A stretch of DNA of 64,000 nt, from assembly GCF_013410775.1 (NCBI RefSeq), contig NZ_JACCFH010000001.1, positions 2,294,001-2,358,000 of the forward strand, given 5' to 3'. The DNA comes from Sphaerotilus montanus (GTDB lineage Bacteria > Pseudomonadota > Gammaproteobacteria > Burkholderiales > Burkholderiaceae_C). The notes under the pieces were generated by a model. The model did no database searches, was not told the origin of the DNA, and worked only from the letters and a program-made list of their open reading frames with translations. A program made the position numbers and the translations under genes. Each line of letters begins with the position of its first letter. Positions within the stretch are counted from its first letter, which is position 1. This document shows, in pieces, positions 1 to 64,000 of the stretch.

Positions 1-1476
1 GTCGCTGGCGCACCAGAAGCCCGATGGCATCGACGGCATCGGCTGGGTGCAGACCAGCGTGCCCTCGCTGTCGTCCGGCGTGCTGCGGATGTCGATCGCT
101 GCACCCAGACAGCGGCACTGCACCTCGCCGCGCACGTTCGGCAGTGTCGGCAGCCCGCCGACGAAGGCACTGGCCATGGCGGTACTGCCGACGATGGCGG
201 TGATCCAGATCGGCAGGCCGTTCACCGGCGGCAGGTGTTCCCACAGCCAGTCGCAGCACGCGGGGGACAGTGGCGAGCCGGCCGAGCCGATGGCGCGCAG
301 CGCGGACAGGTCGGTGATGCGGCGCAGGTCGATGTTCGCCTGCAGGACGCCGGTGTGGAAGGCCGCGCTGGCACCGAAGAAGGTCACCCCGGTCTCGCCG
401 ACGAACTGCCACAGGCGCGTCCAGTCGGGCGATTCGGTGCTGCCGGCCGGGTGGCCGTCAAAGAGGCAGAGGGTGGTGCCGCCCAGCAGTCCGCCGACCT
501 GCAGGTTCCACACCATCCCGCCGGTCGACGCGTACCAGTGGAACCGGTCGCCGGTATCGACCGTGGCGCCGAGGTTGTTGTGCAGCGTGTTGAGCTTGAG
601 CGACTCCAGCACGATGCCGCCATGGCCGTGCACGATGGGCTTGGGCAGGCCGGTGGTGCCGCTGGCGTAGACGATCCACAGCGGGTGGTCGAAGGGCAGC
701 CACTCGGGCTCGAACTCGGGATTGCCGGCCAGCAGCGGGCGCAGGTCGTAGGCGCGGCGGCCGGGCCGGGCGAACTCGTCGACCTCGGCGTCCTTGTCGA
801 GGCAGGGCCAGAGCACCACATGCCCGACGCTGGGCAGGCCGTCCAGCAGGGCGTGGACCAGCGGCAGGCGGTCGTGGTCGCGGCCGCCGTAGGTGGTGCC
901 GTCGCAGGCGATCAGCACCTTGGGTTCGATCTGGCGGAAGCGGTCGAGCACGGCCTGCGCGCCCATGTCCGGCGAACACACCGACCAGACCGCCCCGAGG
1001 CTGGCGCAGGCGAGGAAGGCGACCACCGTCTGCGGCGCATTGGGCAGGTAGGCCGCGACGCGGTCGTTGCGCTGCACGCCCATGCCGCGCAGTGCGACCG
1101 CCAGCGAGGCGACTTCTCGGCGCAGTTCCGACCAGCTCAGCGACAGCGTGCGGCCGGCGTCCTGCAGCATCTCGTTGCGGAACAGGATGGCCGGAATGTC
1201 GGCGCCGTGCGCGGCATCGGCATGGCGGAAGACCTGTCGGGCGTAGTTGAGCTGCGTCCCCGGGAACCAGACAGCGCCTGGCATGCGCGCGTCGGCCAGC
1301 GCCTGGGTCGGCGGCGTGGGCGACGCGATCTCGAAGTAGTCCCAGACCGATTGCCAGAACCCGTCCAGGTCGGTGACCGACCACTGCCACAGCGCATCGT
1401 AGGTGTCGAAGGTGCGCTGGCGGTTGCGGGTCAGCCAGTGGCGGTAGCGGGTGATCTGCGGCTCGGTGAGCACCAT
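1..1476 (-). CDS. Acetoacetate-CoA ligase (acetoacetyl-CoA synthetase), 3' end outside window
   Basis: ATP-dependent activation of acetoacetate to acetoacetyl-CoA in the cytoplasm, feeding ketone-body or polyhydroxyalkanoate metabolism. The frame is open from an ATG at 1476 to the window edge (492 codons; the family is about 650), so the C-terminal part is missing. It belongs to the ANL adenylate-forming superfamily: the N-terminal acetyl-CoA-synthetase-like region is followed by the P-loop-like motif YASGTTGLPKPIVHG, and the sequence nearest the edge, TLVCTQPMPSMPSGFW, is typical of acetoacetate-CoA ligases rather than acetyl-CoA synthetases. The start gives the expected opening (MVLTEPQITRY). 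It lies 67 bases downstream of the peptide-binding protein gene on the same strand. Family assignment is firm; the physiological role is inferred. Confidence 0.9.
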   Translation of the reverse strand, partial: MVLTEPQITRYRHWLTRNRQRTFDTYDALWQWSVTDLDGFWQSVWDYFEIASPTPPTQALADARMPGAVWFPGTQLNYARQVFRHADAAHGADIPAILFRNEMLQDAGRTLSLSWSELRREVASLAVALRGMGVQRNDRVAAYLPNAPQTVVAFLACASLGAVWSVCSPDMGAQAVLDRFRQIEPKVLIACDGTTYGGRDHDRLPLVHALLDGLPSVGHVVLWPCLDKDAEVDEFARPGRRAYDLRPLLAGNPEFEPEWLPFDHPLWIVYASGTTGLPKPIVHGHGGIVLESLKLNTLHNNLGATVDTGDRFHWYASTGGMVWNLQVGGLLGGTTLCLFDGHPAGSTESPDWTRLWQFVGETGVTFFGASAAFHTGVLQANIDLRRITDLSALRAIGSAGSPLSPACCDWLWEHLPPVNGLPIWITAIVGSTAMASAFVGGLPTLPNVRGEVQCRCLGAAIDIRSTPDDSEGTLVCTQPMPSMPSGFWCASD

Positions 1477-1543
1477 GTCGGATCCAATGTTGGCTGTTAC
1501 AGCGAAAGATGCCAACTTTTTATCAGAAACGGGGCCATGTCGG

Positions 1544-3367
1544 CTATTTCGGTGTCAGTGTCTGCGGCGCTTCGATGTCGATGTACGGCCACCAGGTCAG
1601 CCAGAACGGCGCCCGCCGGTAGCCGATCACCTGCGGTTGCGTCAGGTCGGTGATGAGCCGGTGCACATGGAAGCGGTAGGGCGCGTAGGCCAGCAGCAGC
1701 CGGTTGGCTTCGCGGAAGGCCGCGAGTCGCTCGGGGCCGTCGGGCAGGGCGGTGATGCGCTCGTAGACCTGGTCGAACGCCGGCAGCTGGAAGCGCGCCA
1801 TGTTGCCCTTGCCGACCGAGGCGCTGTAGCCGCACTCCAGCGCGCCCTGTCCGTCGGGCGAACCGGCGCTGGAACCGACGCGCCACAGCATGAACTTGCC
1901 CGCCCGCGTGGACTTGAGGTTCTCGCTCCACTGGCCGACCTTCAGCTCGACCTTCAGGCCCAGCGTGTCCAGGTTCTTCTTGTAGATCTCGTCGAGCTGG
2001 CGGCTGGTCTGGTCGGCCTGCGTCAGGATCACCAGCGTCAGCTTCGAGCCGTCCGGACGCTCGCGCCAGCCATCGCCGTCGCGGTCGACATAGCCCCAGG
2101 TGTCGAGCAGGGCGCGGGCGCGGGCGGGCTGGTATTCGCCGATCTCCGTGCGCAGCGCGGGGTCGTGCCCATAGGTGCCGGGCTGGATGCCAGCCTGCGC
2201 GGGCATGGCTTCACCCCGGCGGCCAAGGCGGATCTCGCGCTTGATGTCCAGCCCGAGGCTGATGGCGCGGCGCAGCGCCACCTGCTGCGGCGCCAGGCCG
2301 CCGATCAGCGGGTCCTCCATGTTGAAGACCGTCATCGTCACGTCCGAGCCGGCGATGCGGTACTTGCGGAGGCCCTTCTTCGCGAGGTGGGGCGCGAGTT
2401 CGCCCTTCACCAGCGCCTGCGGGATGTAGTCGGCCGGCACGCGCTCCAGCAGGTCCTGCTCGCCGTTGAGGAAGGCGAGCCAGCGCGGCTGCGCTTCCTC
2501 GATGATCGCCACCTCGACGCGGTCGAGCATCGGGATGCGCCGGCCCTTGAAGCGTGCCAGCAGCGCCTGGCCCTCGGGGTCGTCCGGGTTGGGCGTGGCG
2601 TCGTAGAAGCGCTCGCGGTAACCGGTGAAGCGCTCCATCACGATCATCGAGCTGCGCCGCCACTCGGCCAGCCGGAAGGGGCCGGTGCCGATCGGGTGCT
2701 CCATGACCTTGTCGCCGTAGAACTCGACCACCTCGCGCGCCATCGCTTCCATGCCGGCCAGCGTGTAGAGGAAACGTGGTCGAGACGCGCGCAGCCGGAA
2801 GCGCAGCGTGTAGCGGTCCAGCGCCTGCGCTCCGTCCACCGGCTGGTCGTAGTCGAACGGCTTCTTCGACTGGATCGCCGCGTCGCGCAGCGCCTGCAGG
2901 CCGAGGATCCCCTGCTCCTCCAGCGAGGTGTGGCCGGGGCTCTTGGTCGCGGGGTCGTAGTAGCGCTTGAGGGTGTAGATGTAGTCCTCGGCGGTCAGCT
3001 CGCGCGGCTGGCCCTTGAACGCCGGGTCGTCGTGGAACAGGATGCCGGGGCGGATCTTCAGCGTGAACGTGCGGTGGTCGTCGGCGATCTCGGGCAGCGC
3101 GACCGCCGTGCAGGGCCGGATCAGGAAGGGCCGCGCCAGGTGGTCGTACTCCAGCAGCGTCTCGAAGATGTGCGCGGCGATGGTGCGCGAGTAGATGTCG
3201 CTGAGCTGGGCCGGGTCGAAGCCGGTTTCCGCCGCGTTGAAGGCGTAGCGCAGCACCTTTGGTCTGGCCGCCGCTCCGGACTCGGCGGCATGCAGCCAGT
3301 CCGGCGTTCCCAGCAGTCCGGCACCGGCCGCCGCGGCGGTCAGCAGATCACGTCGCGTCGGATGCAC
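1544..3367 (-). CDS. ABC transporter substrate-binding protein, family 5 (peptide/oligopeptide type)
   Basis: Predicted periplasmic solute-binding component of a peptide-type ABC importer, 607 residues. The start MHPTRRDLLTAAAAGAG is a twin-arginine-type signal followed by a hydrophobic Ala/Gly stretch and a likely cleavage site after LHA near residue 28. The body has family 5 features: 'TLKIRPGILFHDDPAF' near residue 85, 'HPIGTGPFRLAEW' near 220, and a C-terminal region rich in Trp and Tyr. No permease or ATPase genes lie beside it, so partner and ligand are unknown. It is 26 bases downstream of pyrF on the same strand and could be cotranscribed. Such orphan proteins are common in Burkholderiales. 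Family is confident; specificity (peptide, nickel or other) cannot be read from sequence. Confidence 0.85.
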   Translation of the reverse strand: MHPTRRDLLTAAAAGAGLLGTPDWLHAAESGAAARPKVLRYAFNAAETGFDPAQLSDIYSRTIAAHIFETLLEYDHLARPFLIRPCTAVALPEIADDHRTFTLKIRPGILFHDDPAFKGQPRELTAEDYIYTLKRYYDPATKSPGHTSLEEQGILGLQALRDAAIQSKKPFDYDQPVDGAQALDRYTLRFRLRASRPRFLYTLAGMEAMAREVVEFYGDKVMEHPIGTGPFRLAEWRRSSMIVMERFTGYRERFYDATPNPDDPEGQALLARFKGRRIPMLDRVEVAIIEEAQPRWLAFLNGEQDLLERVPADYIPQALVKGELAPHLAKKGLRKYRIAGSDVTMTVFNMEDPLIGGLAPQQVALRRAISLGLDIKREIRLGRRGEAMPAQAGIQPGTYGHDPALRTEIGEYQPARARALLDTWGYVDRDGDGWRERPDGSKLTLVILTQADQTSRQLDEIYKKNLDTLGLKVELKVGQWSENLKSTRAGKFMLWRVGSSAGSPDGQGALECGYSASVGKGNMARFQLPAFDQVYERITALPDGPERLAAFREANRLLLAYAPYRFHVHRLITDLTQPQVIGYRRAPFWLTWWPYIDIEAPQTLTPK

Positions 3368-3393
3368 GGGCGCTTCCTTGTTCGGGTGGAGGT

Positions 3394-4218
3394 TCAGCCG
3401 CGGGCGGCGTTGAGCTGGTCGCGGGTGGCGATCGCCACGCGGCGAGCGGCTTCGGCGAAGTCCTCGCCCTTGCTGGCGTAGAGCACCGCGCGCGAGCTGT
3501 TGACGACGATCGTGCCCGCCGCGGTCAGCCCGGCCTTCACCGTCGACTCCGCATCACCGCCTTGCGCGCCGACGCCGGGGATCAGCAGCGGCAGGGTCGG
3601 TGCGATCTCGCGCACGCGGGCGATCTCGGCCGGGAAGGTGGCGCCGACGACCAGCCCGATCTGGCCGGTGCTGTTCCACTCGGTCTGCGCGAGGTGCGCC
3701 AGGTGTTCGAACAGCCGCGGCTGGCCCGGCACGTCGGCCAGGCGCTGCATCTGCCAGTCGTTGCCGCCGGGATTGGAGGTGCGGCACAGCAGGATCACGC
3801 CCTTGTCCGCATAGGCCAGGAACGGCTCGATCGTGTCGCGGCCCATGAACGGCGACAGCGTGACGGCATCCGCCCGGTAGCGCACGAAGGCCTCGCGGGC
3901 GTACTGCTCGGCGGTCGAGCCGATGTCGCCGCGCTTGGCGTCCAGGATCACGGGCACGTCGGGCGCGACCGCCTTCATGTGCGCCATCAACTGTTCGAGC
4001 TGGTCCTCGGCGCGGTGCGCGGCGAAATAGGCGATCTGCGGCTTGAAGGCGCAGACGAGGTCCTTGGTCGCATCGACGATGGCGGCGCAGAAGTCGTAGA
4101 TCTTCGACGCATCACCGGCCCAGGCGCCGGGGAACTTCGAGGGTTCGGGGTCGAGGCCGACGCACAGGAGGGAGTGGTTCTGCTGGGTGGCGCGGGCGAG
4201 CTGGGTGGTGAAGGTCAT
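3394..4218 (-). CDS. pyrF: Orotidine 5'-phosphate decarboxylase (type 2)
   Basis: Catalyses decarboxylation of OMP to UMP, the last step of de novo pyrimidine synthesis, in the cytoplasm. The 274-residue length fits the longer type 2 PyrF family. The catalytic Asp-Lys-x-x-Asp signature is present as DAKRGDIGS, with K95 and D98 in the expected places. Other family marks are [10 protein letters not shown] near residue 21 and a C-terminal [10 protein letters not shown] phosphate-binding loop. It sits 16 bases downstream of purB, on the same strand, so a purine gene and a pyrimidine gene are probably transcribed together. No truncation or anomaly seen. Confidence 0.97.
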
Positions 4219-4234
4219 CGTCGTCGTCCGTCGA

Positions 4235-5752
<1,518 letters not shown>

Positions 5753-6223
5753 TCAGAACGGCGTGTCGTAGAACTGCAGCAGCGGGCCTTCACCGGTGCC
5801 GGCGACCGGACCGGGAACCCCACCCGGACCCTGCATGGTCACGGTGACGGCAATCTTGTAGGCACCGGCCGGCGGCGCGCTCGCAGGTGGGAAGGCCAGA
5901 TTGACGGTGTAGGTACATGGATCTGCGGCGACCAGCGGTGTCGAGACGGTGCTGCCGGGAAGCGTGCTGACTTCGCCGGATCCCATTTGTTCGAGATAAA
6001 CCTTCACATCCCATTGACCGCCCATGAACCAGCCCATTGAGCCGCTGGTTTCCCAAGTGACCTGCACTCCCCAATCCTGGGTTCGGCGGATACAGGCGAT
6101 CGGGTTGGGTACGGGTGGAAATACGCCACCGGCTCCCACTTCGGTGACAGTCGCCGTGGCAGTTGCCGGAATATTGAAGACCGGGAAACCTTCTTCGAAA
6201 TCGATTGCAAACGGATTGGCCAT
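5753..6223 (-). CDS. Hypothetical protein, 156 aa, beta-rich, no known family recognised
   Basis: I do not recognise this protein. It starts at an ATG with a good ribosome site (CAAGGAG, seven bases upstream) and runs 156 residues. It has no signal peptide or membrane helix. Composition is rich in Pro, Gly, Thr and Val with regular alternating segments such as ATATATVTEVGAGG, 'WDVKVYLEQMG' and 'YKIAVTVTMQG', which suggests a beta-sandwich or Ig-like fold. Two cysteines (in 'ACIRR' and 'DPCTYTV') could pair. Base composition and codon use look less GC-rich than the neighbours, a possible sign of transfer. It lies downstream of the BTAD regulator gene on the same strand, with a 194-base gap, so it could be its target. 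Expression is supported only by the ribosome site and intact frame. Confidence 0.6.
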   Translation of the reverse strand: MANPFAIDFEEGFPVFNIPATATATVTEVGAGGVFPPVPNPIACIRRTQDWGVQVTWETSGSMGWFMGGQWDVKVYLEQMGSGEVSTLPGSTVSTPLVAADPCTYTVNLAFPPASAPPAGAYKIAVTVTMQGPGGVPGPVAGTGEGPLLQFYDTPF

Positions 6224-6417
6224 GATGAACTCCTTGGAGACGTTGGTTGCTTGGTATCGGCAGACCTGTCGTTGCTCTGTCGATGGAGATGACTGTAGAA
6301 GTCCACCATTAGCTGCTGGATGGCTACACGATTACGTGGGTGATTAAGCGGATCGACTCTCCGGATTAAGTGCGCGGACGTTGTTGAAGGCCGCGTCCAT
6401 GCGGCCGTTTCCAGGGT

Positions 6418-7482
6418 TCAGATGCTCTCGCGGCGCGTGATGCGGCGGTACAGCTCGGTGGTCTCGGCGTCGGGGTTCAAGCCGAGCTGGCGGCGCAGCG
6501 TGGCCACGCATTGCCGGTACTGGCGCTCGGCGAGCTGCGGCTGACCGAGGCGGGCGTAGCAGCGCATCAGCCGGCGGTGCGCGGCCTCGTTGCACTCGTC
6601 CAGACCGAGGTGGCGCTGGGTGGTGCGCAGGCAGCCGTGCAGGTCGCTCCGGTCCTCGCGCAGCCCCGACAGGCGCCCGAGGACCTGGTTGAGCTGGTCC
6701 CGCAGCAGCTGCGACCGGGCGATGAGCACCCGCTCGTGCTCGCTCTCGTCGACCAGGTCGGTCCGGTAGAGGGTGGCGGCCACCTCGTAGTGGGCGATGG
6801 CCTGCGCGGTGAGGCCGGCGATGTCGGCCTGCTCGCCGAGGTTGGCCTGCAGCTCGAACTGCTCGACGTCGAGCCAGATCTCCCCGGCGGTGACGATCTG
6901 GTAGCCGTCGTCGCTGCACTGGAGCAGGCCCGGGTCGTGCAACTGGCGCCGCACGCGGTGCAGGATGACGTTGAGGTTGTTCCGTGCCGCCGCGGCATCG
7001 GCCTCCGGCCAGAACAGGGTGCACAGCCGCGCCCGCGAGGTCGGCCGCCGACGGTGCAGCAGCAGGTACATCAGCAGCGCGCGCGCCTTGCCCCGTGGCA
7101 GGTCCAGCACCTGGGAGGATCCGACCCAGATCTGCAGGCCATCGAGCATCTGCACACTCAGAGTGGCCTGCGCAGCCGGGGCGGCCTGGGCATGGGCTTG
7201 CGCGGGCGGGCTGGCTGCGTCAGGGGCATGGCGAAACGCGGCATCTGCACCGTCCGACGCCGGCAGTGCAGCGCGCCGAAGTGCCTGGGCCTGCAGCGCC
7301 TGCTCCGGCGTCAGCACCGGGCCGGACGTTGCCGTGCTTCCCCACTGGTTCAGCGTTGCATCCCATGCACCCAGCAGCAAGCGGGTGGCGGCGAGGATAT
7401 TGGCCAGTCCACCCGGAGCGGCCAGATCTGACGCAGGCGACAGTGTGGTGGCAGTCAGGGGACCTGTCGGCGCTTGGGTCAC
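6418..7482 (-). CDS. BTAD/SARP-type transcriptional regulator
   Basis: 354 residues. After a low-complexity N-terminal region rich in Ala and Pro (about 1-107) there is an OmpR-like winged-helix domain at about 108-200 ('LQIWVGSSQVLDLPRGKARA', then 'LFWPEADAAAARNNLNVIL'), followed by a bacterial transcriptional activation domain made of TPR-like helices at about 205-350. This is the DNA-binding plus BTAD plan of SARP regulators and of Burkholderiales homologues. It should act as a cytoplasmic activator. Its neighbours are the small unrecognised protein downstream and a Crp-family gene 97 bases upstream, both on the same strand. The long disordered N-terminus is unusual; a later start cannot be excluded. 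Target genes are unknown, though the lower-GC gene next to it is a candidate. Confidence 0.85.
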   Translation of the reverse strand: MTQAPTGPLTATTLSPASDLAAPGGLANILAATRLLLGAWDATLNQWGSTATSGPVLTPEQALQAQALRRAALPASDGADAAFRHAPDAASPPAQAHAQAAPAAQATLSVQMLDGLQIWVGSSQVLDLPRGKARALLMYLLLHRRRPTSRARLCTLFWPEADAAAARNNLNVILHRVRRQLHDPGLLQCSDDGYQIVTAGEIWLDVEQFELQANLGEQADIAGLTAQAIAHYEVAATLYRTDLVDESEHERVLIARSQLLRDQLNQVLGRLSGLREDRSDLHGCLRTTQRHLGLDECNEAAHRRLMRCYARLGQPQLAERQYRQCVATLRRQLGLNPDAETTELYRRITRRESI

Positions 7483-7579
7483 GTGCGGGCTCCGTCCGGG
7501 TCATTGACGGAGGGAGTCTAGAAGCCACCACTTCCGGCGATGCGTGACAAAACACACGCAAAATTCGCATCTAGTTGTT

Positions 7580-8299
7580 TCAGTCTGTCGTCGCCAGTCC
7601 GGCCAGCCGGTCCGAAAGTCGGTCCACCAGGGTCAGGCACAAGCGGTCGTCGTCGCGCTGCACCAGCCCATCCCGCGCCAGCGCCGCGAGCTCGCGGCTG
7701 ACCTGCTCGCGGCTGGTGCCGATGGTGGCGGCCAGATCGGTGTGGCGCGGTGCAGGGTCGATCCAGGCGCGGGCCTCACCGTCGTGCGCGGGGGTGGCCT
7801 GCCGCAGCAATTCTGCGATCAGGCGCTGCTGCACGTTCAGTGCGCTCAGTTCGTAGACCCGGTCGGTCAGGTCCCGCATGGCGCTGGCCAGGCCGCGCAG
7901 CAGGCGCTCGCACACGGGCCAGTGCCGCTGCAGCAAAGGTCCCAGTGCGTCCGGTGCCAGGCGCGCGATCAGGGTGTCCTCCTGCGCGAGGACCGTCGCG
8001 CAGCGCGGCTTGCCGTCCAGTGCGGCAATTTCGCCAAAGACCCCTCCCGCCTGGATGTCGCGAAAGCGAACTTCCCGGCCGCTGGGCGCAAGCATGATCA
8101 CACGCACCCGCCCGGCACTGATCAGACACAGGTCCCGTTCATGGGTTTCCCGGGTCATGATGGTCTGCCCGCGTCGGTACCGCGTGAACTGTGCGGCTTG
8201 CGCGATGTCCGAGAGGGCTTCGTCGGAGAGGCCCGCGAGCAGGCGGATCGGTCGCAGTCCCAGCAAGGTCGGCGAAGTGCTGGCAGGTAAATGGGTCAT
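7580..8299 (-). CDS. Crp/Fnr-family transcriptional regulator
   Basis: 239-residue Crp-like DNA-binding protein. It has an N-terminal cyclic-nucleotide-binding jelly roll (about 15-130) with the phosphate-cassette pattern FGEIAALDGKPRCA (E90 and R99 in the places that contact cAMP in Crp), a dimer helix, and a C-terminal helix-turn-helix at about 187-211 (TDLAATIGTSREQVSREL). There is no Fnr-like N-terminal cysteine cluster, so it is more probably nucleotide-responsive than an iron-sulfur oxygen sensor. It is transcribed divergently from a nucleotide-cyclase-domain gene, and a GTGA-N6-TCAC palindrome lies 27 bases before its start codon, which points to autoregulation and to a local cyclic-nucleotide circuit. 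Ligand identity is inferred. Confidence 0.9.
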   Translation of the reverse strand: MTHLPASTSPTLLGLRPIRLLAGLSDEALSDIAQAAQFTRYRRGQTIMTRETHERDLCLISAGRVRVIMLAPSGREVRFRDIQAGGVFGEIAALDGKPRCATVLAQEDTLIARLAPDALGPLLQRHWPVCERLLRGLASAMRDLTDRVYELSALNVQQRLIAELLRQATPAHDGEARAWIDPAPRHTDLAATIGTSREQVSRELAALARDGLVQRDDDRLCLTLVDRLSDRLAGLATTD

Positions 8300-8326
8300 G
8301 GAAGGTACAGCGGCGCCTTGTTTTGC

Positions 8327-8340
8327 GTGACGGAAATCAC
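8327..8340. promoter_or_regulatory. Crp-type operator in the divergent promoter region
   Basis: GTGA (8327-8330), six bases, TCAC (8337-8340): a perfect Crp/Fnr half-site pair with the usual spacing. It lies between the Crp-family gene (start 8299, minus) and the cyclase-domain gene (start about 8490, plus). This is the likely site for self-repression or joint control. Confidence 0.55.
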
Positions 8341-8489
8341 GGATGTGATCCCCCGCTGGTTTTTACGTTTTTTCACATGTTTGGAGATTGAGTAAATGCA
8401 ATGGATGGCCGTGGCACTGCGGACATGGTCGTGCTGCAGCCATGGGCAACCGTCGGTGCAGACTTCTGAAAAGAATGTGTTGGGACAAC

Positions 8490-11400
8490 ATGAATGACCA
8501 GATTGCAGACACTCTGAAAACTTCCGGAGGAGCCCGCCGCCGTTATCTGACGGTGGTGTTTTCCGATCTGTGCGACTCCACGCGGCTGGGCGCATCGATG
8601 GAGGCGGAGTGGTACGCCGCGATGCTGGCGGATCTGCGCCATGCCTGTACCGAGGTGCTGGGTCGGCATGGCGGCACGGTCGTGCGCATCCAAGGGGACG
8701 GCGCGCTGGCGATCTTCGGCTACCCGTCGACGGGCGAAGCCGATGCCCGCTGTGCGACGCAGGCGGTGCTGGAGCTGCACGCGGTCGTGCGGGCGATGGC
8801 ACCGGAGGTCGGCACAGGCACGCGCGCCTCGCTGGCGTTGCACTCGGGCATCCATTCCGGGCTGGTGCTGGTGGACGACGGGGATCTGGTGCGCGGCCGT
8901 TTCGAGCTGCTCGGCACGGTGCCCAACCTCGCCGCCCGGCTGTCGGACGAGGCCGGGCGCGACGAGATCCTCGTCAGCGAGGAAACGCTCGGGCCGGAGT
9001 TCCGTTACTTCGAGACCAGCCCGCTGCTGTATGTGCCCGTGAAAGGCCGGGCCGAGCCGCTGTCTGCGTACCGCATTCTCGGGCGCGCCGGTGAAACGGG
9101 CCGCCAGCTGGCCCGGCGTCGGCGCGGTCTGCTGCCGTTCATCGGTCGTGGTGACGTGCTGGAGGCGCTGGAGCAGCGGCTCGGGCAGGCCCGGGCCGGC
9201 TGTCCGCAGAGCCTGGCGGTACTGGGTGCCGCTGGCGTGGGCAAGACACGGCTGGTCGAGGAGTTCCTGGCACGCCAGGCGGCTTCGGCCTGCCGGGTGC
9301 TGCGCGGCGACTGCGAGAGCACGGCGAGCGCCGAACCGTTCCAGCCCTTCCTGCAGGTGCTGCGCGCACTGTTCGCGCTGAGCCATGGCCAGGCGCCGGC
9401 GCAGGCGGCTGCGGAGATCGGGCGTCGGCTCGACGAGATCGACCCGGCGCTGGCGGAGCACCGGGCGGTGCTGCTGCGGGCGCTGTCGCTGCCGGACCCG
9501 GCGGCGGTGTTCGGTGCGCCGCCCAGGCGGCTGGTGGCCGATGCGCTGGTCGCGGCGCTGCGCGCGCTGGTCGCGGCGCTGGCCGCGCGGCAGCCGCTGG
9601 TGCTGGCGCTGGACGACTGGCAGTGGGCCGACGAGGCCTCGCGCCAGGCGCTGACGGCCGTGCGGTCGATCGCCGACCGGCCGATCCTGGTGCTGCTCAC
9701 GGCCCGCGAGCTGGCGCCGTCCGATCGCAACCTGCTCGGGACCGAGGCGCTGCAGTTGCTGCCGTTCAGCGATGCCGAGGCCGTGCAGACGGTCCAGCAC
9801 CTGCTGCCCGGCATCGATCCGTTCGAGGCGGTCAACATCCAGCGCTACGCGGGCGGCAACCCGCTGTTCATCGAGGAGCTGTGCCACTCGATGGCGCAGG
9901 CCGATGGCGAGCACCCGGTCGGACGGCCCCATGGCGGCGCGGCGTGGCTGGACATCCTGATCGAGTCGCGGCTGTCGCGGCTGCCGGAGGCCCAGATCGA
10001 GCTGCTGCGGGCCGCGGCCGTGATCGGCAACGTCGTGCCGACCTGGCTGCTGGAGCTGGTCACCGGTTGCGGCGGCGACCACCCGCTGGTGCGGGCGCTG
10101 GCCGAACTCGACTTCATCTTCCCCGGCGAGCGCGCCGAGACCCTGCGTTTCAAGCACGGCATCACCCGGGATGTCATCTACGACTCGGTCGGCATGCACG
10201 AGCGCCGCGCGATGCACCTGCGCATCGCCCAGGCCATCCAGCAACACCGCCCGCCGGGCGATTCGGACGAGTCGCTCGAAGTGCTGGCCTACCACTACGG
10301 TGCAGCCGGTCAGACCGATCTGGCCGCCCGGTTCGCCGAACTGGCTGGCGACAAGGCGCTGGCCGCCTCGTCGCTGGACCGGGCGCGGCTGCAGTACCGC
10401 GCCGCGCTGGTGGCCCTCGACCAGATGCCGCCGTCACGCGAGCGGCGGCTGTACTGGATCCGCCTGTCGCAGCGCCTCGCGCTGGCCTGCGTGTTCGACG
10501 CGTCGCGGCAGGATCTGGTGCTGTTCCGGCGCGCGGTGGAGCTGGCGGATGTGCTCGGCGACGCCGAAGTGCAGGCCAAGGCGCTCTACTGGCTGGCCTA
10601 CCTGCACTATGCACTGGGCGAATCGCACGCCTGCGTGATCCACGGCGAGCGGGCGCTGGCGCTGGCCCGCCAGGTCGGCGACGGGCCGCTGGAGGTGCAG
10701 ATCTGCGCCACGCTCGGGCAGGCGCTGGCGTCATCGGCCGACTACGAGCCGGCGATCCGCCTGCTGCGCGAGGCCTCCGACATCAAGCGCCACCACCGTT
10801 CCGGCAACCGGCTTGCGGTCGGGCTGGCCTACACGCTGACCTGTCTGGCGGCGGTGCAGGGCGATCGGGGCGACTTTGCCCAGGCGAGCGCCCTGTTCGA
10901 CGAGGCGCTCGATGTCGTGCGCGACACGGTGCACGAGGTTGGCGCGTCGATCCGTGGCTGGCGGGCGGCGGTGCTGCTGTGGCAGGGCCGCTGGGAAGAG
11001 GCGCGCCAGACGGCGGCCGAGGCCTACCGGATCGGCGAGCAGGTGCGCAGCCTGTTCTCCTTCTCGATGAGCCGGGCGGCCGGCGGCTATGCCCAGTGGA
11101 TGCTGGATGGCTCGGAATCCGCCCTGCAGGGCGTGGTCGATGCCACCGCATGGCTGGCACCGCGCGAGGGCGGCCTGTTCGAGTCGCTCAACCATGGCTG
11201 GCTGACCGATGGGCTGGTCGGCATGGACCGGGTGCCGCAAGCGCGGCTCCACGCCGCGCGGGCGCTGCAGCGCGGGCGCCAGCGTGACCTGCTGGGTGGG
11301 GCGATGGCGGCGCGCGCCATGGCCTGGGCCGCGGCGACGAAGGGGGATCAGGCCCGTGCCGAGCGCGGGCTGGCGCAGGCGCTGCGCGTGGCCCACGCCC

Positions 11401-11576
11401 GCGACTCGGCCCACGAACTCGCGGTGACGCAGTGGACGGCGGCCCGCGTCGCCTGGGCCTTCGACGCGCCGGCGCGTGCCCGGCAATGGCTGGATCCGGC
11501 CGAGACCGCGTTCGAGACCATGGCCATGCCGTGGCACCTCGCCCAGGCCCGCGCGCTGCGCACGCTCATCCGCTGA
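8490..11576 (+). CDS. Class III adenylate/guanylate cyclase domain fused to AAA-type ATPase and TPR region
   Basis: About 1028 residues from the ATG at 8490. An in-frame TTG at 8388 would add 34 residues, but they do not resemble the domain; an ATG at 8475 is also possible. Residues 16-190 form a CHD-type cyclase domain with both metal aspartates (D26 in FSDLCDST, D70 in QGDGALAIFG) and the transition-state Asn/Arg segment 'GTVPNLAARL'. The position usually held by the adenine-selecting lysine is an arginine (VVRIQGD), so substrate choice is unclear. A STAND/AAA-like ATPase follows (Walker A GAAGVGKT at 246-253, Walker B 'LVLALDDWQWAD'), then helical TPR-like repeats to the end. Divergent from the Crp-family gene, it may supply or sense its cyclic nucleotide. 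Its 3' end overlaps the convergent peroxidase-P450 gene by 11 bases. Confidence 0.85.
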   Translation: MNDQIADTLKTSGGARRRYLTVVFSDLCDSTRLGASMEAEWYAAMLADLRHACTEVLGRHGGTVVRIQGDGALAIFGYPSTGEADARCATQAVLELHAVVRAMAPEVGTGTRASLALHSGIHSGLVLVDDGDLVRGRFELLGTVPNLAARLSDEAGRDEILVSEETLGPEFRYFETSPLLYVPVKGRAEPLSAYRILGRAGETGRQLARRRRGLLPFIGRGDVLEALEQRLGQARAGCPQSLAVLGAAGVGKTRLVEEFLARQAASACRVLRGDCESTASAEPFQPFLQVLRALFALSHGQAPAQAAAEIGRRLDEIDPALAEHRAVLLRALSLPDPAAVFGAPPRRLVADALVAALRALVAALAARQPLVLALDDWQWADEASRQALTAVRSIADRPILVLLTARELAPSDRNLLGTEALQLLPFSDAEAVQTVQHLLPGIDPFEAVNIQRYAGGNPLFIEELCHSMAQADGEHPVGRPHGGAAWLDILIESRLSRLPEAQIELLRAAAVIGNVVPTWLLELVTGCGGDHPLVRALAELDFIFPGERAETLRFKHGITRDVIYDSVGMHERRAMHLRIAQAIQQHRPPGDSDESLEVLAYHYGAAGQTDLAARFAELAGDKALAASSLDRARLQYRAALVALDQMPPSRERRLYWIRLSQRLALACVFDASRQDLVLFRRAVELADVLGDAEVQAKALYWLAYLHYALGESHACVIHGERALALARQVGDGPLEVQICATLGQALASSADYEPAIRLLREASDIKRHHRSGNRLAVGLAYTLTCLAAVQGDRGDFAQASALFDEALDVVRDTVHEVGASIRGWRAAVLLWQGRWEEARQTAAEAYRIGEQVRSLFSFSMSRAAGGYAQWMLDGSESALQGVVDATAWLAPREGGLFESLNHGWLTDGLVGMDRVPQARLHAARALQRGRQRDLLGGAMAARAMAWAAATKGDQARAERGLAQALRVAHARDSAHELAVTQWTAARVAWAFDAPARARQWLDPAETAFETMAMPWHLAQARALRTLIR

Positions 11577-14500
11577 GCACCAGCGTGTTCGGCGAACTGG
11601 TGGCGCGCAGGGTGCCGGCATCCAGCAGGGCGCCGAACAGCCCGAGCATCACGCCCATGCCCATGCTGTACCCCGGGCAGGCGTGCAGCGGCGCGGCGTC
11701 GCCTGCCCAGTCGCCAGGGGTGCGGCTGCCACCGAAGACGGTGTAGATGTCGCGCACGCCCGCCGCCAGATCGGCCTGGGTGGCCGAGGCAATGCCGACG
11801 ATCAGCCGGTCGCCCTCGCGGATCTCCACGCCCTGCAGCGTGTGGTCCTCGCGGGCCGTGCGCCAGACCACTTCCGGGGTCGGTCGGGCCAGCAGGGCAT
11901 CCACCAGCGGCTTGCGCAGCGTGGCGTTGGCGAGCATGTAGCCGTGCGGGGCCGGGCCGTCGGCATCGCGCAGCGCGGCCTGCAGGTCCCACAGGCTGCG
12001 GTCGCTCACCCAGCGGTAGAGGACGGTGCGCAGGTTGCCCAGCACGGTCGGCCCGAAGCCCAGCAGGATGCCGGTCACGGTGCGGCCGAGCAGGTCCGCG
12101 TTCGCGGCGGTGACCTGGCCGTCGCCGAGTGCCTGCACGATGTCCCGGGTCAGCGGGCCGAAGGCCGCGGGTGGTGCCAGGCGCAGGAACTCGGTCACCA
12201 CCTCGCGCAGCAGGCGGCCCTGGTGGCGGCCATGCTGGCGCACCGTCTCGCTGGGGCGCGGCGAGAAGACGAACTTCGAGGCCGAGACGAAGTGCCCGGG
12301 GCAGGTCGGCGTGGTGCGCGACTCGGTGCTCCACGGGCCGACGGTCATGTAGTCGCCCGCCGGGTCCGGCAGGCCGAACCACCGTGTGCAGAGCTGGCCG
12401 ATCACCATCTCGCACAACTCCGGCAGATCGACCGGCACGCCGGCCGCGGCTTCCCGTGCCGGGAGCGCCGTGCGCAGGGTGCTCAACCGCTGGGTGACAA
12501 GGCGGTAGGTCTCGTCGTAGGCCTGGTCCTCGCGGATCTGCTCGATGGCGGCGTTGACGGCGGGCGCCGTGCTGGCGTGGCCGGTGTCGCCATCCTGGCC
12601 GAGGTAGCCGAGTCCGACCGACGCCCGCATGCGCTCGCCGTAGCCGTGCACCGAGTAGCGCTGCCGGGGGTCGAGGAACACCTCCATCACCGCGGCCTTG
12701 CTGCCGACCAGCACGCCGTAGTCGGTGCGCAGCACACCACCCGGCTGCGACCGCACGGCGGCCCAGGCCGGCTCGCGCAGCGTGGCGTCTTCCATGCGGC
12801 GTTTCCAGGTGGCGAAGTCGGTGGGTGGCATGGGCGGAACGGGTGCCGCGGCGACCGGTGCCTGCACGGGCGTCGCGGCCCAGTGCCGCATGCTGCGCAG
12901 CGCGGTGAGCGAGGGCACGAAGAGGTAGAGCCCCCAGCGCAGCTCGACCAGCGGCGCGCTGCCGAGGTCGATCGACATCGGCTGGTCCCGCCAGGTGAAC
13001 TGGAAGGTGCGCGCGGTGCCCGGGACCGGTACCCCCAGGAAGGGGTCGCTCTGCCAGGACAGGCGCCCCGTGCTGTTGCCGCCGCTGATCCAGCGCTGGA
13101 TCACCTCGAACTGCTCGGCGATGCTGGCGTTGTAGGCCATGAAGAACAGGCCGCGCTCGCCCGAGGCGTCGGTGTAGGACATGCCGCGGCGGGCGATGCG
13201 CGGGATCGGCGCGCCGGTGGGTGCGGGCGTGCGCGGATTGGCGCGCCGCACATGCGACTGGAAGGGGCACAGCCGCTCGGTCGGCAGCGGCGAATCCGGC
13301 GCCGCGTAGTTGAAGTCGTTGGGCCGGTCGGCGGGGGCGGGCGGGCTGGCCAGTGGTGTGCCGTCCGGGGCGCGGCCCATCATCAGGGTGCGCAGGGTTG
13401 CGGCATCCGGTGCCTCGGCGCCGTGCAGGACCCGCAGTGCCCGGGCCTGCGCATCGAGCAGCTGGTCGAGCCGGTCCACCTGCTGGGCCAGCTTGCGGAC
13501 CACGAGGAAGCTGCCGTTGTCCAGCAGGGCGTCTGGTGCGGCCGGCACGCGGGCATCGCCCCGGTCGTTCGGATGGCCCAGCAGCAGCTCGCCCGGCGCC
13601 ACGGTGTCCGACCAGCGTGTGGCGGGCGTGCCCGCGGCGAGGACGGGCTGGCTGAAGCCGTCCTGGAAGCCGAAGTGGTCCTTCGGCCGCGTGCTGCCGG
13701 GGCCGGCGGTGTTGCGCTGCATCGCTTCGACCGCCAGCACCTTCAGTCCGGTGCCGGGCGCCTGCAGGCGCTCGATGTCCGGGCCCAGGCCCGGGTGGAC
13801 CTCGCCTGCCGGCACGGGCCGGTGGCCCTGGCCGAAGGCGCCGCGCAGCTGCACGACCACATGCACCGTGGACAGCGCGATGCGGGCCGGTGACGTGCCG
13901 ACCGCCCCGCGGGTCCGCGGGGGCTGCCAGCGGTCCGGGTGCTGGCCGTACAGATCGCCGAGCACGCCGGCCCGCGCGTCCATGCCTTCGATGAATTCCT
14001 GCGGCAGCCGGTCCAGCAGCGCGGCCGGCAGGTGCAGTGCCTTCATGCCCTGCAGCGTCAGCGCGACCGTCAGCCGGATGCGCGGGGGCTGTGCGGCGTC
14101 GGCCTCGGTGCACACGGGCCAGCGGGCCAGGGCGTCCAGGGCCTGTGCGGCATTGGTCACCCGCAGCAGCACCAGCGCGCCGTGGGTGGTGTCGGCCGGG
14201 CTGCTGAGGATGCCGCCCTGCACCTTGCCCAGGTCGAGCCGTGCCGCCGCAGGGGACTGCGCAGTCGCGCCGCTGGCACCGGTCCGGTCGAACCACTCGA
14301 TCACCGGCCGGTACAGCGTGCGCAAACCATCGTCCGCGGGGAGCAACCGTGCCAGGCCGATGGCGCGGACCTCGCGCAGCACGTCGTTCATGCCGCGCAC
14401 CAGGATGCCTTCGTCGCCCGCGGGGTTGTCCGGGAAGCTGTTCTTCAGCGCATGGAAGCTGCGGATGGCCCGCAGCGCGGTGGTGCCGATGCCGTGGCGT

Positions 14501-15108
14501 TCGGCGGCTGTCAGGCGGTGTTCGGCGATCTGCTGCCACTGCGCCAGGCTGTGGACCGTCGGGGGCAGCAGTCCCTGGGGCGTGACCAGCGCCTTCATCC
14601 GGCGCTGGTCGAGCACGGTCGTCGCCGACTCGGCGTAAAAGAAGCCGCCCTTCACCTCGTTGGCGCGCACCCAGCGCAGGTAGTCCTCGCAGGTGCTGGC
14701 GTGGGCGAGCGGATAGCCCTCGCAGTGGCAGAGCATCAGGTCCAGCAGGGTGCCGAGGTCGCGCCAGATGACGCGCATGTACGGCTCCCAGCCGCCATCG
14801 AAGGTCACGCTGAGCAGCAGGCGGTGGCGCAGGGAGCCGGCCGCCTGGGCCTCGGCATCCGGGGGCACGATCGAGAAGCGGAAGAAGTGGACGATGTCGA
14901 AGCGTCCCACCGGATCGGGAAACGGCGACAGCGGCACCGACGATTCGCGCGCCGCCTGCCGGATGCCGTTGAGCGTGGCGAGCACCTGCTGCAGGCGGGC
15001 GACCAGGGTGAGCGTGTCGAAGCTGTCGACGAACCCCGGCTTGACGGGTGCCAGCAGGCTCAGATTGGTGACGCCAGCGAGCTGCAGGCTCGCGTTCTTG
15101 TCGGACAT
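11566..15108 (-). CDS. DyP-type peroxidase-cytochrome P450 fusion protein
   Basis: 1180-residue cytoplasmic protein without signal peptide. Residues 1-235 are an extra alpha/beta region ('LLLSVTFDGGWEPYMRV') of a kind I know only from peroxidase-like proteins; its role is unclear. Residues about 250-720 form a dye-decolorising peroxidase with the distal GFQDG motif (D483) and the haem-ligand segment CPFQSHVRRANPR (H619). Residues about 770-1180 look like a cytochrome P450: an I-helix-like LLGFGPTVLGNL, a C-terminal FGGSR, and a thiolate loop LHACPGYSMG with C1144. The Cys loop carries an insert, and the K-helix ExxR motif appears as DALL, so P450 turnover may be altered. The plan recalls fungal oxylipin-forming peroxidase-P450 fusions, where one haem makes a peroxide that the other rearranges. 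Substrate unknown. Confidence 0.85.
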   Translation of the reverse strand: MSDKNASLQLAGVTNLSLLAPVKPGFVDSFDTLTLVARLQQVLATLNGIRQAARESSVPLSPFPDPVGRFDIVHFFRFSIVPPDAEAQAAGSLRHRLLLSVTFDGGWEPYMRVIWRDLGTLLDLMLCHCEGYPLAHASTCEDYLRWVRANEVKGGFFYAESATTVLDQRRMKALVTPQGLLPPTVHSLAQWQQIAEHRLTAAERHGIGTTALRAIRSFHALKNSFPDNPAGDEGILVRGMNDVLREVRAIGLARLLPADDGLRTLYRPVIEWFDRTGASGATAQSPAAARLDLGKVQGGILSSPADTTHGALVLLRVTNAAQALDALARWPVCTEADAAQPPRIRLTVALTLQGMKALHLPAALLDRLPQEFIEGMDARAGVLGDLYGQHPDRWQPPRTRGAVGTSPARIALSTVHVVVQLRGAFGQGHRPVPAGEVHPGLGPDIERLQAPGTGLKVLAVEAMQRNTAGPGSTRPKDHFGFQDGFSQPVLAAGTPATRWSDTVAPGELLLGHPNDRGDARVPAAPDALLDNGSFLVVRKLAQQVDRLDQLLDAQARALRVLHGAEAPDAATLRTLMMGRAPDGTPLASPPAPADRPNDFNYAAPDSPLPTERLCPFQSHVRRANPRTPAPTGAPIPRIARRGMSYTDASGERGLFFMAYNASIAEQFEVIQRWISGGNSTGRLSWQSDPFLGVPVPGTARTFQFTWRDQPMSIDLGSAPLVELRWGLYLFVPSLTALRSMRHWAATPVQAPVAAAPVPPMPPTDFATWKRRMEDATLREPAWAAVRSQPGGVLRTDYGVLVGSKAAVMEVFLDPRQRYSVHGYGERMRASVGLGYLGQDGDTGHASTAPAVNAAIEQIREDQAYDETYRLVTQRLSTLRTALPAREAAAGVPVDLPELCEMVIGQLCTRWFGLPDPAGDYMTVGPWSTESRTTPTCPGHFVSASKFVFSPRPSETVRQHGRHQGRLLREVVTEFLRLAPPAAFGPLTRDIVQALGDGQVTAANADLLGRTVTGILLGFGPTVLGNLRTVLYRWVSDRSLWDLQAALRDADGPAPHGYMLANATLRKPLVDALLARPTPEVVWRTAREDHTLQGVEIREGDRLIVGIASATQADLAAGVRDIYTVFGGSRTPGDWAGDAAPLHACPGYSMGMGVMLGLFGALLDAGTLRATSSPNTLVLSG

Positions 15109-15223
15109 GGGGCGCGGCTTCCTGGAAATTCAGAAATCGAAAAAGGCGAGACGAAGGTCGCCGAATCTAGGCGGCCTGTTGCCACCTGTCGTCATCAGAA
15201 TTGAGGATGCGCAAGCTGGCCGC

Positions 15224-16093
15224 TCAGCGGCGGGCGATGCGGGTCCCGGAGGTGCCGGCCGGGATGCCGGTCAGTGCCGCGAAGGGCAGGTGCTGTGCGA
15301 GCACGGGCCAGGCCACCGCCACGGTCGAGCTGAAGTCGTCGAAGGCCACGCCCATCAGCAGCGAGACAGGCTGGTTGCGGGCCAGCGTGCGCATGCCCTG
15401 GCGCTGCTGCAGTTGCCCGAGTTCGCTGCAGAGGGCCTGGAGCGTGCTGCGACCGAGCTGCTCGTCGAGCAGCACGACCGTGCCACCGGGCAGGCCGATG
15501 GCGCCCGTGCTGCGGTGTTCGCCATGGCCATGGCGAAACTGCAGGTTCCAGACCGGCAGCCGGACGGCGGGGCAGGTCTGGGCGACGTCATCGGTCAGAC
15601 GCCGACGCCAGGCCTGCTGGGTCTGCGGGGGCAGGGTGCTGGGTTCCAGCCACTGGGCATCCAGCCGGTCGAGCAGCCGTTGCCCGACATGGCGGTCGAT
15701 CTGGCCGGGCACCTGCGTCAGCAGCGATTCGGCCGCGACCGGCAGCCCGGCCCAGACCAGCGCTGCGGCTGCCAGCGCCAGGCCAGCATGGCGCAGGGTG
15801 CGGCGCCAGGGTGTCCGGGCGGTGCGGCCGGCTTCGCTCCACTGCCGCAGCAGCGGATCAGGTCGGCAGTGCAGCAGCGCCCCATCGGGGAGTTCCAGCA
15901 GGCAGATGCCGCCGTCTCCCGTGCGTGGCCAGCGGATCTGGTGGGCGGGGATCTGCTGGGTGAAGGACTCCCCCCGGATCTGGAGCCGTTCGCCGACGAT
16001 CTGCAACTCCACGATCTGTGCAGGTTGCGTGCTGCTGCCGAACAGATCGGCCTGCAGAGACACGGTGCTGGTGCGCTCCCGGATGCTGTCCAT
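15224..16093 (-). CDS. M48-like membrane protein with lost HExxH zinc motif (pseudoprotease)
   Basis: 289 residues. An N-terminal cytoplasmic beta-rich region (about 10-95, the DUF7092-like part seen before some M48 peptidases) precedes one membrane helix at about 101-119 and a periplasmic M48-like domain. Segments 'NLQFRHGHGEHRSTGAIGLP' and 'GGTVVLLDEQL' match M48 family sequence just before the catalytic helix. The place of HELGH is occupied by SELGQ (residues 223-227) and the following HRH-like stretch by QQRQG, so both zinc-binding histidines are gone. The frame is intact, which argues for a retained non-catalytic function rather than decay. It lies 115 bases upstream of the DyP-P450 gene on the same strand. 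Assignment rests on pattern matching and could be tested by structure prediction. Confidence 0.7.
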   Translation of the reverse strand: MDSIRERTSTVSLQADLFGSSTQPAQIVELQIVGERLQIRGESFTQQIPAHQIRWPRTGDGGICLLELPDGALLHCRPDPLLRQWSEAGRTARTPWRRTLRHAGLALAAAALVWAGLPVAAESLLTQVPGQIDRHVGQRLLDRLDAQWLEPSTLPPQTQQAWRRRLTDDVAQTCPAVRLPVWNLQFRHGHGEHRSTGAIGLPGGTVVLLDEQLGRSTLQALCSELGQLQQRQGMRTLARNQPVSLLMGVAFDDFSSTVAVAWPVLAQHLPFAALTGIPAGTSGTRIARR

Positions 16094-16328
16094 CGATGGC
16101 CTCCCGCTCAGCGGCGTCTTGGTGTTTTGTCGAGGTTCACTGTAGCGAGGAGCCGCCGGATTTCCTCTCCCCTGGAGGGTGGAAAAGGTATTGCTGAATA
16201 CCCGTTTCTGTTACGAGTCGTGGCGCCTGCAGTGGCGCCTGCGGTGTGGGCGCGGTGCGGGCGGTGTGCCATAGTGCGGGCGCAGGGGGTGTGCACGACG
16301 GGTGCGCGCCGTGGACGAGGAGCATGCC

Positions 16329-17363
16329 GTGGGATTGTTCGACTTCATCAAGAAGCAGTTCATCGACGTTCTGGAGTGGAGCGAGTCCGGCGACGGGGTG
16401 CTGGCCTGGCGCTACCCGATGGCCGACAACGAGATCCAGAACGGCGCGGTGCTGACCGTGCGCGAGTCGCAGATGGCGGTCTTCGTCAACGAGGGCCAGG
16501 TCGCCGATGTCTTCGGACCCGGCCGCCACACGCTGACGACGCAGACGCTGCCGCTGCTGACCAACCTGAAGCACTGGGACAAGCTGTTCGCCTCGCCTTT
16601 CAAGAGCGACGTCTGGTTCTTCAGCACCCGGCTGCAGACCGACCAGCGCTGGGGCACGCAGCAGCCGGTGACGATCCGCGACAAGGACTTCGGCATGGTG
16701 CGGCTGCGCGCCTTCGGCAACAGCGCGTACCGGGTGGCCGATCCGCGGCTGTTCCTGAAGGAGATCTCCGGCACGCGCGAGGTCTACACCGCCGCCGAAC
16801 TCGACGGCCAGCTGCGCGGCTTCCTGCTGCAGCACATCTCGGATGCGGTCGCGCAGTCCGGCATCCCCTTCCTTGATCTGGCGGCCAACCAGACCGAGTT
16901 CGCCGCCCAGCTGAAAGCGGCCGTGGCGCCCGAGTTCACGCGCATCGGCCTGAGCCTGGAGACGGTGACGCTGCAGAACGTCTCGCTGCCGGAGGAGCTG
17001 CAGAAGATCCTCGACCAGAAGATCGGCATGGGCATGATCGGCCAGAACATGGGCCAGTTCATGCAGTACCAGACCGGACAGGCGATCCCGAAGTTTGCCG
17101 AGAACGCCGGGCAGGGCGGGGGGCTGGCCGGCGACGCGATGGGCCTGGGCGCCGGGATGGTGATGGGCCAGACGATGGCGCAGGCGATGCAGCAGGGCCT
17201 GCAGCCGCCCGCAGCCGCAGCCGCGCCCGCCCCGGTCGTGGCGATGAAACCCGACGAGGTCATGGCCACGCTGGAAAAGCTCGCCGACCTGAAGGCCAAG
17301 GGCATCCTCACCGAGGACGAGTTCAGCGCCAAGAAGACCGAGCTGCTCAAGAAGCTGGTCTGA
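16329..17363 (+). CDS. SPFH-domain protein with C-terminal SHOCT domain (YdjI-like virion core family)
   Basis: 344 residues from a GTG at 16329, chosen because GAGGAG lies seven bases before it and because the family opens with MGLFDFIKKQFIDVLEW; an in-frame upstream GTG at 16302 lacks a ribosome site. The SPFH (band 7) domain occupies roughly 20-240. A Gly/Met/Gln-rich linker follows, then a SHOCT motif at the end ('LADLKAKGILTEDEFSAKK'). SPFH proteins scaffold membrane microdomains. It is the first gene of a five-gene operon, and the next gene starts one base after its stop. This SPFH-DUF4178-DUF350-aminopropyltransferase order recurs in other Gram-negative genomes, with unknown function. 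Confidence 0.9.
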   Translation: MGLFDFIKKQFIDVLEWSESGDGVLAWRYPMADNEIQNGAVLTVRESQMAVFVNEGQVADVFGPGRHTLTTQTLPLLTNLKHWDKLFASPFKSDVWFFSTRLQTDQRWGTQQPVTIRDKDFGMVRLRAFGNSAYRVADPRLFLKEISGTREVYTAAELDGQLRGFLLQHISDAVAQSGIPFLDLAANQTEFAAQLKAAVAPEFTRIGLSLETVTLQNVSLPEELQKILDQKIGMGMIGQNMGQFMQYQTGQAIPKFAENAGQGGGLAGDAMGLGAGMVMGQTMAQAMQQGLQPPAAAAAPAPVVAMKPDEVMATLEKLADLKAKGILTEDEFSAKKTELLKKLV

Positions 17364-17364
17364 C

Positions 17365-18963
17365 GTGGCCGAGGGGGTTGGCGCCTGGCGGGCCTACCGG
17401 GCCGCGTGTCCGAACTGCGGCGGCACGGTCGAGTTCCGCTCGGCCGCGTCGGCCAGCGCGGTGTGCAGCTTCTGCCGCTCGACGCTGGTGCGCGAGGGCG
17501 ACGCGCTGCGCCGCATCGGCGAGAGCGCCGAGCTGTTCGACGACCACTCGCCGCTGCAACTCGGCGCCAGCGGCGTCTTCCAGGGCGAGGCCTTCACGCT
17601 GCTCGGCCGCCTGCAGCTGGCCTATGCCGATGGCCGCTGGAACGAGTGGCACGCGCTCTTCGCCAACGGCCGCAGCGGCTGGCTGTCCGAGGACAACGGC
17701 GCCTACGTCTTCGCCTTCGAGGCGCCGCTGAAGGACCGCGTCCCGCAGGCGGCCACGCTCTTCCCCGGCCAGCGTGCCCAGATCGAGGGCCTCGCCTGGG
17801 ACGTCGCCTCGGTCACGTCCGCGACGGTGCAGGCCGCGCAGGGCGAGCTGCCCTGGCCGCCGACGCTCGCCGGCAGCTTCCTGATCGCCGACCTGCGCAA
17901 CAGCCGCAACGAGGTCGGCACGCTCGACTACAGCGACCCCGCGCAGCCGCGCTGGTCGGTCGGGCGCGGGGTGCGGCTGGCCGATCTGGCGCTGCGTGGC
18001 TTGCGCGACGGCCCGAGCGAGAAGACGCTGGCCGGGCGCAGCATCGAGTGCCCGAGCTGCGGCGCCTCGCTGGAGATCCGGCTGGACAGCACGCAGTCGG
18101 TCACCTGCGGCCAGTGCAAGGCGGTGGTCGATGTCTCGCAGGGCGTGGGGGCGGACCTCGCGCACTTCGCGCAGAACGCGGTCACCGAGCCGCAGATCCC
18201 GCTCGGCAGCGTCGGCACGCTCCAGCTCGGGGCGCCGAAGTCGCTGCCGTGGCAGGTGGTCGGCTACCTGGAGCGCTGCGACCTGCCCGCGCCGGGGGAC
18301 GGCGACGAGCAGACCTTCTGGCGCGAGTACCTGCTGTTCCACCCGACCGAGGGCTTCGTCTTCCTGGTCGACAGCGAGGACGGCTGGAGCTGGGCGAAGC
18401 CGCTGACCGGCGTGCCCGTCGTCCAGGGCGACACCGCGGCCTGGGCTGGCGCCCGGTACCAGCAGCGCTGGGCCTACCGCGCGAAGACGGTGCACGTCCT
18501 CGGCGAGTTCTACTGGCGCATCCGCCGCGAGGAGTTGGTGCAGGTCACCGACTACGACGGCGAAGGCGCCAACCGCCACAAGCGCCTCGGCCGCGAGCAG
18601 ACCGCCGGCCCGGACGGCAACGGCGAGGTGACGTGGTCGGCGGGCGAGGTGCTGGATGCGCAGGTGATCGCCAAGGCATTCGGCCTTGATCCGCAGCGCA
18701 GCACCGCGCTGCAGCGGGATGCGGCGCCGGTGGCCGGCGGGAAGGGCGGCCTCGGCTGTGCGGGGGTCCTCATCCTGCTGGTGCTGCTGCTGTTCGTCGT
18801 GCTGCTGATCAGCCGCTGCAGCGCCGACAACTGCGACCAGATTCGCAGCACCTTCGGCCCGGCCAGTCTCGAATACCAGCAGTGTCTGAACAACCGCAGC
18901 CGCTCGTCCAGCTCGGGCGGCTCCTTTGGCGGGTTCAGCAGTGGCGGCGGCGGCCACAAGTAA
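17365..18963 (+). CDS. DUF4178-domain protein with zinc ribbons and C-terminal membrane helix
   Basis: 532 residues from a GTG one base after the SPFH stop. Two zinc-ribbon-like segments frame the first half: CPNCGG...CSFC near residues 15-36 and CPSCGAS...CGQCK near 229-252. DUF4178-type beta-rich domains follow each ('FTLLGRLQLAYADGRWNEWH' near 75; 'WQVVGYLERCD' near 295). A single hydrophobic helix lies at about 471-485, followed by a Ser/Gly-rich tail (SSSSGGSFGGFSSGGGG). The topology suggests a membrane-tethered cytoplasmic protein. Biochemical function is unknown; its invariable company with SPFH, DUF350 and a spermidine-synthase-like protein argues for a membrane-associated polyamine-related process. 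Confidence 0.88.
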   Translation: MAEGVGAWRAYRAACPNCGGTVEFRSAASASAVCSFCRSTLVREGDALRRIGESAELFDDHSPLQLGASGVFQGEAFTLLGRLQLAYADGRWNEWHALFANGRSGWLSEDNGAYVFAFEAPLKDRVPQAATLFPGQRAQIEGLAWDVASVTSATVQAAQGELPWPPTLAGSFLIADLRNSRNEVGTLDYSDPAQPRWSVGRGVRLADLALRGLRDGPSEKTLAGRSIECPSCGASLEIRLDSTQSVTCGQCKAVVDVSQGVGADLAHFAQNAVTEPQIPLGSVGTLQLGAPKSLPWQVVGYLERCDLPAPGDGDEQTFWREYLLFHPTEGFVFLVDSEDGWSWAKPLTGVPVVQGDTAAWAGARYQQRWAYRAKTVHVLGEFYWRIRREELVQVTDYDGEGANRHKRLGREQTAGPDGNGEVTWSAGEVLDAQVIAKAFGLDPQRSTALQRDAAPVAGGKGGLGCAGVLILLVLLLFVVLLISRCSADNCDQIRSTFGPASLEYQQCLNNRSRSSSSGGSFGGFSSGGGGHK

Positions 18964-19001
18964 CGCAAGACACCCCAAGACGAAAGCGAAAGGCGCACAC
19001 C

Positions 19002-19217
19002 ATGGACATGCTCCGCCCCGATGTCATCCTCGGCTCGATCCTCTATGCCGTGATCGGCGTGGTCGTGCTGTGGGTCAGCTTCGTCGTCATCGACAAGCTC
19101 ACGCCCTACAAGCTCTGGGAGGAAATCGTCGAACACAAGAACGTCGCGCTGGCGATCGTGGTCGCGGCGATGTTCATCGCGATCGGTCAGATCGTCGCGG
19201 CGGCGATCCACGGGTGA
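19002..19217 (+). CDS. DUF350 (YjfL-like) small membrane protein
   Basis: 71 residues from the ATG at 19002. Two hydrophobic segments ('SILYAVIGVVVLWVSFVVID' and 'VALAIVVAAMFIAIGQIVAAA') flank a short loop with PYKLWEEI, matching the single repeat of DUF350. An upstream in-frame ATG at 18882 lies inside the DUF4178 gene and would add 40 non-family residues, so it was rejected. Its stop overlaps the start of the next gene (GTGA). Members of this family sit in membranes and associate with spermidine-synthase and glutathionylspermidine-synthase-like genes; molecular role unknown. Confidence 0.88.
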   Translation: MDMLRPDVILGSILYAVIGVVVLWVSFVVIDKLTPYKLWEEIVEHKNVALAIVVAAMFIAIGQIVAAAIHG

Positions 19218-20809
19218 GCCTGCCGGCTTCCGCGGACGAGGTGCCGGCGAGCAGCCCGGCATCCCGCATCTCCCCCGCCGAGGTCACGCTGCTCGCCTCG
19301 GTCTTCCTGATCGCCGCCTGCGGCCTGGTCTACGAGCTGGCCGCGGGCGCGCTGGCGAGTTACCTGCTCGGCGACTCGATCCTGCAGTTCTCCACCGTCA
19401 TCGGCACCTACCTGTTCGCGATGGGCGTCGGCTCGTGGCTGAGCCGGTTCATCGAGCGGCAGCTGGTGGCGCAGTTCCTGGGGATCGAGCTGCTGGTCGG
19501 GCTGGTCGGCGGGCTGATGCCGGCGGCGCTGTTCGTGGCGCACAACGCGCTGCCGGGCTCGGCGCTGGGGGCGTTCCGGGTGCTGCTGTACGGGCTGGTG
19601 CTGCTGGTGGGCGCGCTGGTCGGGCTGGAGATCCCGCTGGTGATGCGCATCCTGCAGCGGCAGTTCCGCCAGCGCTATGCCCTGAAAGACCTGGTGTCGC
19701 AGGTGCTGACCTTCGACTACCTCGGCGCGCTGGTGGTGGCGCTGGCGTTTCCGCTGCTGCTGGTGCCGCACCTGGGGCTGATCCGCACCGGGCTGGTGTT
19801 CGGGCTGTTGAACGCGGGCGTGGCGGTGTGGACGCTGTGGCTGTTCCGCGGCGAGCTGCGGCGCTGGCGGGCCTATGCGGCGGCGTGTGCGGCGGTGGTG
19901 CTGGCGCTGGGCGCAGCGATGGCGGGCGCGGACCGGCTCACCACCTGGTCCGAGGACCGCTTCTACGGCGACCGCGTGCTCTACAAGGCCACCAGCGACT
20001 ACCAGCGCATCGTCGTCACCGGCGGCCCGGCGGGCGTGCGGCTGTTCCTGAACGGCAACCTCCAGTTCCACGAACGCGACGAGTACCGCTACCACGAGGC
20101 GCTGGTCCACCCCGCCATGGCCGGGCACGGGGCGCCCAGGCGCGTGCTGGTGCTCGGTGGCGGCGACGGGCTGGCGGTGCGCGAAATCCTCAAATATCCC
20201 TCGGTCGAGCAGGTCACGCTGGTCGAACTCGACCCGCACATGACGCAGCTGTTCTCGACCGAGCCGCGCCTGAAGGCGCTGAACGCGGGCGCGCTGACCT
20301 CGCCGAAGCTGCGGATCGTCCACGCCGACGCCTTCACCTGGCTGGAAGCGCAGCAGGGCACTGATGCGGTGTGGGACGTCATCGTCATCGACTTCCCCGA
20401 CCCGAGCAACTTCGCCATCGGCAAGCTCTACACCACCAGCTTCTACCAGGTCGTCGACCAGCACCTCTCGGCGGGCGGCTACGCCGTCGTGCAGACCACC
20501 TCGCCGCTGATCGCGCGGCGCAGCTTCTGGACCGTGGCGGCCACGCTCGCAGCGGTCGGGCTGACGGTGACGCCGTACCACGCACATGTGCCGAGCTTCG
20601 GCGAGTGGGGCTTTCTGCTCGCCGGGCGCCGGCCGTGGCGCGCGCCGACGGCCTTGCCCGCGGGGCTGCGCTTCCTGACGCTGGACGGGCTGGCCGCGCT
20701 GCAGCAGTTTCCGCCCGACATGGCCCGCGTCGAGGAAGAACCCAACCGCCTGTCGAACCAGCACCTCGTGCGGGTTTTCGAAGAGGAATGGGGCAGGGTG
20801 CACCAGTGA
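19214..20809 (+). CDS. Polyamine aminopropyltransferase-like protein with N-terminal membrane domain
   Basis: 531 residues from a GTG overlapping the DUF350 stop. The first 225 or so residues carry about seven transmembrane helices ('VFLIAACGLVYELAAGALASYLLGD' begins the first). The C-terminal half is a spermidine-synthase-fold methyltransferase-like domain: 'RVLVLGGGDGLAVREIL' binds the nucleoside, 'VELDPHM' ends the next strand, and 'DFPDPSN' holds the catalytic aspartate; the usual spermidine-synthase DPxGP is DPSNF here. Soluble SpeE makes spermidine from putrescine and decarboxylated SAM. The membrane-fused version may modify a membrane-associated acceptor. SpeD is encoded just downstream, which supports use of decarboxylated SAM. 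Confidence 0.87.
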   Translation: MSLPASADEVPASSPASRISPAEVTLLASVFLIAACGLVYELAAGALASYLLGDSILQFSTVIGTYLFAMGVGSWLSRFIERQLVAQFLGIELLVGLVGGLMPAALFVAHNALPGSALGAFRVLLYGLVLLVGALVGLEIPLVMRILQRQFRQRYALKDLVSQVLTFDYLGALVVALAFPLLLVPHLGLIRTGLVFGLLNAGVAVWTLWLFRGELRRWRAYAAACAAVVLALGAAMAGADRLTTWSEDRFYGDRVLYKATSDYQRIVVTGGPAGVRLFLNGNLQFHERDEYRYHEALVHPAMAGHGAPRRVLVLGGGDGLAVREILKYPSVEQVTLVELDPHMTQLFSTEPRLKALNAGALTSPKLRIVHADAFTWLEAQQGTDAVWDVIVIDFPDPSNFAIGKLYTTSFYQVVDQHLSAGGYAVVQTTSPLIARRSFWTVAATLAAVGLTVTPYHAHVPSFGEWGFLLAGRRPWRAPTALPAGLRFLTLDGLAALQQFPPDMARVEEEPNRLSNQHLVRVFEEEWGRVHQ

Positions 20810-22404
20810 ACCTGCACCGGCGCGACTGGCTGGCGCAGATGGTGGCACTCGGACTGGCCGGCTGCCGTCCGGCCGAGGCGCCGCTGGCGGGCGGCTGGGT
20901 CGGCGCGGCGGCGCAGCGCGGGCACCGGCTGCGGGCGCTGAAATCCGGCGCGCTGCCGGTGGCGGCGGTGCAGCGGCGGTCGAGCGTGCTGGTCATCGGT
21001 GCGGGCGTGGCGGGGCTGGCGGCGGCGCGGGCGCTGGGCCGGGCGGGCGTCGACGATGTGCACCTGCTGGAGCTGGAAGACGAGGCGGGTGGCCATGCCC
21101 GCGGTCACCGGATGGCCGGCATGGACTGCCCGCTCGGCGCGCATTACCTGCCGGTGCCTGGCGATGCGGCCCGCGAGGTGCGCGAACTGCTGGCCGACTT
21201 CGGGCTGGCGCGTGTCGAGCACGGCCGCTGGACCTGGGACGAGCGCCACCTGTGCCACAGCCCGCAGGAGCGCCTGTTCTTCGAGGGCGCGTGGCACGAG
21301 GGCCTGTTGCCGCCGGCTGAGCCGGGGTCGGCGACGCTGGCGCAGTACCGGCGCTTCTCGGCGCTGGTCAGCCAGGCGCAGCGCGCCGTCGGGTTCTCGA
21401 TGCCGGCGCTGCGCACGCCGTGGACGGCCGCACACGCGGCGCTGGAAGCCACCACCTTCGCCGACTGGCTGGCGCGAAACGGACTCGACGATGCCCGGCT
21501 GCGCTGGTACCTCGACTACTGCTGCCGCGACGACTACGGTGCCGATGCGGCCACCGTCTCCGCCTGGGCCGGCCTGCACTACTTTGCCAGTCGCCACGGT
21601 TTCCACCCGCCAGGCGACGAGGAGGCCGAGCGCGAGCCAGTGCTGACCTGGCCCGAGGGCAATGCCTGGCTGACGCGCCGCCTGGCCGCGCCTTTGACCG
21701 ACCGGCTGCACACCGGCCGCACGGCGCTGCGCGTGGAGGAGGGCCGGCACGCCGTCGAGGTGCTGGTCTGGGACGAGGCGGCCGGACAGGCCGAGCGCTG
21801 GACCGCCGACCGGGTCGTGCTGGCGCTGCCGGTGTTCGTCGCGACACGGCTGCTAGCGTCGCTGCCGGACGCGCTGCGCGTGGTGTCTGCGGACGCGCGG
21901 CACGCGCCGTGGCTGGTCGCCAATCTGCACCTCGGCGCGGCGCTGCTGGAGCGTGTCGGTGCGCCGCCCGCCTGGGACAGCGTGCCCTACGGCAGCACCT
22001 CGCTCGGCTATGTCGATGCGATGCACCAGTCGATGCGCCCGCACGCTGGCCCGACGGTGCTGACGGTCTACTTGGCGTTGCCAGTCGCGGAGCGGGCCGC
22101 GCTGCTGGCGGATGACTGGCGGCCTTGGGCGCAGCGGGTGATCGCGGATCTGGTGCCGCTGCATCCCGATCTGCCCGACCAGTTGCGCCGCATCGACCTG
22201 ATGCGCTACGGCCACGCGATGCGCATGCCGCTGCCGGGGACGCGGTCTTCATCGGCCCACCAGGCGCTGGCCCGGCTGCCTGGCCGGGTGACGCTGGCGC
22301 ACGCGGACCTGGCGGGCTATTCGGTGTTCGAAGAGGCGTACACGCTGGGCGTGCAGGCCGGATTCAGCGTGGCGCAGGCCCTGGGACGACCGCACCGCGG
22401 ATGA
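20806..22404 (+). CDS. FAD/NAD(P)-binding oxidoreductase (amine oxidase-like), exported
   Basis: 532 residues from a GTG that overlaps the preceding stop (GTGA). The N-terminus has HRRDWLAQ followed by a short hydrophobic stretch and the lipobox-like LAGC (C20), so it could be a Tat-exported lipoprotein. The dinucleotide-binding motif VIGAGVAGLAAARALG at about residues 64-79 and 'LLELEDEAGGHARG' fit FAD-dependent amine oxidases and phytoene-desaturase-like enzymes. The operon context (spermidine-synthase-like and speD) suggests oxidation of an amine or polyamine product, but this is inference. Its last 41 bases overlap the 3' end of the convergent speD gene. Confidence 0.85.
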   Translation: MNLHRRDWLAQMVALGLAGCRPAEAPLAGGWVGAAAQRGHRLRALKSGALPVAAVQRRSSVLVIGAGVAGLAAARALGRAGVDDVHLLELEDEAGGHARGHRMAGMDCPLGAHYLPVPGDAAREVRELLADFGLARVEHGRWTWDERHLCHSPQERLFFEGAWHEGLLPPAEPGSATLAQYRRFSALVSQAQRAVGFSMPALRTPWTAAHAALEATTFADWLARNGLDDARLRWYLDYCCRDDYGADAATVSAWAGLHYFASRHGFHPPGDEEAEREPVLTWPEGNAWLTRRLAAPLTDRLHTGRTALRVEEGRHAVEVLVWDEAAGQAERWTADRVVLALPVFVATRLLASLPDALRVVSADARHAPWLVANLHLGAALLERVGAPPAWDSVPYGSTSLGYVDAMHQSMRPHAGPTVLTVYLALPVAERAALLADDWRPWAQRVIADLVPLHPDLPDQLRRIDLMRYGHAMRMPLPGTRSSSAHQALARLPGRVTLAHADLAGYSVFEEAYTLGVQAGFSVAQALGRPHRG

Positions 22405-22762
22405 CTTCGCGCTGCTCGGTCCGGCCCGGCTGGAACAGCGCCTGCATCACCGCCATCACCTGCCGGGCCCGGTCGGAGTGGTCGCCGCTGCGGTTGCAGA
22501 CGTAGACGTCCAGCGTCACCGTGGCCAGTTCTGGCCAGGTGTGCAGCGCCAGATGCGACTCGGCCAGCAGCACCACGCCCGTGACGCCGCCGGGCTCGTC
22601 CGGCGTCCGGCCCGGGAACTGGTGGAACACGGCGCCGACGGCCTGCAGCCCGGCCTCCGCGACCGCCTGCACGGCGGCTTCGCGCAGGTGCCGGGCGTCG
22701 GTCATCCAGCGTGCCGGGCCGGCACAGGCGTGCAGTTCCGCGCTGAGGTGCAGTCCGTTCAT
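22364..22762 (-). CDS. speD: S-adenosylmethionine decarboxylase proenzyme
   Basis: Pyruvoyl enzyme that makes decarboxylated SAM, the aminopropyl donor. 132 residues from the ATG at 22762, close to the short bacterial/archaeal SpeD class. The self-cleavage site is AESHLALHTWPE: S69 would become the pyruvoyl group, with H74 and C89 ('YVCN') as the conserved processing and catalytic residues. A longer version from 22798 would add 12 residues reading through the rpsJ terminator region and is unlikely. The gene is convergent to and overlaps the FAD oxidoreductase gene of the polyamine-type operon. In related clusters speD is usually codirectional, so the orientation is notable. Confidence 0.9.
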   Translation of the reverse strand: MNGLHLSAELHACAGPARWMTDARHLREAAVQAVAEAGLQAVGAVFHQFPGRTPDEPGGVTGVVLLAESHLALHTWPELATVTLDVYVCNRSGDHSDRARQVMAVMQALFQPGRTEQREVIRGAVVPGPAPR

Positions 22763-22783
22763 GGTCGGGCAGGCGGCAGGCAC

Positions 22784-22809
22784 AAAAAAAGCGACCACAG
22801 GGGTCGCTT
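22784..22809 (-). terminator. Intrinsic terminator of the str operon
   Basis: On the minus strand, an 8-bp stem (AAGCGACC / GGTCGCTT, + strand sense) with a five-base loop is followed by a run of seven T. It lies 56 bases after the rpsJ stop and just before the speD start codon. Position and shape are those of a rho-independent terminator. Confidence 0.85.
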
Positions 22810-22865
22810 CTTCGCAAGCGTCATCCGGGTGTCATCCGACGAGCGGACGATGCCCGGAGAACACC

Positions 22866-23177
22866 TCACTGCAGCTTGATCTCGACGTCCACGCCAGCCG
22901 GCAGGTCGAGCTTCATGAGGGCGTCGACCGTCTTGTCGGTCGGGTCCACGATGTCCATCAGACGCTGGTGGGTGCGGATCTCGAACTGGTCGCGCGAGGT
23001 CTTGTTGACGTGCGGCGAGCGCAGGATGTCGAAGCGCTGCATGCGCGTCGGCAGGGGCACGGGACCCTTGACGATGGCGCCGGTGCGCTTGGCGGTCTCG
23101 ACGATTTCCTGGGCCGACTGGTCGATCAGCTTGTAATCGAACGCCTTCAGGCGGATGCGGATCTTTTGCTTTTGCAT
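22866..23177 (-). CDS. rpsJ: 30S ribosomal protein S10
   Basis: 103 residues from the ATG at 23177 ([20 protein letters not shown]), the normal S10 length; a start at 23210 would add 11 foreign residues. S10 is a small-subunit head protein and, as NusE, a partner of NusB in antitermination. The loop segment 'GPVPLPTR' and the end 'VDVEIKLQ' are canonical. It is the last gene of the str operon here, and a terminator follows at once. The usual S10-operon genes (rplC onward) do not follow. Confidence 0.98.
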
Positions 23178-23276
23178 GACTGGTCTTTCAAAAAGAGCGA
23201 TGCGGCCCACCGGGGTCGGCCGCGAACAGGAAAGGGCGGGGCACCTCGCGGCACCCCGCCACCGTCACACAAAAGT

Positions 23277-24467
<1,191 letters not shown>

Positions 24468-24535
24468 TTTCAGATCTCCAGATCACAAAGAACATGGCCG
24501 GTGGCCGGTTTAACGTCTCGCGGGAACCTGCAGGT

Positions 24536-24613
24536 CCGTTCACCACCGGCAGTGAACGGCAGGCTCGCCGAAGACAACAGATTGGTGCTGTCACCCGACC
24601 AGCGGGTGACAGC
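24536..24613 (-). other. Two stem-loops in the fusA-tuf spacer
   Basis: An 11-bp perfect stem with loop ACCAG (24587-24597 with 24603-24613) starts ten bases after the fusA stop. A second, 8-bp stem (24536-24543 with 24552-24559) lies nearer tuf. No T-run follows either, so processing, stability or partial attenuation is more likely than full termination. Confidence 0.5.
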
Positions 24614-24623
24614 GGGCAGCATC

Positions 24624-26726
24624 TTACTTCGAACGCGCCGTGATGATCTGCTCGGCGACGTTGCGCGGAGCTTCAGCGTAGTGCTTGAACTCCATCGTGT
24701 ACGTGGCACGGCCTTGCGACATCGAACGCAGCGTGGTCGAGTAGCCGAACATTTCCGACAGCGGCACTTCGGCCTTGATGGTCTTGCCACCGCCAGGGAT
24801 GTCGTCCATGCCCTGGACCATGCCGCGGCGGCTGGACAGATCGCCCATCACCGAGCCGGCGTAGTCTTCCGGGGTCTCGACTTCGACGGCCATCATCGGC
24901 TCCAGGATCACCGGCTTGGCCTTGCGGCAGCCGTCCTTGAAACCGATCGAGGCGGCCATCTTGAACGCGTTTTCGTTCGAGTCCACGTCGTGGTACGAAC
25001 CGAAGGTCAGCGTCACCTTGACGTCGACCACCGGGAAGCCGGCCAGCACGCCGTTCGGCAGCGTGTCGATCAGGCCCTTTTCCACCGCGGGGATGAACTC
25101 GCGCGGCACCACGCCGCCCTTGATGGCGTCGACGAACTCGAAGCCCTTGCCCGGCTCCTGCGGCTCGATGGTCAGCACGACGTGGCCGTACTGGCCCTTG
25201 CCGCCCGACTGGCGCACGAACTTGCCTTCGACTTCGGTGACCTTGTCGCGGATCGTTTCGCGGTAGGCGACCTGCGGCTTGCCGACGTTGGCTTCCACGC
25301 CGAATTCGCGCTTCATGCGGTCGACGATGATTTCCAGGTGCAGCTCGCCCATGCCGGAAATGATGGTCTGGCCCGATTCCTCGTCGGTGCGGACGCGGAA
25401 CGAAGGATCTTCTGCAGCCAGACGGCCCAGCGCGATGCCCATCTTTTCCTGGTCGGCCTTGGTCTTCGGCTCGACAGCCTGCGAGATCACCGGCTCCGGG
25501 AACACCATCTTTTCCAGCGTGATGATCGCGTCCGGATCGCACAGGGTCTCGCCCGTGGTCACGAACTTCAGGCCCACGCAGGCGGCGATGTCACCGGCCA
25601 GAATTTCCTTGATTTCTTCGCGCTGGTTGGCGTGCATCTGCAGGATGCGGCCGATGCGTTCCTTCTTGCCCTTGATGGGGTTGAAGACGGAAGCGCCGGA
25701 CTGCAGCACGCCCGAGTACACGCGCACGAAGGTCAGCTGGCCGACGAACGGGTCGGTCATCAGCTTGAATGCCAGCGCAGCGAACTTCTCGCTGTCGTCG
25801 GCACGGCGGCTGGTCGGCTGGTCGTCTTCATCGGTGCCTTCGACCGGCGGGATGTCGATCGGCGACGGCATGAAGTCGATGAGCGCGTCGAGCATGCGCT
25901 GCACGCCCTTGTTCTTGAACGCGCTGCCGCACAGCATCGGCTGGATTTCGCAGGCGATGGTGCGCGTGCGCAGGGCCAGCTTGATCTCGTCTTCGGTGAG
26001 GTCACCGGTTTCGAGATACTTGTTCATCAGCTCTTCGGTCGCTTCGGCGGCCGCTTCGACCATCTTCTCGCGCCATTCGGCAGCGACGGAGACCAGGTCG
26101 GCCGGGATGTCCGCGTAGTCGAACTTCATGCCCTGGGAGTCTTCGTCCCAGAAGATGGCCTTCATCTTCAGCAGGTCGACCACGCCCTTGAAGCCTTCTT
26201 CTGCACCGATCGGCACCACGACGGGCACCGGGTTCGCGCGCAGACGCGTCTTCATCTGCTCGACGACCTTGAAGAAGTTGGCACCGGTACGGTCCATCTT
26301 GTTCACGAACGCGAGGCGGGGAACCTTGTACTTGTTGGCCTGGCGCCAGACAGTCTCGGACTGCGGCTGCACGCCACCGACTGCGCAGTACACCATGCAG
26401 GCACCGTCGAGCACGCGCATCGAACGTTCGACTTCGATGGTGAAGTCCACGTGTCCGGGGGTGTCGATGATGTTGATGCGGTGTTCCGGCAGGGAGCGGT
26501 CCATGCCCTTCCAGAAGCAGGTCGTGGCAGCCGACGTGATGGTGATGCCGCGCTCTTGCTCTTGCTCCATCCAGTCCATCGTGGCCGCGCCATCGTGGAC
26601 TTCACCGATCTTGTGGTTCACGCCCGTGTAGAACAGGATCCGCTCGGTGGTGGTGGTTTTGCCGGCGTCGATGTGGGCCGAGATACCGATGTTGCGGTAC
26701 CGCTCGATGGGGGTCTGGCGAGCCAT
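24624..26726 (-). CDS. fusA: Elongation factor G
   Basis: 700 residues, normal EF-G length. Translocation GTPase of the ribosome. GTP-binding motifs are intact: AHIDAGKTT near residue 18, DTPGHVDF near 88 and NKMDRTGA near 142. The domain IV tip and the C-terminal '[19 protein letters not shown]' match the housekeeping FusA rather than the EF-G2 type. It lies between rpsG and tuf in the str operon. The 5' leader contains an 8-bp inverted repeat at 26747-26785. Confidence 0.98.
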
Positions 26727-26746
26727 GGTGTCACTCCAAATGCAAA

Positions 26747-26785
26747 GACTGCCCCAGACGGTCGATCGGACCGAAGAGGGCAGTC
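26747..26785 (-). other. Inverted repeat in the fusA leader
   Basis: GACTGCCC (26747-26754) pairs perfectly with GGGCAGTC (26778-26785); the 23-base interior contains a smaller inner pairing (GGTC...GACC). It lies in the rpsG-fusA spacer, about 20 bases before the fusA start codon. It may influence translation of fusA, but no ligand or protein site is evident. Confidence 0.35.
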
Positions 26786-26830
26786 AGGGGGTTCAAGGTC
26801 GGATGGACCGGATCAGTCTTGGTTTCTGAA

Positions 26831-27301
26831 TCAGAAACGGAAGTGCGAGAACGCCTTGTTGGCTTCTGCCATGCGGTGCACTTCGTCGCGCTTCTTCATC
26901 GCGCCGCCGCGGCCTTCGCTGGCTTCGAGCAGTTCGTTGCACAGACGCTGTGCCATCGACTTCTCGCTGCGCTTGCGGGCGGATTCCTTCAGCCAACGCA
27001 TGGCCAGGGCCATCCGGCGGACAGGGCGAACTTCCACGGGAACTTGGTAGTTCGCACCGCCGACACGGCGGGACTTGACTTCGACCATCGGCTTGACGTT
27101 GTTCAGCGCGGTCATGAAGATTTCGAGCGGCTCCTTGCCGGCCTTCTTCTCGACCTGTTCCAGGGCACCGTAGATGATGCGTTCTGCAACAGCCTTCTTG
27201 CCCGATTCCATGACGACGTTCATGAACTTGGACAGGTCAACGGATCCGAACTTCGGATCAGGCAGGATCTCGCGCTTGGGTACTTCGCGGCGACGTGGCA
27301 T
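26831..27301 (-). CDS. rpsG: 30S ribosomal protein S7
   Basis: 156 residues from the ATG at 27301, preceded by AAGGAAT seven bases upstream. The opening [19 protein letters not shown] is canonical; an upstream start at 27340 would add 13 residues that are not part of S7. S7 binds the 3' major domain of 16S rRNA and, in enterobacteria, is the translational repressor of the str operon. Second gene of the operon, 176 bases after rpsL. Confidence 0.98.
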
Positions 27302-27477
27302 TTCAATTCCTTTCGAGGCTTCAGTTGGTGGTGTCGGCACTGCGGCTCAGACCACCTCGGATGTCACTCACAGCCTGGACATCCACTTACTCCCGACAGC
27401 CAGCTCAAGAGCGTAAGGCTGAACGGTGACGAAGTGACGACCGGATCCGGTACGTCAAATCACGGACAGGCTCAAAC

Positions 27478-27864
27478 TTATTTGGCCTTGGTGTTCTTCG
27501 GACGCTTCGCGCCGTACTTGGAGCGCGATTGCTTGCGGTCCTTGACGCCCTGCAGGTCGAGGGAGCCGCGCACGATGTGGTAACGCACACCCGGCAGATC
27601 CTTCACACGACCGCCGCGCACGAGCACGACCGAGTGTTCCTGGAGGTTGTGGCCTTCACCGCCGATGTACGAGATGACCTCGAACCCGTTGGTCAGGCGC
27701 ACCTTGGCGACTTTCCGGAGTGCCGAGTTCGGCTTCTTCGGGGTCGTGGTGTAGACGCGGGTGCAGACACCGCGGCGCTGCGGGCAATTCTGCATCGCAG
27801 GCGACTTGGACTTCGTGACTTCGACCTCACGGCCGTGGCGCACGAGCTGGTTGATGGTTGGCAT
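27478..27864 (-). CDS. rpsL: 30S ribosomal protein S12
   Basis: 128 residues from the ATG at 27864 ([14 protein letters not shown]). S12 is the decoding-centre protein; the streptomycin-related loops [12 protein letters not shown] and '[13 protein letters not shown]' have wild-type lysines, so no resistance change is visible. First gene of the str operon. A promoter-like sequence is placed at 27974-28003, giving a leader of roughly 100 nucleotides that contains a 14-bp palindrome at 27950-27963. An upstream in-frame start at 27945 would add 27 non-family residues. Confidence 0.98.
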
Positions 27865-27973
27865 GGGTAACTTGTTCCCGTTTGAAGTTACGATGTTTTC
27901 CGGTCGTTCCGATGACCACACTGCGCGGCGATTTGCCAATGCCATGCGCTCGGAAATTTCCGAAAAGCCTTCG

Positions 27974-28003
27974 ATTGTACGCGCCTTCCGTCAACAGGGG
28001 CAA
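27974..28003 (-). promoter_or_regulatory. Sigma70-type promoter for the str operon
   Basis: Reading the minus strand, TTGCCC (27998-28003) and TACAAT (27974-27979) are separated by 18 bases, a good -35/-10 pair 110 bases before rpsL. A TTGACG also occurs here but is only nine bases from TACAAT and cannot pair with it. Confidence 0.6.
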
Positions 28004-28064
28004 TGCGGAGTGACATCGGGTGCGACAGCGGCGCGACACGGGGGGCTTCCGCTAGAGTCCGTGC

Positions 28065-28994
28065 ATGTTCCATGCAGCCGATCCCTCCGATGTCCGATTC
28101 CCCTCGATCGAGGGTCTGCGTGCGTTCGAGGCCGTGGCGCGGCTCGGTTCGTGCGAGCGCGCGGCGGATGAACTGGCCGTCACGGCGAGCGCCATCTCGA
28201 AGCGGGTGGCCACGCTCGAAGACCTGCTGGGCACCCCGCTGTTCAGCCGCAGCCTGCGTGCCCTGTCGCTGACCGCCGCCGGCCGCGAGTACCTGGAGCA
28301 GGTGCGCATCGCGCTGGGCCTGCTGGCCGCCGTGCCGCTGCACCGCCGGCAGGCGCAGCGGGTGCAGCGCCTGCGCGTGAGTTCGCCGCCCACCTTCGCG
28401 CGCCAGATCCTGGTGCCGGCGCTGGCCGACTACACCGCCGCCCACCCCGAGGTCGAGCTGGAGATCGTGCTGTCGATTCCCTACATCGACGGCGGGCAGG
28501 CCGACGCTGATGTCGAGATCCGCAATGGGGATGCGGCGGCGGCCGGCGTCGATCCGCTGATGGAGGATGTGCTGGTGCCGCTGGCCGCACCCGGGCTGCT
28601 GGCGCGGCTGGCGCCGATCACCGTGCCGGCCGATCTGGCACAGGCACCGCTGCTGCGCACGCCGCTGGAGCCGTGGACACCGTGGTTCCGCGCCGCCGGG
28701 CTGGACTGGCACGAGCCGACCCAGGGGCCGCGTCTCGTGGACCTCGGCCTGACGCTGGAAGCCGCCGTCTGCGGGCAGGGCGTGGCGCTGGCGCGGCCTT
28801 CGCTGGCGCGCCACTGGCTGCGCAGCGGGGCACTGGTGCCGCTGTTCCGCACCACGGCCCGGCCGGCGCATCTCTATTACGCGGTGGCCCACAGCGCGCA
28901 CGAGCCGGCCTTCGGCTTCATCGACTGGCTGGCGGCGGTGGCCACCGAACTGGCCGACGAGGCGACGCAGGAACTTCTTTCCCGTCCAGCCTGA
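28065..28994 (+). CDS. LysR-family transcriptional regulator
   Basis: 309 residues. The N-terminal winged helix-turn-helix (about residues 10-75) has the LysR pattern FPSIEGLRAFEAVARLGS and 'ERAADELAVTASAISKRVA'; the rest is the periplasmic-binding-like effector domain. The DNA-binding part most resembles the GcvA group. It is read divergently from the str operon and ends 80 bases before the first lactate dehydrogenase gene, on the same strand, so control of lactate use is a reasonable guess. Effector unknown. Confidence 0.9.
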   Translation: MFHAADPSDVRFPSIEGLRAFEAVARLGSCERAADELAVTASAISKRVATLEDLLGTPLFSRSLRALSLTAAGREYLEQVRIALGLLAAVPLHRRQAQRVQRLRVSSPPTFARQILVPALADYTAAHPEVELEIVLSIPYIDGGQADADVEIRNGDAAAAGVDPLMEDVLVPLAAPGLLARLAPITVPADLAQAPLLRTPLEPWTPWFRAAGLDWHEPTQGPRLVDLGLTLEAAVCGQGVALARPSLARHWLRSGALVPLFRTTARPAHLYYAVAHSAHEPAFGFIDWLAAVATELADEATQELLSRPA

Positions 28995-29074
28995 CGAAGC
29001 TTCCGCGCACGCGGGGCGGCGCGGGCCTACGATCTGTCACTCCAAGACCGAGCCAGACCGAGGAGACCGCCACC

Positions 29075-30226
29075 ATGACCGTCATCACCTGCATCGAAGA
29101 CCTGCGCCAGCTCGCCGAGCGCCGCGTGCCCCGCATGTTCTACGACTACGCCGATTCCGGCTCGTGGACCGAAGGCACCTACCGCGACAACGAACAGGCC
29201 TTCCAGCGCATCAAGCTGCGCCAGCGCGTGGCGGTCAACATGGACAACCGCAGCACCGCGGTGAAGATGATCGGCCTCGACGCGAAGATGCCGGTGGCGA
29301 TTGCCCCTGTCGGCCTGACCGGCATGCAGCACGCCGACGGCGAGATCCACGCCGCGCGCGCCGCCGAGAAGTTCGGCATCCCCTTCACGCTGTCGACGAT
29401 GAGCATCTGCTCGATCGAGGACATCGCCCAGAACACCACTGCACCCTTCTGGTTTCAGCTCTACATGATGCGCGACCGCGAGGCGATGGCCCGCATGATC
29501 GAGCGCGCCCGCGCCGCGAAATGCAGCGCGCTGGTGCTCACGCTGGACCTGCAGGTCATCGGCCAGCGCCACAAGGACCTCAAGAACGGCCTGACCGCCC
29601 CGCCGCGCCCGACGCTCAAGAACATCGTCAACCTGATGACCAAGCCGCGCTGGTGCCTGGGGATGGCCGGCACGAAGCGCCACACCTTCCGCAACCTGGT
29701 CGGCCATGTGAAGGGCGTCAGCGACATGCGCTCGCTGTCGGCGTGGACCAACGAGCAGTTCGATCCGCGGCTGTCGTGGGCGGACGTGGCCTGGGTCAAG
29801 GAGCGCTGGGGCGGCAAGCTGATCCTGAAGGGCATCCAGGATGTCGTGGACGCGGAACTCGCGGTGGCCAGCGGCGCCGACGCGATCGTCGTCAGCAACC
29901 ACGGTGGCCGCCAGCTCGACGGCGCGCAGGCGAGCATCGAGGCGCTGCCAGCCATCGTCGCGGCGGTGGGTTCGCGGATCGAGGTCTGGATGGACGGCGG
30001 CATCCGCAGCGGCCAGGACGTGCTCAAGGCCTGGGCGCTCGGCGCCCGCGGCACGATGATCGGCCGCGCCATGGTCTACGGCCTCGGCGCGATGGGCGAG
30101 GCGGGCGTCACCAAGGCCTTGCAGATCCTGCACAAGGAACTCGACGTGACGATGGCGTTCACCGGCCACACCCAGCTGACCCAGGTGGACCGCAGCATCC
30201 TCGTGCCCGGTACGATTCCGCGGTAA
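29075..30226 (+). CDS. lldD: FMN-dependent L-lactate dehydrogenase / alpha-hydroxy-acid dehydrogenase
   Basis: 383 residues from the ATG at 29075, with GAGGAGACC eight bases upstream. Membrane-associated flavoenzyme that oxidises L-lactate to pyruvate and passes electrons to the quinone pool. The FMN and active-site signature SNHGGRQLDG is intact, with catalytic H276 and R279. Other family segments are FYDYADSGSWTEGTYRDN near residue 20 and 'GIRSGQDVLKA' near 308. Upstream lies a LysR regulator; downstream, 114 bases on, lies a close paralogue. Substrate could be another 2-hydroxy acid. Confidence 0.9.
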   Translation: MTVITCIEDLRQLAERRVPRMFYDYADSGSWTEGTYRDNEQAFQRIKLRQRVAVNMDNRSTAVKMIGLDAKMPVAIAPVGLTGMQHADGEIHAARAAEKFGIPFTLSTMSICSIEDIAQNTTAPFWFQLYMMRDREAMARMIERARAAKCSALVLTLDLQVIGQRHKDLKNGLTAPPRPTLKNIVNLMTKPRWCLGMAGTKRHTFRNLVGHVKGVSDMRSLSAWTNEQFDPRLSWADVAWVKERWGGKLILKGIQDVVDAELAVASGADAIVVSNHGGRQLDGAQASIEALPAIVAAVGSRIEVWMDGGIRSGQDVLKAWALGARGTMIGRAMVYGLGAMGEAGVTKALQILHKELDVTMAFTGHTQLTQVDRSILVPGTIPR

Positions 30227-30340
30227 CCATTGGTTTCTGCGGGTTCCGCCCCACGGAGGTCTGAACACGGGCTGAACGCCTCGGTAGCATCGACCGCAGT
30301 CGATCCTGCCCCGTCCTGTTCGCCCTGTGTGAGTCCGTCC

Positions 30341-31507
30341 GTGCCGTTTGCCACCTCCATCGAAGACCTGCGCAGCCAGGCGCAGCGCCGCATCCCGCGC
30401 ATGTTCTACGACTACGTGGACGCGGGCTCCTGGACCGAAGGCACCTACCGCGCCAACACCGAGCGCCTGCGCGACATCCGACTCTGCCAGCGCGTGGCGG
30501 TCAACCTGGACGGCCGCCATGTGCGCTCGACGATGCTGGGCCAGCCGGTGGCGATGCCAGTGGCGCTCGGGCCGGCCGGGCTGGCGGGGATGATGCACCC
30601 GGACGGCGAGATCCATGCCGCGCGCGCTGCCGAGGCCTTCGGCGTGCCCTTCGCGCTGTCGACGATGAGCATCTGCTCGATCGAGGACGTGGCCGCGGCG
30701 ACCACGAAACCGTTCTGGTTCCAGCTCTACCTGCTGCGCGACCGCGGCTTCTCGGCCAGCCTGATCGAGCGGGCGAAGGCGGCGCGCTGCTCGGCGCTGA
30801 TCCTCACGCTGGACGCACCCGTGCTGGGCCGCCGCTACAAGGATGTGCGCAACGGCCTGAGCACGGCGCCGCAGTGGTACCGGCCGCGGGTGCTGATGGA
30901 CTTCGTGCGCCATCCGCGCTGGTGCATGGACATGCTGAAGACGAACCGGCGGGTCTTCGGCAACATCGTCGGCCACGCGCCCGGCGCAGACGACATTGCC
31001 AAGATGTCCGACTGGAAGCACCTCGAAGTCGACTCCAGCCTGACCTGGGACGACATCGAGTGGGTGCGCCGGCAGTGGGGCGGGCCGCTGATCCTCAAGG
31101 GCCTGATGGACCCGGCCGACGCCCGCCGCGCGGCGCAGATGGGGGTGGCGGCCATCGTCGTCTCCAACCACGGCGGTCGGCAGCTCGACGGCACGCCCAC
31201 CACGATCGAGGCGCTGCCCCGGATGGTCGAGGCCGTGCGGGCGGTGCCGGGTGCGGCCACCGAGGTCTGGATGGACAGCGGCATCCGCAGCGGCCAGGAC
31301 GTGCTCAAGGCGCTGGCCCTGGGCGCGCAGGCGACGCTGATCGGCCGCGCCTACCTCTACGGCCTCGCCGCGCAAGGGCAGGCCGGCGTCACCCGCTGCC
31401 TGGAAATCCTGGCGGAGGATCTGGAGCTGTCGATGGCCCTGTGCGGCCATGTGCGCGTGGGCACGCTCGACCGCAGCGTGCTGGTCGCCGAGACCTGCCC
31501 GACCTGA
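30341..31507 (+). CDS. Second FMN-dependent alpha-hydroxy-acid dehydrogenase (lldD paralogue)
   Basis: 388 residues from the GTG at 30341, chosen because it aligns residue for residue with the start of the upstream paralogue (VPFATSIEDLR against MTVITCIEDLR); GTG at 30329 is an alternative and no strong ribosome site is visible for either. The active-site signature SNHGGRQLDG (H277) and 'GIRSGQDVLKALALGA' are intact, so it should be active. The two proteins are alike throughout but clearly diverged, pointing to an old tandem duplication with possible change of substrate, for example glycolate, mandelate or 2-hydroxyglutarate-type acids. This cannot be settled by sequence reading. Confidence 0.85.
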   Translation: MPFATSIEDLRSQAQRRIPRMFYDYVDAGSWTEGTYRANTERLRDIRLCQRVAVNLDGRHVRSTMLGQPVAMPVALGPAGLAGMMHPDGEIHAARAAEAFGVPFALSTMSICSIEDVAAATTKPFWFQLYLLRDRGFSASLIERAKAARCSALILTLDAPVLGRRYKDVRNGLSTAPQWYRPRVLMDFVRHPRWCMDMLKTNRRVFGNIVGHAPGADDIAKMSDWKHLEVDSSLTWDDIEWVRRQWGGPLILKGLMDPADARRAAQMGVAAIVVSNHGGRQLDGTPTTIEALPRMVEAVRAVPGAATEVWMDSGIRSGQDVLKALALGAQATLIGRAYLYGLAAQGQAGVTRCLEILAEDLELSMALCGHVRVGTLDRSVLVAETCPT

Positions 31508-31615
31508 CCACGCCCCGCCGCGCGGCCAACAGCGCAGCGAAACCCGGCGTTCTCCAGCGCTGACTCCAGGGGCATCCGCGCCAGACTCACAGGCATCCTG
31601 CCCTGAGTCTGCCCG

Positions 31616-33037
31616 ATGCACGCCCTGACCCGTCCTGCTGCTGTTGTCCGCCCCGTGCCGCCCGCCGCTGCGCCGGACACGGGTCTGCCCGCTGCTGGCC
31701 GCACCGCGCTGGCGTTGCAGGCGGCGCTGCTGGGCTGTTCGAGTTTCGACGAAGGGGCGCGTGTTGCCGTGCGCGAACTGGCGCTGCGCCTCGGATTCGA
31801 GCGGGTCTCGATGGCGCTGGCGCGAGAGAACACCTTGCAGCTGGTGGCGGTGTCCGACGGCTCGGCCACTGACGCGGCCACGCCCGCGCGGGCCGCCTTG
31901 CTGGCGGCGCTGGGCGAGACCTTTGACCAGCAGGCCGGCGTCGTCTGGCCGGAGCCGCGGGGCCACACCGGCGTGCCGCGCATCACGCGGGCGCACCGCG
32001 CGCTGGCGCCGTCGCGGGGGGATTCGGTGGCCGGCGTGCCGCTGGTGGTGCAGGGCGCCTTGCTGGGCGCGCTGTGCTGCGAGCGCCGTGGTGGCGTGCC
32101 GGTCGATCCGGACGAACTGGCGATGCTGGAGCAGCTGGCGACCTGCATCGCGCCGGTGCTGGCGCTGCTGCGCGACCGCGAGCGGCCGTGGTACCAGCGT
32201 CTGCAGGCGGTGGCGACGACCCGCACGGCGCCGTGGCGCCGCGTGTCGCTGGTGGGCGCCGTGGTGCTGGCGCTGCTGGTCCTCGTCTGGCCGGCCGACG
32301 TGCACCTGGGCGGACAGGCGCGGCTCGAAGGGGCGGTGCAGCGCGTGCTGGCCGTGCCGGCGGACGGGTTCGTGCAGCAGGTCCACGCCCGCCCCGGCGA
32401 CAGCGTGCGCGCCGGACAGGTGCTGGTGGAACTGGCCGACCAGGATCTGCAGCTCGAACGCCAGCGCTGGCAGAGCCAGCTCGCGCAGCACCAGGACGCC
32501 TGGGCCACCGCCAACGCCCGCGCCGACCGCGCCCAGCTCGTGCAGAACCAGAGCCGCATCGACGAGGCGCAGGCCCAGCTCGATCTGGTCGACACCCGCC
32601 TGCAGCGCGGCCGGCTGGTGGCGCCCTTCGACGGCCTCGTCGTGCAGGGTGACCTCAGCCAGCAGCTCGGTGCGCCGGTGCGCCAGGGCGACGCGCTGAT
32701 GACGCTGGCGCCGGGCGACCGCTTCCGCATCATCGTCGAGGTGGACGAGCGCGACATCGCGCAGGTCCGCGTCGGCCAGACCGGCACGCTGGCGCTGACG
32801 GCGCTGCCCTGGCAGACGCTGCCGCTGCGGGTCACGCGCATCAGTCCGGTGGCGAAGGCGGTGGAGGGCCGCAATGTGTTCGAGGTCGAGGCTGCCCTGC
32901 CGGACCGCCCCGCCGACCTGCGCCCTGGTCTGCAGGGCCACGCGCAGATCGATGCCGGCCGCGCTGCCAACGGCTGGCGCTGGACCCGCCGGCTGGTGGA
33001 GACGGCGCGGTTGGCGCTGTGGGCGTGGTGGGGCTGA
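31616..33037 (+). CDS. GAF-domain HlyD-type membrane fusion protein
   Basis: 473 residues. Residues about 30-190 form a GAF-like domain ('LALRLGFERVSMALARENTLQLVAV', then 'SVAGVPLVVQGALLGALCCERRG'). One membrane helix follows at about 217-231 ('VSLVGAVVLALLVLVWP'), then a HlyD-type periplasmic part: a lipoyl-like half ('VPADGFVQQVHARPGDSVRAGQVLVEL'), a coiled-coil hairpin at about 280-330, the other lipoyl half ('VAPFDGLVVQGDLS') and a beta-barrel. A cytoplasmic sensory domain on an export adaptor is unusual. First gene of the roughly 20-kb operon; its stop overlaps the next start (TGATG). It probably bridges the inner membrane protease/exporter to an outer-membrane channel not encoded here. 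Confidence 0.85.
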   Translation: MHALTRPAAVVRPVPPAAAPDTGLPAAGRTALALQAALLGCSSFDEGARVAVRELALRLGFERVSMALARENTLQLVAVSDGSATDAATPARAALLAALGETFDQQAGVVWPEPRGHTGVPRITRAHRALAPSRGDSVAGVPLVVQGALLGALCCERRGGVPVDPDELAMLEQLATCIAPVLALLRDRERPWYQRLQAVATTRTAPWRRVSLVGAVVLALLVLVWPADVHLGGQARLEGAVQRVLAVPADGFVQQVHARPGDSVRAGQVLVELADQDLQLERQRWQSQLAQHQDAWATANARADRAQLVQNQSRIDEAQAQLDLVDTRLQRGRLVAPFDGLVVQGDLSQQLGAPVRQGDALMTLAPGDRFRIIVEVDERDIAQVRVGQTGTLALTALPWQTLPLRVTRISPVAKAVEGRNVFEVEAALPDRPADLRPGLQGHAQIDAGRAANGWRWTRRLVETARLALWAWWG

Positions 33038-35190
33038 TGGAGGCGCCGCTGCACAGTGCGCAGTGGTTCCGCGTGGCCGGGCTGCGGCCGCGGCTGGACG
33101 AACAGGCTGCCGTGCAGCGCATGGCCGTGCGGGGCGCGGTCTGGCAGGTGCTGACCCGCCCGGACGGCACGCGCAGCGTGCGCCTGAACGCCACCGCCTG
33201 GGCGACGATCGGCCGCTGCGATGGCCGCCACACCCTGCAGCGCCTGTGGGAGATGGCGCTGGCCGAGCTGCGCGACGACGTGCCGACGCAGGACGAGCTG
33301 CTCGGCCTGCTGGCCCGCCTGCACCGCGCCGGCCTGATGAGCTTTGACCGGCAGCCCGACTTCGGCGCGCCGTCGCCTGACGCTGCCGCCGACCGCACCA
33401 CCGCGGATGCAGAGGCGCCGCGGCAGTCGCTGCTGGCGTGGCGCATTCCCTTCGGTTGTCCGGACGCGGCGTTCGGCTGGCTGGCCGCGCGCCTGCGCTG
33501 GCTGTTCACGCCCGCCGCGCTGCTGCTGTGGCTGTTGGGCGTGGGCGCCGCGCTGGTCGCCGCCTGGCCGCACACGGCCGCGCTGTCGGCGCAGCTGCGC
33601 GATGGCCTGGGCACGCCCCGCGGCCTGGCCTGGGCGTGGCTGGCCTACCCGGTGATGAAGGTGCTGCACGAAGTGGGGCATGGCGTGGCGATCCGGCACT
33701 GGGGCGCGCGCGTGCCGCAGTGGGGCGTGACGCTGCTGATGGGCACGCCGGTGCCGTTTGTGGACGCGTCGGCCACCGCCGCGCTGCCGAGCCGCCGCCA
33801 GCGGGCGGTGGTGGCCGCGGCGGGCATCCTGGTCGAGTTGACGCTGGTGGCACTGGCCCTCGGGGTGGCGCTGGTGGTGCAGCCGGGCGCGCTGCGCGAT
33901 CTGGCGCTGGTGGTGGTGGCGATCGGCGGGCTGTCGTCGCTGCTGGTGAATGCCAATCCGCTGATGCGCTTCGATGGCTACCACCTGCTGTGCGATCTGG
34001 CGGACCTGCCGAATCTGGCGCTGCGCAGCGCGTCGCACTGGCTGCACGCCCTGCGCCGCTGCGTGCTGCGGATGCCGGGCGAGGCGCCGATCGTGCCGCT
34101 GCCGGGAGAGACGCCGTGGCTGTGGGCCTACGCGCCGGCGGCGCTGGCGATGCGCTGGAGCGTGGCGCTGGGCATGGGCTGGTGGCTCGCCTCGGTGTCC
34201 TCGGTGCTGGGTGCGCTGGCGGCGCTGTACTTCGGCTGGACGCTGGTCGGGCAGCCGCTGCGGGCGCTGGGGCGCTGGCTGACGGGCTGGTCGCTGGCGC
34301 CGGCCGAGCGGCGGCGGGCCGGCTGGTCGATCGCGACACTGGCGCTGTGCGTGCTGGGGCCGGCGCTGGCCGTGCCGCTGCCGGACGCCGCGCTGGCGCA
34401 AGGCGTGCTGTGGCCGCCGGAAGACGCGCTGGTCCGCACGCAGACCGCCGGGTTTGTCGACGCCGTGCTGGTCACGGAAGGCCAGGCCGTGCAGCGTGGC
34501 GACCCGCTGCTGCGCCTGGCCGCGCCCACGCTGCTGGCCGAGCGCGAACGCCTCGCCAGCCGCATCGAGGCGCTGCAGGCCGACCGGTTCCAGGCGCTGC
34601 GGCAGGACAAGGCGCAGCTTGCGGCGGTCGACCACGCGCTGCAGGCCGCCGAGGCCGAACGGGCGCAGACCGAGGAACAGATCGCTGGCCTCACCGTGCG
34701 CGCACAGGCCGGTGGCCGGGTGCACCTGACCGGCACGGACGATCTGCCCGGCCGCTGGCTGGTGCGTGGCGCGCTGCTCGGGCATGTCGACACCGGCGCA
34801 CCCGGCCGGGTGCGCGTGGTCGTCGCGCAGGCGGATGCGGCTGTCATCACCGCCCACCGGGGCCCGGTCGACGTCTGGCTGATCGGCTCGGCCGCGCCGC
34901 CGATGCGCGGGACGCTGGTCGGCACGCCGTCCGGTGGCGGCGCACCGCTGCCGAGCGCGGCGCTGGGCGAGCGTCACGGCGGCGGCATCGCCACCGATCC
35001 GGCCGATCCGCAGGGACTGAAACCCGCGCAGCCCGTGCTGCAGGCCGATGTGCGGCTGGCGCAGGCCACCGGCGAGCGCATCGGCGCCCGCGCCTGGGTG
35101 CGCTTCGAGCAGGGCCGCGCCCCGTTGGCCTGGCAGGCCGCACGGGCCCTGCAGCAGCAACTGCTACACCACCTCTCCCCGCAGCCATGA
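33037..35190 (+). CDS. PqqD-like domain - M50 site-2-type protease - HlyD-like fusion
   Basis: 717 residues from the ATG overlapping the upstream stop. Residues about 10-110 resemble PqqD-type winged helices ('VRLNATAWATIGRCDGRHTL...GLLARLHRAGLM'), the fold used as peptide-recognition element in RiPP systems. The membrane core carries the M50 zinc motif HEVGH (H211, E212, H215) and the second motif NANPLMRFDGYH (D313). About ten hydrophobic segments span 145-450. A periplasmic HlyD/lipoyl-like segment follows ('AGFVDAVLVTEGQAVQRGDPLLRL' near 470) with a short coiled coil. Known relatives occur beside HlyD adaptors in export clusters. Here it could bind and clip a leader on the giant protein during export. 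The overlap with secA-like downstream is ATGA. Confidence 0.85.
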   Translation: MEAPLHSAQWFRVAGLRPRLDEQAAVQRMAVRGAVWQVLTRPDGTRSVRLNATAWATIGRCDGRHTLQRLWEMALAELRDDVPTQDELLGLLARLHRAGLMSFDRQPDFGAPSPDAAADRTTADAEAPRQSLLAWRIPFGCPDAAFGWLAARLRWLFTPAALLLWLLGVGAALVAAWPHTAALSAQLRDGLGTPRGLAWAWLAYPVMKVLHEVGHGVAIRHWGARVPQWGVTLLMGTPVPFVDASATAALPSRRQRAVVAAAGILVELTLVALALGVALVVQPGALRDLALVVVAIGGLSSLLVNANPLMRFDGYHLLCDLADLPNLALRSASHWLHALRRCVLRMPGEAPIVPLPGETPWLWAYAPAALAMRWSVALGMGWWLASVSSVLGALAALYFGWTLVGQPLRALGRWLTGWSLAPAERRRAGWSIATLALCVLGPALAVPLPDAALAQGVLWPPEDALVRTQTAGFVDAVLVTEGQAVQRGDPLLRLAAPTLLAERERLASRIEALQADRFQALRQDKAQLAAVDHALQAAEAERAQTEEQIAGLTVRAQAGGRVHLTGTDDLPGRWLVRGALLGHVDTGAPGRVRVVVAQADAAVITAHRGPVDVWLIGSAAPPMRGTLVGTPSGGGAPLPSAALGERHGGGIATDPADPQGLKPAQPVLQADVRLAQATGERIGARAWVRFEQGRAPLAWQAARALQQQLLHHLSPQP

Positions 35191-37151
35191 CGCCCACCGC
35201 CGTCCTGCCCCGGCCCGGGCCGCTGCTCGGGGCCTATCCGCTGCGCGGCCCGTCGCCGCCGGCCGCGTGGGCCGGCTGGTGGAGCCGCACCGCTGCGCCG
35301 CCGCTGGTGAACCGGGTGGCCGCGATCCGGGCCCAGCAGGCGCGCTGGGCGGCGCTGAGCGAGCTGGAGTTCCGCGCCCACCTGCGCCGCCTGCGCGCCC
35401 GGCTGGCGCGCGACGGCTTCGGCGGTGCGCAGCGGGTGCGTGCGCTGGGCTGCGTGGCGGCGGCGGCGCAGCGGGCGCTCGGCCGCAATCCCTACGACAC
35501 CCAGCTGCTCTGCGCCGAGGCCCTGCTCGACGACCACCTCGCCGAGATGGCCACCGGCGAGGGCAAGACGCTGGCTGCCGCGCTGGCCGCCGCGGTGGCC
35601 GCACTCGCCGGCGTGCCCGTGCACGTGATGACCGCCAACGACTACCTCGCCGCCCGCGACGCCGCGCAGCTCGGTCTGCTCTACGGCGTGCTCGGGCTGC
35701 GCACCGGCGTCGTGCTCGGCAGCACCGCGCCGGAGGCCCGCCGCGCCGCTTACGCCTGCGACCTGACCTACGCCACCGCCCGCGAGATCGCCTTCGACCA
35801 CCTGCGCGACCGCGTCCACCTCCAGGCGCAGGGCAGCGAGCTGCAGCGCTGCGCCGCCCGGCTGGCAGGCGATGCGCCACCACCGCTGCTGCTGCGCGGG
35901 CTGTGCATGGCCATCGTCGACGAGGCCGACAGCCTCATGATCGACGAGGCGACGATGCCGCTGGTGCTCGCCGAGACGCAGGACGACCCGGGCCACCGCG
36001 CCGCCTGCTTCCAGGCGCTGATGCTGGCGCGCCGGCTGACCCCGGGCGAGGACCTGCATCTGGACGCCGAGCAGCTCGCCGTCCACTGGACCGAGGCCGG
36101 CACCGAGCGGCTGGAGCCACTCGCCGACAGCCTCGGCGGCGCCTGGCTGAACCGCCGGCACCGGCAGGACCTGGTCGGCGCCGCGCTCGTGGCGCTGCAC
36201 GGGCTGGTGCCGGACCGCCACTACCTCGTGCGCGAGGGCCGGGTCGAGCTGCTGGACGCCGTGACCGGCCGCGCCGCGCCGGGCCGTGTCTGGGCCCGCG
36301 GGCTGCAGACCCTGGTCGAGCTGAAGGAGGGCTGTCCCGTGACGCCGCCGACCCGCACCAGCGCGCAGACCAGCTACCAGCGCTTCTTCCTTGGCTACCT
36401 GCGGCTGTCGGGCATCAGCGGCACGCTGGCCGAGTGCCGGGCGGAGCTGCGCGCGGTCTACGGCCGGCAGATCGTCGCGGTGCCGCTGCGGCGGCCGGGG
36501 CTGCGGCAACTGGCGCCGCCGCGGCTGTTCGCGACCGGGCAGGCGCGGGCCGAGGCGATTCCCGCGCGGGTGCAGGCGCTGGTCGCGCAGGGCCGGCCCG
36601 TGCTGGTCGGCGTCAACACCGTGGCCGAGGCGCAGGCGCTGTCCGCGCGCCTGAACGTGGCGGGCATTGACCACCAGGTGCTCGATGCGCGCCACGACGC
36701 CGACGAGGCCGCCGTCGTCGCGATGGCCGGGCAGGCCGGCACCGTGACGGTGGCGACCCGCATGGCCGGACGCGGCACCGACATCGAACTCGGCGCCGGG
36801 GTGGCCGAGCGCGGCGGGCTGCACGTGCTCTGCTGCCAGGACAACGCCTCGGCGCGGCTGGACCGGCAGTGCATCGGCCGCGCCGCGCGCCAGGGCGATC
36901 CGGGCAGCGCCGAGGTCTGGCATGCGCTGGATGCCTCGATCTGGCAAAGCGGCGGGGCTTCAGTCGGCCTGCTGCGGCGCCGACAACAGGAGGGGCCGGG
37001 CGCCCTGGCCGTGCCCGCGGTGGTCGTGCAGGCATGGAACCGGCAGCTGCAGGGCACGCACCAGAAACAGGGCATGCGGCTGCGACGCCGCTTGCTGGAG
37101 CAGGACAGGACATGGCAGACACAACTCGACTTCACGCACCTGCACGCCTGA
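35187..37151 (+). CDS. SecA-like preprotein translocase ATPase paralogue, lacking the C-terminal domains
   Basis: 654 residues from an ATG overlapping the previous stop (ATGA); housekeeping SecA has about 900. The DEAD motor is intact: Walker A ATGEGKT (K127), DEAD box DEAD at 245-248 followed by SLMIDEA, and nucleotide-binding domain 2 with TRMAGRGTDI near 524-533 and 'CIGRAARQGDPGS'. The preprotein-binding region lies between. The sequence ends just after the equivalent of the start of the helical scaffold ('GMRLRRRLLEQDRTWQ'), so the helical wing, most of the scaffold and the zinc C-terminus are absent. It is therefore not the housekeeping SecA. In this operon it is the only export ATPase, and probably drives the giant protein. 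Confidence 0.88.
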   Translation: MTPTAVLPRPGPLLGAYPLRGPSPPAAWAGWWSRTAAPPLVNRVAAIRAQQARWAALSELEFRAHLRRLRARLARDGFGGAQRVRALGCVAAAAQRALGRNPYDTQLLCAEALLDDHLAEMATGEGKTLAAALAAAVAALAGVPVHVMTANDYLAARDAAQLGLLYGVLGLRTGVVLGSTAPEARRAAYACDLTYATAREIAFDHLRDRVHLQAQGSELQRCAARLAGDAPPPLLLRGLCMAIVDEADSLMIDEATMPLVLAETQDDPGHRAACFQALMLARRLTPGEDLHLDAEQLAVHWTEAGTERLEPLADSLGGAWLNRRHRQDLVGAALVALHGLVPDRHYLVREGRVELLDAVTGRAAPGRVWARGLQTLVELKEGCPVTPPTRTSAQTSYQRFFLGYLRLSGISGTLAECRAELRAVYGRQIVAVPLRRPGLRQLAPPRLFATGQARAEAIPARVQALVAQGRPVLVGVNTVAEAQALSARLNVAGIDHQVLDARHDADEAAVVAMAGQAGTVTVATRMAGRGTDIELGAGVAERGGLHVLCCQDNASARLDRQCIGRAARQGDPGSAEVWHALDASIWQSGGASVGLLRRRQQEGPGALAVPAVVVQAWNRQLQGTHQKQGMRLRRRLLEQDRTWQTQLDFTHLHA

Positions 37152-38083
37152 TGGGCGCGCGTGCGATCTCCGCCGTGCTGGCCACGGCCGCGCTGCTGGC
37201 CCTGCCCGGTCGGGCCGGTGCCGCACCACCAGCACCGGCACCAGGCGCCGTCATGCTGCCGGTCTCGCCGGCCGCATCGGCCCCCGCGCCGGCCGCGCCC
37301 CGCGCGGCCAGACCCACGCTCGGCTGCCTGATCAGCCCGGAGCGGGTGGCCGATGTCGGCTCGCCGGTGGTGGGCGTGGTGTCGGAGATCCCGGTGGACA
37401 ACGGCACCCTCGTGCAGGCCGGACAGCCGCTGGTGGTGCTGCGCTCGGATGTCGAGCAGGCCGGGCTGCACGCCGCCCAGGCCCGCAGTGCCATCGAGGC
37501 CGATGTCTACGCGGCCAAGGCCAATCTGATGCTCGCCCACCAGCGCCACGCCCGCGCGGTCGAGCTGCTGGGCGAGGGCTTCGTTTCCGCGCAGGCGGTG
37601 GAGCAGGCGCGCACCGAGCGCGACGTGGCCGACCAGAAGCTGCAGCAGGCCCGCGGCCAGCAGGAGGTCAGCCAGCAGGAGCTGCGCGTCGTGCAGGCCC
37701 AGCTCGGCCAGCGCACCGTGCGCAGCCCCTTCCGCGGCGTGGTGGTCGAGCGCTTTGTCAACGCTGGCGAGCGGGTCGAGGACAAGCCGCTGCTGCGGCT
37801 GGCGATGCTTGATCCGCTGCGGGTCGAGATCGTGATGCCGGCCAGTCGCTGGGGCAGCGTCGCCGTGAACCACACGCTGTCGGTGGTGCCGGAGCTGCCC
37901 GGGGCGGTGTCGATGCCGGCGAAGGTCACCCACGTCGACAAGATCATCGACGCGGCCAGCAACACCTTCCGGGTGCGGCTGGCTCTGCCCAATCCGGGCA
38001 ACCGCTTGCCGGCCGGAGCGCGGTGCAAGGTGGATGAGCCGGGTCTGTCCGCCACTTCGCTGTCCACGCGCGGCAGCCTCTGA
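37112..38083 (+). CDS. HlyD-family periplasmic adaptor subunit
   Basis: 323 residues from the ATG at 37112, which has AGGA six bases upstream; an ATG at 37151 that overlaps the SecA-like stop (TGATG) would give 310 residues and is an equal candidate. A signal peptide (core 'AISAVLATAALLALPGRAGA') is followed by a Pro/Ala-rich linker. The adaptor body has a lipoyl half ('VGVVSEIPVDNGTLVQAGQPLVVL'), an alpha-hairpin coiled coil at roughly 120-215, the second lipoyl half ('VRSPFRGVVVERFVNAGERV') and a beta-barrel. It resembles RND-type adaptors more than the membrane-anchored HlyD of gene 1 of the operon. It likely forms the periplasmic tunnel between inner-membrane parts and an outer-membrane channel. 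Confidence 0.87.
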   Translation: MADTTRLHAPARLMGARAISAVLATAALLALPGRAGAAPPAPAPGAVMLPVSPAASAPAPAAPRAARPTLGCLISPERVADVGSPVVGVVSEIPVDNGTLVQAGQPLVVLRSDVEQAGLHAAQARSAIEADVYAAKANLMLAHQRHARAVELLGEGFVSAQAVEQARTERDVADQKLQQARGQQEVSQQELRVVQAQLGQRTVRSPFRGVVVERFVNAGERVEDKPLLRLAMLDPLRVEIVMPASRWGSVAVNHTLSVVPELPGAVSMPAKVTHVDKIIDAASNTFRVRLALPNPGNRLPAGARCKVDEPGLSATSLSTRGSL

Positions 38084-38103
38084 CCGGTCCTGCTTTCCCG
38101 CGC

Positions 38104-41100
38104 ATGCCATCGACGACTGCCCGCGTCCGCGCCCGTGTCCTGATGGAAACGCTGGAGCCGCGCATCCTCTACTCGGCCGATCTGGCGGCGGTGGCAGCCC
38201 TGGCGGGCGGTGACGTCGGGTGGGTGCAGGAGCAGCGGCTGCAAGCCACCACGCAGACTGCGGACCAGACGGTGGTCCGCACCGAGATCGCCTTCGTGGA
38301 CCTCGGCATTCCCGAGGCCCGGTCGCTGGTCGGCGGCCTGCTGGCGGAACGCGTCGCCGGCCGCCCGATCGAGGTGGTCCCCATCGCCGCGGACGAGGAC
38401 GGGCTGGCCGTCATCAGCCGCACGCTGGACGAGCGGCAGGCGGCGGGCGAGACCTTCGATGCGGTCCATGTCTTCAGCCACGGCCAGTCGGGCGTGGTGG
38501 CGCTGGGCACGTCCACGCTCGACGCCGACAGCTTGCTGCGGCGCGCAGGCGAGATCGCCGACTGGGGCAGCGCGCTGAGCGCACAGGCCGACCTGATGCT
38601 CTACGGCTGCGATGTCGCTGCCGGGGCGAACGGGCTGTTCCTGATCGAGGGACTGGCCGCGCTCACCGGCGCCGACGTGGCCGCCAGCGACGACCTGACC
38701 GGCAGCGCCGCCCGCGGTGGCGACTGGCTGCTGGAGCAGCACACCGGCCAGATCGAGGCGACGGTGGCGGCGGATGCCGCGCTGCAGCAGACCTGGGACG
38801 GCGTGCTGGGCAGCGAGACGCAGGTCAACCTCACCACCGCGGGCAACCAGAATACCGGTGCGGAAACCCGTGGCAGCCAGCAGGCCGTGGCGCTGGATGC
38901 TGCCGGCAACTACACCGTCGTGTGGACCAGCGGCGGCCAGGACGGTGGCGGCAAGGGCGTCTATGTGCGCCGCTTCGCCTCCGACGGCACGGCGCTGACG
39001 GGCGAGATCCAGGTCAACACCACCACCGCCAAGGACCAGGAAAACGCCCGCATCGTCGGCGATGCTTCGGGGCAGTTCGCCGTGGTCTGGACCAGCCAGG
39101 ACCAGGACGGCACGACCGCCAGTGTCTACTTCCGCCGATTCGCTGCGAATGGCACCGCGCTGACCGGCGAGATCCGTGCCAACGCCAGCGACAGCGGTGA
39201 CCAGCTCAACGCGGTCATCGGCCTGAATTCCGGCAATGGCGACCTCGTCGTGGCGTGGGAAGGCGATGGTCCGGGTGGTCAGTCGGTCTTCTTCCGCCGT
39301 TTCGCCCAGGACGGCACGGCCCTGGATGCCACGGACCGGGCGGCGGGCACGCTGAACGGAGAGCTGAACCCCGCGGTGGCCATGGACGCGACCGGGCGGT
39401 TTGTCATCGCGTGGAACGACGGGCAGCACATCCGGTTCCAGCGCTACGACGCGGCCGGTGTGGCGGCTGGCGCCCTCACCCAGGTGGACGGACCTGCATC
39501 TGACAGCTTCGGCCCCGCGGTCGCCATCGATGACCAGGGCAACTTTGCCGTGGCGTACAGGGAGCAGTCGACGATGACCGGCCTCTGGGGGCTGTCGTAC
39601 ACGGCGACGGGCACACCGAAGAACGTCTGGTTCTATGCCGACACTGGAGACGCGACCAGTCCGTCGATTGCGCTGGCACCGGACGGTTCAGCGGTGGTGA
39701 CGTACCAGAAATCCGGCGACGGAGACGGCATGGGCATCTACGCCCGCAAGATCAGCGCGAGCGGTGTCGTGCAAGGGGCACCGATTCTGGTCAACCAGAG
39801 CACCGCCAAGGACCAGGTGGCCGCTTCGGTGGCAGTCCGCGACGCCGACCACTTTGTCGTGGCCTGGAGTGGCGATTCGGCCGCCGACAAGGACGGCGTG
39901 TATGCCCGTACCTTCGAACCCGCCAACACGCCCCCGCTGATCACCACCAACGGCGGCGCCAGCACGGCTGCGGTCTCGGTGGCCGAGAACACCACCGCCG
40001 TCACCACCGTTGGCGCAAACGACGTGGACTGGCCGGTCCAGACCATCCGCTATTCGATCGTCGGCGGTGCCGACCAGGCACGGTTTTCGATCGACAGCGC
40101 GAGTGGTGCGCTGCGCTTCGTTGCCGCTCCGGACTTCGAGCAGCCAGCCGATGCAGGTGGCGACAACCTCTACGAGGTCACCGTGCAGGCCAGCGACCTG
40201 CTGCTGGCCACCACGCAGGCCCTCGCGGTCACGGTCACGGATGTGGCGGACCAGATCGTGGCCGAGGCCGACACGGCCACGACCCCGCACGCCACCGCCG
40301 TGTCCATCGACGTGCTGGCCAACGACCGTCTGGGGACGGGCAGCACCTTGACGCTGCTGGACATCCGCCAGCCCGCGCATGGCCAGGCCACGGTGGTCGG
40401 CGGCGAGGTGGTCTACACGCCGGATGCCGGCTTCGTCGGCACCGACACCCTGCAATACCGGGTCGTCGATGGCAGCGAAGGGCTGGCTGCCTACTGGGCA
40501 CTCGACGACGACGTCGGCAGCCTGGCCGGCGAGCCCGGTGCCACGGCGGGGGTCTTTGGCCAGGCACTGCAGTTCGACGGCGTCGACGACCGGGTGGGGC
40601 TGACCGGTGTCACCTACACCAGCGAGTTCACCCTGTCCTACTGGTTCAAGCTGGCCGACAACACCGGCACCGGCTACCGCTACCTCTATGCCGATGGCAC
40701 GGCCGGCGTTCAGAACAGCCTCAATATCTACTTCATCGAGGACGCCACCAGTACCGCGTCCGGCATCAAGAATGTCCTGCGCACCTCGCTGGTCGACAGC
40801 AACGACGGCACGGCCATCACCAACACCTCGGCGCTGGACATCCCGGTCACCGGGCTGCTCGACAACCGGTGGCACCAGTACACGCTGACCACCGTGACGG
40901 GCACGGGCTCGTCCGTCTACATCGACGGCACCCTGCGCGCCATCAGCAGCCAGGGGGGTGACACGCTCACGACGAGCGGCTCGGTGCTGCTGGGGGCCAA
41001 CAGCACGCTCAGTGCCGCGCGCTTCCTGACGGGCGCGCTCGACGATGTGGCGCTCTACCACCACACGACCGCCGCGTCTGCCGTTGCCGCACTGGAGAGC

Positions 41101-44100
41101 GGACCCGGTGCCATCGGCACGGTGACACTCGACGTGGTGCCGGCCAACACGCAGACGCCGGTGATCACCTCGGGTGGCGGCGCAGATGCCGCCACGGTGA
41201 GCGTGGCCGAGAACGGCACCGCGGTCACTGTCGTCACGGCCTATGACACCGACGTTGGCGGGCCGGCCCTGGCCTACACGATCGTTGGCGGTGCAGACCA
41301 GGCCCGGTTCAGCATGGACGCTGCCAGTGGCGCCGTGGTCTTCCGTACCGTGCCGGACTTCGAGCAGCCCGCCGACACCGGCACCGACAACGTCTACGAC
41401 CTCACCGTCCAGGTCAGCGACGGCGTGCACGTCGACACCCAGCAGCTCCGGGTGGTGGTCACTGACGCGAACGAGTACGCGGTCTCGCCGATCACCGACG
41501 CCGATCCCGGCACCGAGGCGGTCGACGAAAACGCCGCGATCGGCACCACGGTCGGCTTCACCGCCAGCGCGGTCGATGCCGATGGCACGACCAGCGCCGT
41601 CACCTATTCGCTGGACGATTCGGCTGGCGGGCGCTTCGCGATCGACGCCACCACTGGCGTGGTGAAGGTGGCGGGCCTGCTGGATGCCGAGACCGCCAGC
41701 AGCCACACCCTGCTCGTGCGCGCCGCCTCGATCGACGGCAGCAACCAGACGCTGCAGGTCACGGTCGCCGTGCGCGATCTCGACGAAGCGCGCGTGACCA
41801 CCCCGGTCGACGCCGATGGGGCGCCGAACACCGTGTCGGAGCGTGCGGCCATCGACAGCGCTGTCGGTCTCACCGCCTCGGCCGTGGACGCGGACGCGAC
41901 GAACAACACCGTCACCTACACGCTCACGGACAACGCGGGCGGGCGGTTTGCCATCGACGCCAGTTCCGGCGTGGTCACGGTGGCGAGCGCGCTCGATGCC
42001 GAAACCGCGCTGAGCCACACGGTCACCGTGCAGGCCAGGTCCACCGACGGCAGCGTGGCGAGCCAGAGCTTCACCATCGTGGTGCAGGACGTCAACGAGT
42101 CGGCGATCGGCGCGGTCACGGATCTGAACAGCGCGGCAGAGTCGGTGCGCGAAGACGCGGTGATCGGGACGGCGGTCGGCTTCCAGGCCCATGCCGTCGA
42201 CGCGGATGCGACCAACCACACCATCACCTACGCGCTGGCGCTGAACTATGGCAACCGCTTCGCGATCGATGCCGCCAGTGGCGTGGTCACGGTGGCCGCC
42301 GCGCTGGACGCTGAAACCACGCCGGGCTATCTGCTGCTGGTGCGGGCGGTGTCGAGCGACGGCAGCTTCAGCTCGCGCTGGCTGGGGATCGGGGTGCAGG
42401 ACGTCAACGAGTTCAGCGTCACCGCGCCCATCGATGCCAACAGCGCCACCAACGCGGTCAATGACAACGCGGCCGTCGACACGCGGGTCGGCATCATCGC
42501 GTCGGCGCGTGACGCCGACGCCACGCGGAACCAGATCACCTATGCGCTGGCGGACGATGCGGCCGGCCGGTTCAAGATCGATTCGGGTACGGGTGTGGTG
42601 AGGCTGGCACGCAGCGTGGCGGCCGACAGCGGCAGCACGCTGAACCTCGTGCTGCAGGCCACCTCGGCCGACGGCAGTGTCGCGACCCAGGCGCTCACGG
42701 TCGCCGTGAGCCAGACCAATCTGTATGCGCCGGTGATCCAGTCCGACGGTGGCAGCACTTCGGCGGCCCTCGCCGTGCAGGAGAACAGCAGCGGCCCGGT
42801 CACGACCGTGGTGGCCACCGATGCCGACGTGTCCGGCGTGCCATTGAGTTACCAGATCGTCGGTGGCGCGGATGCCGCCCGTTTCACGCTGGACGCGGGC
42901 ACGGGTGTGTTGCGCTTCGTCGCTACTCCGGATGCAGAGCAGCCGATCGATGCTGGGGGTGACAACCGCTACGACCTGATCGTCGAAGCCAGTGACGGCG
43001 TCCGCGTCGATACCCAGACGCTGAGCGTGGTGGTGCAGGACGTCAACGAGGCGGCCATCAGTGCGCTCGCCGACGTGAATCTGGCGGCCGACACGGTGCA
43101 GGAAAATGCGGCGATCGGCACGGTGGTGGGCGTGCAGGCCCTGGCGGGCGACAGCGACGCGACGAACAACACCGTCACCTACACGCTCGGTGACACCGCG
43201 GGCGGCCGGTTCGCGATCGACGCCAGCACGGGCGTGGTGACGGTGGCGGGCCTGCTGGACGCCGAGGCTGCGCTGAGCCACACGATTCTCGTGCGTGCAG
43301 CATCAAGCGACGGCAGCGCGACGACGCTGGCGCTGACCATCGGGGTGCTGGACGTCAACGAATATGGCGTCGGTGCCATCACCGACGCCGATGGGCAGGC
43401 CAACAGCGTACGAGAGGATGATCCGGTCGGCACCACCGTCGGCCTGACCGCGCAGGCGCAGGACCTCGACGCGACCGCCAATGCCGTCACCTACTCGCTC
43501 GCCGATGATGCGGGCGGGCGCTTCGCCATCGACGAGACCACCGGCGTCGTTACCATCGCCCAGGCGCTGGACGCCGAGGCGGCGCAGAGCCACGGCATCG
43601 TGGTGCGCGCGCTGTCGGCCGATGGCAGCGTGCAGACACAGGCGTTCAGCATCGCGGTGCGCGATGTGGACGAGTTCGATCTGGTCGCGATCAACGACGT
43701 GGACGGTGCTGCCAATGCCGTGGCGGAGAACGCCGCGGTCGGCACGCGGGTGGGGATCACCGCGCAGTCGGTCGATGCCGATGTGACGAACAACAGCGTC
43801 ACCTATTCGCTCGACGACACGGCGGGCGGCCGGTTCGCGATCGACGCTGGCACGGGCGTAGTGACGGTGGCCGGCTTGCTGGACGCCGAGACGGCGCTGA
43901 GCCACACGATTCTCGTGCGTGCAGCATCAAGCGACGGCAGCACGACGACGCTGGCGCTGACCATCGCGGTGCAAGACGTCAACGAATACGGCGTCGGTGC
44001 CATCACCGACGCCGATGCGCAGGCGAACAGCGTGCGCGAGGATGATCCGGTCGGCACCACCGTCGGCCTGACCGCACAGGCGCAGGACCTCGACGCGACC

Positions 44101-47100
44101 GCCAATGCCGTCACCTATTCGCTCAGTGACAACGCAGGCGGGCGCTTCGCCATCGACGCCACCACCGGCGTGGTCACCATTGCCCAGGCGCTGGACGCCG
44201 AAGTGGCGCAGAGCCACAGCATCGTGGTGCGCGCGCTGTCGACCGATGGCAGCGTGCAGACGCAGGCGTTCAGCATCGCGGTGCGCGATGTGGACGAGTT
44301 CGATCTGGTCGCGATCAACGACGTGGACGGTGCTGCCAATGCCGTGGCGGAAAACGCCGCGGTCGGCACACGGGTGGGGCTCACTGCGCAATCGGTCGAC
44401 GCGGACGCGACCAGCCACACCGTGGCCTACGCGCTGCTCGACAGCGCGGGTGGGCACTTCGCGATCGACGCCACCACGGGCGTGATCACGGTGGCGGGCG
44501 CGCTCGATGCCGAGATGGCGCTGGCGCACACGCTGGTCGTGCAGGCCACCTCGGCCGACGGCAGCCTGTGGACACAGGCCTTCACCGTGCGCGTGACGGA
44601 TGTGGACGAGTTCGATCTGGTCGCGGTCAGCGACACCGATGCGGCCCGCGACGCCGTGGCGGAAAACGCCGCGGTCGGCACGGCCGTGGGCTTGCGGGCC
44701 GGGTCGGTGGATGCAGACGTGACGACCCATGGCATCACCTACACGCTGGACGACTCGGCCGGCGGGTGCTTCGCGGTCGACGCGGCGACCGGCGTGGTGA
44801 CGCTGGCGCGCGCGGTGCCGGACGAGGGCGTGGCCACACGCACGGTCGTGCTGCGCGCCACCTCGGCCGATGGCAGCACGGTGGCCGCGTCGTTCGACAT
44901 CGCCATCCTGCCGGTCAACGAACAGGCGCCGGTGATCGACTCGGACGGCGGGGGCGCGAGCGCCGCGCTCGTGGTCGACGAGGGGCAGATGGCCGTGGCC
45001 CAGGTGCTGGCGCACGACGACGATCTGCCCGCCGACACGCTGCGCTACCGCATCGCTGGAGGCGCCGATGCGGCCCTGTTCACGCTCGATGCGTCGACGG
45101 GCGTGTTGCGCTTTGCCGCGGCCCCCGATGCCGAAGCGCCGCGCGACCAGGGCGCCGACAACGTCTACGAGGTGCGCATCCAGGTCAGCGACGGTCTGCA
45201 CACGGACGAACAGGCCCTGCGCATCACCGTGCAGCCGCTCAACGACACGGCGCCGGTGATCACCAGCGACGGCGGCGGCGCCACGGCGGTGCGCTACGTC
45301 GCCGAGAACGCACTGGCGGTGACGCAGGTGCAGGCCCGCGATGCCGACTGGCCCATCGACACGCTGACCTACGCTGTGTCCGGCGGCGCGGACGCCGCGC
45401 TGTTCACGGTCGATGCCACCACCGGTGCGTTGCGCTGGCGTGCCGCGCCGGACCGCGAGACGCCCCGCGACGCGGGCGCCGATGGCGTCTACGACGTGAC
45501 CGTCCGCGTGAGCGACGGGCTGCACACGGCGTCGCAGTCGCTGACGGTGGTGGTGGACAACGTCGACGAAGCGCCGCGGCTCGACACCAATGCGCTGGCG
45601 GTTCTCGAAGGCGGCATGGCCCGGCCGGTGCTGCTGGCCAGCGATGTCGACACGCCCGCTGCGGCGCTGGTCTACACGGTGCAGGACCTGACGGGGGGCC
45701 GCTTCGAGCAGGCCACCGCACCAGGCGTGGCGGTCACGCGCTTCACGCAGGCCGAGGTCGATGCCGGCGCGATCCGCCTTGTCGCCGATGGCCACGAGGC
45801 CGCCCCGGCCTACCGGCTGGTGCTGGCCGATGCCACGACCACGCTGGCGCCGCAGGCTGCGCAGGTGGCGTTCACGCCCGTGAACGATGCGCCGGTGAGC
45901 GCCGTGGTCGATCTCGGCACGGTCGACGAGGACACGGCGCGCGTGATCACCGTGGCGGACCTGCTCGCCGGTGCCAGCGATGCCGAGGGCGATGCGCTGT
46001 CGGTGTCGACCCTGCGGCTGACGGGCGGCGACGGCGTGCTGGTCGACCTGGGCGGCGGCCGCTGGCGCTTCGATCCGGCCGCGGACTGGCACGGTGCGGT
46101 GACACTGGCGGGCGAGGTGAGCGACGGGCAGGCGGGCGTGGCGCTGGTGGCGACGCTGCAGGTGCGCGCCGTCAACGACGCGCCGCGCATCACCAGCAGC
46201 GGCGGCGCGGTCACGCTGGCGCTCGACCAGGCGGAAAACACCCCCGAGGTCACCACGGTGGTCGGCGCGGACGTCGATGCCGACGCGCCGCTGCACTACG
46301 CGGTGGTGGGTGGCGCCGATGCGGCGCGCTTCCAGATCGACGCGGCGACAGGCGTGCTGGCCTTCCGCCAGGCCCCGGACCGTGAGCAAGCCGCCGACGC
46401 CGATGGCGACAACCGCTACGACGTGCTGGTGGAGGTGAGTGACGGAGCCCTGACGGCGCAGCAGGCCTTGCAGATCACGGTGACCAACATCGACGAGGCG
46501 CCGGTGGTGATGCACAACGTCGCGCTGATCTCCGATGGCCGGGTCACGCTCGTGCTGCACGCCAGCGACCAGGACACCCCGGCGACCGCGCTGACCTACC
46601 GGGTGGACAGCGTGCAGGGCGGGCAGTTCGAGCTGTCGGCCGCGCCCGGACAGGCGGTGACCATGTTCACGCAGGCGGATCTGGACGCTGCCCGCGTCAC
46701 CTGGGTCGCGCCCGTCGGCAGCACGGCCACGGCCTTCGCGCTGCGCCTGAGCGATGGCCATTCGGAGGTGCGGATCGGTTCGCCGACACCGCAGCGCCAG
46801 GCGGTCGAGGCCGCCGAGATGACGCTGGTGGCTGTGGCTGCAGGGGACACCAGCGCAGCGCCTTCGGCCGGCGACAGTGCCGCCGCGACGACCGCCGCGC
46901 CGGTGGCCGCGGTCGCTCGGCGGAGCGACCCTGTGCTGCCACCACCGGCAGACAGCGCGGGTGATGACGCACTCGGTCTCGGTGCGCGCATGGCCGAGGA
47001 CGCTGGTTCAGCACGTGGCGGTGGCGTGCGGCCGGCGGCGGTCGATGCGCCGGTGATCCGTTCGACGGCGGTCCGCGCTGCCGCCGTGGCCGAGCCGCCA

Positions 47101-47564
47101 GCGGAGGTGGCACTGGACCTGCCGTCGGAGGGCGCCGAAGCGCCGAGGCGGCTGGTGACCGACATGGACCTCTGGGGTTCGCGCAACGGCACCTCGCTGG
47201 CCGAACAGATGGACCGCCTGCGCCAGGAAGTCGCCGATGCCCAGCAGGCCGGCATGGTCTCGCTGGCCTCGACGGCGCTGGTCTCGACCGGCCTGTCGGT
47301 GGGCTACGTGATCTGGCTGGTGCGCGGCGGGGTGCTGATGACCAGCCTGATGTCGGTCGTGCCGGCCTGGGCGGGCATGGACCCGCTGCCGGTGCTGGCC
47401 GAGATGCGCCGCCACGCGGCAGACGGCCTCGCGACCGACCGCACCGATGACGACGGTGACAGCGGCGATGACCCGATCGAGCAGCTCTTCAGCAAGGCCC
47501 GTCGCCTGCTCGTCCGCCCGGCGGCCGGATCGCCAGTCGCCCCTGAACCGCCCGAGGGCTCCGC

Positions 47565-47568
<4 letters not shown>
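38104..47568 (+). CDS. Giant LEPR-XLL / DUF4347 / cadherin-like repeat protein
   Basis: 3154 residues. The start METLEPRILYSADL (residues 14-27) is the LEPR-XLL motif found at the N-terminus of very long bacterial surface proteins; no ordinary signal peptide is seen. DUF4347 covers about 60-235 ('VHVFSHGQSG', 'MLYGCDVAAG'). Seven 45-60-residue repeats with a VVW...VYxRRF pattern (237-608) suggest a beta-propeller. Then come a cadherin-like repeat, a VLAND/GFVGTD Ig-like unit, a LamG-like domain (about 791-1005) and an array of cadherin-like repeats of about 104 residues (1010-2800) with DVNE and GRFAID motifs. A Pro/Ala-rich linker and a hydrophobic segment at about 3059-3095 end the protein with a short charged tail. 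No RTX motifs. Probably an adhesin or surface sensor, anchored by its C-terminus. Confidence 0.88.
41136..46500 (+). repeat. Tandem cadherin-like repeats, mostly 312-bp period
   Basis: In-frame coding repeats inside the giant gene. Between about 41292 and 44738 the period is close to 312 bp (104 residues), each unit carrying the D-x-D-A-T-x-N...VTY...GGRFAID...GVVTVA...LDAE...SHT pattern. Units before and after this are variants of different length with a GGADAARF pattern. This is protein repeat structure, not a mobile or CRISPR array. Confidence 0.85.
43179..44426 (+). repeat. Recent 624-bp tandem duplication in the repeat array
   Basis: 43179-43802 and 43803-44426 each hold two 312-bp units, and the two halves match closely even at silent positions (for example an identical stretch spanning CACACGATTCTCGTGCGTGC). 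Neighbouring units are much more diverged. This indicates recent duplication or gene conversion by two units. Confidence 0.8.
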
Positions 47569-50114
<2,546 letters not shown>

Positions 50115-50124
50115 GAACCCGCGC

Positions 50125-51918
50125 ATGTCTGCACCACAAACGTCCGCTCCGCTCGCTCCGTCCGAACCGGTCCATCCGTCCCAGCCGACGCTGTCGGACG
50201 TGACCATCATGATGGTCGATGACGAACCGATGATGACCGACGTCGCCCAGGCCTATCTGGAGGACGCCGGCTACACCCGCTTCGTCGCGGTCCACGAGCC
50301 GCTGCAGGCGATGGAGACCGCCCGCGCGCAGCGGCCGGGGCTGATCCTGCTCGACCTGATGATGCCGGAGCTGAACGGCTTCGACCTGCTGCGCCTGATC
50401 CGCCTGGACGAGCGGCTGCGCTACACGCCGGTGATCGTGCTGACGGCGGCCAGCGACCCGGCCAGCAAGCTGCGCGCGCTGGAGCTGGGCGCGACCGAGT
50501 TCCTCTCCAAGCCGGTGGACGCCAGCGAGCTGAAGATCCGCGTGCGCAACAGCCTGGCCTTCAAGGTCTACCAGGACCGGCTCGCCAACGACGACCCGCT
50601 CACCGGCCTGCCGAACCGGCGTGTCTTCGTCGAGCAGCTCAAGGCGGGGCTGGTGCGCGCCCGCTACAGCCACGGCACGCTGGCGCTGCTGCACCTCAAC
50701 CTCGACCGCTTCCGCCAGATCAACGACACCCTGGGCCACGGCACGGGCGATCTGCTGCTGGTGGCCGTGGCCGAGCGGCTGCGCCAGACCACCCGCTCCA
50801 CCCACAGCCTGCTCGGCCAGCGCCTGGGGGATGCACCCTTCCTGGCGCGGCTCGGGGGCGACGAATTCGCGCTGCTGATGCCCGACATTCCGTCGCCCGA
50901 AGCGGCCAGCCGGGTGGCGCGCCAGGTGCTGGACGCCTTGTCGCGCTCCTTCCATGTCGATGGCCAGGATGTCTACCTGACGCCCAGCATCGGCATCTCG
51001 ATCTTCCCCGACGACGGCGCCGACGACGCCTCGCTGCTGCGCACGGCGGGCGTGGCGATGCAGCACGTCAAGGCCAGCGGGCGCAACGGCGTCGAGTTCT
51101 ACAGCGAGAAGATCAACACCGTCTCGGTGGAGCGGCTGCTGCTGGAGACGCAGCTGCGCGGCGCCATCGAGCGCGGCGAGCTGGTGCTGCACTACCAGCC
51201 CAAGGTCGATCTGCGCACCGGCCACATCGTCGGTGCCGAGGCGCTGCTGCGCTGGCAGCACCCGACGCTGGGCCTGGTGGCGCCGGGGCGCTTCATCCCG
51301 ATCGCGGAGGAGTGCGGGCTGATCGTCGAGATCGGCGAATGGGTGATCCAGCGCGCCTGCGCGCAGCTGGCGCAGTGGCGGGCCGAGCACCGGCTGGCGG
51401 TGCGCGTGGCGGTGAACGTGGCGCGGCACAGCGTGGTGTCCGGCACGCTGCTCGACACCACGCGCGACGCGCTGCAGCGCCACCGTGTGCCGGCCAGGCA
51501 GCTCATCCTCGAACTCACCGAGAGCATGCTGATGGACCGCGTCGAGACCACCGCGGCCAAGCTGCATGCGCTGCGGGCGCTAGGGGTGGAGCTGTCGATC
51601 GACGACTTCGGCACCGGCTACTCCTCGATGAGCTACCTCAAGCAGTTCCCAGTGCAGGAACTCAAGATCGACCGCTCCTTCGTCAAGGGCACGCCCGACG
51701 ACCGCACCGACACCGCCATCGTGCGGGCGCTGGTGGTGCTGGGCCACAGCCTGGGCATGCGCGTGGTGGCCGAAGGCGTGGAGACCGAGGAGCAGCGCGT
51801 CGCCATGCAGACGCTGCGCTGCGACTGCTACCAGGGCTTCCTGTGCAGCCCGGCACTCCCCGCCGCCGACTTCATCCAGAAGGTCCGCGAGGTCAACGGC
51901 CAGCCGGCCCGCGCCTGA
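50125..51918 (+). CDS. Response regulator with GGDEF and EAL domains (c-di-GMP turnover)
   Basis: 597 residues from the ATG at 50125; an in-frame TTG at 50107 is the alternative. The receiver domain (about 24-145) has the acidic pair DDE at 32-34, phosphoacceptor D77 (LLDLMMPELNG) and K in 'LSKPVD'. The GGDEF domain carries an intact GGDEF at 244-248. The EAL domain carries E372-A373-L374 in AEALLRW and the loop 6 motif 'DDFGTGYSS', so both synthesis and hydrolysis of c-di-GMP are possible; net activity cannot be read from the sequence. It is the last gene of the operon, 10 bases after the kinase, its probable phosphodonor. It overlaps the convergent rhodanese gene by 26 bases. Confidence 0.92.
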   Translation: MSAPQTSAPLAPSEPVHPSQPTLSDVTIMMVDDEPMMTDVAQAYLEDAGYTRFVAVHEPLQAMETARAQRPGLILLDLMMPELNGFDLLRLIRLDERLRYTPVIVLTAASDPASKLRALELGATEFLSKPVDASELKIRVRNSLAFKVYQDRLANDDPLTGLPNRRVFVEQLKAGLVRARYSHGTLALLHLNLDRFRQINDTLGHGTGDLLLVAVAERLRQTTRSTHSLLGQRLGDAPFLARLGGDEFALLMPDIPSPEAASRVARQVLDALSRSFHVDGQDVYLTPSIGISIFPDDGADDASLLRTAGVAMQHVKASGRNGVEFYSEKINTVSVERLLLETQLRGAIERGELVLHYQPKVDLRTGHIVGAEALLRWQHPTLGLVAPGRFIPIAEECGLIVEIGEWVIQRACAQLAQWRAEHRLAVRVAVNVARHSVVSGTLLDTTRDALQRHRVPARQLILELTESMLMDRVETTAAKLHALRALGVELSIDDFGTGYSSMSYLKQFPVQELKIDRSFVKGTPDDRTDTAIVRALVVLGHSLGMRVVAEGVETEEQRVAMQTLRCDCYQGFLCSPALPAADFIQKVREVNGQPARA

Positions 51919-52228
51919 TCGGCCGGCCGAGCTGCATCGACAGGACGCCCACGCCGCCACCGTTGCGGACCTGCGTGTAGCCCAGCTGCTGCAGCAGCTG
52001 GCAGGCCATGCCCGAGCGCATGCCCGACTGGCAGTACAGCAGCAGCGGGGTCGCCGGATCCGGCACGGCGCGGGCGATGGTCTGCGCGAGCTGGTCCAGC
52101 GGCAGGCTGAGCGCGCCGTCGATGTGGCCGCCCGCGAATTCGCCCTCGCTGCGCACATCGATCAGCTGTTCGGTGGCCGGCACGGTGGCAGCGGTGGAGG
52201 TGGGGGGAGTGCGGTTGAACCAGCCCAT
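51893..52228 (-). CDS. Rhodanese-domain protein (sulfurtransferase)
   Basis: 111 residues from the ATG at 52228 (MGWFNRTPPTS); starts further up at 52270 or 52282 run into the operator region. Single rhodanese domain with DVRSEGEFAGGHIDGAL near residue 24 and an active-site loop LLYCQSGMRSG, with persulfide-forming C66. No signal peptide, so cytoplasmic transfer or detoxification of sulfane sulfur is likely. It is divergent from the SoxH-like gene and shares with it an AT-rich inverted repeat at 52271-52292, suggesting sulfur-responsive control with the sox genes. Its 3' end overlaps the GGDEF-EAL gene. Confidence 0.9.
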   Translation of the reverse strand: MGWFNRTPPTSTAATVPATEQLIDVRSEGEFAGGHIDGALSLPLDQLAQTIARAVPDPATPLLLYCQSGMRSGMACQLLQQLGYTQVRNGGGVGVLSMQLGRPIRRGPAGR

Positions 52229-52270
52229 GGGCAACTTTCTCGTGTTGTGCGGCAGGAAGGTGAACGCCAT

Positions 52271-52292
52271 AATATCAGCCAATAACGATATT
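52271..52292. promoter_or_regulatory. AT-rich inverted repeat, probable ArsR/SoxR-type operator
   Basis: AATATC (52271-52276), ten bases, GATATT (52287-52292): a perfect dyad in otherwise GC-rich DNA, between the divergent rhodanese and SoxH-like genes. The flank contains ATCTAAATA on the minus strand (52289-52297), repeated before the ArsR gene. Likely target of the sulfur-responsive repressor encoded at 53566. Confidence 0.55.
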
Positions 52293-52338
52293 TAGATGGA
52301 TCCCGACGCCGGGGTTCAGCCCTTCGCCGGAGACTTCG

Positions 52339-53409
52339 ATGACCCTGCCTCAGCCACCTGCGCCGCGTCCCGCTGCACCTTCGAACGCCACGGTGGCCAG
52401 CCGCCGGATGGCCTTGCGTCGCCTGGGACTGGGGGCGGGCGCCCTCGGCCTGGGGCTGGTGGCGGGGCCGGAGGGCGCGCTGTTCGCGGCCCAGGTCGGT
52501 GACTTCCTGGTCGGCCCGCCCGTGGCCGACGTCGCGCCCCGCCAGCTCGGCCCGCATGTCTGGCTGGTCTACGCCCGCGACGGCTTCCCGACCCCCGAGA
52601 ACCGCGGCCTGATGGCCAGCATCGTCTTCGTCGTCACGTCGGCCGGGGTGGTCGTGCTGGACTCGGGCGCTTCGCTGCAGATCGGCGAGATGGCGATCCG
52701 CATGATCCGCACCGTGACGCCGAAGCCGGTGGTTGCCGTCTTCAACAGCCACTACCACGGGGACCACTGGCTGGGCAACCACGCCTTCGCCCGTGCATTC
52801 GGGGCTGACCTGCCCATTCATGCGCTGCCGCACACGATCGAGCAGATCCGCGGCACCGAGGGCAGCACCTGGCGCTCGCTGATGGAGCGCTGGACCAACC
52901 AGGCCACCGCGGGCACCGAGGTGGTGGTGCCGAACCGCCCGGTCACGCCCGGCGAGCGCCTGCGCTTCGGCGACGTGACGCTGGTGATGCACCACCACGG
53001 CACGGCGCACACCCCGTCCGACCTGTGCGTGCAGGTGGTCGAGGACGGCATCACCCACGTCGGCGACATCGCGATGACCAACCGCATCGCCAACCTCGAC
53101 GACGGTTCCTACCCGGGCACCTTCCGCTACTACGCGGCGATGCAGGCGGTCACCGGCCCGCAGTTCTGGGTCCCCGGGCATGGCGAGCCGGCACGCGACC
53201 TGCTCGACACCTACGGCCGCTTCCTGTCCGGCATCTGGGAGCCCTGCGTGCAGGCGGTCAAGGACGGGCGCGACGAGGCTGCCGCCAAGGCCATGGTGCT
53301 GCGCGACCCACGCGTGGCCGCCCGTGCGAAGACGATGGCGGGGTTCGACAGCAACATCGGCAAGTACGTCAGCCTGGCCTATCTGGAGGCGGAGAAAGAC
53401 GCTTTCTGA
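52339..53409 (+). CDS. soxH: SoxH-like metallo-beta-lactamase-fold hydrolase, Tat-exported
   Basis: 356 residues. A twin-arginine start (ASRRMALRRLGLGAGALG, residues 20-37) sends it to the periplasm. The metallo-beta-lactamase zinc motif is NSHYHGDHW (H138, H140, D142, H143), with further ligands in 'HHHGTAHTPSD', 'HVGDIAM' and 'WVPGHGEP'. The position just before the ArsR-type repressor and soxCD matches SoxH of known sox clusters, which is not essential for thiosulfate oxidation and whose substrate is not established. The gene symbol rests on context plus fold. It is divergent from the rhodanese and follows the dyad at 52271-52292. Confidence 0.7.
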   Translation: MTLPQPPAPRPAAPSNATVASRRMALRRLGLGAGALGLGLVAGPEGALFAAQVGDFLVGPPVADVAPRQLGPHVWLVYARDGFPTPENRGLMASIVFVVTSAGVVVLDSGASLQIGEMAIRMIRTVTPKPVVAVFNSHYHGDHWLGNHAFARAFGADLPIHALPHTIEQIRGTEGSTWRSLMERWTNQATAGTEVVVPNRPVTPGERLRFGDVTLVMHHHGTAHTPSDLCVQVVEDGITHVGDIAMTNRIANLDDGSYPGTFRYYAAMQAVTGPQFWVPGHGEPARDLLDTYGRFLSGIWEPCVQAVKDGRDEAAAKAMVLRDPRVAARAKTMAGFDSNIGKYVSLAYLEAEKDAF

Positions 53410-53530
53410 GGGTCTGCGCATTGATCCAGATCATGTCGCTCGCGGCATGAAAGCGTCGTTCCCGGGGTGACCCCCGTGTTTTCACCAAGGCCCGAGTCCG
53501 GCAAACTCCATAACATCCGTCTGTGCTTAT

Positions 53531-53539
53531 ATCTAAATA
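53531..53539. promoter_or_regulatory. Operator-like ATCTAAATA before the ArsR gene
   Basis: ATCTAAATA lies in an AT-rich patch (TTATATCTAAATAGTC) 27 bases before the repressor start and recurs, inverted, at 52289-52297 beside the rhodanese/SoxH dyad. Two copies of such a word in GC-rich promoters of the same pathway suggest a common repressor site. Confidence 0.45.
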
Positions 53540-53565
53540 GTCAAACAGACTGCAGGACGGATCTT

Positions 53566-53868
53566 GTGAGTGCTTCCGGTACTTCCGACAGCGATCGGGT
53601 CTTCGAGTTGGCAGCCGAGCTGTTCGGGCTGCTCTCGGCGCCCATCCGGTTGCGCATCGTCTGCGAGTTGCTGGATGGCGAACAGAACGTCGGCCAGCTG
53701 ACCGAGCGGGTCGGGGCCAGCCAGCCCAACCTGTCGCAGCACCTGGCCACGCTGTACCGCTGCGGCATCCTGGCCCGGCGACGGGTGGGGGCCCAGGTCT
53801 GGTACCGGATTGCCAATGACCGCGTGCAGGTGCTCTGCGAGGCCGTGCGTGACGGTTCAAAGATTTGA
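53566..53868 (+). CDS. ArsR-family repressor, SoxR/BigR-like
   Basis: 100 residues from the GTG at 53566 (GGACGG seven bases before); an ATG at 53467 would cover the operator and was rejected. Winged helix-turn-helix with 'APIRLRIVCELLDGEQNVGQL' and recognition helix 'GASQPNLSQHLATLYRCGIL'. Cysteines C33 and C91 sit where the persulfide-sensing pair of BigR/SqrR-type ArsR repressors occurs, with a third at C66. Sox clusters in other proteobacteria are controlled by such an ArsR repressor, so it probably represses soxCDYZAXB and the SoxH/rhodanese promoter until sulfur compounds oxidise it. Confidence 0.85.
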   Translation: MSASGTSDSDRVFELAAELFGLLSAPIRLRIVCELLDGEQNVGQLTERVGASQPNLSQHLATLYRCGILARRRVGAQVWYRIANDRVQVLCEAVRDGSKI

Positions 53869-53882
53869 AGAGGAGCTTTTTC

Positions 53883-55265
53883 GTGTCCAGCGATCCATCC
53901 CATCCGTCCGGGCGCCTGATCAAGGCCCCGGAAAACTTCCTGGATCCGGCCGGTGTGCGCACCGTCTTCCAGGAGGCCAAGGCCGGCCGGCGTGATTTCA
54001 TCCGCCGCGCCTTTGCCGGTGCCGCCGCCGCGGGCGCCGCGCCGCTGGCGATGGCGCAAGCCAACCCGGTGCCGACCGAGGGCGGTGACCCGAACATCCT
54101 GAACCTGCCCGCGCACAGCACCGGCCTGGGGCAGGGCGTGGCCGCCAACAACGGCTACGGCGTGCCGTCGCAGTTCGAGCGCAACGTCCAGCGCCGCCAG
54201 AGCCCGGGCCTGACGCAGACCACGCAGGCCTCGGTGTCGTTCGCGCCGCTGCAGTCGCTGTTCGGCATCGTCACGCCCAGCGGCCTGCACTTCGAGCGCC
54301 ACCACCAGGGCTGGTGGGACATCGACCCGAGCAAGCACCGCCTGATGCTCAACGGCTCGGACCCGTCGCTGATGAAGTCGCCCAAGGTCTTCACGATGGA
54401 CGAGATCATGCGGCTGCCGTCGGTGTCGCGCTTCCACTTCATCGAGTGCGGCGCGAACACGGCGGTCGAGTGGGGCAACGTCGCGGTGCCGACGGTGCAG
54501 TACACGCACGGCATGGTGAGCTGCAGCGAGTTCACCGGCGTGCCGCTGAAGATCCTGTTCGACCTGTGCGGCGTGGACTACAAGAAGGCGCGCTACGTGC
54601 TGGGCGAGGGCGCCGACGGCTCCTCCATGACCCGCACCATCCCGATGGAACTGGTCGAGTCGGGCGAGGTCTTCGTCGCCTACGGGCAGAACGGCGAGAT
54701 GCTGCGCCCCGAGAACGGCTACCCGCTGCGGCTGGTCGTGCCGGGCATCCAGGGCGTGAGCTGGGTCAAGTACCTGCGGCGCATCGAGGTGGGCGACCAG
54801 CCCTACGGCGCCAAGGACGAGGCCGTCCACTACATGGACCTGATGCCCGGCGGTCTGCACCGGCAGTACACCAACCTGCAGGAGTGCAAGAGCGTGGTGA
54901 CGACGCCCTCGGGCGGCCAGGTGCTGCTCGACAAGGGCTTCTACAACATCACCGGGCTGGCCTGGTCGGGCAAGGGCCGGATCAAGAAGGTCGATGTCTC
55001 GGTGGACGGCGGCCGCAACTGGCGACCTGCTCGTCTCGAAGGGCCGGTGCAGAACAAGTCGCTGACCCGCTTCAACCTCGACTGGGTCTGGGACGGCAAG
55101 CCCGCGCTCATCCAGAGCCGCGCCACCGACGACACCGGCTATGTGCAGCCGTCCTACCGGCAACTGCGGGCCGTGCGCGGCACGCGCTCGATCTACCACA
55201 ACAACGCCGTCCAGACCTGGCTGGTGCAGGAAAGCGGGGAGGTGAAGAATGTCCAGCTCTCGTGA
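53883..55265 (+). CDS. soxC: Sulfite dehydrogenase molybdenum subunit SoxC (sulfur dehydrogenase)
   Basis: 460 residues from the GTG at 53883 with AGGAG seven bases upstream. A Tat signal is present (GRRDFIRRAFAGAAAAG, about residues 36-52). It has the sulfite-oxidase fold: the molybdenum cofactor ligand is C189 in 'FIECGANTAVEW', and the C-terminal Mo-Co dimerisation domain contains 'VDVSVDGGRNWRPA'. SoxC with SoxD forms the periplasmic Sox(CD)2 sulfur dehydrogenase, which oxidises the SoxY-bound sulfane and allows complete thiosulfate oxidation without sulfur globules. The end overlaps soxD by 17 bases. Confidence 0.95.
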   Translation: MSSDPSHPSGRLIKAPENFLDPAGVRTVFQEAKAGRRDFIRRAFAGAAAAGAAPLAMAQANPVPTEGGDPNILNLPAHSTGLGQGVAANNGYGVPSQFERNVQRRQSPGLTQTTQASVSFAPLQSLFGIVTPSGLHFERHHQGWWDIDPSKHRLMLNGSDPSLMKSPKVFTMDEIMRLPSVSRFHFIECGANTAVEWGNVAVPTVQYTHGMVSCSEFTGVPLKILFDLCGVDYKKARYVLGEGADGSSMTRTIPMELVESGEVFVAYGQNGEMLRPENGYPLRLVVPGIQGVSWVKYLRRIEVGDQPYGAKDEAVHYMDLMPGGLHRQYTNLQECKSVVTTPSGGQVLLDKGFYNITGLAWSGKGRIKKVDVSVDGGRNWRPARLEGPVQNKSLTRFNLDWVWDGKPALIQSRATDDTGYVQPSYRQLRAVRGTRSIYHNNAVQTWLVQESGEVKNVQLS

Positions 55266-56325
55266 TGGGGTCCGTCTGATCGCCGCCGCGGCACTGGCGC
55301 TGCTGTCCGGCGCCGTGCTGGCGCAGTCCGCGCTGCCCGGCATCGGTCGTCCGGCCACGCCCAAGGAAATCGCCGCCTGGGACATCGATGTGCGGCCCGA
55401 CTTCAAGGGCCTGCCCAAGGGGTCGGGCTCGGTCGCGATGGGCCAGGACGTGTGGGAGGGCAAGTGCGCCCACTGCCACGGCGTGTTCGGCGAGTCCAAC
55501 GAGGTCTTCAGCCCGCTGGTCGGCGGCACCACGGCCGAGGACATCAAGACCGGCCGTGTCGCCAAGCTGACCGACACGTCCTATCCCGGCCGCACGACGC
55601 TGATGAAGGTCTCCACCGTCTCGACGCTGTGGGACTACATCAACCGCGCGATGCCGTGGACGCAGCCGAAGTCGCTCAAGGCTGACGAGGTCTACGCGGT
55701 GACGGCCTACCTGCTCAACATGGGTGGCGTGCTGCCGGACAACTACGTGATGTCCGACAAGAACATCGCCGAGGTCCAGGCCCGCATGCCCAACCGCAAC
55801 GGCATGACGCTCGACCACGGGATGTGGCCGGGCAAGGCGATGAAGACCGGGGGCCAGCCGGACGTGAAAGCCGTGGCCTGCATGGCGGACTGCGCGACCG
55901 AGCCCAAGGTCGCATCCTTCCTGCCGGACTTCGCCCGCAATGCCCACGGGAACCTGGCCGAGCAGAACCGCCTGGTCGGCGCCCAGCGCGGCGCGGACAC
56001 GACGCGGCCGGCGGGCGCTGGTGCGGCGGCTGCCGCAGCGGCAGTCACGGCTCCGGCCGTGGCCAAGGCGCCGGATGTCACGGCTTTGCTGTCGCAGTAC
56101 AGTTGTACCGCCTGCCATGCCGTGGACAGCAAGCTGGTCGGCCCCTCCTTCCGCGAGATCGCCGGCAAGCACGGCAGCCGCACCGATGGCGTGGCCTACC
56201 TGGCCGGCAAGATCAAGTCGGGCGGCAGTGGCGTGTGGGGACCCATCCCGATGCCACCCCAGACCCTGTCCGATGCCGAGGCCCGCACGATCGGCCAATG
56301 GCTGGTCGATGGTGCCAAGAAATGA
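55249..56325 (+). CDS. soxD: Diheme cytochrome c subunit SoxD of sulfur dehydrogenase
   Basis: 358 residues. Signal peptide with core 'LIAAAALALLSGAVLAQ' (cleavage near 25). Two haem c sites: CAHCH at 73-77 and CTACH at 286-290, with a second-haem methionine segment 'PIPMPPQ' near 334. The first half also has 'LTDTSYPGRTTLM'. Ala/Pro-rich linker at about 250-275 connects the two domains. It takes electrons from SoxC. Its start overlaps the end of soxC and its stop is 41 bases before soxY. Confidence 0.95.
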   Translation: MSSSRDGVRLIAAAALALLSGAVLAQSALPGIGRPATPKEIAAWDIDVRPDFKGLPKGSGSVAMGQDVWEGKCAHCHGVFGESNEVFSPLVGGTTAEDIKTGRVAKLTDTSYPGRTTLMKVSTVSTLWDYINRAMPWTQPKSLKADEVYAVTAYLLNMGGVLPDNYVMSDKNIAEVQARMPNRNGMTLDHGMWPGKAMKTGGQPDVKAVACMADCATEPKVASFLPDFARNAHGNLAEQNRLVGAQRGADTTRPAGAGAAAAAAAVTAPAVAKAPDVTALLSQYSCTACHAVDSKLVGPSFREIAGKHGSRTDGVAYLAGKIKSGGSGVWGPIPMPPQTLSDAEARTIGQWLVDGAKK

Positions 56326-56366
56326 TGACCTCTCTGAACTGTCTGAATCCACCTAGGAGTTCCACG

Positions 56367-56825
56367 ATGCAAACCCGTCGCGAAATGCTCAGCCGCAGTG
56401 CTGGCGTGGCCGCCATGCTGGCCGGTCTGGGCCTGCTGCCCGCCGTGGCGCAGGCGGAGTACGCCGCCGCTGCCTTCGAGGCCAAGACCATGGCCGAGCT
56501 GACCAAGGCCCTGGGCATCTCCACACCCGTGGAGAGCAAGGACGTCACGATCACCGGCCCGGACATCGCCGAGAACGGCGCCGTCGTGCCGCTGGGCTGC
56601 TCGACCGCGCTGCCCGGCGTGAAGCGGATGCTGATCCTGGTGGAGAAGAACCCGTCGATGCTGTGCGCGGCCTTCGATGTCACCGATGCGGTCGAAGCGA
56701 ACTTCAACACCCGCGTGAAGATGGGCCAGTCGTCCAACGTGATGGCCGTGGCGGTCATGAACGACGGCAAGGTGCTGTTCGCCCAGAAGGAAGTCAAGGT
56801 CACCCTCGGTGGCTGCGGCGGCTGA
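56367..56825 (+). CDS. soxY: Sulfur-carrier protein SoxY
   Basis: 152 residues from the ATG at 56367, with TAGGAG eight bases upstream. Tat signal (TRREMLSRSAGVAAML). The C-terminus is the swinging arm GGCGG, with C150 as the covalent carrier for thiosulfate-derived sulfur. SoxY works with SoxZ as the central carrier visited by SoxAX, SoxB and SoxCD in the periplasm. Confidence 0.97.
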   Translation: MQTRREMLSRSAGVAAMLAGLGLLPAVAQAEYAAAAFEAKTMAELTKALGISTPVESKDVTITGPDIAENGAVVPLGCSTALPGVKRMLILVEKNPSMLCAAFDVTDAVEANFNTRVKMGQSSNVMAVAVMNDGKVLFAQKEVKVTLGGCGG

Positions 56826-56861
56826 TCCGGCCGCCCCCAACACGCAAAGAAGGAGCAGAAC

Positions 56862-57173
56862 ATGGCAGATCCGATGCGCATCCGCGCACAAGTCTCCGGC
56901 GACAAGGCCACCGTCCGTGTGCTGATGAGCCACGAAATGGAAACCGGCCAGCGCAAGGACGCCGCCGGCAAGGTCATCCCCGCCTGGTTCATCCAGGAGG
57001 TCACCGCCGCGCTCAACGGCAAGACGGTCATGACCGCGCAGTGGGGGCCTTCGGTGTCGAAGAATCCCTTCCTGCAGTTCAACATCAAGGGTGCCAAGGC
57101 CGGTGACAAGGTCGCGGTGTCCTGGGTGGACAACAAGGGTGACAAGCGCACCGACGAAGCGACGGTGAGCTGA
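56862..57173 (+). CDS. soxZ: Sulfur-carrier partner SoxZ
   Basis: 103 residues; AGAAGGAGC nine bases before the ATG. Ig-like beta-sandwich, no signal peptide: SoxZ is exported in complex with Tat-targeted SoxY. Family segments 'LMSHEMETGQRKD', 'IPAWFIQEVTA' and 'GPSVSKNPFLQF' match SoxZ. It is followed by a 106-base gap before soxA. Confidence 0.96.
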   Translation: MADPMRIRAQVSGDKATVRVLMSHEMETGQRKDAAGKVIPAWFIQEVTAALNGKTVMTAQWGPSVSKNPFLQFNIKGAKAGDKVAVSWVDNKGDKRTDEATVS

Positions 57174-57279
57174 ACACACCTCGCCGCACCCGCGTGCCCA
57201 CCTCCTGATCCCCTGATTCGGCCTCCGGCAACCCCGGGGGCCGACGCCGTTGGGTCAACCTGTCCGGACCGAGGAGACC

Positions 57280-58077
57280 ATGAAAAAAGCCACCCTCGCC
57301 AGCGCCTTGCTGGCCTGTGCCCTGCCGCTGATGGCGCAGGAAAAATCCGCTGCCGACGGCATCGCCGAATACCGCGCGATGCTGGCCGACGGCAACCCGT
57401 CCGAGCTGTTCGAGGCCAAGGGCGAAGCGCTCTGGGCCCAGAAACGTGGCCCGAAGAATGCGAGCCTGGCGCAGTGCGACCTGGGCAAGGGGCCGGGCGT
57501 GGTCAAGGGCGTGTTCGTCACGCTGCCGCGCTTCTTCAAGGACACCGGCCGGGTGCAGGACCTGGAGTCGCGCCTGGTGACCTGCATGGAGACGCTGCAG
57601 GGCTTCAACGGTGCCGAGATTGCCAGGACCCCGTTCGGCAAGGGCGAGCAGAACAACGTCACCGCGCTGGCGACCTGGATCGCGGCCGAGTCGAAGGGCC
57701 TGCGCTTCGCCCTGCCGCAGGAACACGCGCAGGAACAGCGCATGTACGCGATCGGCCAGCGGGCGTTCTTCTACCGCGGTGGCCCGCACGACTTCAGTTG
57801 CGCGAGCTGCCATGGCGAGGAGGGCAAGCGCATCCGCCTGCAGGACCTGCCGCAGCTCACGAAGAACCCCGGCGACGGCGTCGGCTTCGCGGCGTGGCCG
57901 GCCTACCGGGTCAGCAACGGCCAGATGTGGAGCATGCAGCTGCGCCTGAACGACTGTTTTCGCCAGCAGCGCTTTCCCTATCCCGGGTTCGGCTCCGAGC
58001 TGACGATCGCGCTGGCGACCTACATGGGGGTCAACGCCAAGGGGGCCGAGTCGGTGGCGCCCGCCATCAAGCGCTGA
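57280..58077 (+). CDS. soxA: L-cysteine S-thiosulfotransferase subunit SoxA (monohaem type)
   Basis: 265 residues from the ATG at 57280 (GAGGAG eight bases upstream); signal peptide cleaved after LMAQ. One haem motif, CASCH (174-178), and the cysteine expected as modified axial ligand, C226 in 'NDCFRQQRFPYPG'. The N-terminal half has a cysteine pair (in 'LAQCDLG' and 'LVTCME') but no second CxxCH, so this is the monohaem SoxA class. With SoxX it loads thiosulfate onto SoxY. Confidence 0.95.
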   Translation: MKKATLASALLACALPLMAQEKSAADGIAEYRAMLADGNPSELFEAKGEALWAQKRGPKNASLAQCDLGKGPGVVKGVFVTLPRFFKDTGRVQDLESRLVTCMETLQGFNGAEIARTPFGKGEQNNVTALATWIAAESKGLRFALPQEHAQEQRMYAIGQRAFFYRGGPHDFSCASCHGEEGKRIRLQDLPQLTKNPGDGVGFAAWPAYRVSNGQMWSMQLRLNDCFRQQRFPYPGFGSELTIALATYMGVNAKGAESVAPAIKR

Positions 58078-58093
58078 GCGGAAGGAACACAGC

Positions 58094-58747
58094 ATGAAGA
58101 CGTTCAAGAAGATGGCGCTCGCGGCGGTGGCCGTGGCGGTGGCGGGGATCACCGTGGGCTGCGCGACCGGGCCGACCGCCGAGGAACTCGACCGCGACGC
58201 GGTGGCGGTGATCCGCAGCGCGTTCCGCGACGAAGGGCTGGTCAAGGTGGACCGGCTGAACCAGGATTTCGCCAATGAAGCCTGCTCGAAAGCGCAGGGC
58301 AAGGACCTGCCGGCGGACGTGACCAGGGCCATCGAGGCGGCCAACCTCAAGACCATCAAGGCGCCGAGCGATGGCCAGTACCTCGGCGACTGGAAGCAGG
58401 GCGAGGCCATCGCCCAGAGCGGCCGCGGGCTCACCTACACCGATGACGCCAGGACGGTCAACGGCGGCAACTGCTACAACTGCCACCAGATCGACAAGAA
58501 GGAAATCTCCTTCGGCACGATCGGTCCGAGCCTCTACAACTACGGCAAGCTGCGCGGCGTCACCGACCCGGCGAGCCCCGATTCCAGGCCGATCGTCGAG
58601 TACACCTGGGGCAAGCTGTGGAACGCCCGGGCCTACAACGCCTGTTCGCACATGCCGCGTGTCGGCCACATGGGCATCCTGAACGAGGCGCAGATCCGCC
58701 ACGTGATGGCGCTGCTGCTCGACCCGAAGTCGCCCGTCAACCAGTGA
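58094..58747 (+). CDS. soxX: L-cysteine S-thiosulfotransferase subunit SoxX
   Basis: 217 residues, longer than short SoxX forms. N-terminal signal with a lipobox-like VGC at 22-24 (weak match). One haem motif CYNCH (127-131) and a distal methionine region 'SHMPRVGHMG' at about 190-199. Starts 16 bases after soxA and ends six bases before soxB. Confidence 0.94.
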   Translation: MKTFKKMALAAVAVAVAGITVGCATGPTAEELDRDAVAVIRSAFRDEGLVKVDRLNQDFANEACSKAQGKDLPADVTRAIEAANLKTIKAPSDGQYLGDWKQGEAIAQSGRGLTYTDDARTVNGGNCYNCHQIDKKEISFGTIGPSLYNYGKLRGVTDPASPDSRPIVEYTWGKLWNARAYNACSHMPRVGHMGILNEAQIRHVMALLLDPKSPVNQ

Positions 58748-58753
58748 AGATCC

Positions 58754-60484
58754 ATGAGTCTCTCCAAACGCGAATTCATGCAGGTGCTCGGCGCCGCCTC
58801 CGTGGCGGGCATGGGTCTGGGTCGCTACGCGGATGCCGATGCGGCGACGGCGCAGCAGGGCCTCTATGACCTGCCGACCTTCGGCAACGTCAGCTTCCTG
58901 CACATGACCGACTGCCATGCGCAGTTGAAGCCGATCCACTTCCGCGAGCCGAGCGTCAACCTGGGGCTCGGCTCGATGCAGGGCAAGCTGCCGCACCTCG
59001 TCGGCGAGCACCTGCTCAAGCACATCGGCGTGCGCCCCGGCACCGCGCTGTCGCACGGCTACACCTTCCTCGATTTCGAGAAGGCCGCCCGCCGCTACGG
59101 CAAGGTCGGCGGTTTCGCGCACATGGCCACGCTGGTCAAGCAGTTGAAGGCCAGCCGCCCCGGCGCGCTGCTGCTCGATGGTGGCGACACCTGGCAAGGC
59201 TCGGCCACCTCGCTGTGGACCAACGCGCAGGACATGGTCGACGCCTGCAAGCTGCTCGGCGTGGACGTGATGACCGGCCACTGGGAGTTCACCTACGGCA
59301 TGGAGCGCGTCAAGGAGATCGTCGAGAAGGACTTCAAGGGCAAGCTCGACTTCGTGGCGCAGAACGTCAAGACCAACGACTTCGGCGACCAGGTCTTCAA
59401 GCCCTACGTGATCCGCGAGATCAACGGCGTGCCCTGCGCCATCATCGGCCAGGCGTTTCCCTACACGCCGATCGCCAACCCGCGCTACATGGTCGCCGAC
59501 TGGGCCTTCGGCATCCAGGACGAGAACATGCAGGCGATGGTGGACGAGGCCCGCGGCAAGGGCGCGCAGGTCGTCGTCGTGCTCAGCCACAACGGCATGG
59601 ACGTGGACCTGAAGATGGCCAGCCGCGTGCGCGGCATCGACGCGATCTTCGGCGGCCACACCCACGACGGCGTGCCGGTGGCGGTGCCGGTGAGCAATGC
59701 GGGCGGCAAGACATTGGTGACCAACGCCGGCTCGAACACCAAGTTCCTCGGCGTGATGGACTTCGACGTGAAGGGCGGCAAGGTGGTGGACTTCCGCTAC
59801 CGGCTGCTGCCGATCTTCGCCAACCAGCTGAAGGCGGATCCGGCGATGGACGCGCTGATCACCAAGGTCCGCGCGCCGTACGAGGCCAAACTGTCGGAGA
59901 AGCTCGGCGTCACCGACGGGCTGCTGTACCGCCGTGGCAACTTCAACGGCTCGTGGGACCAGCTGATCTGTGATGCGCTGATGGAGGTGCAGGGCGCCGA
60001 GATCGCGTTCTCGCCGGGCTTCCGCTGGGGCACGACGCTGCTGCCGGGCGACGTCATCACGCGCGAGCTGATGATGGACCAGCTTGCCATCACCTACCCC
60101 TACGCCACCGTCACGCAGATGAGCGGCGAGATGCTCAAGACGGTGCTCGAAGACGTGGCGGACAACCTGTTCAACCCCGATCCCTACTACCAGCAGGGCG
60201 GCGACATGGTGCGCGTGGGCGGGCTGCAGTACACGATGACGCCCGGCGAGAAGGCCGGCAACCGCATCAGCGACATGCGCCTGAAGGGCAAGGCGGTCGA
60301 GGCCGGCAAGAGCTACAACGTCGCCGGCTGGGCGCCGGTGTCCGAGGACGCGGCCAAGGCGGGCAACAAGCCGGTGTGGGATGTCGTCGAGACCTGGCTG
60401 AAGGGGCAGGGCGGGCGGGTCAAGGCGCGTACCGTCAACACGCCGAAGCTGGTGGGTGTGGCCGGCAATCCGGGACTTGCCTAG
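58754..60484 (+). CDS. soxB: Thiosulfohydrolase SoxB
   Basis: 576 residues. Dinuclear manganese enzyme related to 5'-nucleotidases that releases sulfate from SoxY-thiocysteine-S-sulfate. The N-terminus is Tat-like (SKREFMQVLGAASVAG). Metal-binding motifs include 'HMTDCHAQLKPIHFREPSVN' near 50, 'DGGDTWQGSA' near 145 and 'GGHTHDGVP' near 300. Last gene of the plus-strand sox operon. A stem-loop at 60515-60535 follows. Confidence 0.96.
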   Translation: MSLSKREFMQVLGAASVAGMGLGRYADADAATAQQGLYDLPTFGNVSFLHMTDCHAQLKPIHFREPSVNLGLGSMQGKLPHLVGEHLLKHIGVRPGTALSHGYTFLDFEKAARRYGKVGGFAHMATLVKQLKASRPGALLLDGGDTWQGSATSLWTNAQDMVDACKLLGVDVMTGHWEFTYGMERVKEIVEKDFKGKLDFVAQNVKTNDFGDQVFKPYVIREINGVPCAIIGQAFPYTPIANPRYMVADWAFGIQDENMQAMVDEARGKGAQVVVVLSHNGMDVDLKMASRVRGIDAIFGGHTHDGVPVAVPVSNAGGKTLVTNAGSNTKFLGVMDFDVKGGKVVDFRYRLLPIFANQLKADPAMDALITKVRAPYEAKLSEKLGVTDGLLYRRGNFNGSWDQLICDALMEVQGAEIAFSPGFRWGTTLLPGDVITRELMMDQLAITYPYATVTQMSGEMLKTVLEDVADNLFNPDPYYQQGGDMVRVGGLQYTMTPGEKAGNRISDMRLKGKAVEAGKSYNVAGWAPVSEDAAKAGNKPVWDVVETWLKGQGGRVKARTVNTPKLVGVAGNPGLA

Positions 60485-60514
60485 CCGTGCCGTGTCAAGG
60501 GTGGCGGTGAGTCG

Positions 60515-60535
60515 GGCGCGACATCATGTCGCGCC
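60515..60535. terminator. 8-bp stem-loop between convergent soxB and hydrolase genes
   Basis: GGCGCGAC (60515-60522), loop ATCAT, GTCGCGCC (60528-60535). It lies 30 bases after soxB and overlaps the stop of the opposing gene. Could serve both directions, though no T-run is present. Confidence 0.45.
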
Positions 60536-61417
60536 GGCCTGAAGGTGCGTGCTGAGGAAACGCACGAGCTGGTCGGTGTAGGGCTGCAGGGACACGCGCA
60601 GGTCATGGTCCCCGTCGACGACCAGCAGTTCACCTTGACGCAGCAACGCACGCAAGCGGTGTGCGTCCGACAGTGGCACGGTCTGGTCCCGGGCTCCGTG
60701 GACCAGCAGCACCGGGCAGTCGATGCCGGGTATCTGGTGTTCGGGCGCGATGTGATCGAAGCGCTCGCCGATCACGTGCTGCACGTGTTCCAGGATCGCC
60801 GTGCCGATCCTGTGCCGGGGGATGTGGTGCTCCTGCAGCCACCGCTCCATCACCTCGCGAGGGTTGGCAAACGCCGAGAGGCTGACGAGGGCCTGGACGC
60901 CTCCATGGCGTGCCGTGTGCAGCAGTACGGCAGCTGCCCCGACAGAGTGTCCGAGCAACGCGACCCGCCCGGTGTCGATGGCGGGCACGCCGCGCAGCGT
61001 GTGCAGCACCGCCGCGAGATCCTCGGCGAAACGCGGGAGCGAGCTGAACTCCTCGGCCGCGCTGAGGCCGTGGCTGGCAGCGTCGAACAGCATCACCGCA
61101 ACGCCTGCGCATACCAGGGGTTCGACCAGGGACGACAGTGTGGATGCGTTGGCGCCCCAGCCGTGGACGGCCACGACCACAGGCACCGGATGCCCGGTGC
61201 TGGCCGCTGGCGGCAAAGCCAGCCAGGCCGCCAGCCGTTGCCCGCGGCTGCCGCAGACTTGCAAGACCGACAGTCGATGTCCATCGGTGCTGCCGTCTGT
61301 CCAGCCCGGTGTGTGCGGCAGCCTGGGGGGACGCAGCCCGCGCAGCAGCAGTCGATGCAGGACCGCGCGCAGTGGATGCGTCAAGAGGGACGGTGTCCTG
61401 TGTCGCCAGGATGCCAT
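60524..61417 (-). CDS. Alpha/beta hydrolase
   Basis: 297 residues. Nucleophile elbow GHSVGAAAV, oxyanion segment 'VVAVHGWGANAS', acid in 'LLVHGARDQTVP' and catalytic His in 'VDGDHDLR' make a complete triad of serine-hydrolase type. A basic, partly hydrophobic N-terminus ('PLRAVLHRLLLRGLRPPRL') may attach it to the membrane, but no clear signal peptide. Convergent to soxB and 22 bases downstream of the DsrE gene on its own strand. Substrate not predictable. Confidence 0.88.
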   Translation of the reverse strand: MASWRHRTPSLLTHPLRAVLHRLLLRGLRPPRLPHTPGWTDGSTDGHRLSVLQVCGSRGQRLAAWLALPPAASTGHPVPVVVAVHGWGANASTLSSLVEPLVCAGVAVMLFDAASHGLSAAEEFSSLPRFAEDLAAVLHTLRGVPAIDTGRVALLGHSVGAAAVLLHTARHGGVQALVSLSAFANPREVMERWLQEHHIPRHRIGTAILEHVQHVIGERFDHIAPEHQIPGIDCPVLLVHGARDQTVPLSDAHRLRALLRQGELLVVDGDHDLRVSLQPYTDQLVRFLSTHLQAGAT

Positions 61418-61439
61418 GGCAGCAGGCCCGTGACCAGGT

Positions 61440-61853
61440 TCAGAAGGCCAGCGTGTTGACGCCGGGCTTGAGCAGGTGCGCGGCCACTTCGGCCGGCTTG
61501 GCTGGCGTGACGCCGTCGATCAGATCGCTGGCCTGCTTGCCGGTGTTGGGCAGGTAGAGGGCGCAGACCTCGACCTTGGCCCCTGCCTTGATCACCCCCT
61601 GCAGCATCTGCTGCGGTGTCACGTTGCGCGGCTTGAGCGTCGGCATCTCCTTGCCGACGAGCGCGATGTCGCCCGCTGCGTCACACAGCAGTACACGCAC
61701 CGGGGCCTTCTGCTCCAGGGCCTGACCTGCCAGCACGAGCCCGGCGCCCTGGGCCATGGCGTTGCCGGAATGGATGTTGACAAACAGTTCTTCCGCCTGC
61801 ACCGCCACAGCGGTAGACAGGAGGGCGGCGGCGATGAGCAGTGATTTTTTCAT
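61440..61853 (-). CDS. Periplasmic DsrE-family protein
   Basis: 137 residues from the ATG at 61853. Signal peptide MKKSLLIAAALLSTAVAVQA is clear. The mature part has the DsrE/DsrF-like fold pattern: 'ELFVNIHSGNAMAQGAGLVLAGQAL', then 'VRVLLCDAAGD' and 'KVEVCALYLPN', each with a cysteine that could carry sulfur. Located between sox genes and an ETHE1-like gene, it may handle sulfane sulfur in the periplasm. Direct evidence of activity is absent. Confidence 0.85.
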   Translation of the reverse strand: MKKSLLIAAALLSTAVAVQAEELFVNIHSGNAMAQGAGLVLAGQALEQKAPVRVLLCDAAGDIALVGKEMPTLKPRNVTPQQMLQGVIKAGAKVEVCALYLPNTGKQASDLIDGVTPAKPAEVAAHLLKPGVNTLAF

Positions 61854-62113
61854 GATGAGGGACTCCATTGATCGAGGGTTGAGGATGGGTGAGGGCGAAT
61901 ATCTGGAAGGCGGTGACCAGCTTGCCGTTGGCGGATCACGGGGCCATCGGTTCTGCAGCCAGCACGGCGCTGACCATGTCGTTCACGGGTTTTTCGGGCG
62001 TGTTGATCGCGCAGGCTCAGTACAGGCATGGCAGAGCCGGCGGCCAGCGCACAGCACAAGGCGGTCAGGGCGGTGGCCCAGAAGGTCCGGCTGCGGGTCG
62101 AGCGATGCGTCAT
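61850..62113 (-). pseudogene. Short, possibly frameshifted secreted-protein remnant
   Basis: Between the DsrE gene and the globin gene (256 bases) no convincing intact gene is seen. Reading from an ATG at 62113 gives a good signal-peptide-like start (SRTFWATALTALCCALAAGSA), but after about 35 residues the frame becomes implausible. In another frame the sequence CAINTPEKPVNDMVSAVLAAEPMAP appears in part (INTPEKPVNDM...AAEPMAP) before a stop, as if one base had been gained or lost. It could be a decayed or mis-sequenced small secreted protein. Confidence 0.25.
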
Positions 62114-62550
62114 CGCGGGCACCCCACGGCGTGGCTGGTGTCACGGGTGTTGACCATGTGCTGGGCCATGTCGGAGAAGGCCCGCTCGATCGCGTCATGC
62201 AGCGCCGGGTCGGTCACCTGCTCCGCGAGCGCCTGGCGCATGCACAGCATCCATTCGTCGCGCTCCACGGGGCCGATGGCATAGGGGGCATGCCGCATGC
62301 GCAGCCGGGGGTGGCCGCGCTCGCGGATGTACAGCGGTGGTCCGCCGAACCAGCCGCTCAGGTACTTGAACAGGCTGTCGGCGCTGCCCGCCAGACTGTC
62401 GGGATGCAGGCGCCGCACGGTGAAGGCTTCGGGCAACTCGTCCATGAGCGTGTAGAAGCGGTCCACCAGCGCGTGGATCGCCGGAGCGCCGCCCAGACGG
62501 GTGTAGACGCTGTCGGTGGCGACCGTGGTGTCATCCAGGGTGTCGGTCAT
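62110..62550 (-). CDS. Group II truncated haemoglobin
   Basis: 146 residues from the ATG at 62550; ATG at 62574 (eight residues longer, overlapping the upstream stop) is an alternative. The 2-on-2 globin pattern is complete: 'GGAPAIHALVDRFYTLM' for helices A-B, 'LFKYLSGWFGGPPLY' for E-F and GHPRLRMRHAPYAIG with proximal H87; tryptophan W100 in 'ERDEWMLCM' is the group II G8 mark. Such globins bind O2 or NO or take part in redox protection. It follows the ETHE1-like gene on the minus strand, in the cytochrome bd operon direction. Confidence 0.92.
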   Translation of the reverse strand: MTDTLDDTTVATDSVYTRLGGAPAIHALVDRFYTLMDELPEAFTVRRLHPDSLAGSADSLFKYLSGWFGGPPLYIRERGHPRLRMRHAPYAIGPVERDEWMLCMRQALAEQVTDPALHDAIERAFSDMAQHMVNTRDTSHAVGCPR

Positions 62551-62561
62551 GGTGTGGGTTT

Positions 62562-63245
62562 TCAGGTTCTGCATTCGGGATGCCCGAGGGGGGGGCTGGC
62601 CACCGACATCACGCGTACCCGGGCCAGGAACTCGTCGCGTGTGGCGCCCCCGAACCAGGGATGCCAGCGCCGCTGTTCGAGCACGCTGGAGACGGTGCGG
62701 GCCCGCTGGGCGTGGCCGGTGAACAGCAGCGTTTCGTCGGGCCGTCGGAAGACCTTGTTCATCACGCTGTCCCACAACGACTCCGGCAGGGCCGGGCGCG
62801 GCTGGAAGGGGCAGGCGTCCACGGCCAGCAGCCCGCCGCAGAACAGCCGGTCCCGCCACAGGTAGCTCAGACAGCCGGCGGTGTGCCCCGGGGTCTGCAG
62901 CACCTGGATGTGTTCGTTGCCAAAGGTCAGGACGGCGTGCGCGGGCTCGGTGGTGGCGTTGCGGGTCCGGGTTCGAGTTCGGGTCTGCGAAGGCGGGGGC
63001 AGGCCATGCTGGATGCGAGGGGCACCGAGTGCTTCCAGTGCCACGACTTCGCCCTTCAATACGTCGTCGTGCTCATGGGTGCGCAGCAGCCAGCGCAGGC
63101 GCAGGCGGTGTTCGTCGAGCATGGCCCTCAGCAGGGGCACATCGGCGCCGCGCGGGTCGACCAGCACGGCCTCGCCAGCGTCCAGATCGCCCAGCAGATA
63201 GCTCACCGCGCCACTGCGTTCGTCGTGCAGGATCCGGAAATACAT
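62562..63245 (-). CDS. ETHE1-like metallo-beta-lactamase-fold protein with altered metal site
   Basis: 227 residues. The N-terminus (HDERSGAVSYLLGDLDAGEAVLVDP) and 'RTHEHDDVLKGE', 'LQTPGHTAGCLSYL' resemble persulfide dioxygenase (ETHE1) and related hydrolases. But HxHxDH is HEHDDV (57-62), losing the last residue, and the usual GD of the FTGD strand is GGLL (137-140); H121 and H178 remain. Metal binding should be changed or limited to one site. Residues 86-99 are a low-complexity Arg/Thr run encoded by short repeats. It starts three bases after the YbgE stop. Sulfur context favours a sulfur-related role, but catalysis is doubtful. Confidence 0.78.
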   Translation of the reverse strand: MYFRILHDERSGAVSYLLGDLDAGEAVLVDPRGADVPLLRAMLDEHRLRLRWLLRTHEHDDVLKGEVVALEALGAPRIQHGLPPPSQTRTRTRTRNATTEPAHAVLTFGNEHIQVLQTPGHTAGCLSYLWRDRLFCGGLLAVDACPFQPRPALPESLWDSVMNKVFRRPDETLLFTGHAQRARTVSSVLEQRRWHPWFGGATRDEFLARVRVMSVASPPLGHPECRT

Positions 63246-63248
63246 GGG

Positions 63249-63554
63249 TCACCCCTTCAGCATGGCGGCCAGCAGCAGCGCGGCAGCACAGGACCAGCCC
63301 GAGAAGAACACCCGCCAGATCCACCGCTGCGGCACGAAGCCCACGCCCCGGACGAACCCGGCGCTCATGGCCCAGAACAGGGCCATGGCGAGCGGGTGGT
63401 CGGCCTTGCCGGTCGCATCGGCCATCAGCGGGGGATACAGCGTGCCGACCACCATGATCAGCAGCGCCACGGCCAGGCTGGGCAGGTGCGTGCCCGGCGG
63501 CTGTGGGGGTGGTGTCATGGGGGGGACCAGGGCGGGCGACGTGTCCACGGTCAC
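63249..63554 (-). CDS. ybgE: Cyd operon YbgE-family membrane protein
   Basis: 101 residues from a GTG overlapping the cydX stop (GTGA). Proline-rich N-terminus, then three hydrophobic segments: 'SLAVALLIMVVGTLYPPLM', 'MALFWAMSAGFVRGVGFVP' and 'WRVFFSGWSCAAALLLAAML'. The SAGFVRGVGFVPQ signature is that of YbgE proteins encoded with cytochrome bd genes; their function is not settled. Position directly after cydX supports the call. Confidence 0.85.
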   Translation of the reverse strand: MTVDTSPALVPPMTPPPQPPGTHLPSLAVALLIMVVGTLYPPLMADATGKADHPLAMALFWAMSAGFVRGVGFVPQRWIWRVFFSGWSCAAALLLAAMLKG

Positions 63555-63679
63555 CGTCTCCAGGCGGCCGAGCGCTCGGCGGCGTCGGCCCGGCCGCTCT
63601 CGTTCTCACCCCACAGCGCGTTCATGATGGCCAGCAGGACGGCAAAGCCGACGCCGAGCATCCAGGCGAAATACCACAT
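63551..63679 (-). CDS. cydX: Cytochrome bd oxidase small subunit CydX
   Basis: 42 residues from the ATG at 63679: MWYFAWMLGVGFAVLLAIMNAL followed by WGENES. The start and single membrane helix are diagnostic for CydX, which stabilises the haem site of the bd oxidase. It is 41 bases after the cydB stop and overlaps ybgE. Its C-terminal tail is somewhat longer than in E. coli. Confidence 0.93.
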   Translation of the reverse strand: MWYFAWMLGVGFAVLLAIMNALWGENESGRADAAERSAAWRR

Positions 63680-63720
63680 GGTTGATGTCCTTCCGGTGGG
63701 TTGCAATGTCGTCGGCAATG

Positions 63721-64000
63721 TCAGTAGGCGGTGTGTTCGTTGGCGCGGATGTGCGCCAGCGTGACCTTGCCGCGCATCACGCGGTAAGCCCACGAGGTGT
63801 AGAACACGATCAGCGGCATGAAGATCAGCGTGGCCCAGAACATCAGGCCCAGCGTCAGGTGGCTGGAGGCGCTGTCCCACACCGTCAGGCTGGCGTTCGG
63901 CTGGGTCGAGGACGGCATGACAAACGGGAACATCGCCGCACCCGCGGTGCCGATGACCCCCACGATGGCCAGCGCGGACGCCACGAAGGCGCTGAGCGTG
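63721..64000 (-). CDS. cydB: Cytochrome bd ubiquinol oxidase subunit II, C-terminal part
   Basis: The last 93 or so residues of CydB; the 5' part is outside the window. The final two membrane helices ('ASALAIVGVIGTAGAAMFPFVMPS' and 'LTLGLMFWATLIFMPLIVFYTSWAYRVMRGKVT') and the PSS...LTVWDSASS loop are typical. Bd oxidase is a high-affinity quinol oxidase that resists sulfide and NO, which fits the neighbouring sulfur genes. Confidence 0.95.
   Translation of the reverse strand, partial: TLSAFVASALAIVGVIGTAGAAMFPFVMPSSTQPNASLTVWDSASSHLTLGLMFWATLIFMPLIVFYTSWAYRVMRGKVTLAHIRANEHTAY

What the first reader, a model, noticed from the sequence alone, without database searches (positions are those of the whole stretch)
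31616..51918. Candidate dedicated export and control system for a LEPR-XLL giant protein
Seven genes in one direction, mostly with overlapping stop/start codons, encode two HlyD-type adaptors, an M50 protease fusion, a shortened SecA paralogue, a 3154-residue LEPR-XLL protein without a normal signal peptide, a phosphorelay kinase and a c-di-GMP regulator. There is no ABC exporter ATPase, no RTX repeat and no Tps partner, so it is neither a classical type I nor a two-partner system. The coupling suggests that the SecA-like motor, protease and adaptors act on the giant protein. An outer-membrane channel is missing from the window and may be the housekeeping TolC. I know of no described system with this composition.
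Basis: partly seen in the sequence, partly recalled or inferred. Interest (0 to 1): 0.85.

Follow-up and report, generated by a model that had tools for sequence, protein, structure and literature searches.

The report
Protease-adaptor-SecA cassette for giant LEPR proteins
Next to genes for giant LEPR proteins sits a conserved set of genes (a leader-binding membrane protease fused to an export adaptor, further adaptors and, in one branch, a cut-down SecA motor) that probably recognises, trims and exports the giant protein, and I found no published description of it.

Summary
Seven co-directional genes encode GAF-HlyD, PqqD-M50-HlyD, a 654-aa SecA-like ATPase, an adaptor, a 3154-aa LEPR-XLL/DUF4347/cadherin protein, a hybrid kinase and a REC-GGDEF-EAL protein. 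This genome has three LEPR-XLL, three accessory SecA and three RRE-S2P genes (by curated models), paired one to one in three cassettes. In 398 Pseudomonadota genomes, 61 of 64 with a long LEPR frame carry the M50-HlyD fusion, against 28 of 334 without. So the coupling is real and widespread. The emphasis changes: the constant core is the RRE(PqqD)-site-2-protease-HlyD unit with HlyD adaptors. SecA marks one branch, is missing from the sister branch, and was probably lost twice. TolC-type genes occur in relatives of both branches. The SecA-like protein keeps ATPase motifs but stops before the helical-wing domain and two-helix finger. Best mechanism: the RRE domain binds the N-terminal LEPR segment as a leader, the site-2 protease cuts it, adaptors plus a TolC-type channel form the exit, and the SecA-like ATPase is an optional cytosolic motor or holdase. 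Export and cleavage are inferred; association, domain make-up and truncation are shown.

The parts
31616..33037 (+). GAF-HlyD: N-terminal GAF domain, a hydrophobic segment (about 211-229), HlyD-type adaptor; 473 aa
   Evidence: Pfam GAF and HlyD_3/HlyD_D23; hydropathy
33037..35190 (+). RRE(PqqD)-site-2 protease (M50)-HlyD fusion; HExxH and NPxxxxDG motifs intact (the ORF can also start at GTG 33019)
   Evidence: Pfam PqqD, Peptidase_M50, HlyD, the first two slightly under their curated cut-offs; NCBIfam daptide_HExxH 112.5 bits over residues 25-404; profile hit to solved PqqD 3g2b E 2.6e-6; AlphaFold2 mean pLDDT 84; H217, E218, H221, D319 invariant in 21
35187..37151 (+). SecA-like ATPase, 654 aa: NBD1, PPXD, NBD2 and the start of the scaffold helix; no helical-wing domain, two-helix finger or C-terminal linker
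37151..38083 (+). RND/HlyD-type adaptor with hydrophobic N-terminus, 310 aa
   Evidence: RND_mfp 120 bits over cut-off 94.9 (on the longer ORF 36869-38080); starts inside the SecA stop codon
38104..47568 (+). giant protein, 3154 aa: LEPRILYSAD at the N-terminus, DUF4347 (62-235), cadherin/Ig-type repeats, C-terminal hydrophobic stretch ending in DPLPVL
   Evidence: NF012209 and Pfam; both ends shared with two paralogues
38146..38181 (+). LEPR-XLL core, residues 15-26 (ETLEPRILYSAD), proposed leader/export signal
   Evidence: NF012209 residues 13-33; consensus of 15 relatives
47254..47397 (+). C-terminal hydrophobic stretch, residues about 3051-3098, perhaps two membrane helices, ending in DPLPVL
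   Evidence: hydropathy and motif in three paralogues and in L018, L025, L028, L034, L082
47565..50114 (+). hybrid histidine kinase with PAS, receiver and Hpt; its sensor half resembles that of the GGDEF proteins behind the giant in the two paralogous cassettes
   Evidence: Pfam; paralogues read; SENS profile hits in L025, L026, L032, L034
50107..51918 (+). REC-GGDEF-EAL protein (likely start ATG 50125)
   Evidence: Pfam, start codons

Best explanation
The cassette is a dedicated maturation-and-export apparatus for LEPR-XLL giants. Shown: the RRE(PqqD)-S2P-HlyD unit and partner HlyD adaptors travel with LEPR giants; the protease HExxH is intact in those examined; the SecA-like ATPase belongs to one branch, ends before the translocation finger in the 16 sequences measured, and sits within about 0.1-1.1 kb of an M50 hit in 24 of 25 cases. 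Inferred: the PqqD/RRE domain binds the N-terminal LEPR segment as a RiPP enzyme binds a leader; the site-2 protease domain cuts the mildly hydrophobic stretch just behind LEPR; the HlyD modules and a TolC-type channel (encoded in the cluster in several relatives, elsewhere in the genome here) make the trans-periplasmic exit; in the SecA branch the SecA-like protein keeps the giant unfolded and feeds it to the membrane with its PPXD clamp but without the SecY-inserting finger; the sensor kinase and c-di-GMP genes set when the giant is displayed.
For: Pairing in this genome. LEPR and M50-HlyD co-occurrence: 61 both, 3 LEPR only, 28 M50 only, 306 neither; of 91 long LEPR frames 45 share a contig with a listed M50 hit and 38 of those lie within 10 kb. 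The 61 come from 24 family and 35 genus labels. 24 of 25 accessory SecAs in the genomes probed lie under 2 kb from an M50 hit. Best NCBIfam hit of the SecA-less M50 proteins is the daptide RRE-S2P in 10 of 10; Pfam detects PqqD at E<=0.01 in 15 of 21 SecA-branch members; in L114, L115 and L116 the PqqD-like part is a frame of its own directly before the M50 frame, as if it were a working unit. In daptides an RRE-dependent intramembrane peptidase removes the leader, whose motif reads E-L-D-P-M-E-x-P (PMC10036551, passages), which resembles E-x-L-E-P-R. TolC-type gene in the cluster of relatives. Truncated SecA in model and sequence.
Against: No experiment; no leader-RRE complex was modelled; the LEPR/LDPM likeness may be chance. 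No inner-membrane channel is identified: the M50 fusion is not a known pore. 28 genomes have M50-HlyD without a listed long LEPR frame: 17 show a giant-like neighbour (14 of 25 by a crude composition rule, plus G158, G298, G199), 6 sit on contigs under 8 kb, and 5 (L091, L092, L102, L103, L109) show none in 12-20 kb. L114 (20 kb) and L115 (10 kb) have SecA, M50 and OEP or OEP-like genes but no giant in reach. The control genome Deinobacterium chartae has a LEPR match above cut-off but no RRE-S2P match. SecA-less G186 and G332 show that the motor is dispensable. The Fisher test ignores phylogeny.
Confidence: 0.5

Rival explanations
1. The giant crosses the inner membrane by ordinary SecYEG and housekeeping SecA; the cassette acts afterwards, in processing and outer-membrane passage or release. 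The SecA-like protein would only raise capacity for very long chains.
For: SecA-less G186 keeps a giant with the same two ends (L082); the sister branch has adaptors and TolC but no motor found.
Against: The giant shows no classical signal peptide by eye (no signal-peptide program was available); the SecA-like gene overlaps M50 and adaptor genes by 4 and 1 nt and follows M50 in 24 of 24 named loci.
Confidence: 0.25
2. The M50 domain works at the other end: the giant is held in the inner membrane by its C-terminal hydrophobic stretch and the site-2 protease releases it there on a c-di-GMP or kinase signal, comparable to LapA release by LapG (recalled) but inside the membrane.
For: C-terminal hydrophobic stretch with DPLPVL in the window branch; linked sensor, phosphorelay and c-di-GMP genes.
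Against: The five sister-branch giants read have no comparable stretch (best 19-residue hydropathy 0.77-1.32 against 1.51-2.03 in five window-branch relatives) yet have the same fusion protein.
Confidence: 0.12
3. A type I system in trans exports the giant: an ABC exporter and TolC elsewhere in the genome supply the membrane parts and the cassette adds adaptors.
For: Nine ABC_membrane proteins were found, one (C1:1492220, with an ABC_tran hit at 1491587) about 2 kb from an OEP gene.
Against: No ABC gene was found within 40 kb of any of the three cassettes; no RTX repeats in the window giant; the shared signal is N-terminal.
Confidence: 0.08
4. The cassette handles something else (a small peptide or other cargo) and the giant is a bystander or a surface receptor for it.
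For: RRE-S2P proteins are known from RiPP clusters; several M50 clusters show no giant in 10-20 kb.
Against: Strong LEPR linkage across 24 family labels.
Confidence: 0.05

Closest known systems
Daptide-type RRE-dependent intramembrane (site-2) peptidase (NF041824; called MpaP in PMC10036551)
   Same: RRE/PqqD domain in front of an M50 protease; homology over both parts, 112.5 bits for the window protein and 143-172 bits for ten sister-branch proteins
   Different: C-terminal HlyD module added; the neighbour is a giant protein, not a small precursor peptide; below the NCBIfam cut-off of 300 bits
Type I secretion and tripartite TolC exporters
   Different: No ABC gene found near the three cassettes; no RTX in the window giant; a membrane protease fusion stands where the transporter would be
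Accessory Sec (SecA2) systems of Gram-positive bacteria
   Same: A second SecA beside a large surface-type protein (recalled for SecA2)
   Different: SecA-like protein lacks helical-wing domain, two-helix finger and linker; partners are HlyD and M50 proteins; solved SecA2 chains matched (6sxh, 6t4h, 4uaq; 705-771 residues seen) extend beyond it
LEPR-XLL domain proteins (NF012209) and DUF4347 proteins (PF14252)
   Same: The giant is a member of both by score
   Different: The entries as shown by the tools name the domain only; LEPR-XLL is mentioned in two papers found, of which I saw one passage (PMC10868602)
SapC (PF07277); its link with S-layer secretion loci is recalled
   Same: Present between M50 and SecA in G159
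   Different: Absent from the window cassette

Membership tests
LEPR-XLL domain proteins (NF012209) | match above curated cut-off at the N-terminus of a very long protein | tested here: met
   26.9 bits against 17, residues 13-33 of 3154
Type I secretion system | dedicated ABC exporter in the locus | tested here: not met
   none of 9 ABC_membrane or 91 ABC_tran hits lies in the window or within 40 kb of the two paralogous cassettes (150 of 192 ABC_tran candidates scored)
Type I secretion system | HlyD-type adaptor | tested here: met
   three HlyD modules
Type I secretion system | RTX repeats in the substrate | tested here: not met
   none among the Pfam hits of the window giant
Type I secretion system | TolC-type channel in the locus | tested here: not met
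   no OEP hit in the window; present in clusters of relatives L071, L074, L087, L083, L114, L116, L117
Two-partner secretion | TPS domain in the exoprotein | tested here: not met
   no such Pfam hit in the giant
SecA protein family | NBD1, PPXD and NBD2 with intact ATPase motifs | tested here: met
Canonical SecA/SecA2 translocase | helical-wing domain and two-helix finger | tested here: not met
   63-81 residues after GRxxRQGDPG in 16 of the 19 sequences of A6 (3 did not match the pattern), 313 in the own housekeeping SecA; model ends at SecA residue 616
Accessory Sec system | SecY2 or Asp partners | not tested
   no search made
Daptide RRE-S2P (NF041824) | RRE/PqqD domain with M50 HExxH | tested here: met
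Daptide RRE-S2P (NF041824) | score above curated cut-off | tested here: not met
   112.5 bits against 300
Site-2 protease (M50) | HExxH and second-site NPxxxxDG motifs in the window protein | tested here: met
   both in the window protein; H217, E218, H221, N311, P314, D319 invariant in 21. In 19 further proteins HExxH is in 19; my second-site pattern matched 11
Site-2 protease (M50) | Pfam gathering score | tested here: not met
   23.9 bits against 27.2 for the window protein; 19 of 21 of A5 match at E<=0.01

The most novel reading that the evidence does not exclude
LEPR-XLL is a RiPP-style leader on giant proteins: it is read by an RRE domain, cut by a site-2 protease, and hands the chain to adaptors fused to that same protease. 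This would be a secretion route with no ABC or RND pump, to which one branch has added a finger-less SecA as a cytosolic motor.
Probability: 0.35. Interest if true: 0.93.

Novelty: categorically new. Interest (0 to 1): 0.8.

Why it matters
LEPR giants reach open frames of about 19,000 codons in the sample, and I know of no account of how they leave the cell. A leader-reading protease fused to an export adaptor would join two fields, RiPP maturation and protein secretion, and would give LEPR proteins a predicted processing site and partner. A natural SecA without its finger would also test what the two-helix finger is needed for. The idea is testable by gene removal and N-terminal mass spectrometry.

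Tried and rejected
SecA-like motor as a defining part: rejected as a general rule, because genomes of the sister M50 branch have one SecA (16 of 16 probed) and two lineages nested in the SecA branch lack a second one. G010 looked like a third such case, but its cluster holds a strongly diverged SecA-like frame (profile 79 bits; Pfam 16.4 bits, under the cut-off), so I withdrew it.

'TolC instead of SecA': rejected. L114 and L116 have both.

M50 score alone as a sorter of the two branches: imperfect. Three hits of 353-391 bits (G034:C32, G061:C30, G165:C30) have SecA beside them and are not in the tree.

DUF4347 as the common denominator: rejected. One of the three giants here (969 aa) lacks it, and G294 has two DUF4347 proteins but no LEPR and no M50 hit.

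DUF4347 as a caspase-like (clan CD) self-processing protease: a lead only. His-65 and Cys-108 are invariant in 16 sequences; the one solved chain bearing the DUF4347 name, 9qpe_G, matches at E 5e-4 and gave no function; the clan CD likeness is recalled.

Structure search for the PqqD domain: the fold lists were filled by the HlyD module, so the RRE assignment rests on sequence profiles; absence of PqqD or S2P from those lists is not evidence. The separate PqqD-like frames of L114 and L116 have no Pfam hit at E<=0.01; they match the N-terminal part of the M50 profile at 84-85 bits.

Papers: ten searches showed no description of an M50-HlyD, LEPR-export or SecA-HlyD system in the listings; some searches listed only the first 8, 10 and 12 of 12, 21 and 128 papers, and the library holds open-licence PMC papers only.
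Full report
WHAT IS THERE. The window lies in a 5.07-Mb genome whose M50 protein is closest (81% identity) to that of a Sphaerotilus MAG. Seven + strand genes run from 31616 to 51918 with gaps of -19, -4, -1, +20, -4 and -8 nt. Pfam and NCBIfam name them GAF-HlyD; PqqD-M50-HlyD; SecA_DEAD/PP_bind/P-loop; RND/HlyD adaptor; LEPR-XLL + DUF4347 + cadherins; HisKA/HATPase/REC/Hpt; REC-GGDEF-EAL. Upstream are a LysR gene and two FMN_dh genes. No ABC or OEP hit lies in the window.

THREE COPIES IN ONE GENOME. SecA_DEAD rings four times above cut-off: the housekeeping SecA and three accessory ones, at the window, C1:304653 and C1:3334139; a fifth hit is below the cut-off. LEPR-XLL rings three times at E<=1 and the RRE-S2P family three times at E<=1e-6, at the same three places. 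The two other loci carry GAF-HlyD, PqqD-M50-HlyD, SecA-like, adaptor, LEPR giant (5607 and 969 aa) and then a GGDEF protein whose sensor half resembles that of the window's kinase. M50 identity to the window copy is 39 and 43%, SecA-like 42 and 46%, so these are old paralogues.

RELATIVES. A scan of genome contigs with the three M50 proteins gave 24 named loci, among them Sphaerotilus, Leptothrix, Rubrivivax, Zoogloea, Cognatazoarcus, Chromatiales and Desulfococcus. A SecA-like frame, sometimes cut by the contig end, follows M50 in 24 of 24; GAF-HlyD precedes it in 22, and in the other 2 the contig begins at M50; in L018 the adaptor lies upstream on the other strand. A giant with a LEPR-type start follows in 15. 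In 3 (L029, L033, L035) a long repeat protein lies upstream, with its N-terminus outside the stretch; in L029 it looks split over two frames and four genes stand between. In 5 the contig ends first (L017, L021, L022, L023, L027), and in L026 a sensor gene follows, with 1.5 kb readable upstream and no giant in reach. The query came from SecA-bearing cassettes, so this set leans towards them.

CO-OCCURRENCE. In 398 Pseudomonadota genomes NF012209 rings in 84 at E<=0.05 and the M50 profile A3 in 153 at E<=1e-10. I counted M50 hits of at least 235 bits (89 genomes; weaker hits dropped) and LEPR sites in open frames of at least 900 aa (91 of 121 sites, 64 genomes; 30 sites dropped). Result: 61 both, 3 LEPR only (G028, G189, G212), 28 M50 only, 306 neither; odds ratio 222, p 6e-46, not corrected for phylogeny. 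With all 121 sites it is 70, 14, 19, 295. The 61 span 24 family and 35 genus labels. Of the 91 frames, 45 share a contig with a listed M50 hit and 38 of these lie within 10 kb. The M50 search scored only two candidates per genome, so some pairs are missed. I read an M50 place in each of the 28 M50-only genomes: G158 and G298 have giants starting LEQRMMFDAAG and LEQRFVFDGAG, which the LEPR model misses, and G199 has a giant; of the other 25, 14 show a giant-like or LEPR frame, 6 are on contigs under 8 kb, and 5 show none in 12-20 kb (the giant-like rule is a crude composition rule; mostly one M50 place per genome was read).

TWO BRANCHES. Of the 30 loci (490 bits or more), 27 have SecA-like after M50; L061 is a contig end; L062 (G186) and L063 (G332) have the adaptor directly. 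Of the 20 stretches, 17 have low-scoring M50 hits (244-341 bits) and no second SecA in the stretch; 15 of the 17 show a small adaptor (not L076, L079), 11 show a LEPR- or LEQR-type giant start, mostly of the form LEPRxMFDGA, and the three OEP-like lipoproteins tested are OEP/TolC. Genome-wide SecA counts in 40 genomes agree: 16 with low-scoring M50 only have one SecA; of 22 with high-scoring M50, 19 have two to four and G186, G332, G010 one; G246 and G379, with very weak M50 hits, have one. G010 has a strongly diverged SecA-like frame after all. Of 25 accessory SecAs, 24 lie within 2 kb of an M50 hit; the 25th (G014:C25) lies just below a LEPR giant frame. In a tree of 76 M50 rows the 17 low-scoring rows separate with support 100, and G186 and G332 sit inside the SecA group (support 98 for the set holding them), which reads as one gain of SecA and two losses if the root lies between the two groups (root drawn at midpoint). 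G186 keeps a giant (2850-codon frame) with LEPRLLFSA and DPLPIL. G332 has an OEP gene after the adaptor.

A THIRD FORM. G034:C32, G061:C30 and G165:C30 (353-391 bits) have M50-HlyD frames of 599-608 aa without the N-terminal part; that part is a separate frame of 149-167 aa just before, and SecA-like and adaptor are next to it. In L114 and L116 an OEP/TolC gene completes the set; L116 also has a 1695-aa giant-like frame, while L114 (20 kb) and L115 (10 kb) show no giant. So SecA and TolC can go together, and the PqqD part can stand alone.

THE GIANTS. The three here share the LEPR start and a hydrophobic C-terminal stretch followed by DPLPVL; the same end is seen in L018, L025, L028, L034 and L082, while the five sister-branch giants read have no comparable stretch. 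N-termini are often basic before LEPR, with no classical signal peptide by eye.

COMPARISON AND NOVELTY. It works like a tripartite exporter in its adaptors and TolC company, but fails the ABC test for type I and the finger test for a canonical SecA. I found no paper describing it in ten searches of an open-licence library (listings, with passages read in five papers: PMC10868602, PMC12322963, PMC8262886, PMC10036551, PMC6599042). One passage names a Vibrio giant with LEPR-XLL and RTX. 'Categorically new' concerns the gene system; that it exports the giant in the way stated is my inference at about 0.5, and the leader reading at about 0.35.

Noticed in passing
L079:1378-6225 (G141:C333): One open frame of 1616 aa starts with LEPRVLLDGA/DUF4347 and ends in HlyD-like adaptor sequence: a possible natural fusion of LEPR protein and adaptor.
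   Followed up: no
L084:8163-9044 (G159): A SapC (PF07277) gene stands between the M50 fusion and the SecA-like gene.
   Followed up: partly
L114, L115, L116: PqqD-like part and M50-HlyD part are separate overlapping frames, with SecA-like and adaptor beside them and an OEP gene in L114 and L116.
   Followed up: partly
L117:10667-12691 (G010): A 675-aa frame in the SecA position that is only weakly SecA-like (79 bits by my profile, Pfam 16.4 bits): a strongly diverged or decayed motor.
   Followed up: no
L112 (G291:C79) 4083-6504: The SecA-like gene is spread over three reading frames, as if broken or mis-assembled.
   Followed up: no
L096 (G101:C40): Same cassette members in another order: giant-like frame, adaptor, M50, SecA-like, GAF-HlyD.
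   Followed up: no
window 38287-38808: DUF4347 has an invariant His (SHG) and Cys (YGCD) in 16 sequences; one weakly matching solved chain, 9qpe_G, bears the DUF4347 name.
   Followed up: partly
G294: Two long DUF4347 proteins with no LEPR and no M50-HlyD hit, so DUF4347 is not tied to the cassette.
   Followed up: no
Deinobacterium chartae (control genome): LEPR match above cut-off but no RRE-S2P match: LEPR may have other partners outside Pseudomonadota.
   Followed up: no
window 28065-31504: LysR gene followed by two FMN-dependent dehydrogenase genes just upstream of the cassette.
   Followed up: no
G000:C1:1488557-1493020: An ABC_membrane/ABC_tran protein about 2 kb from an OEP gene, perhaps an ordinary type I exporter elsewhere in the genome.
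   Followed up: no
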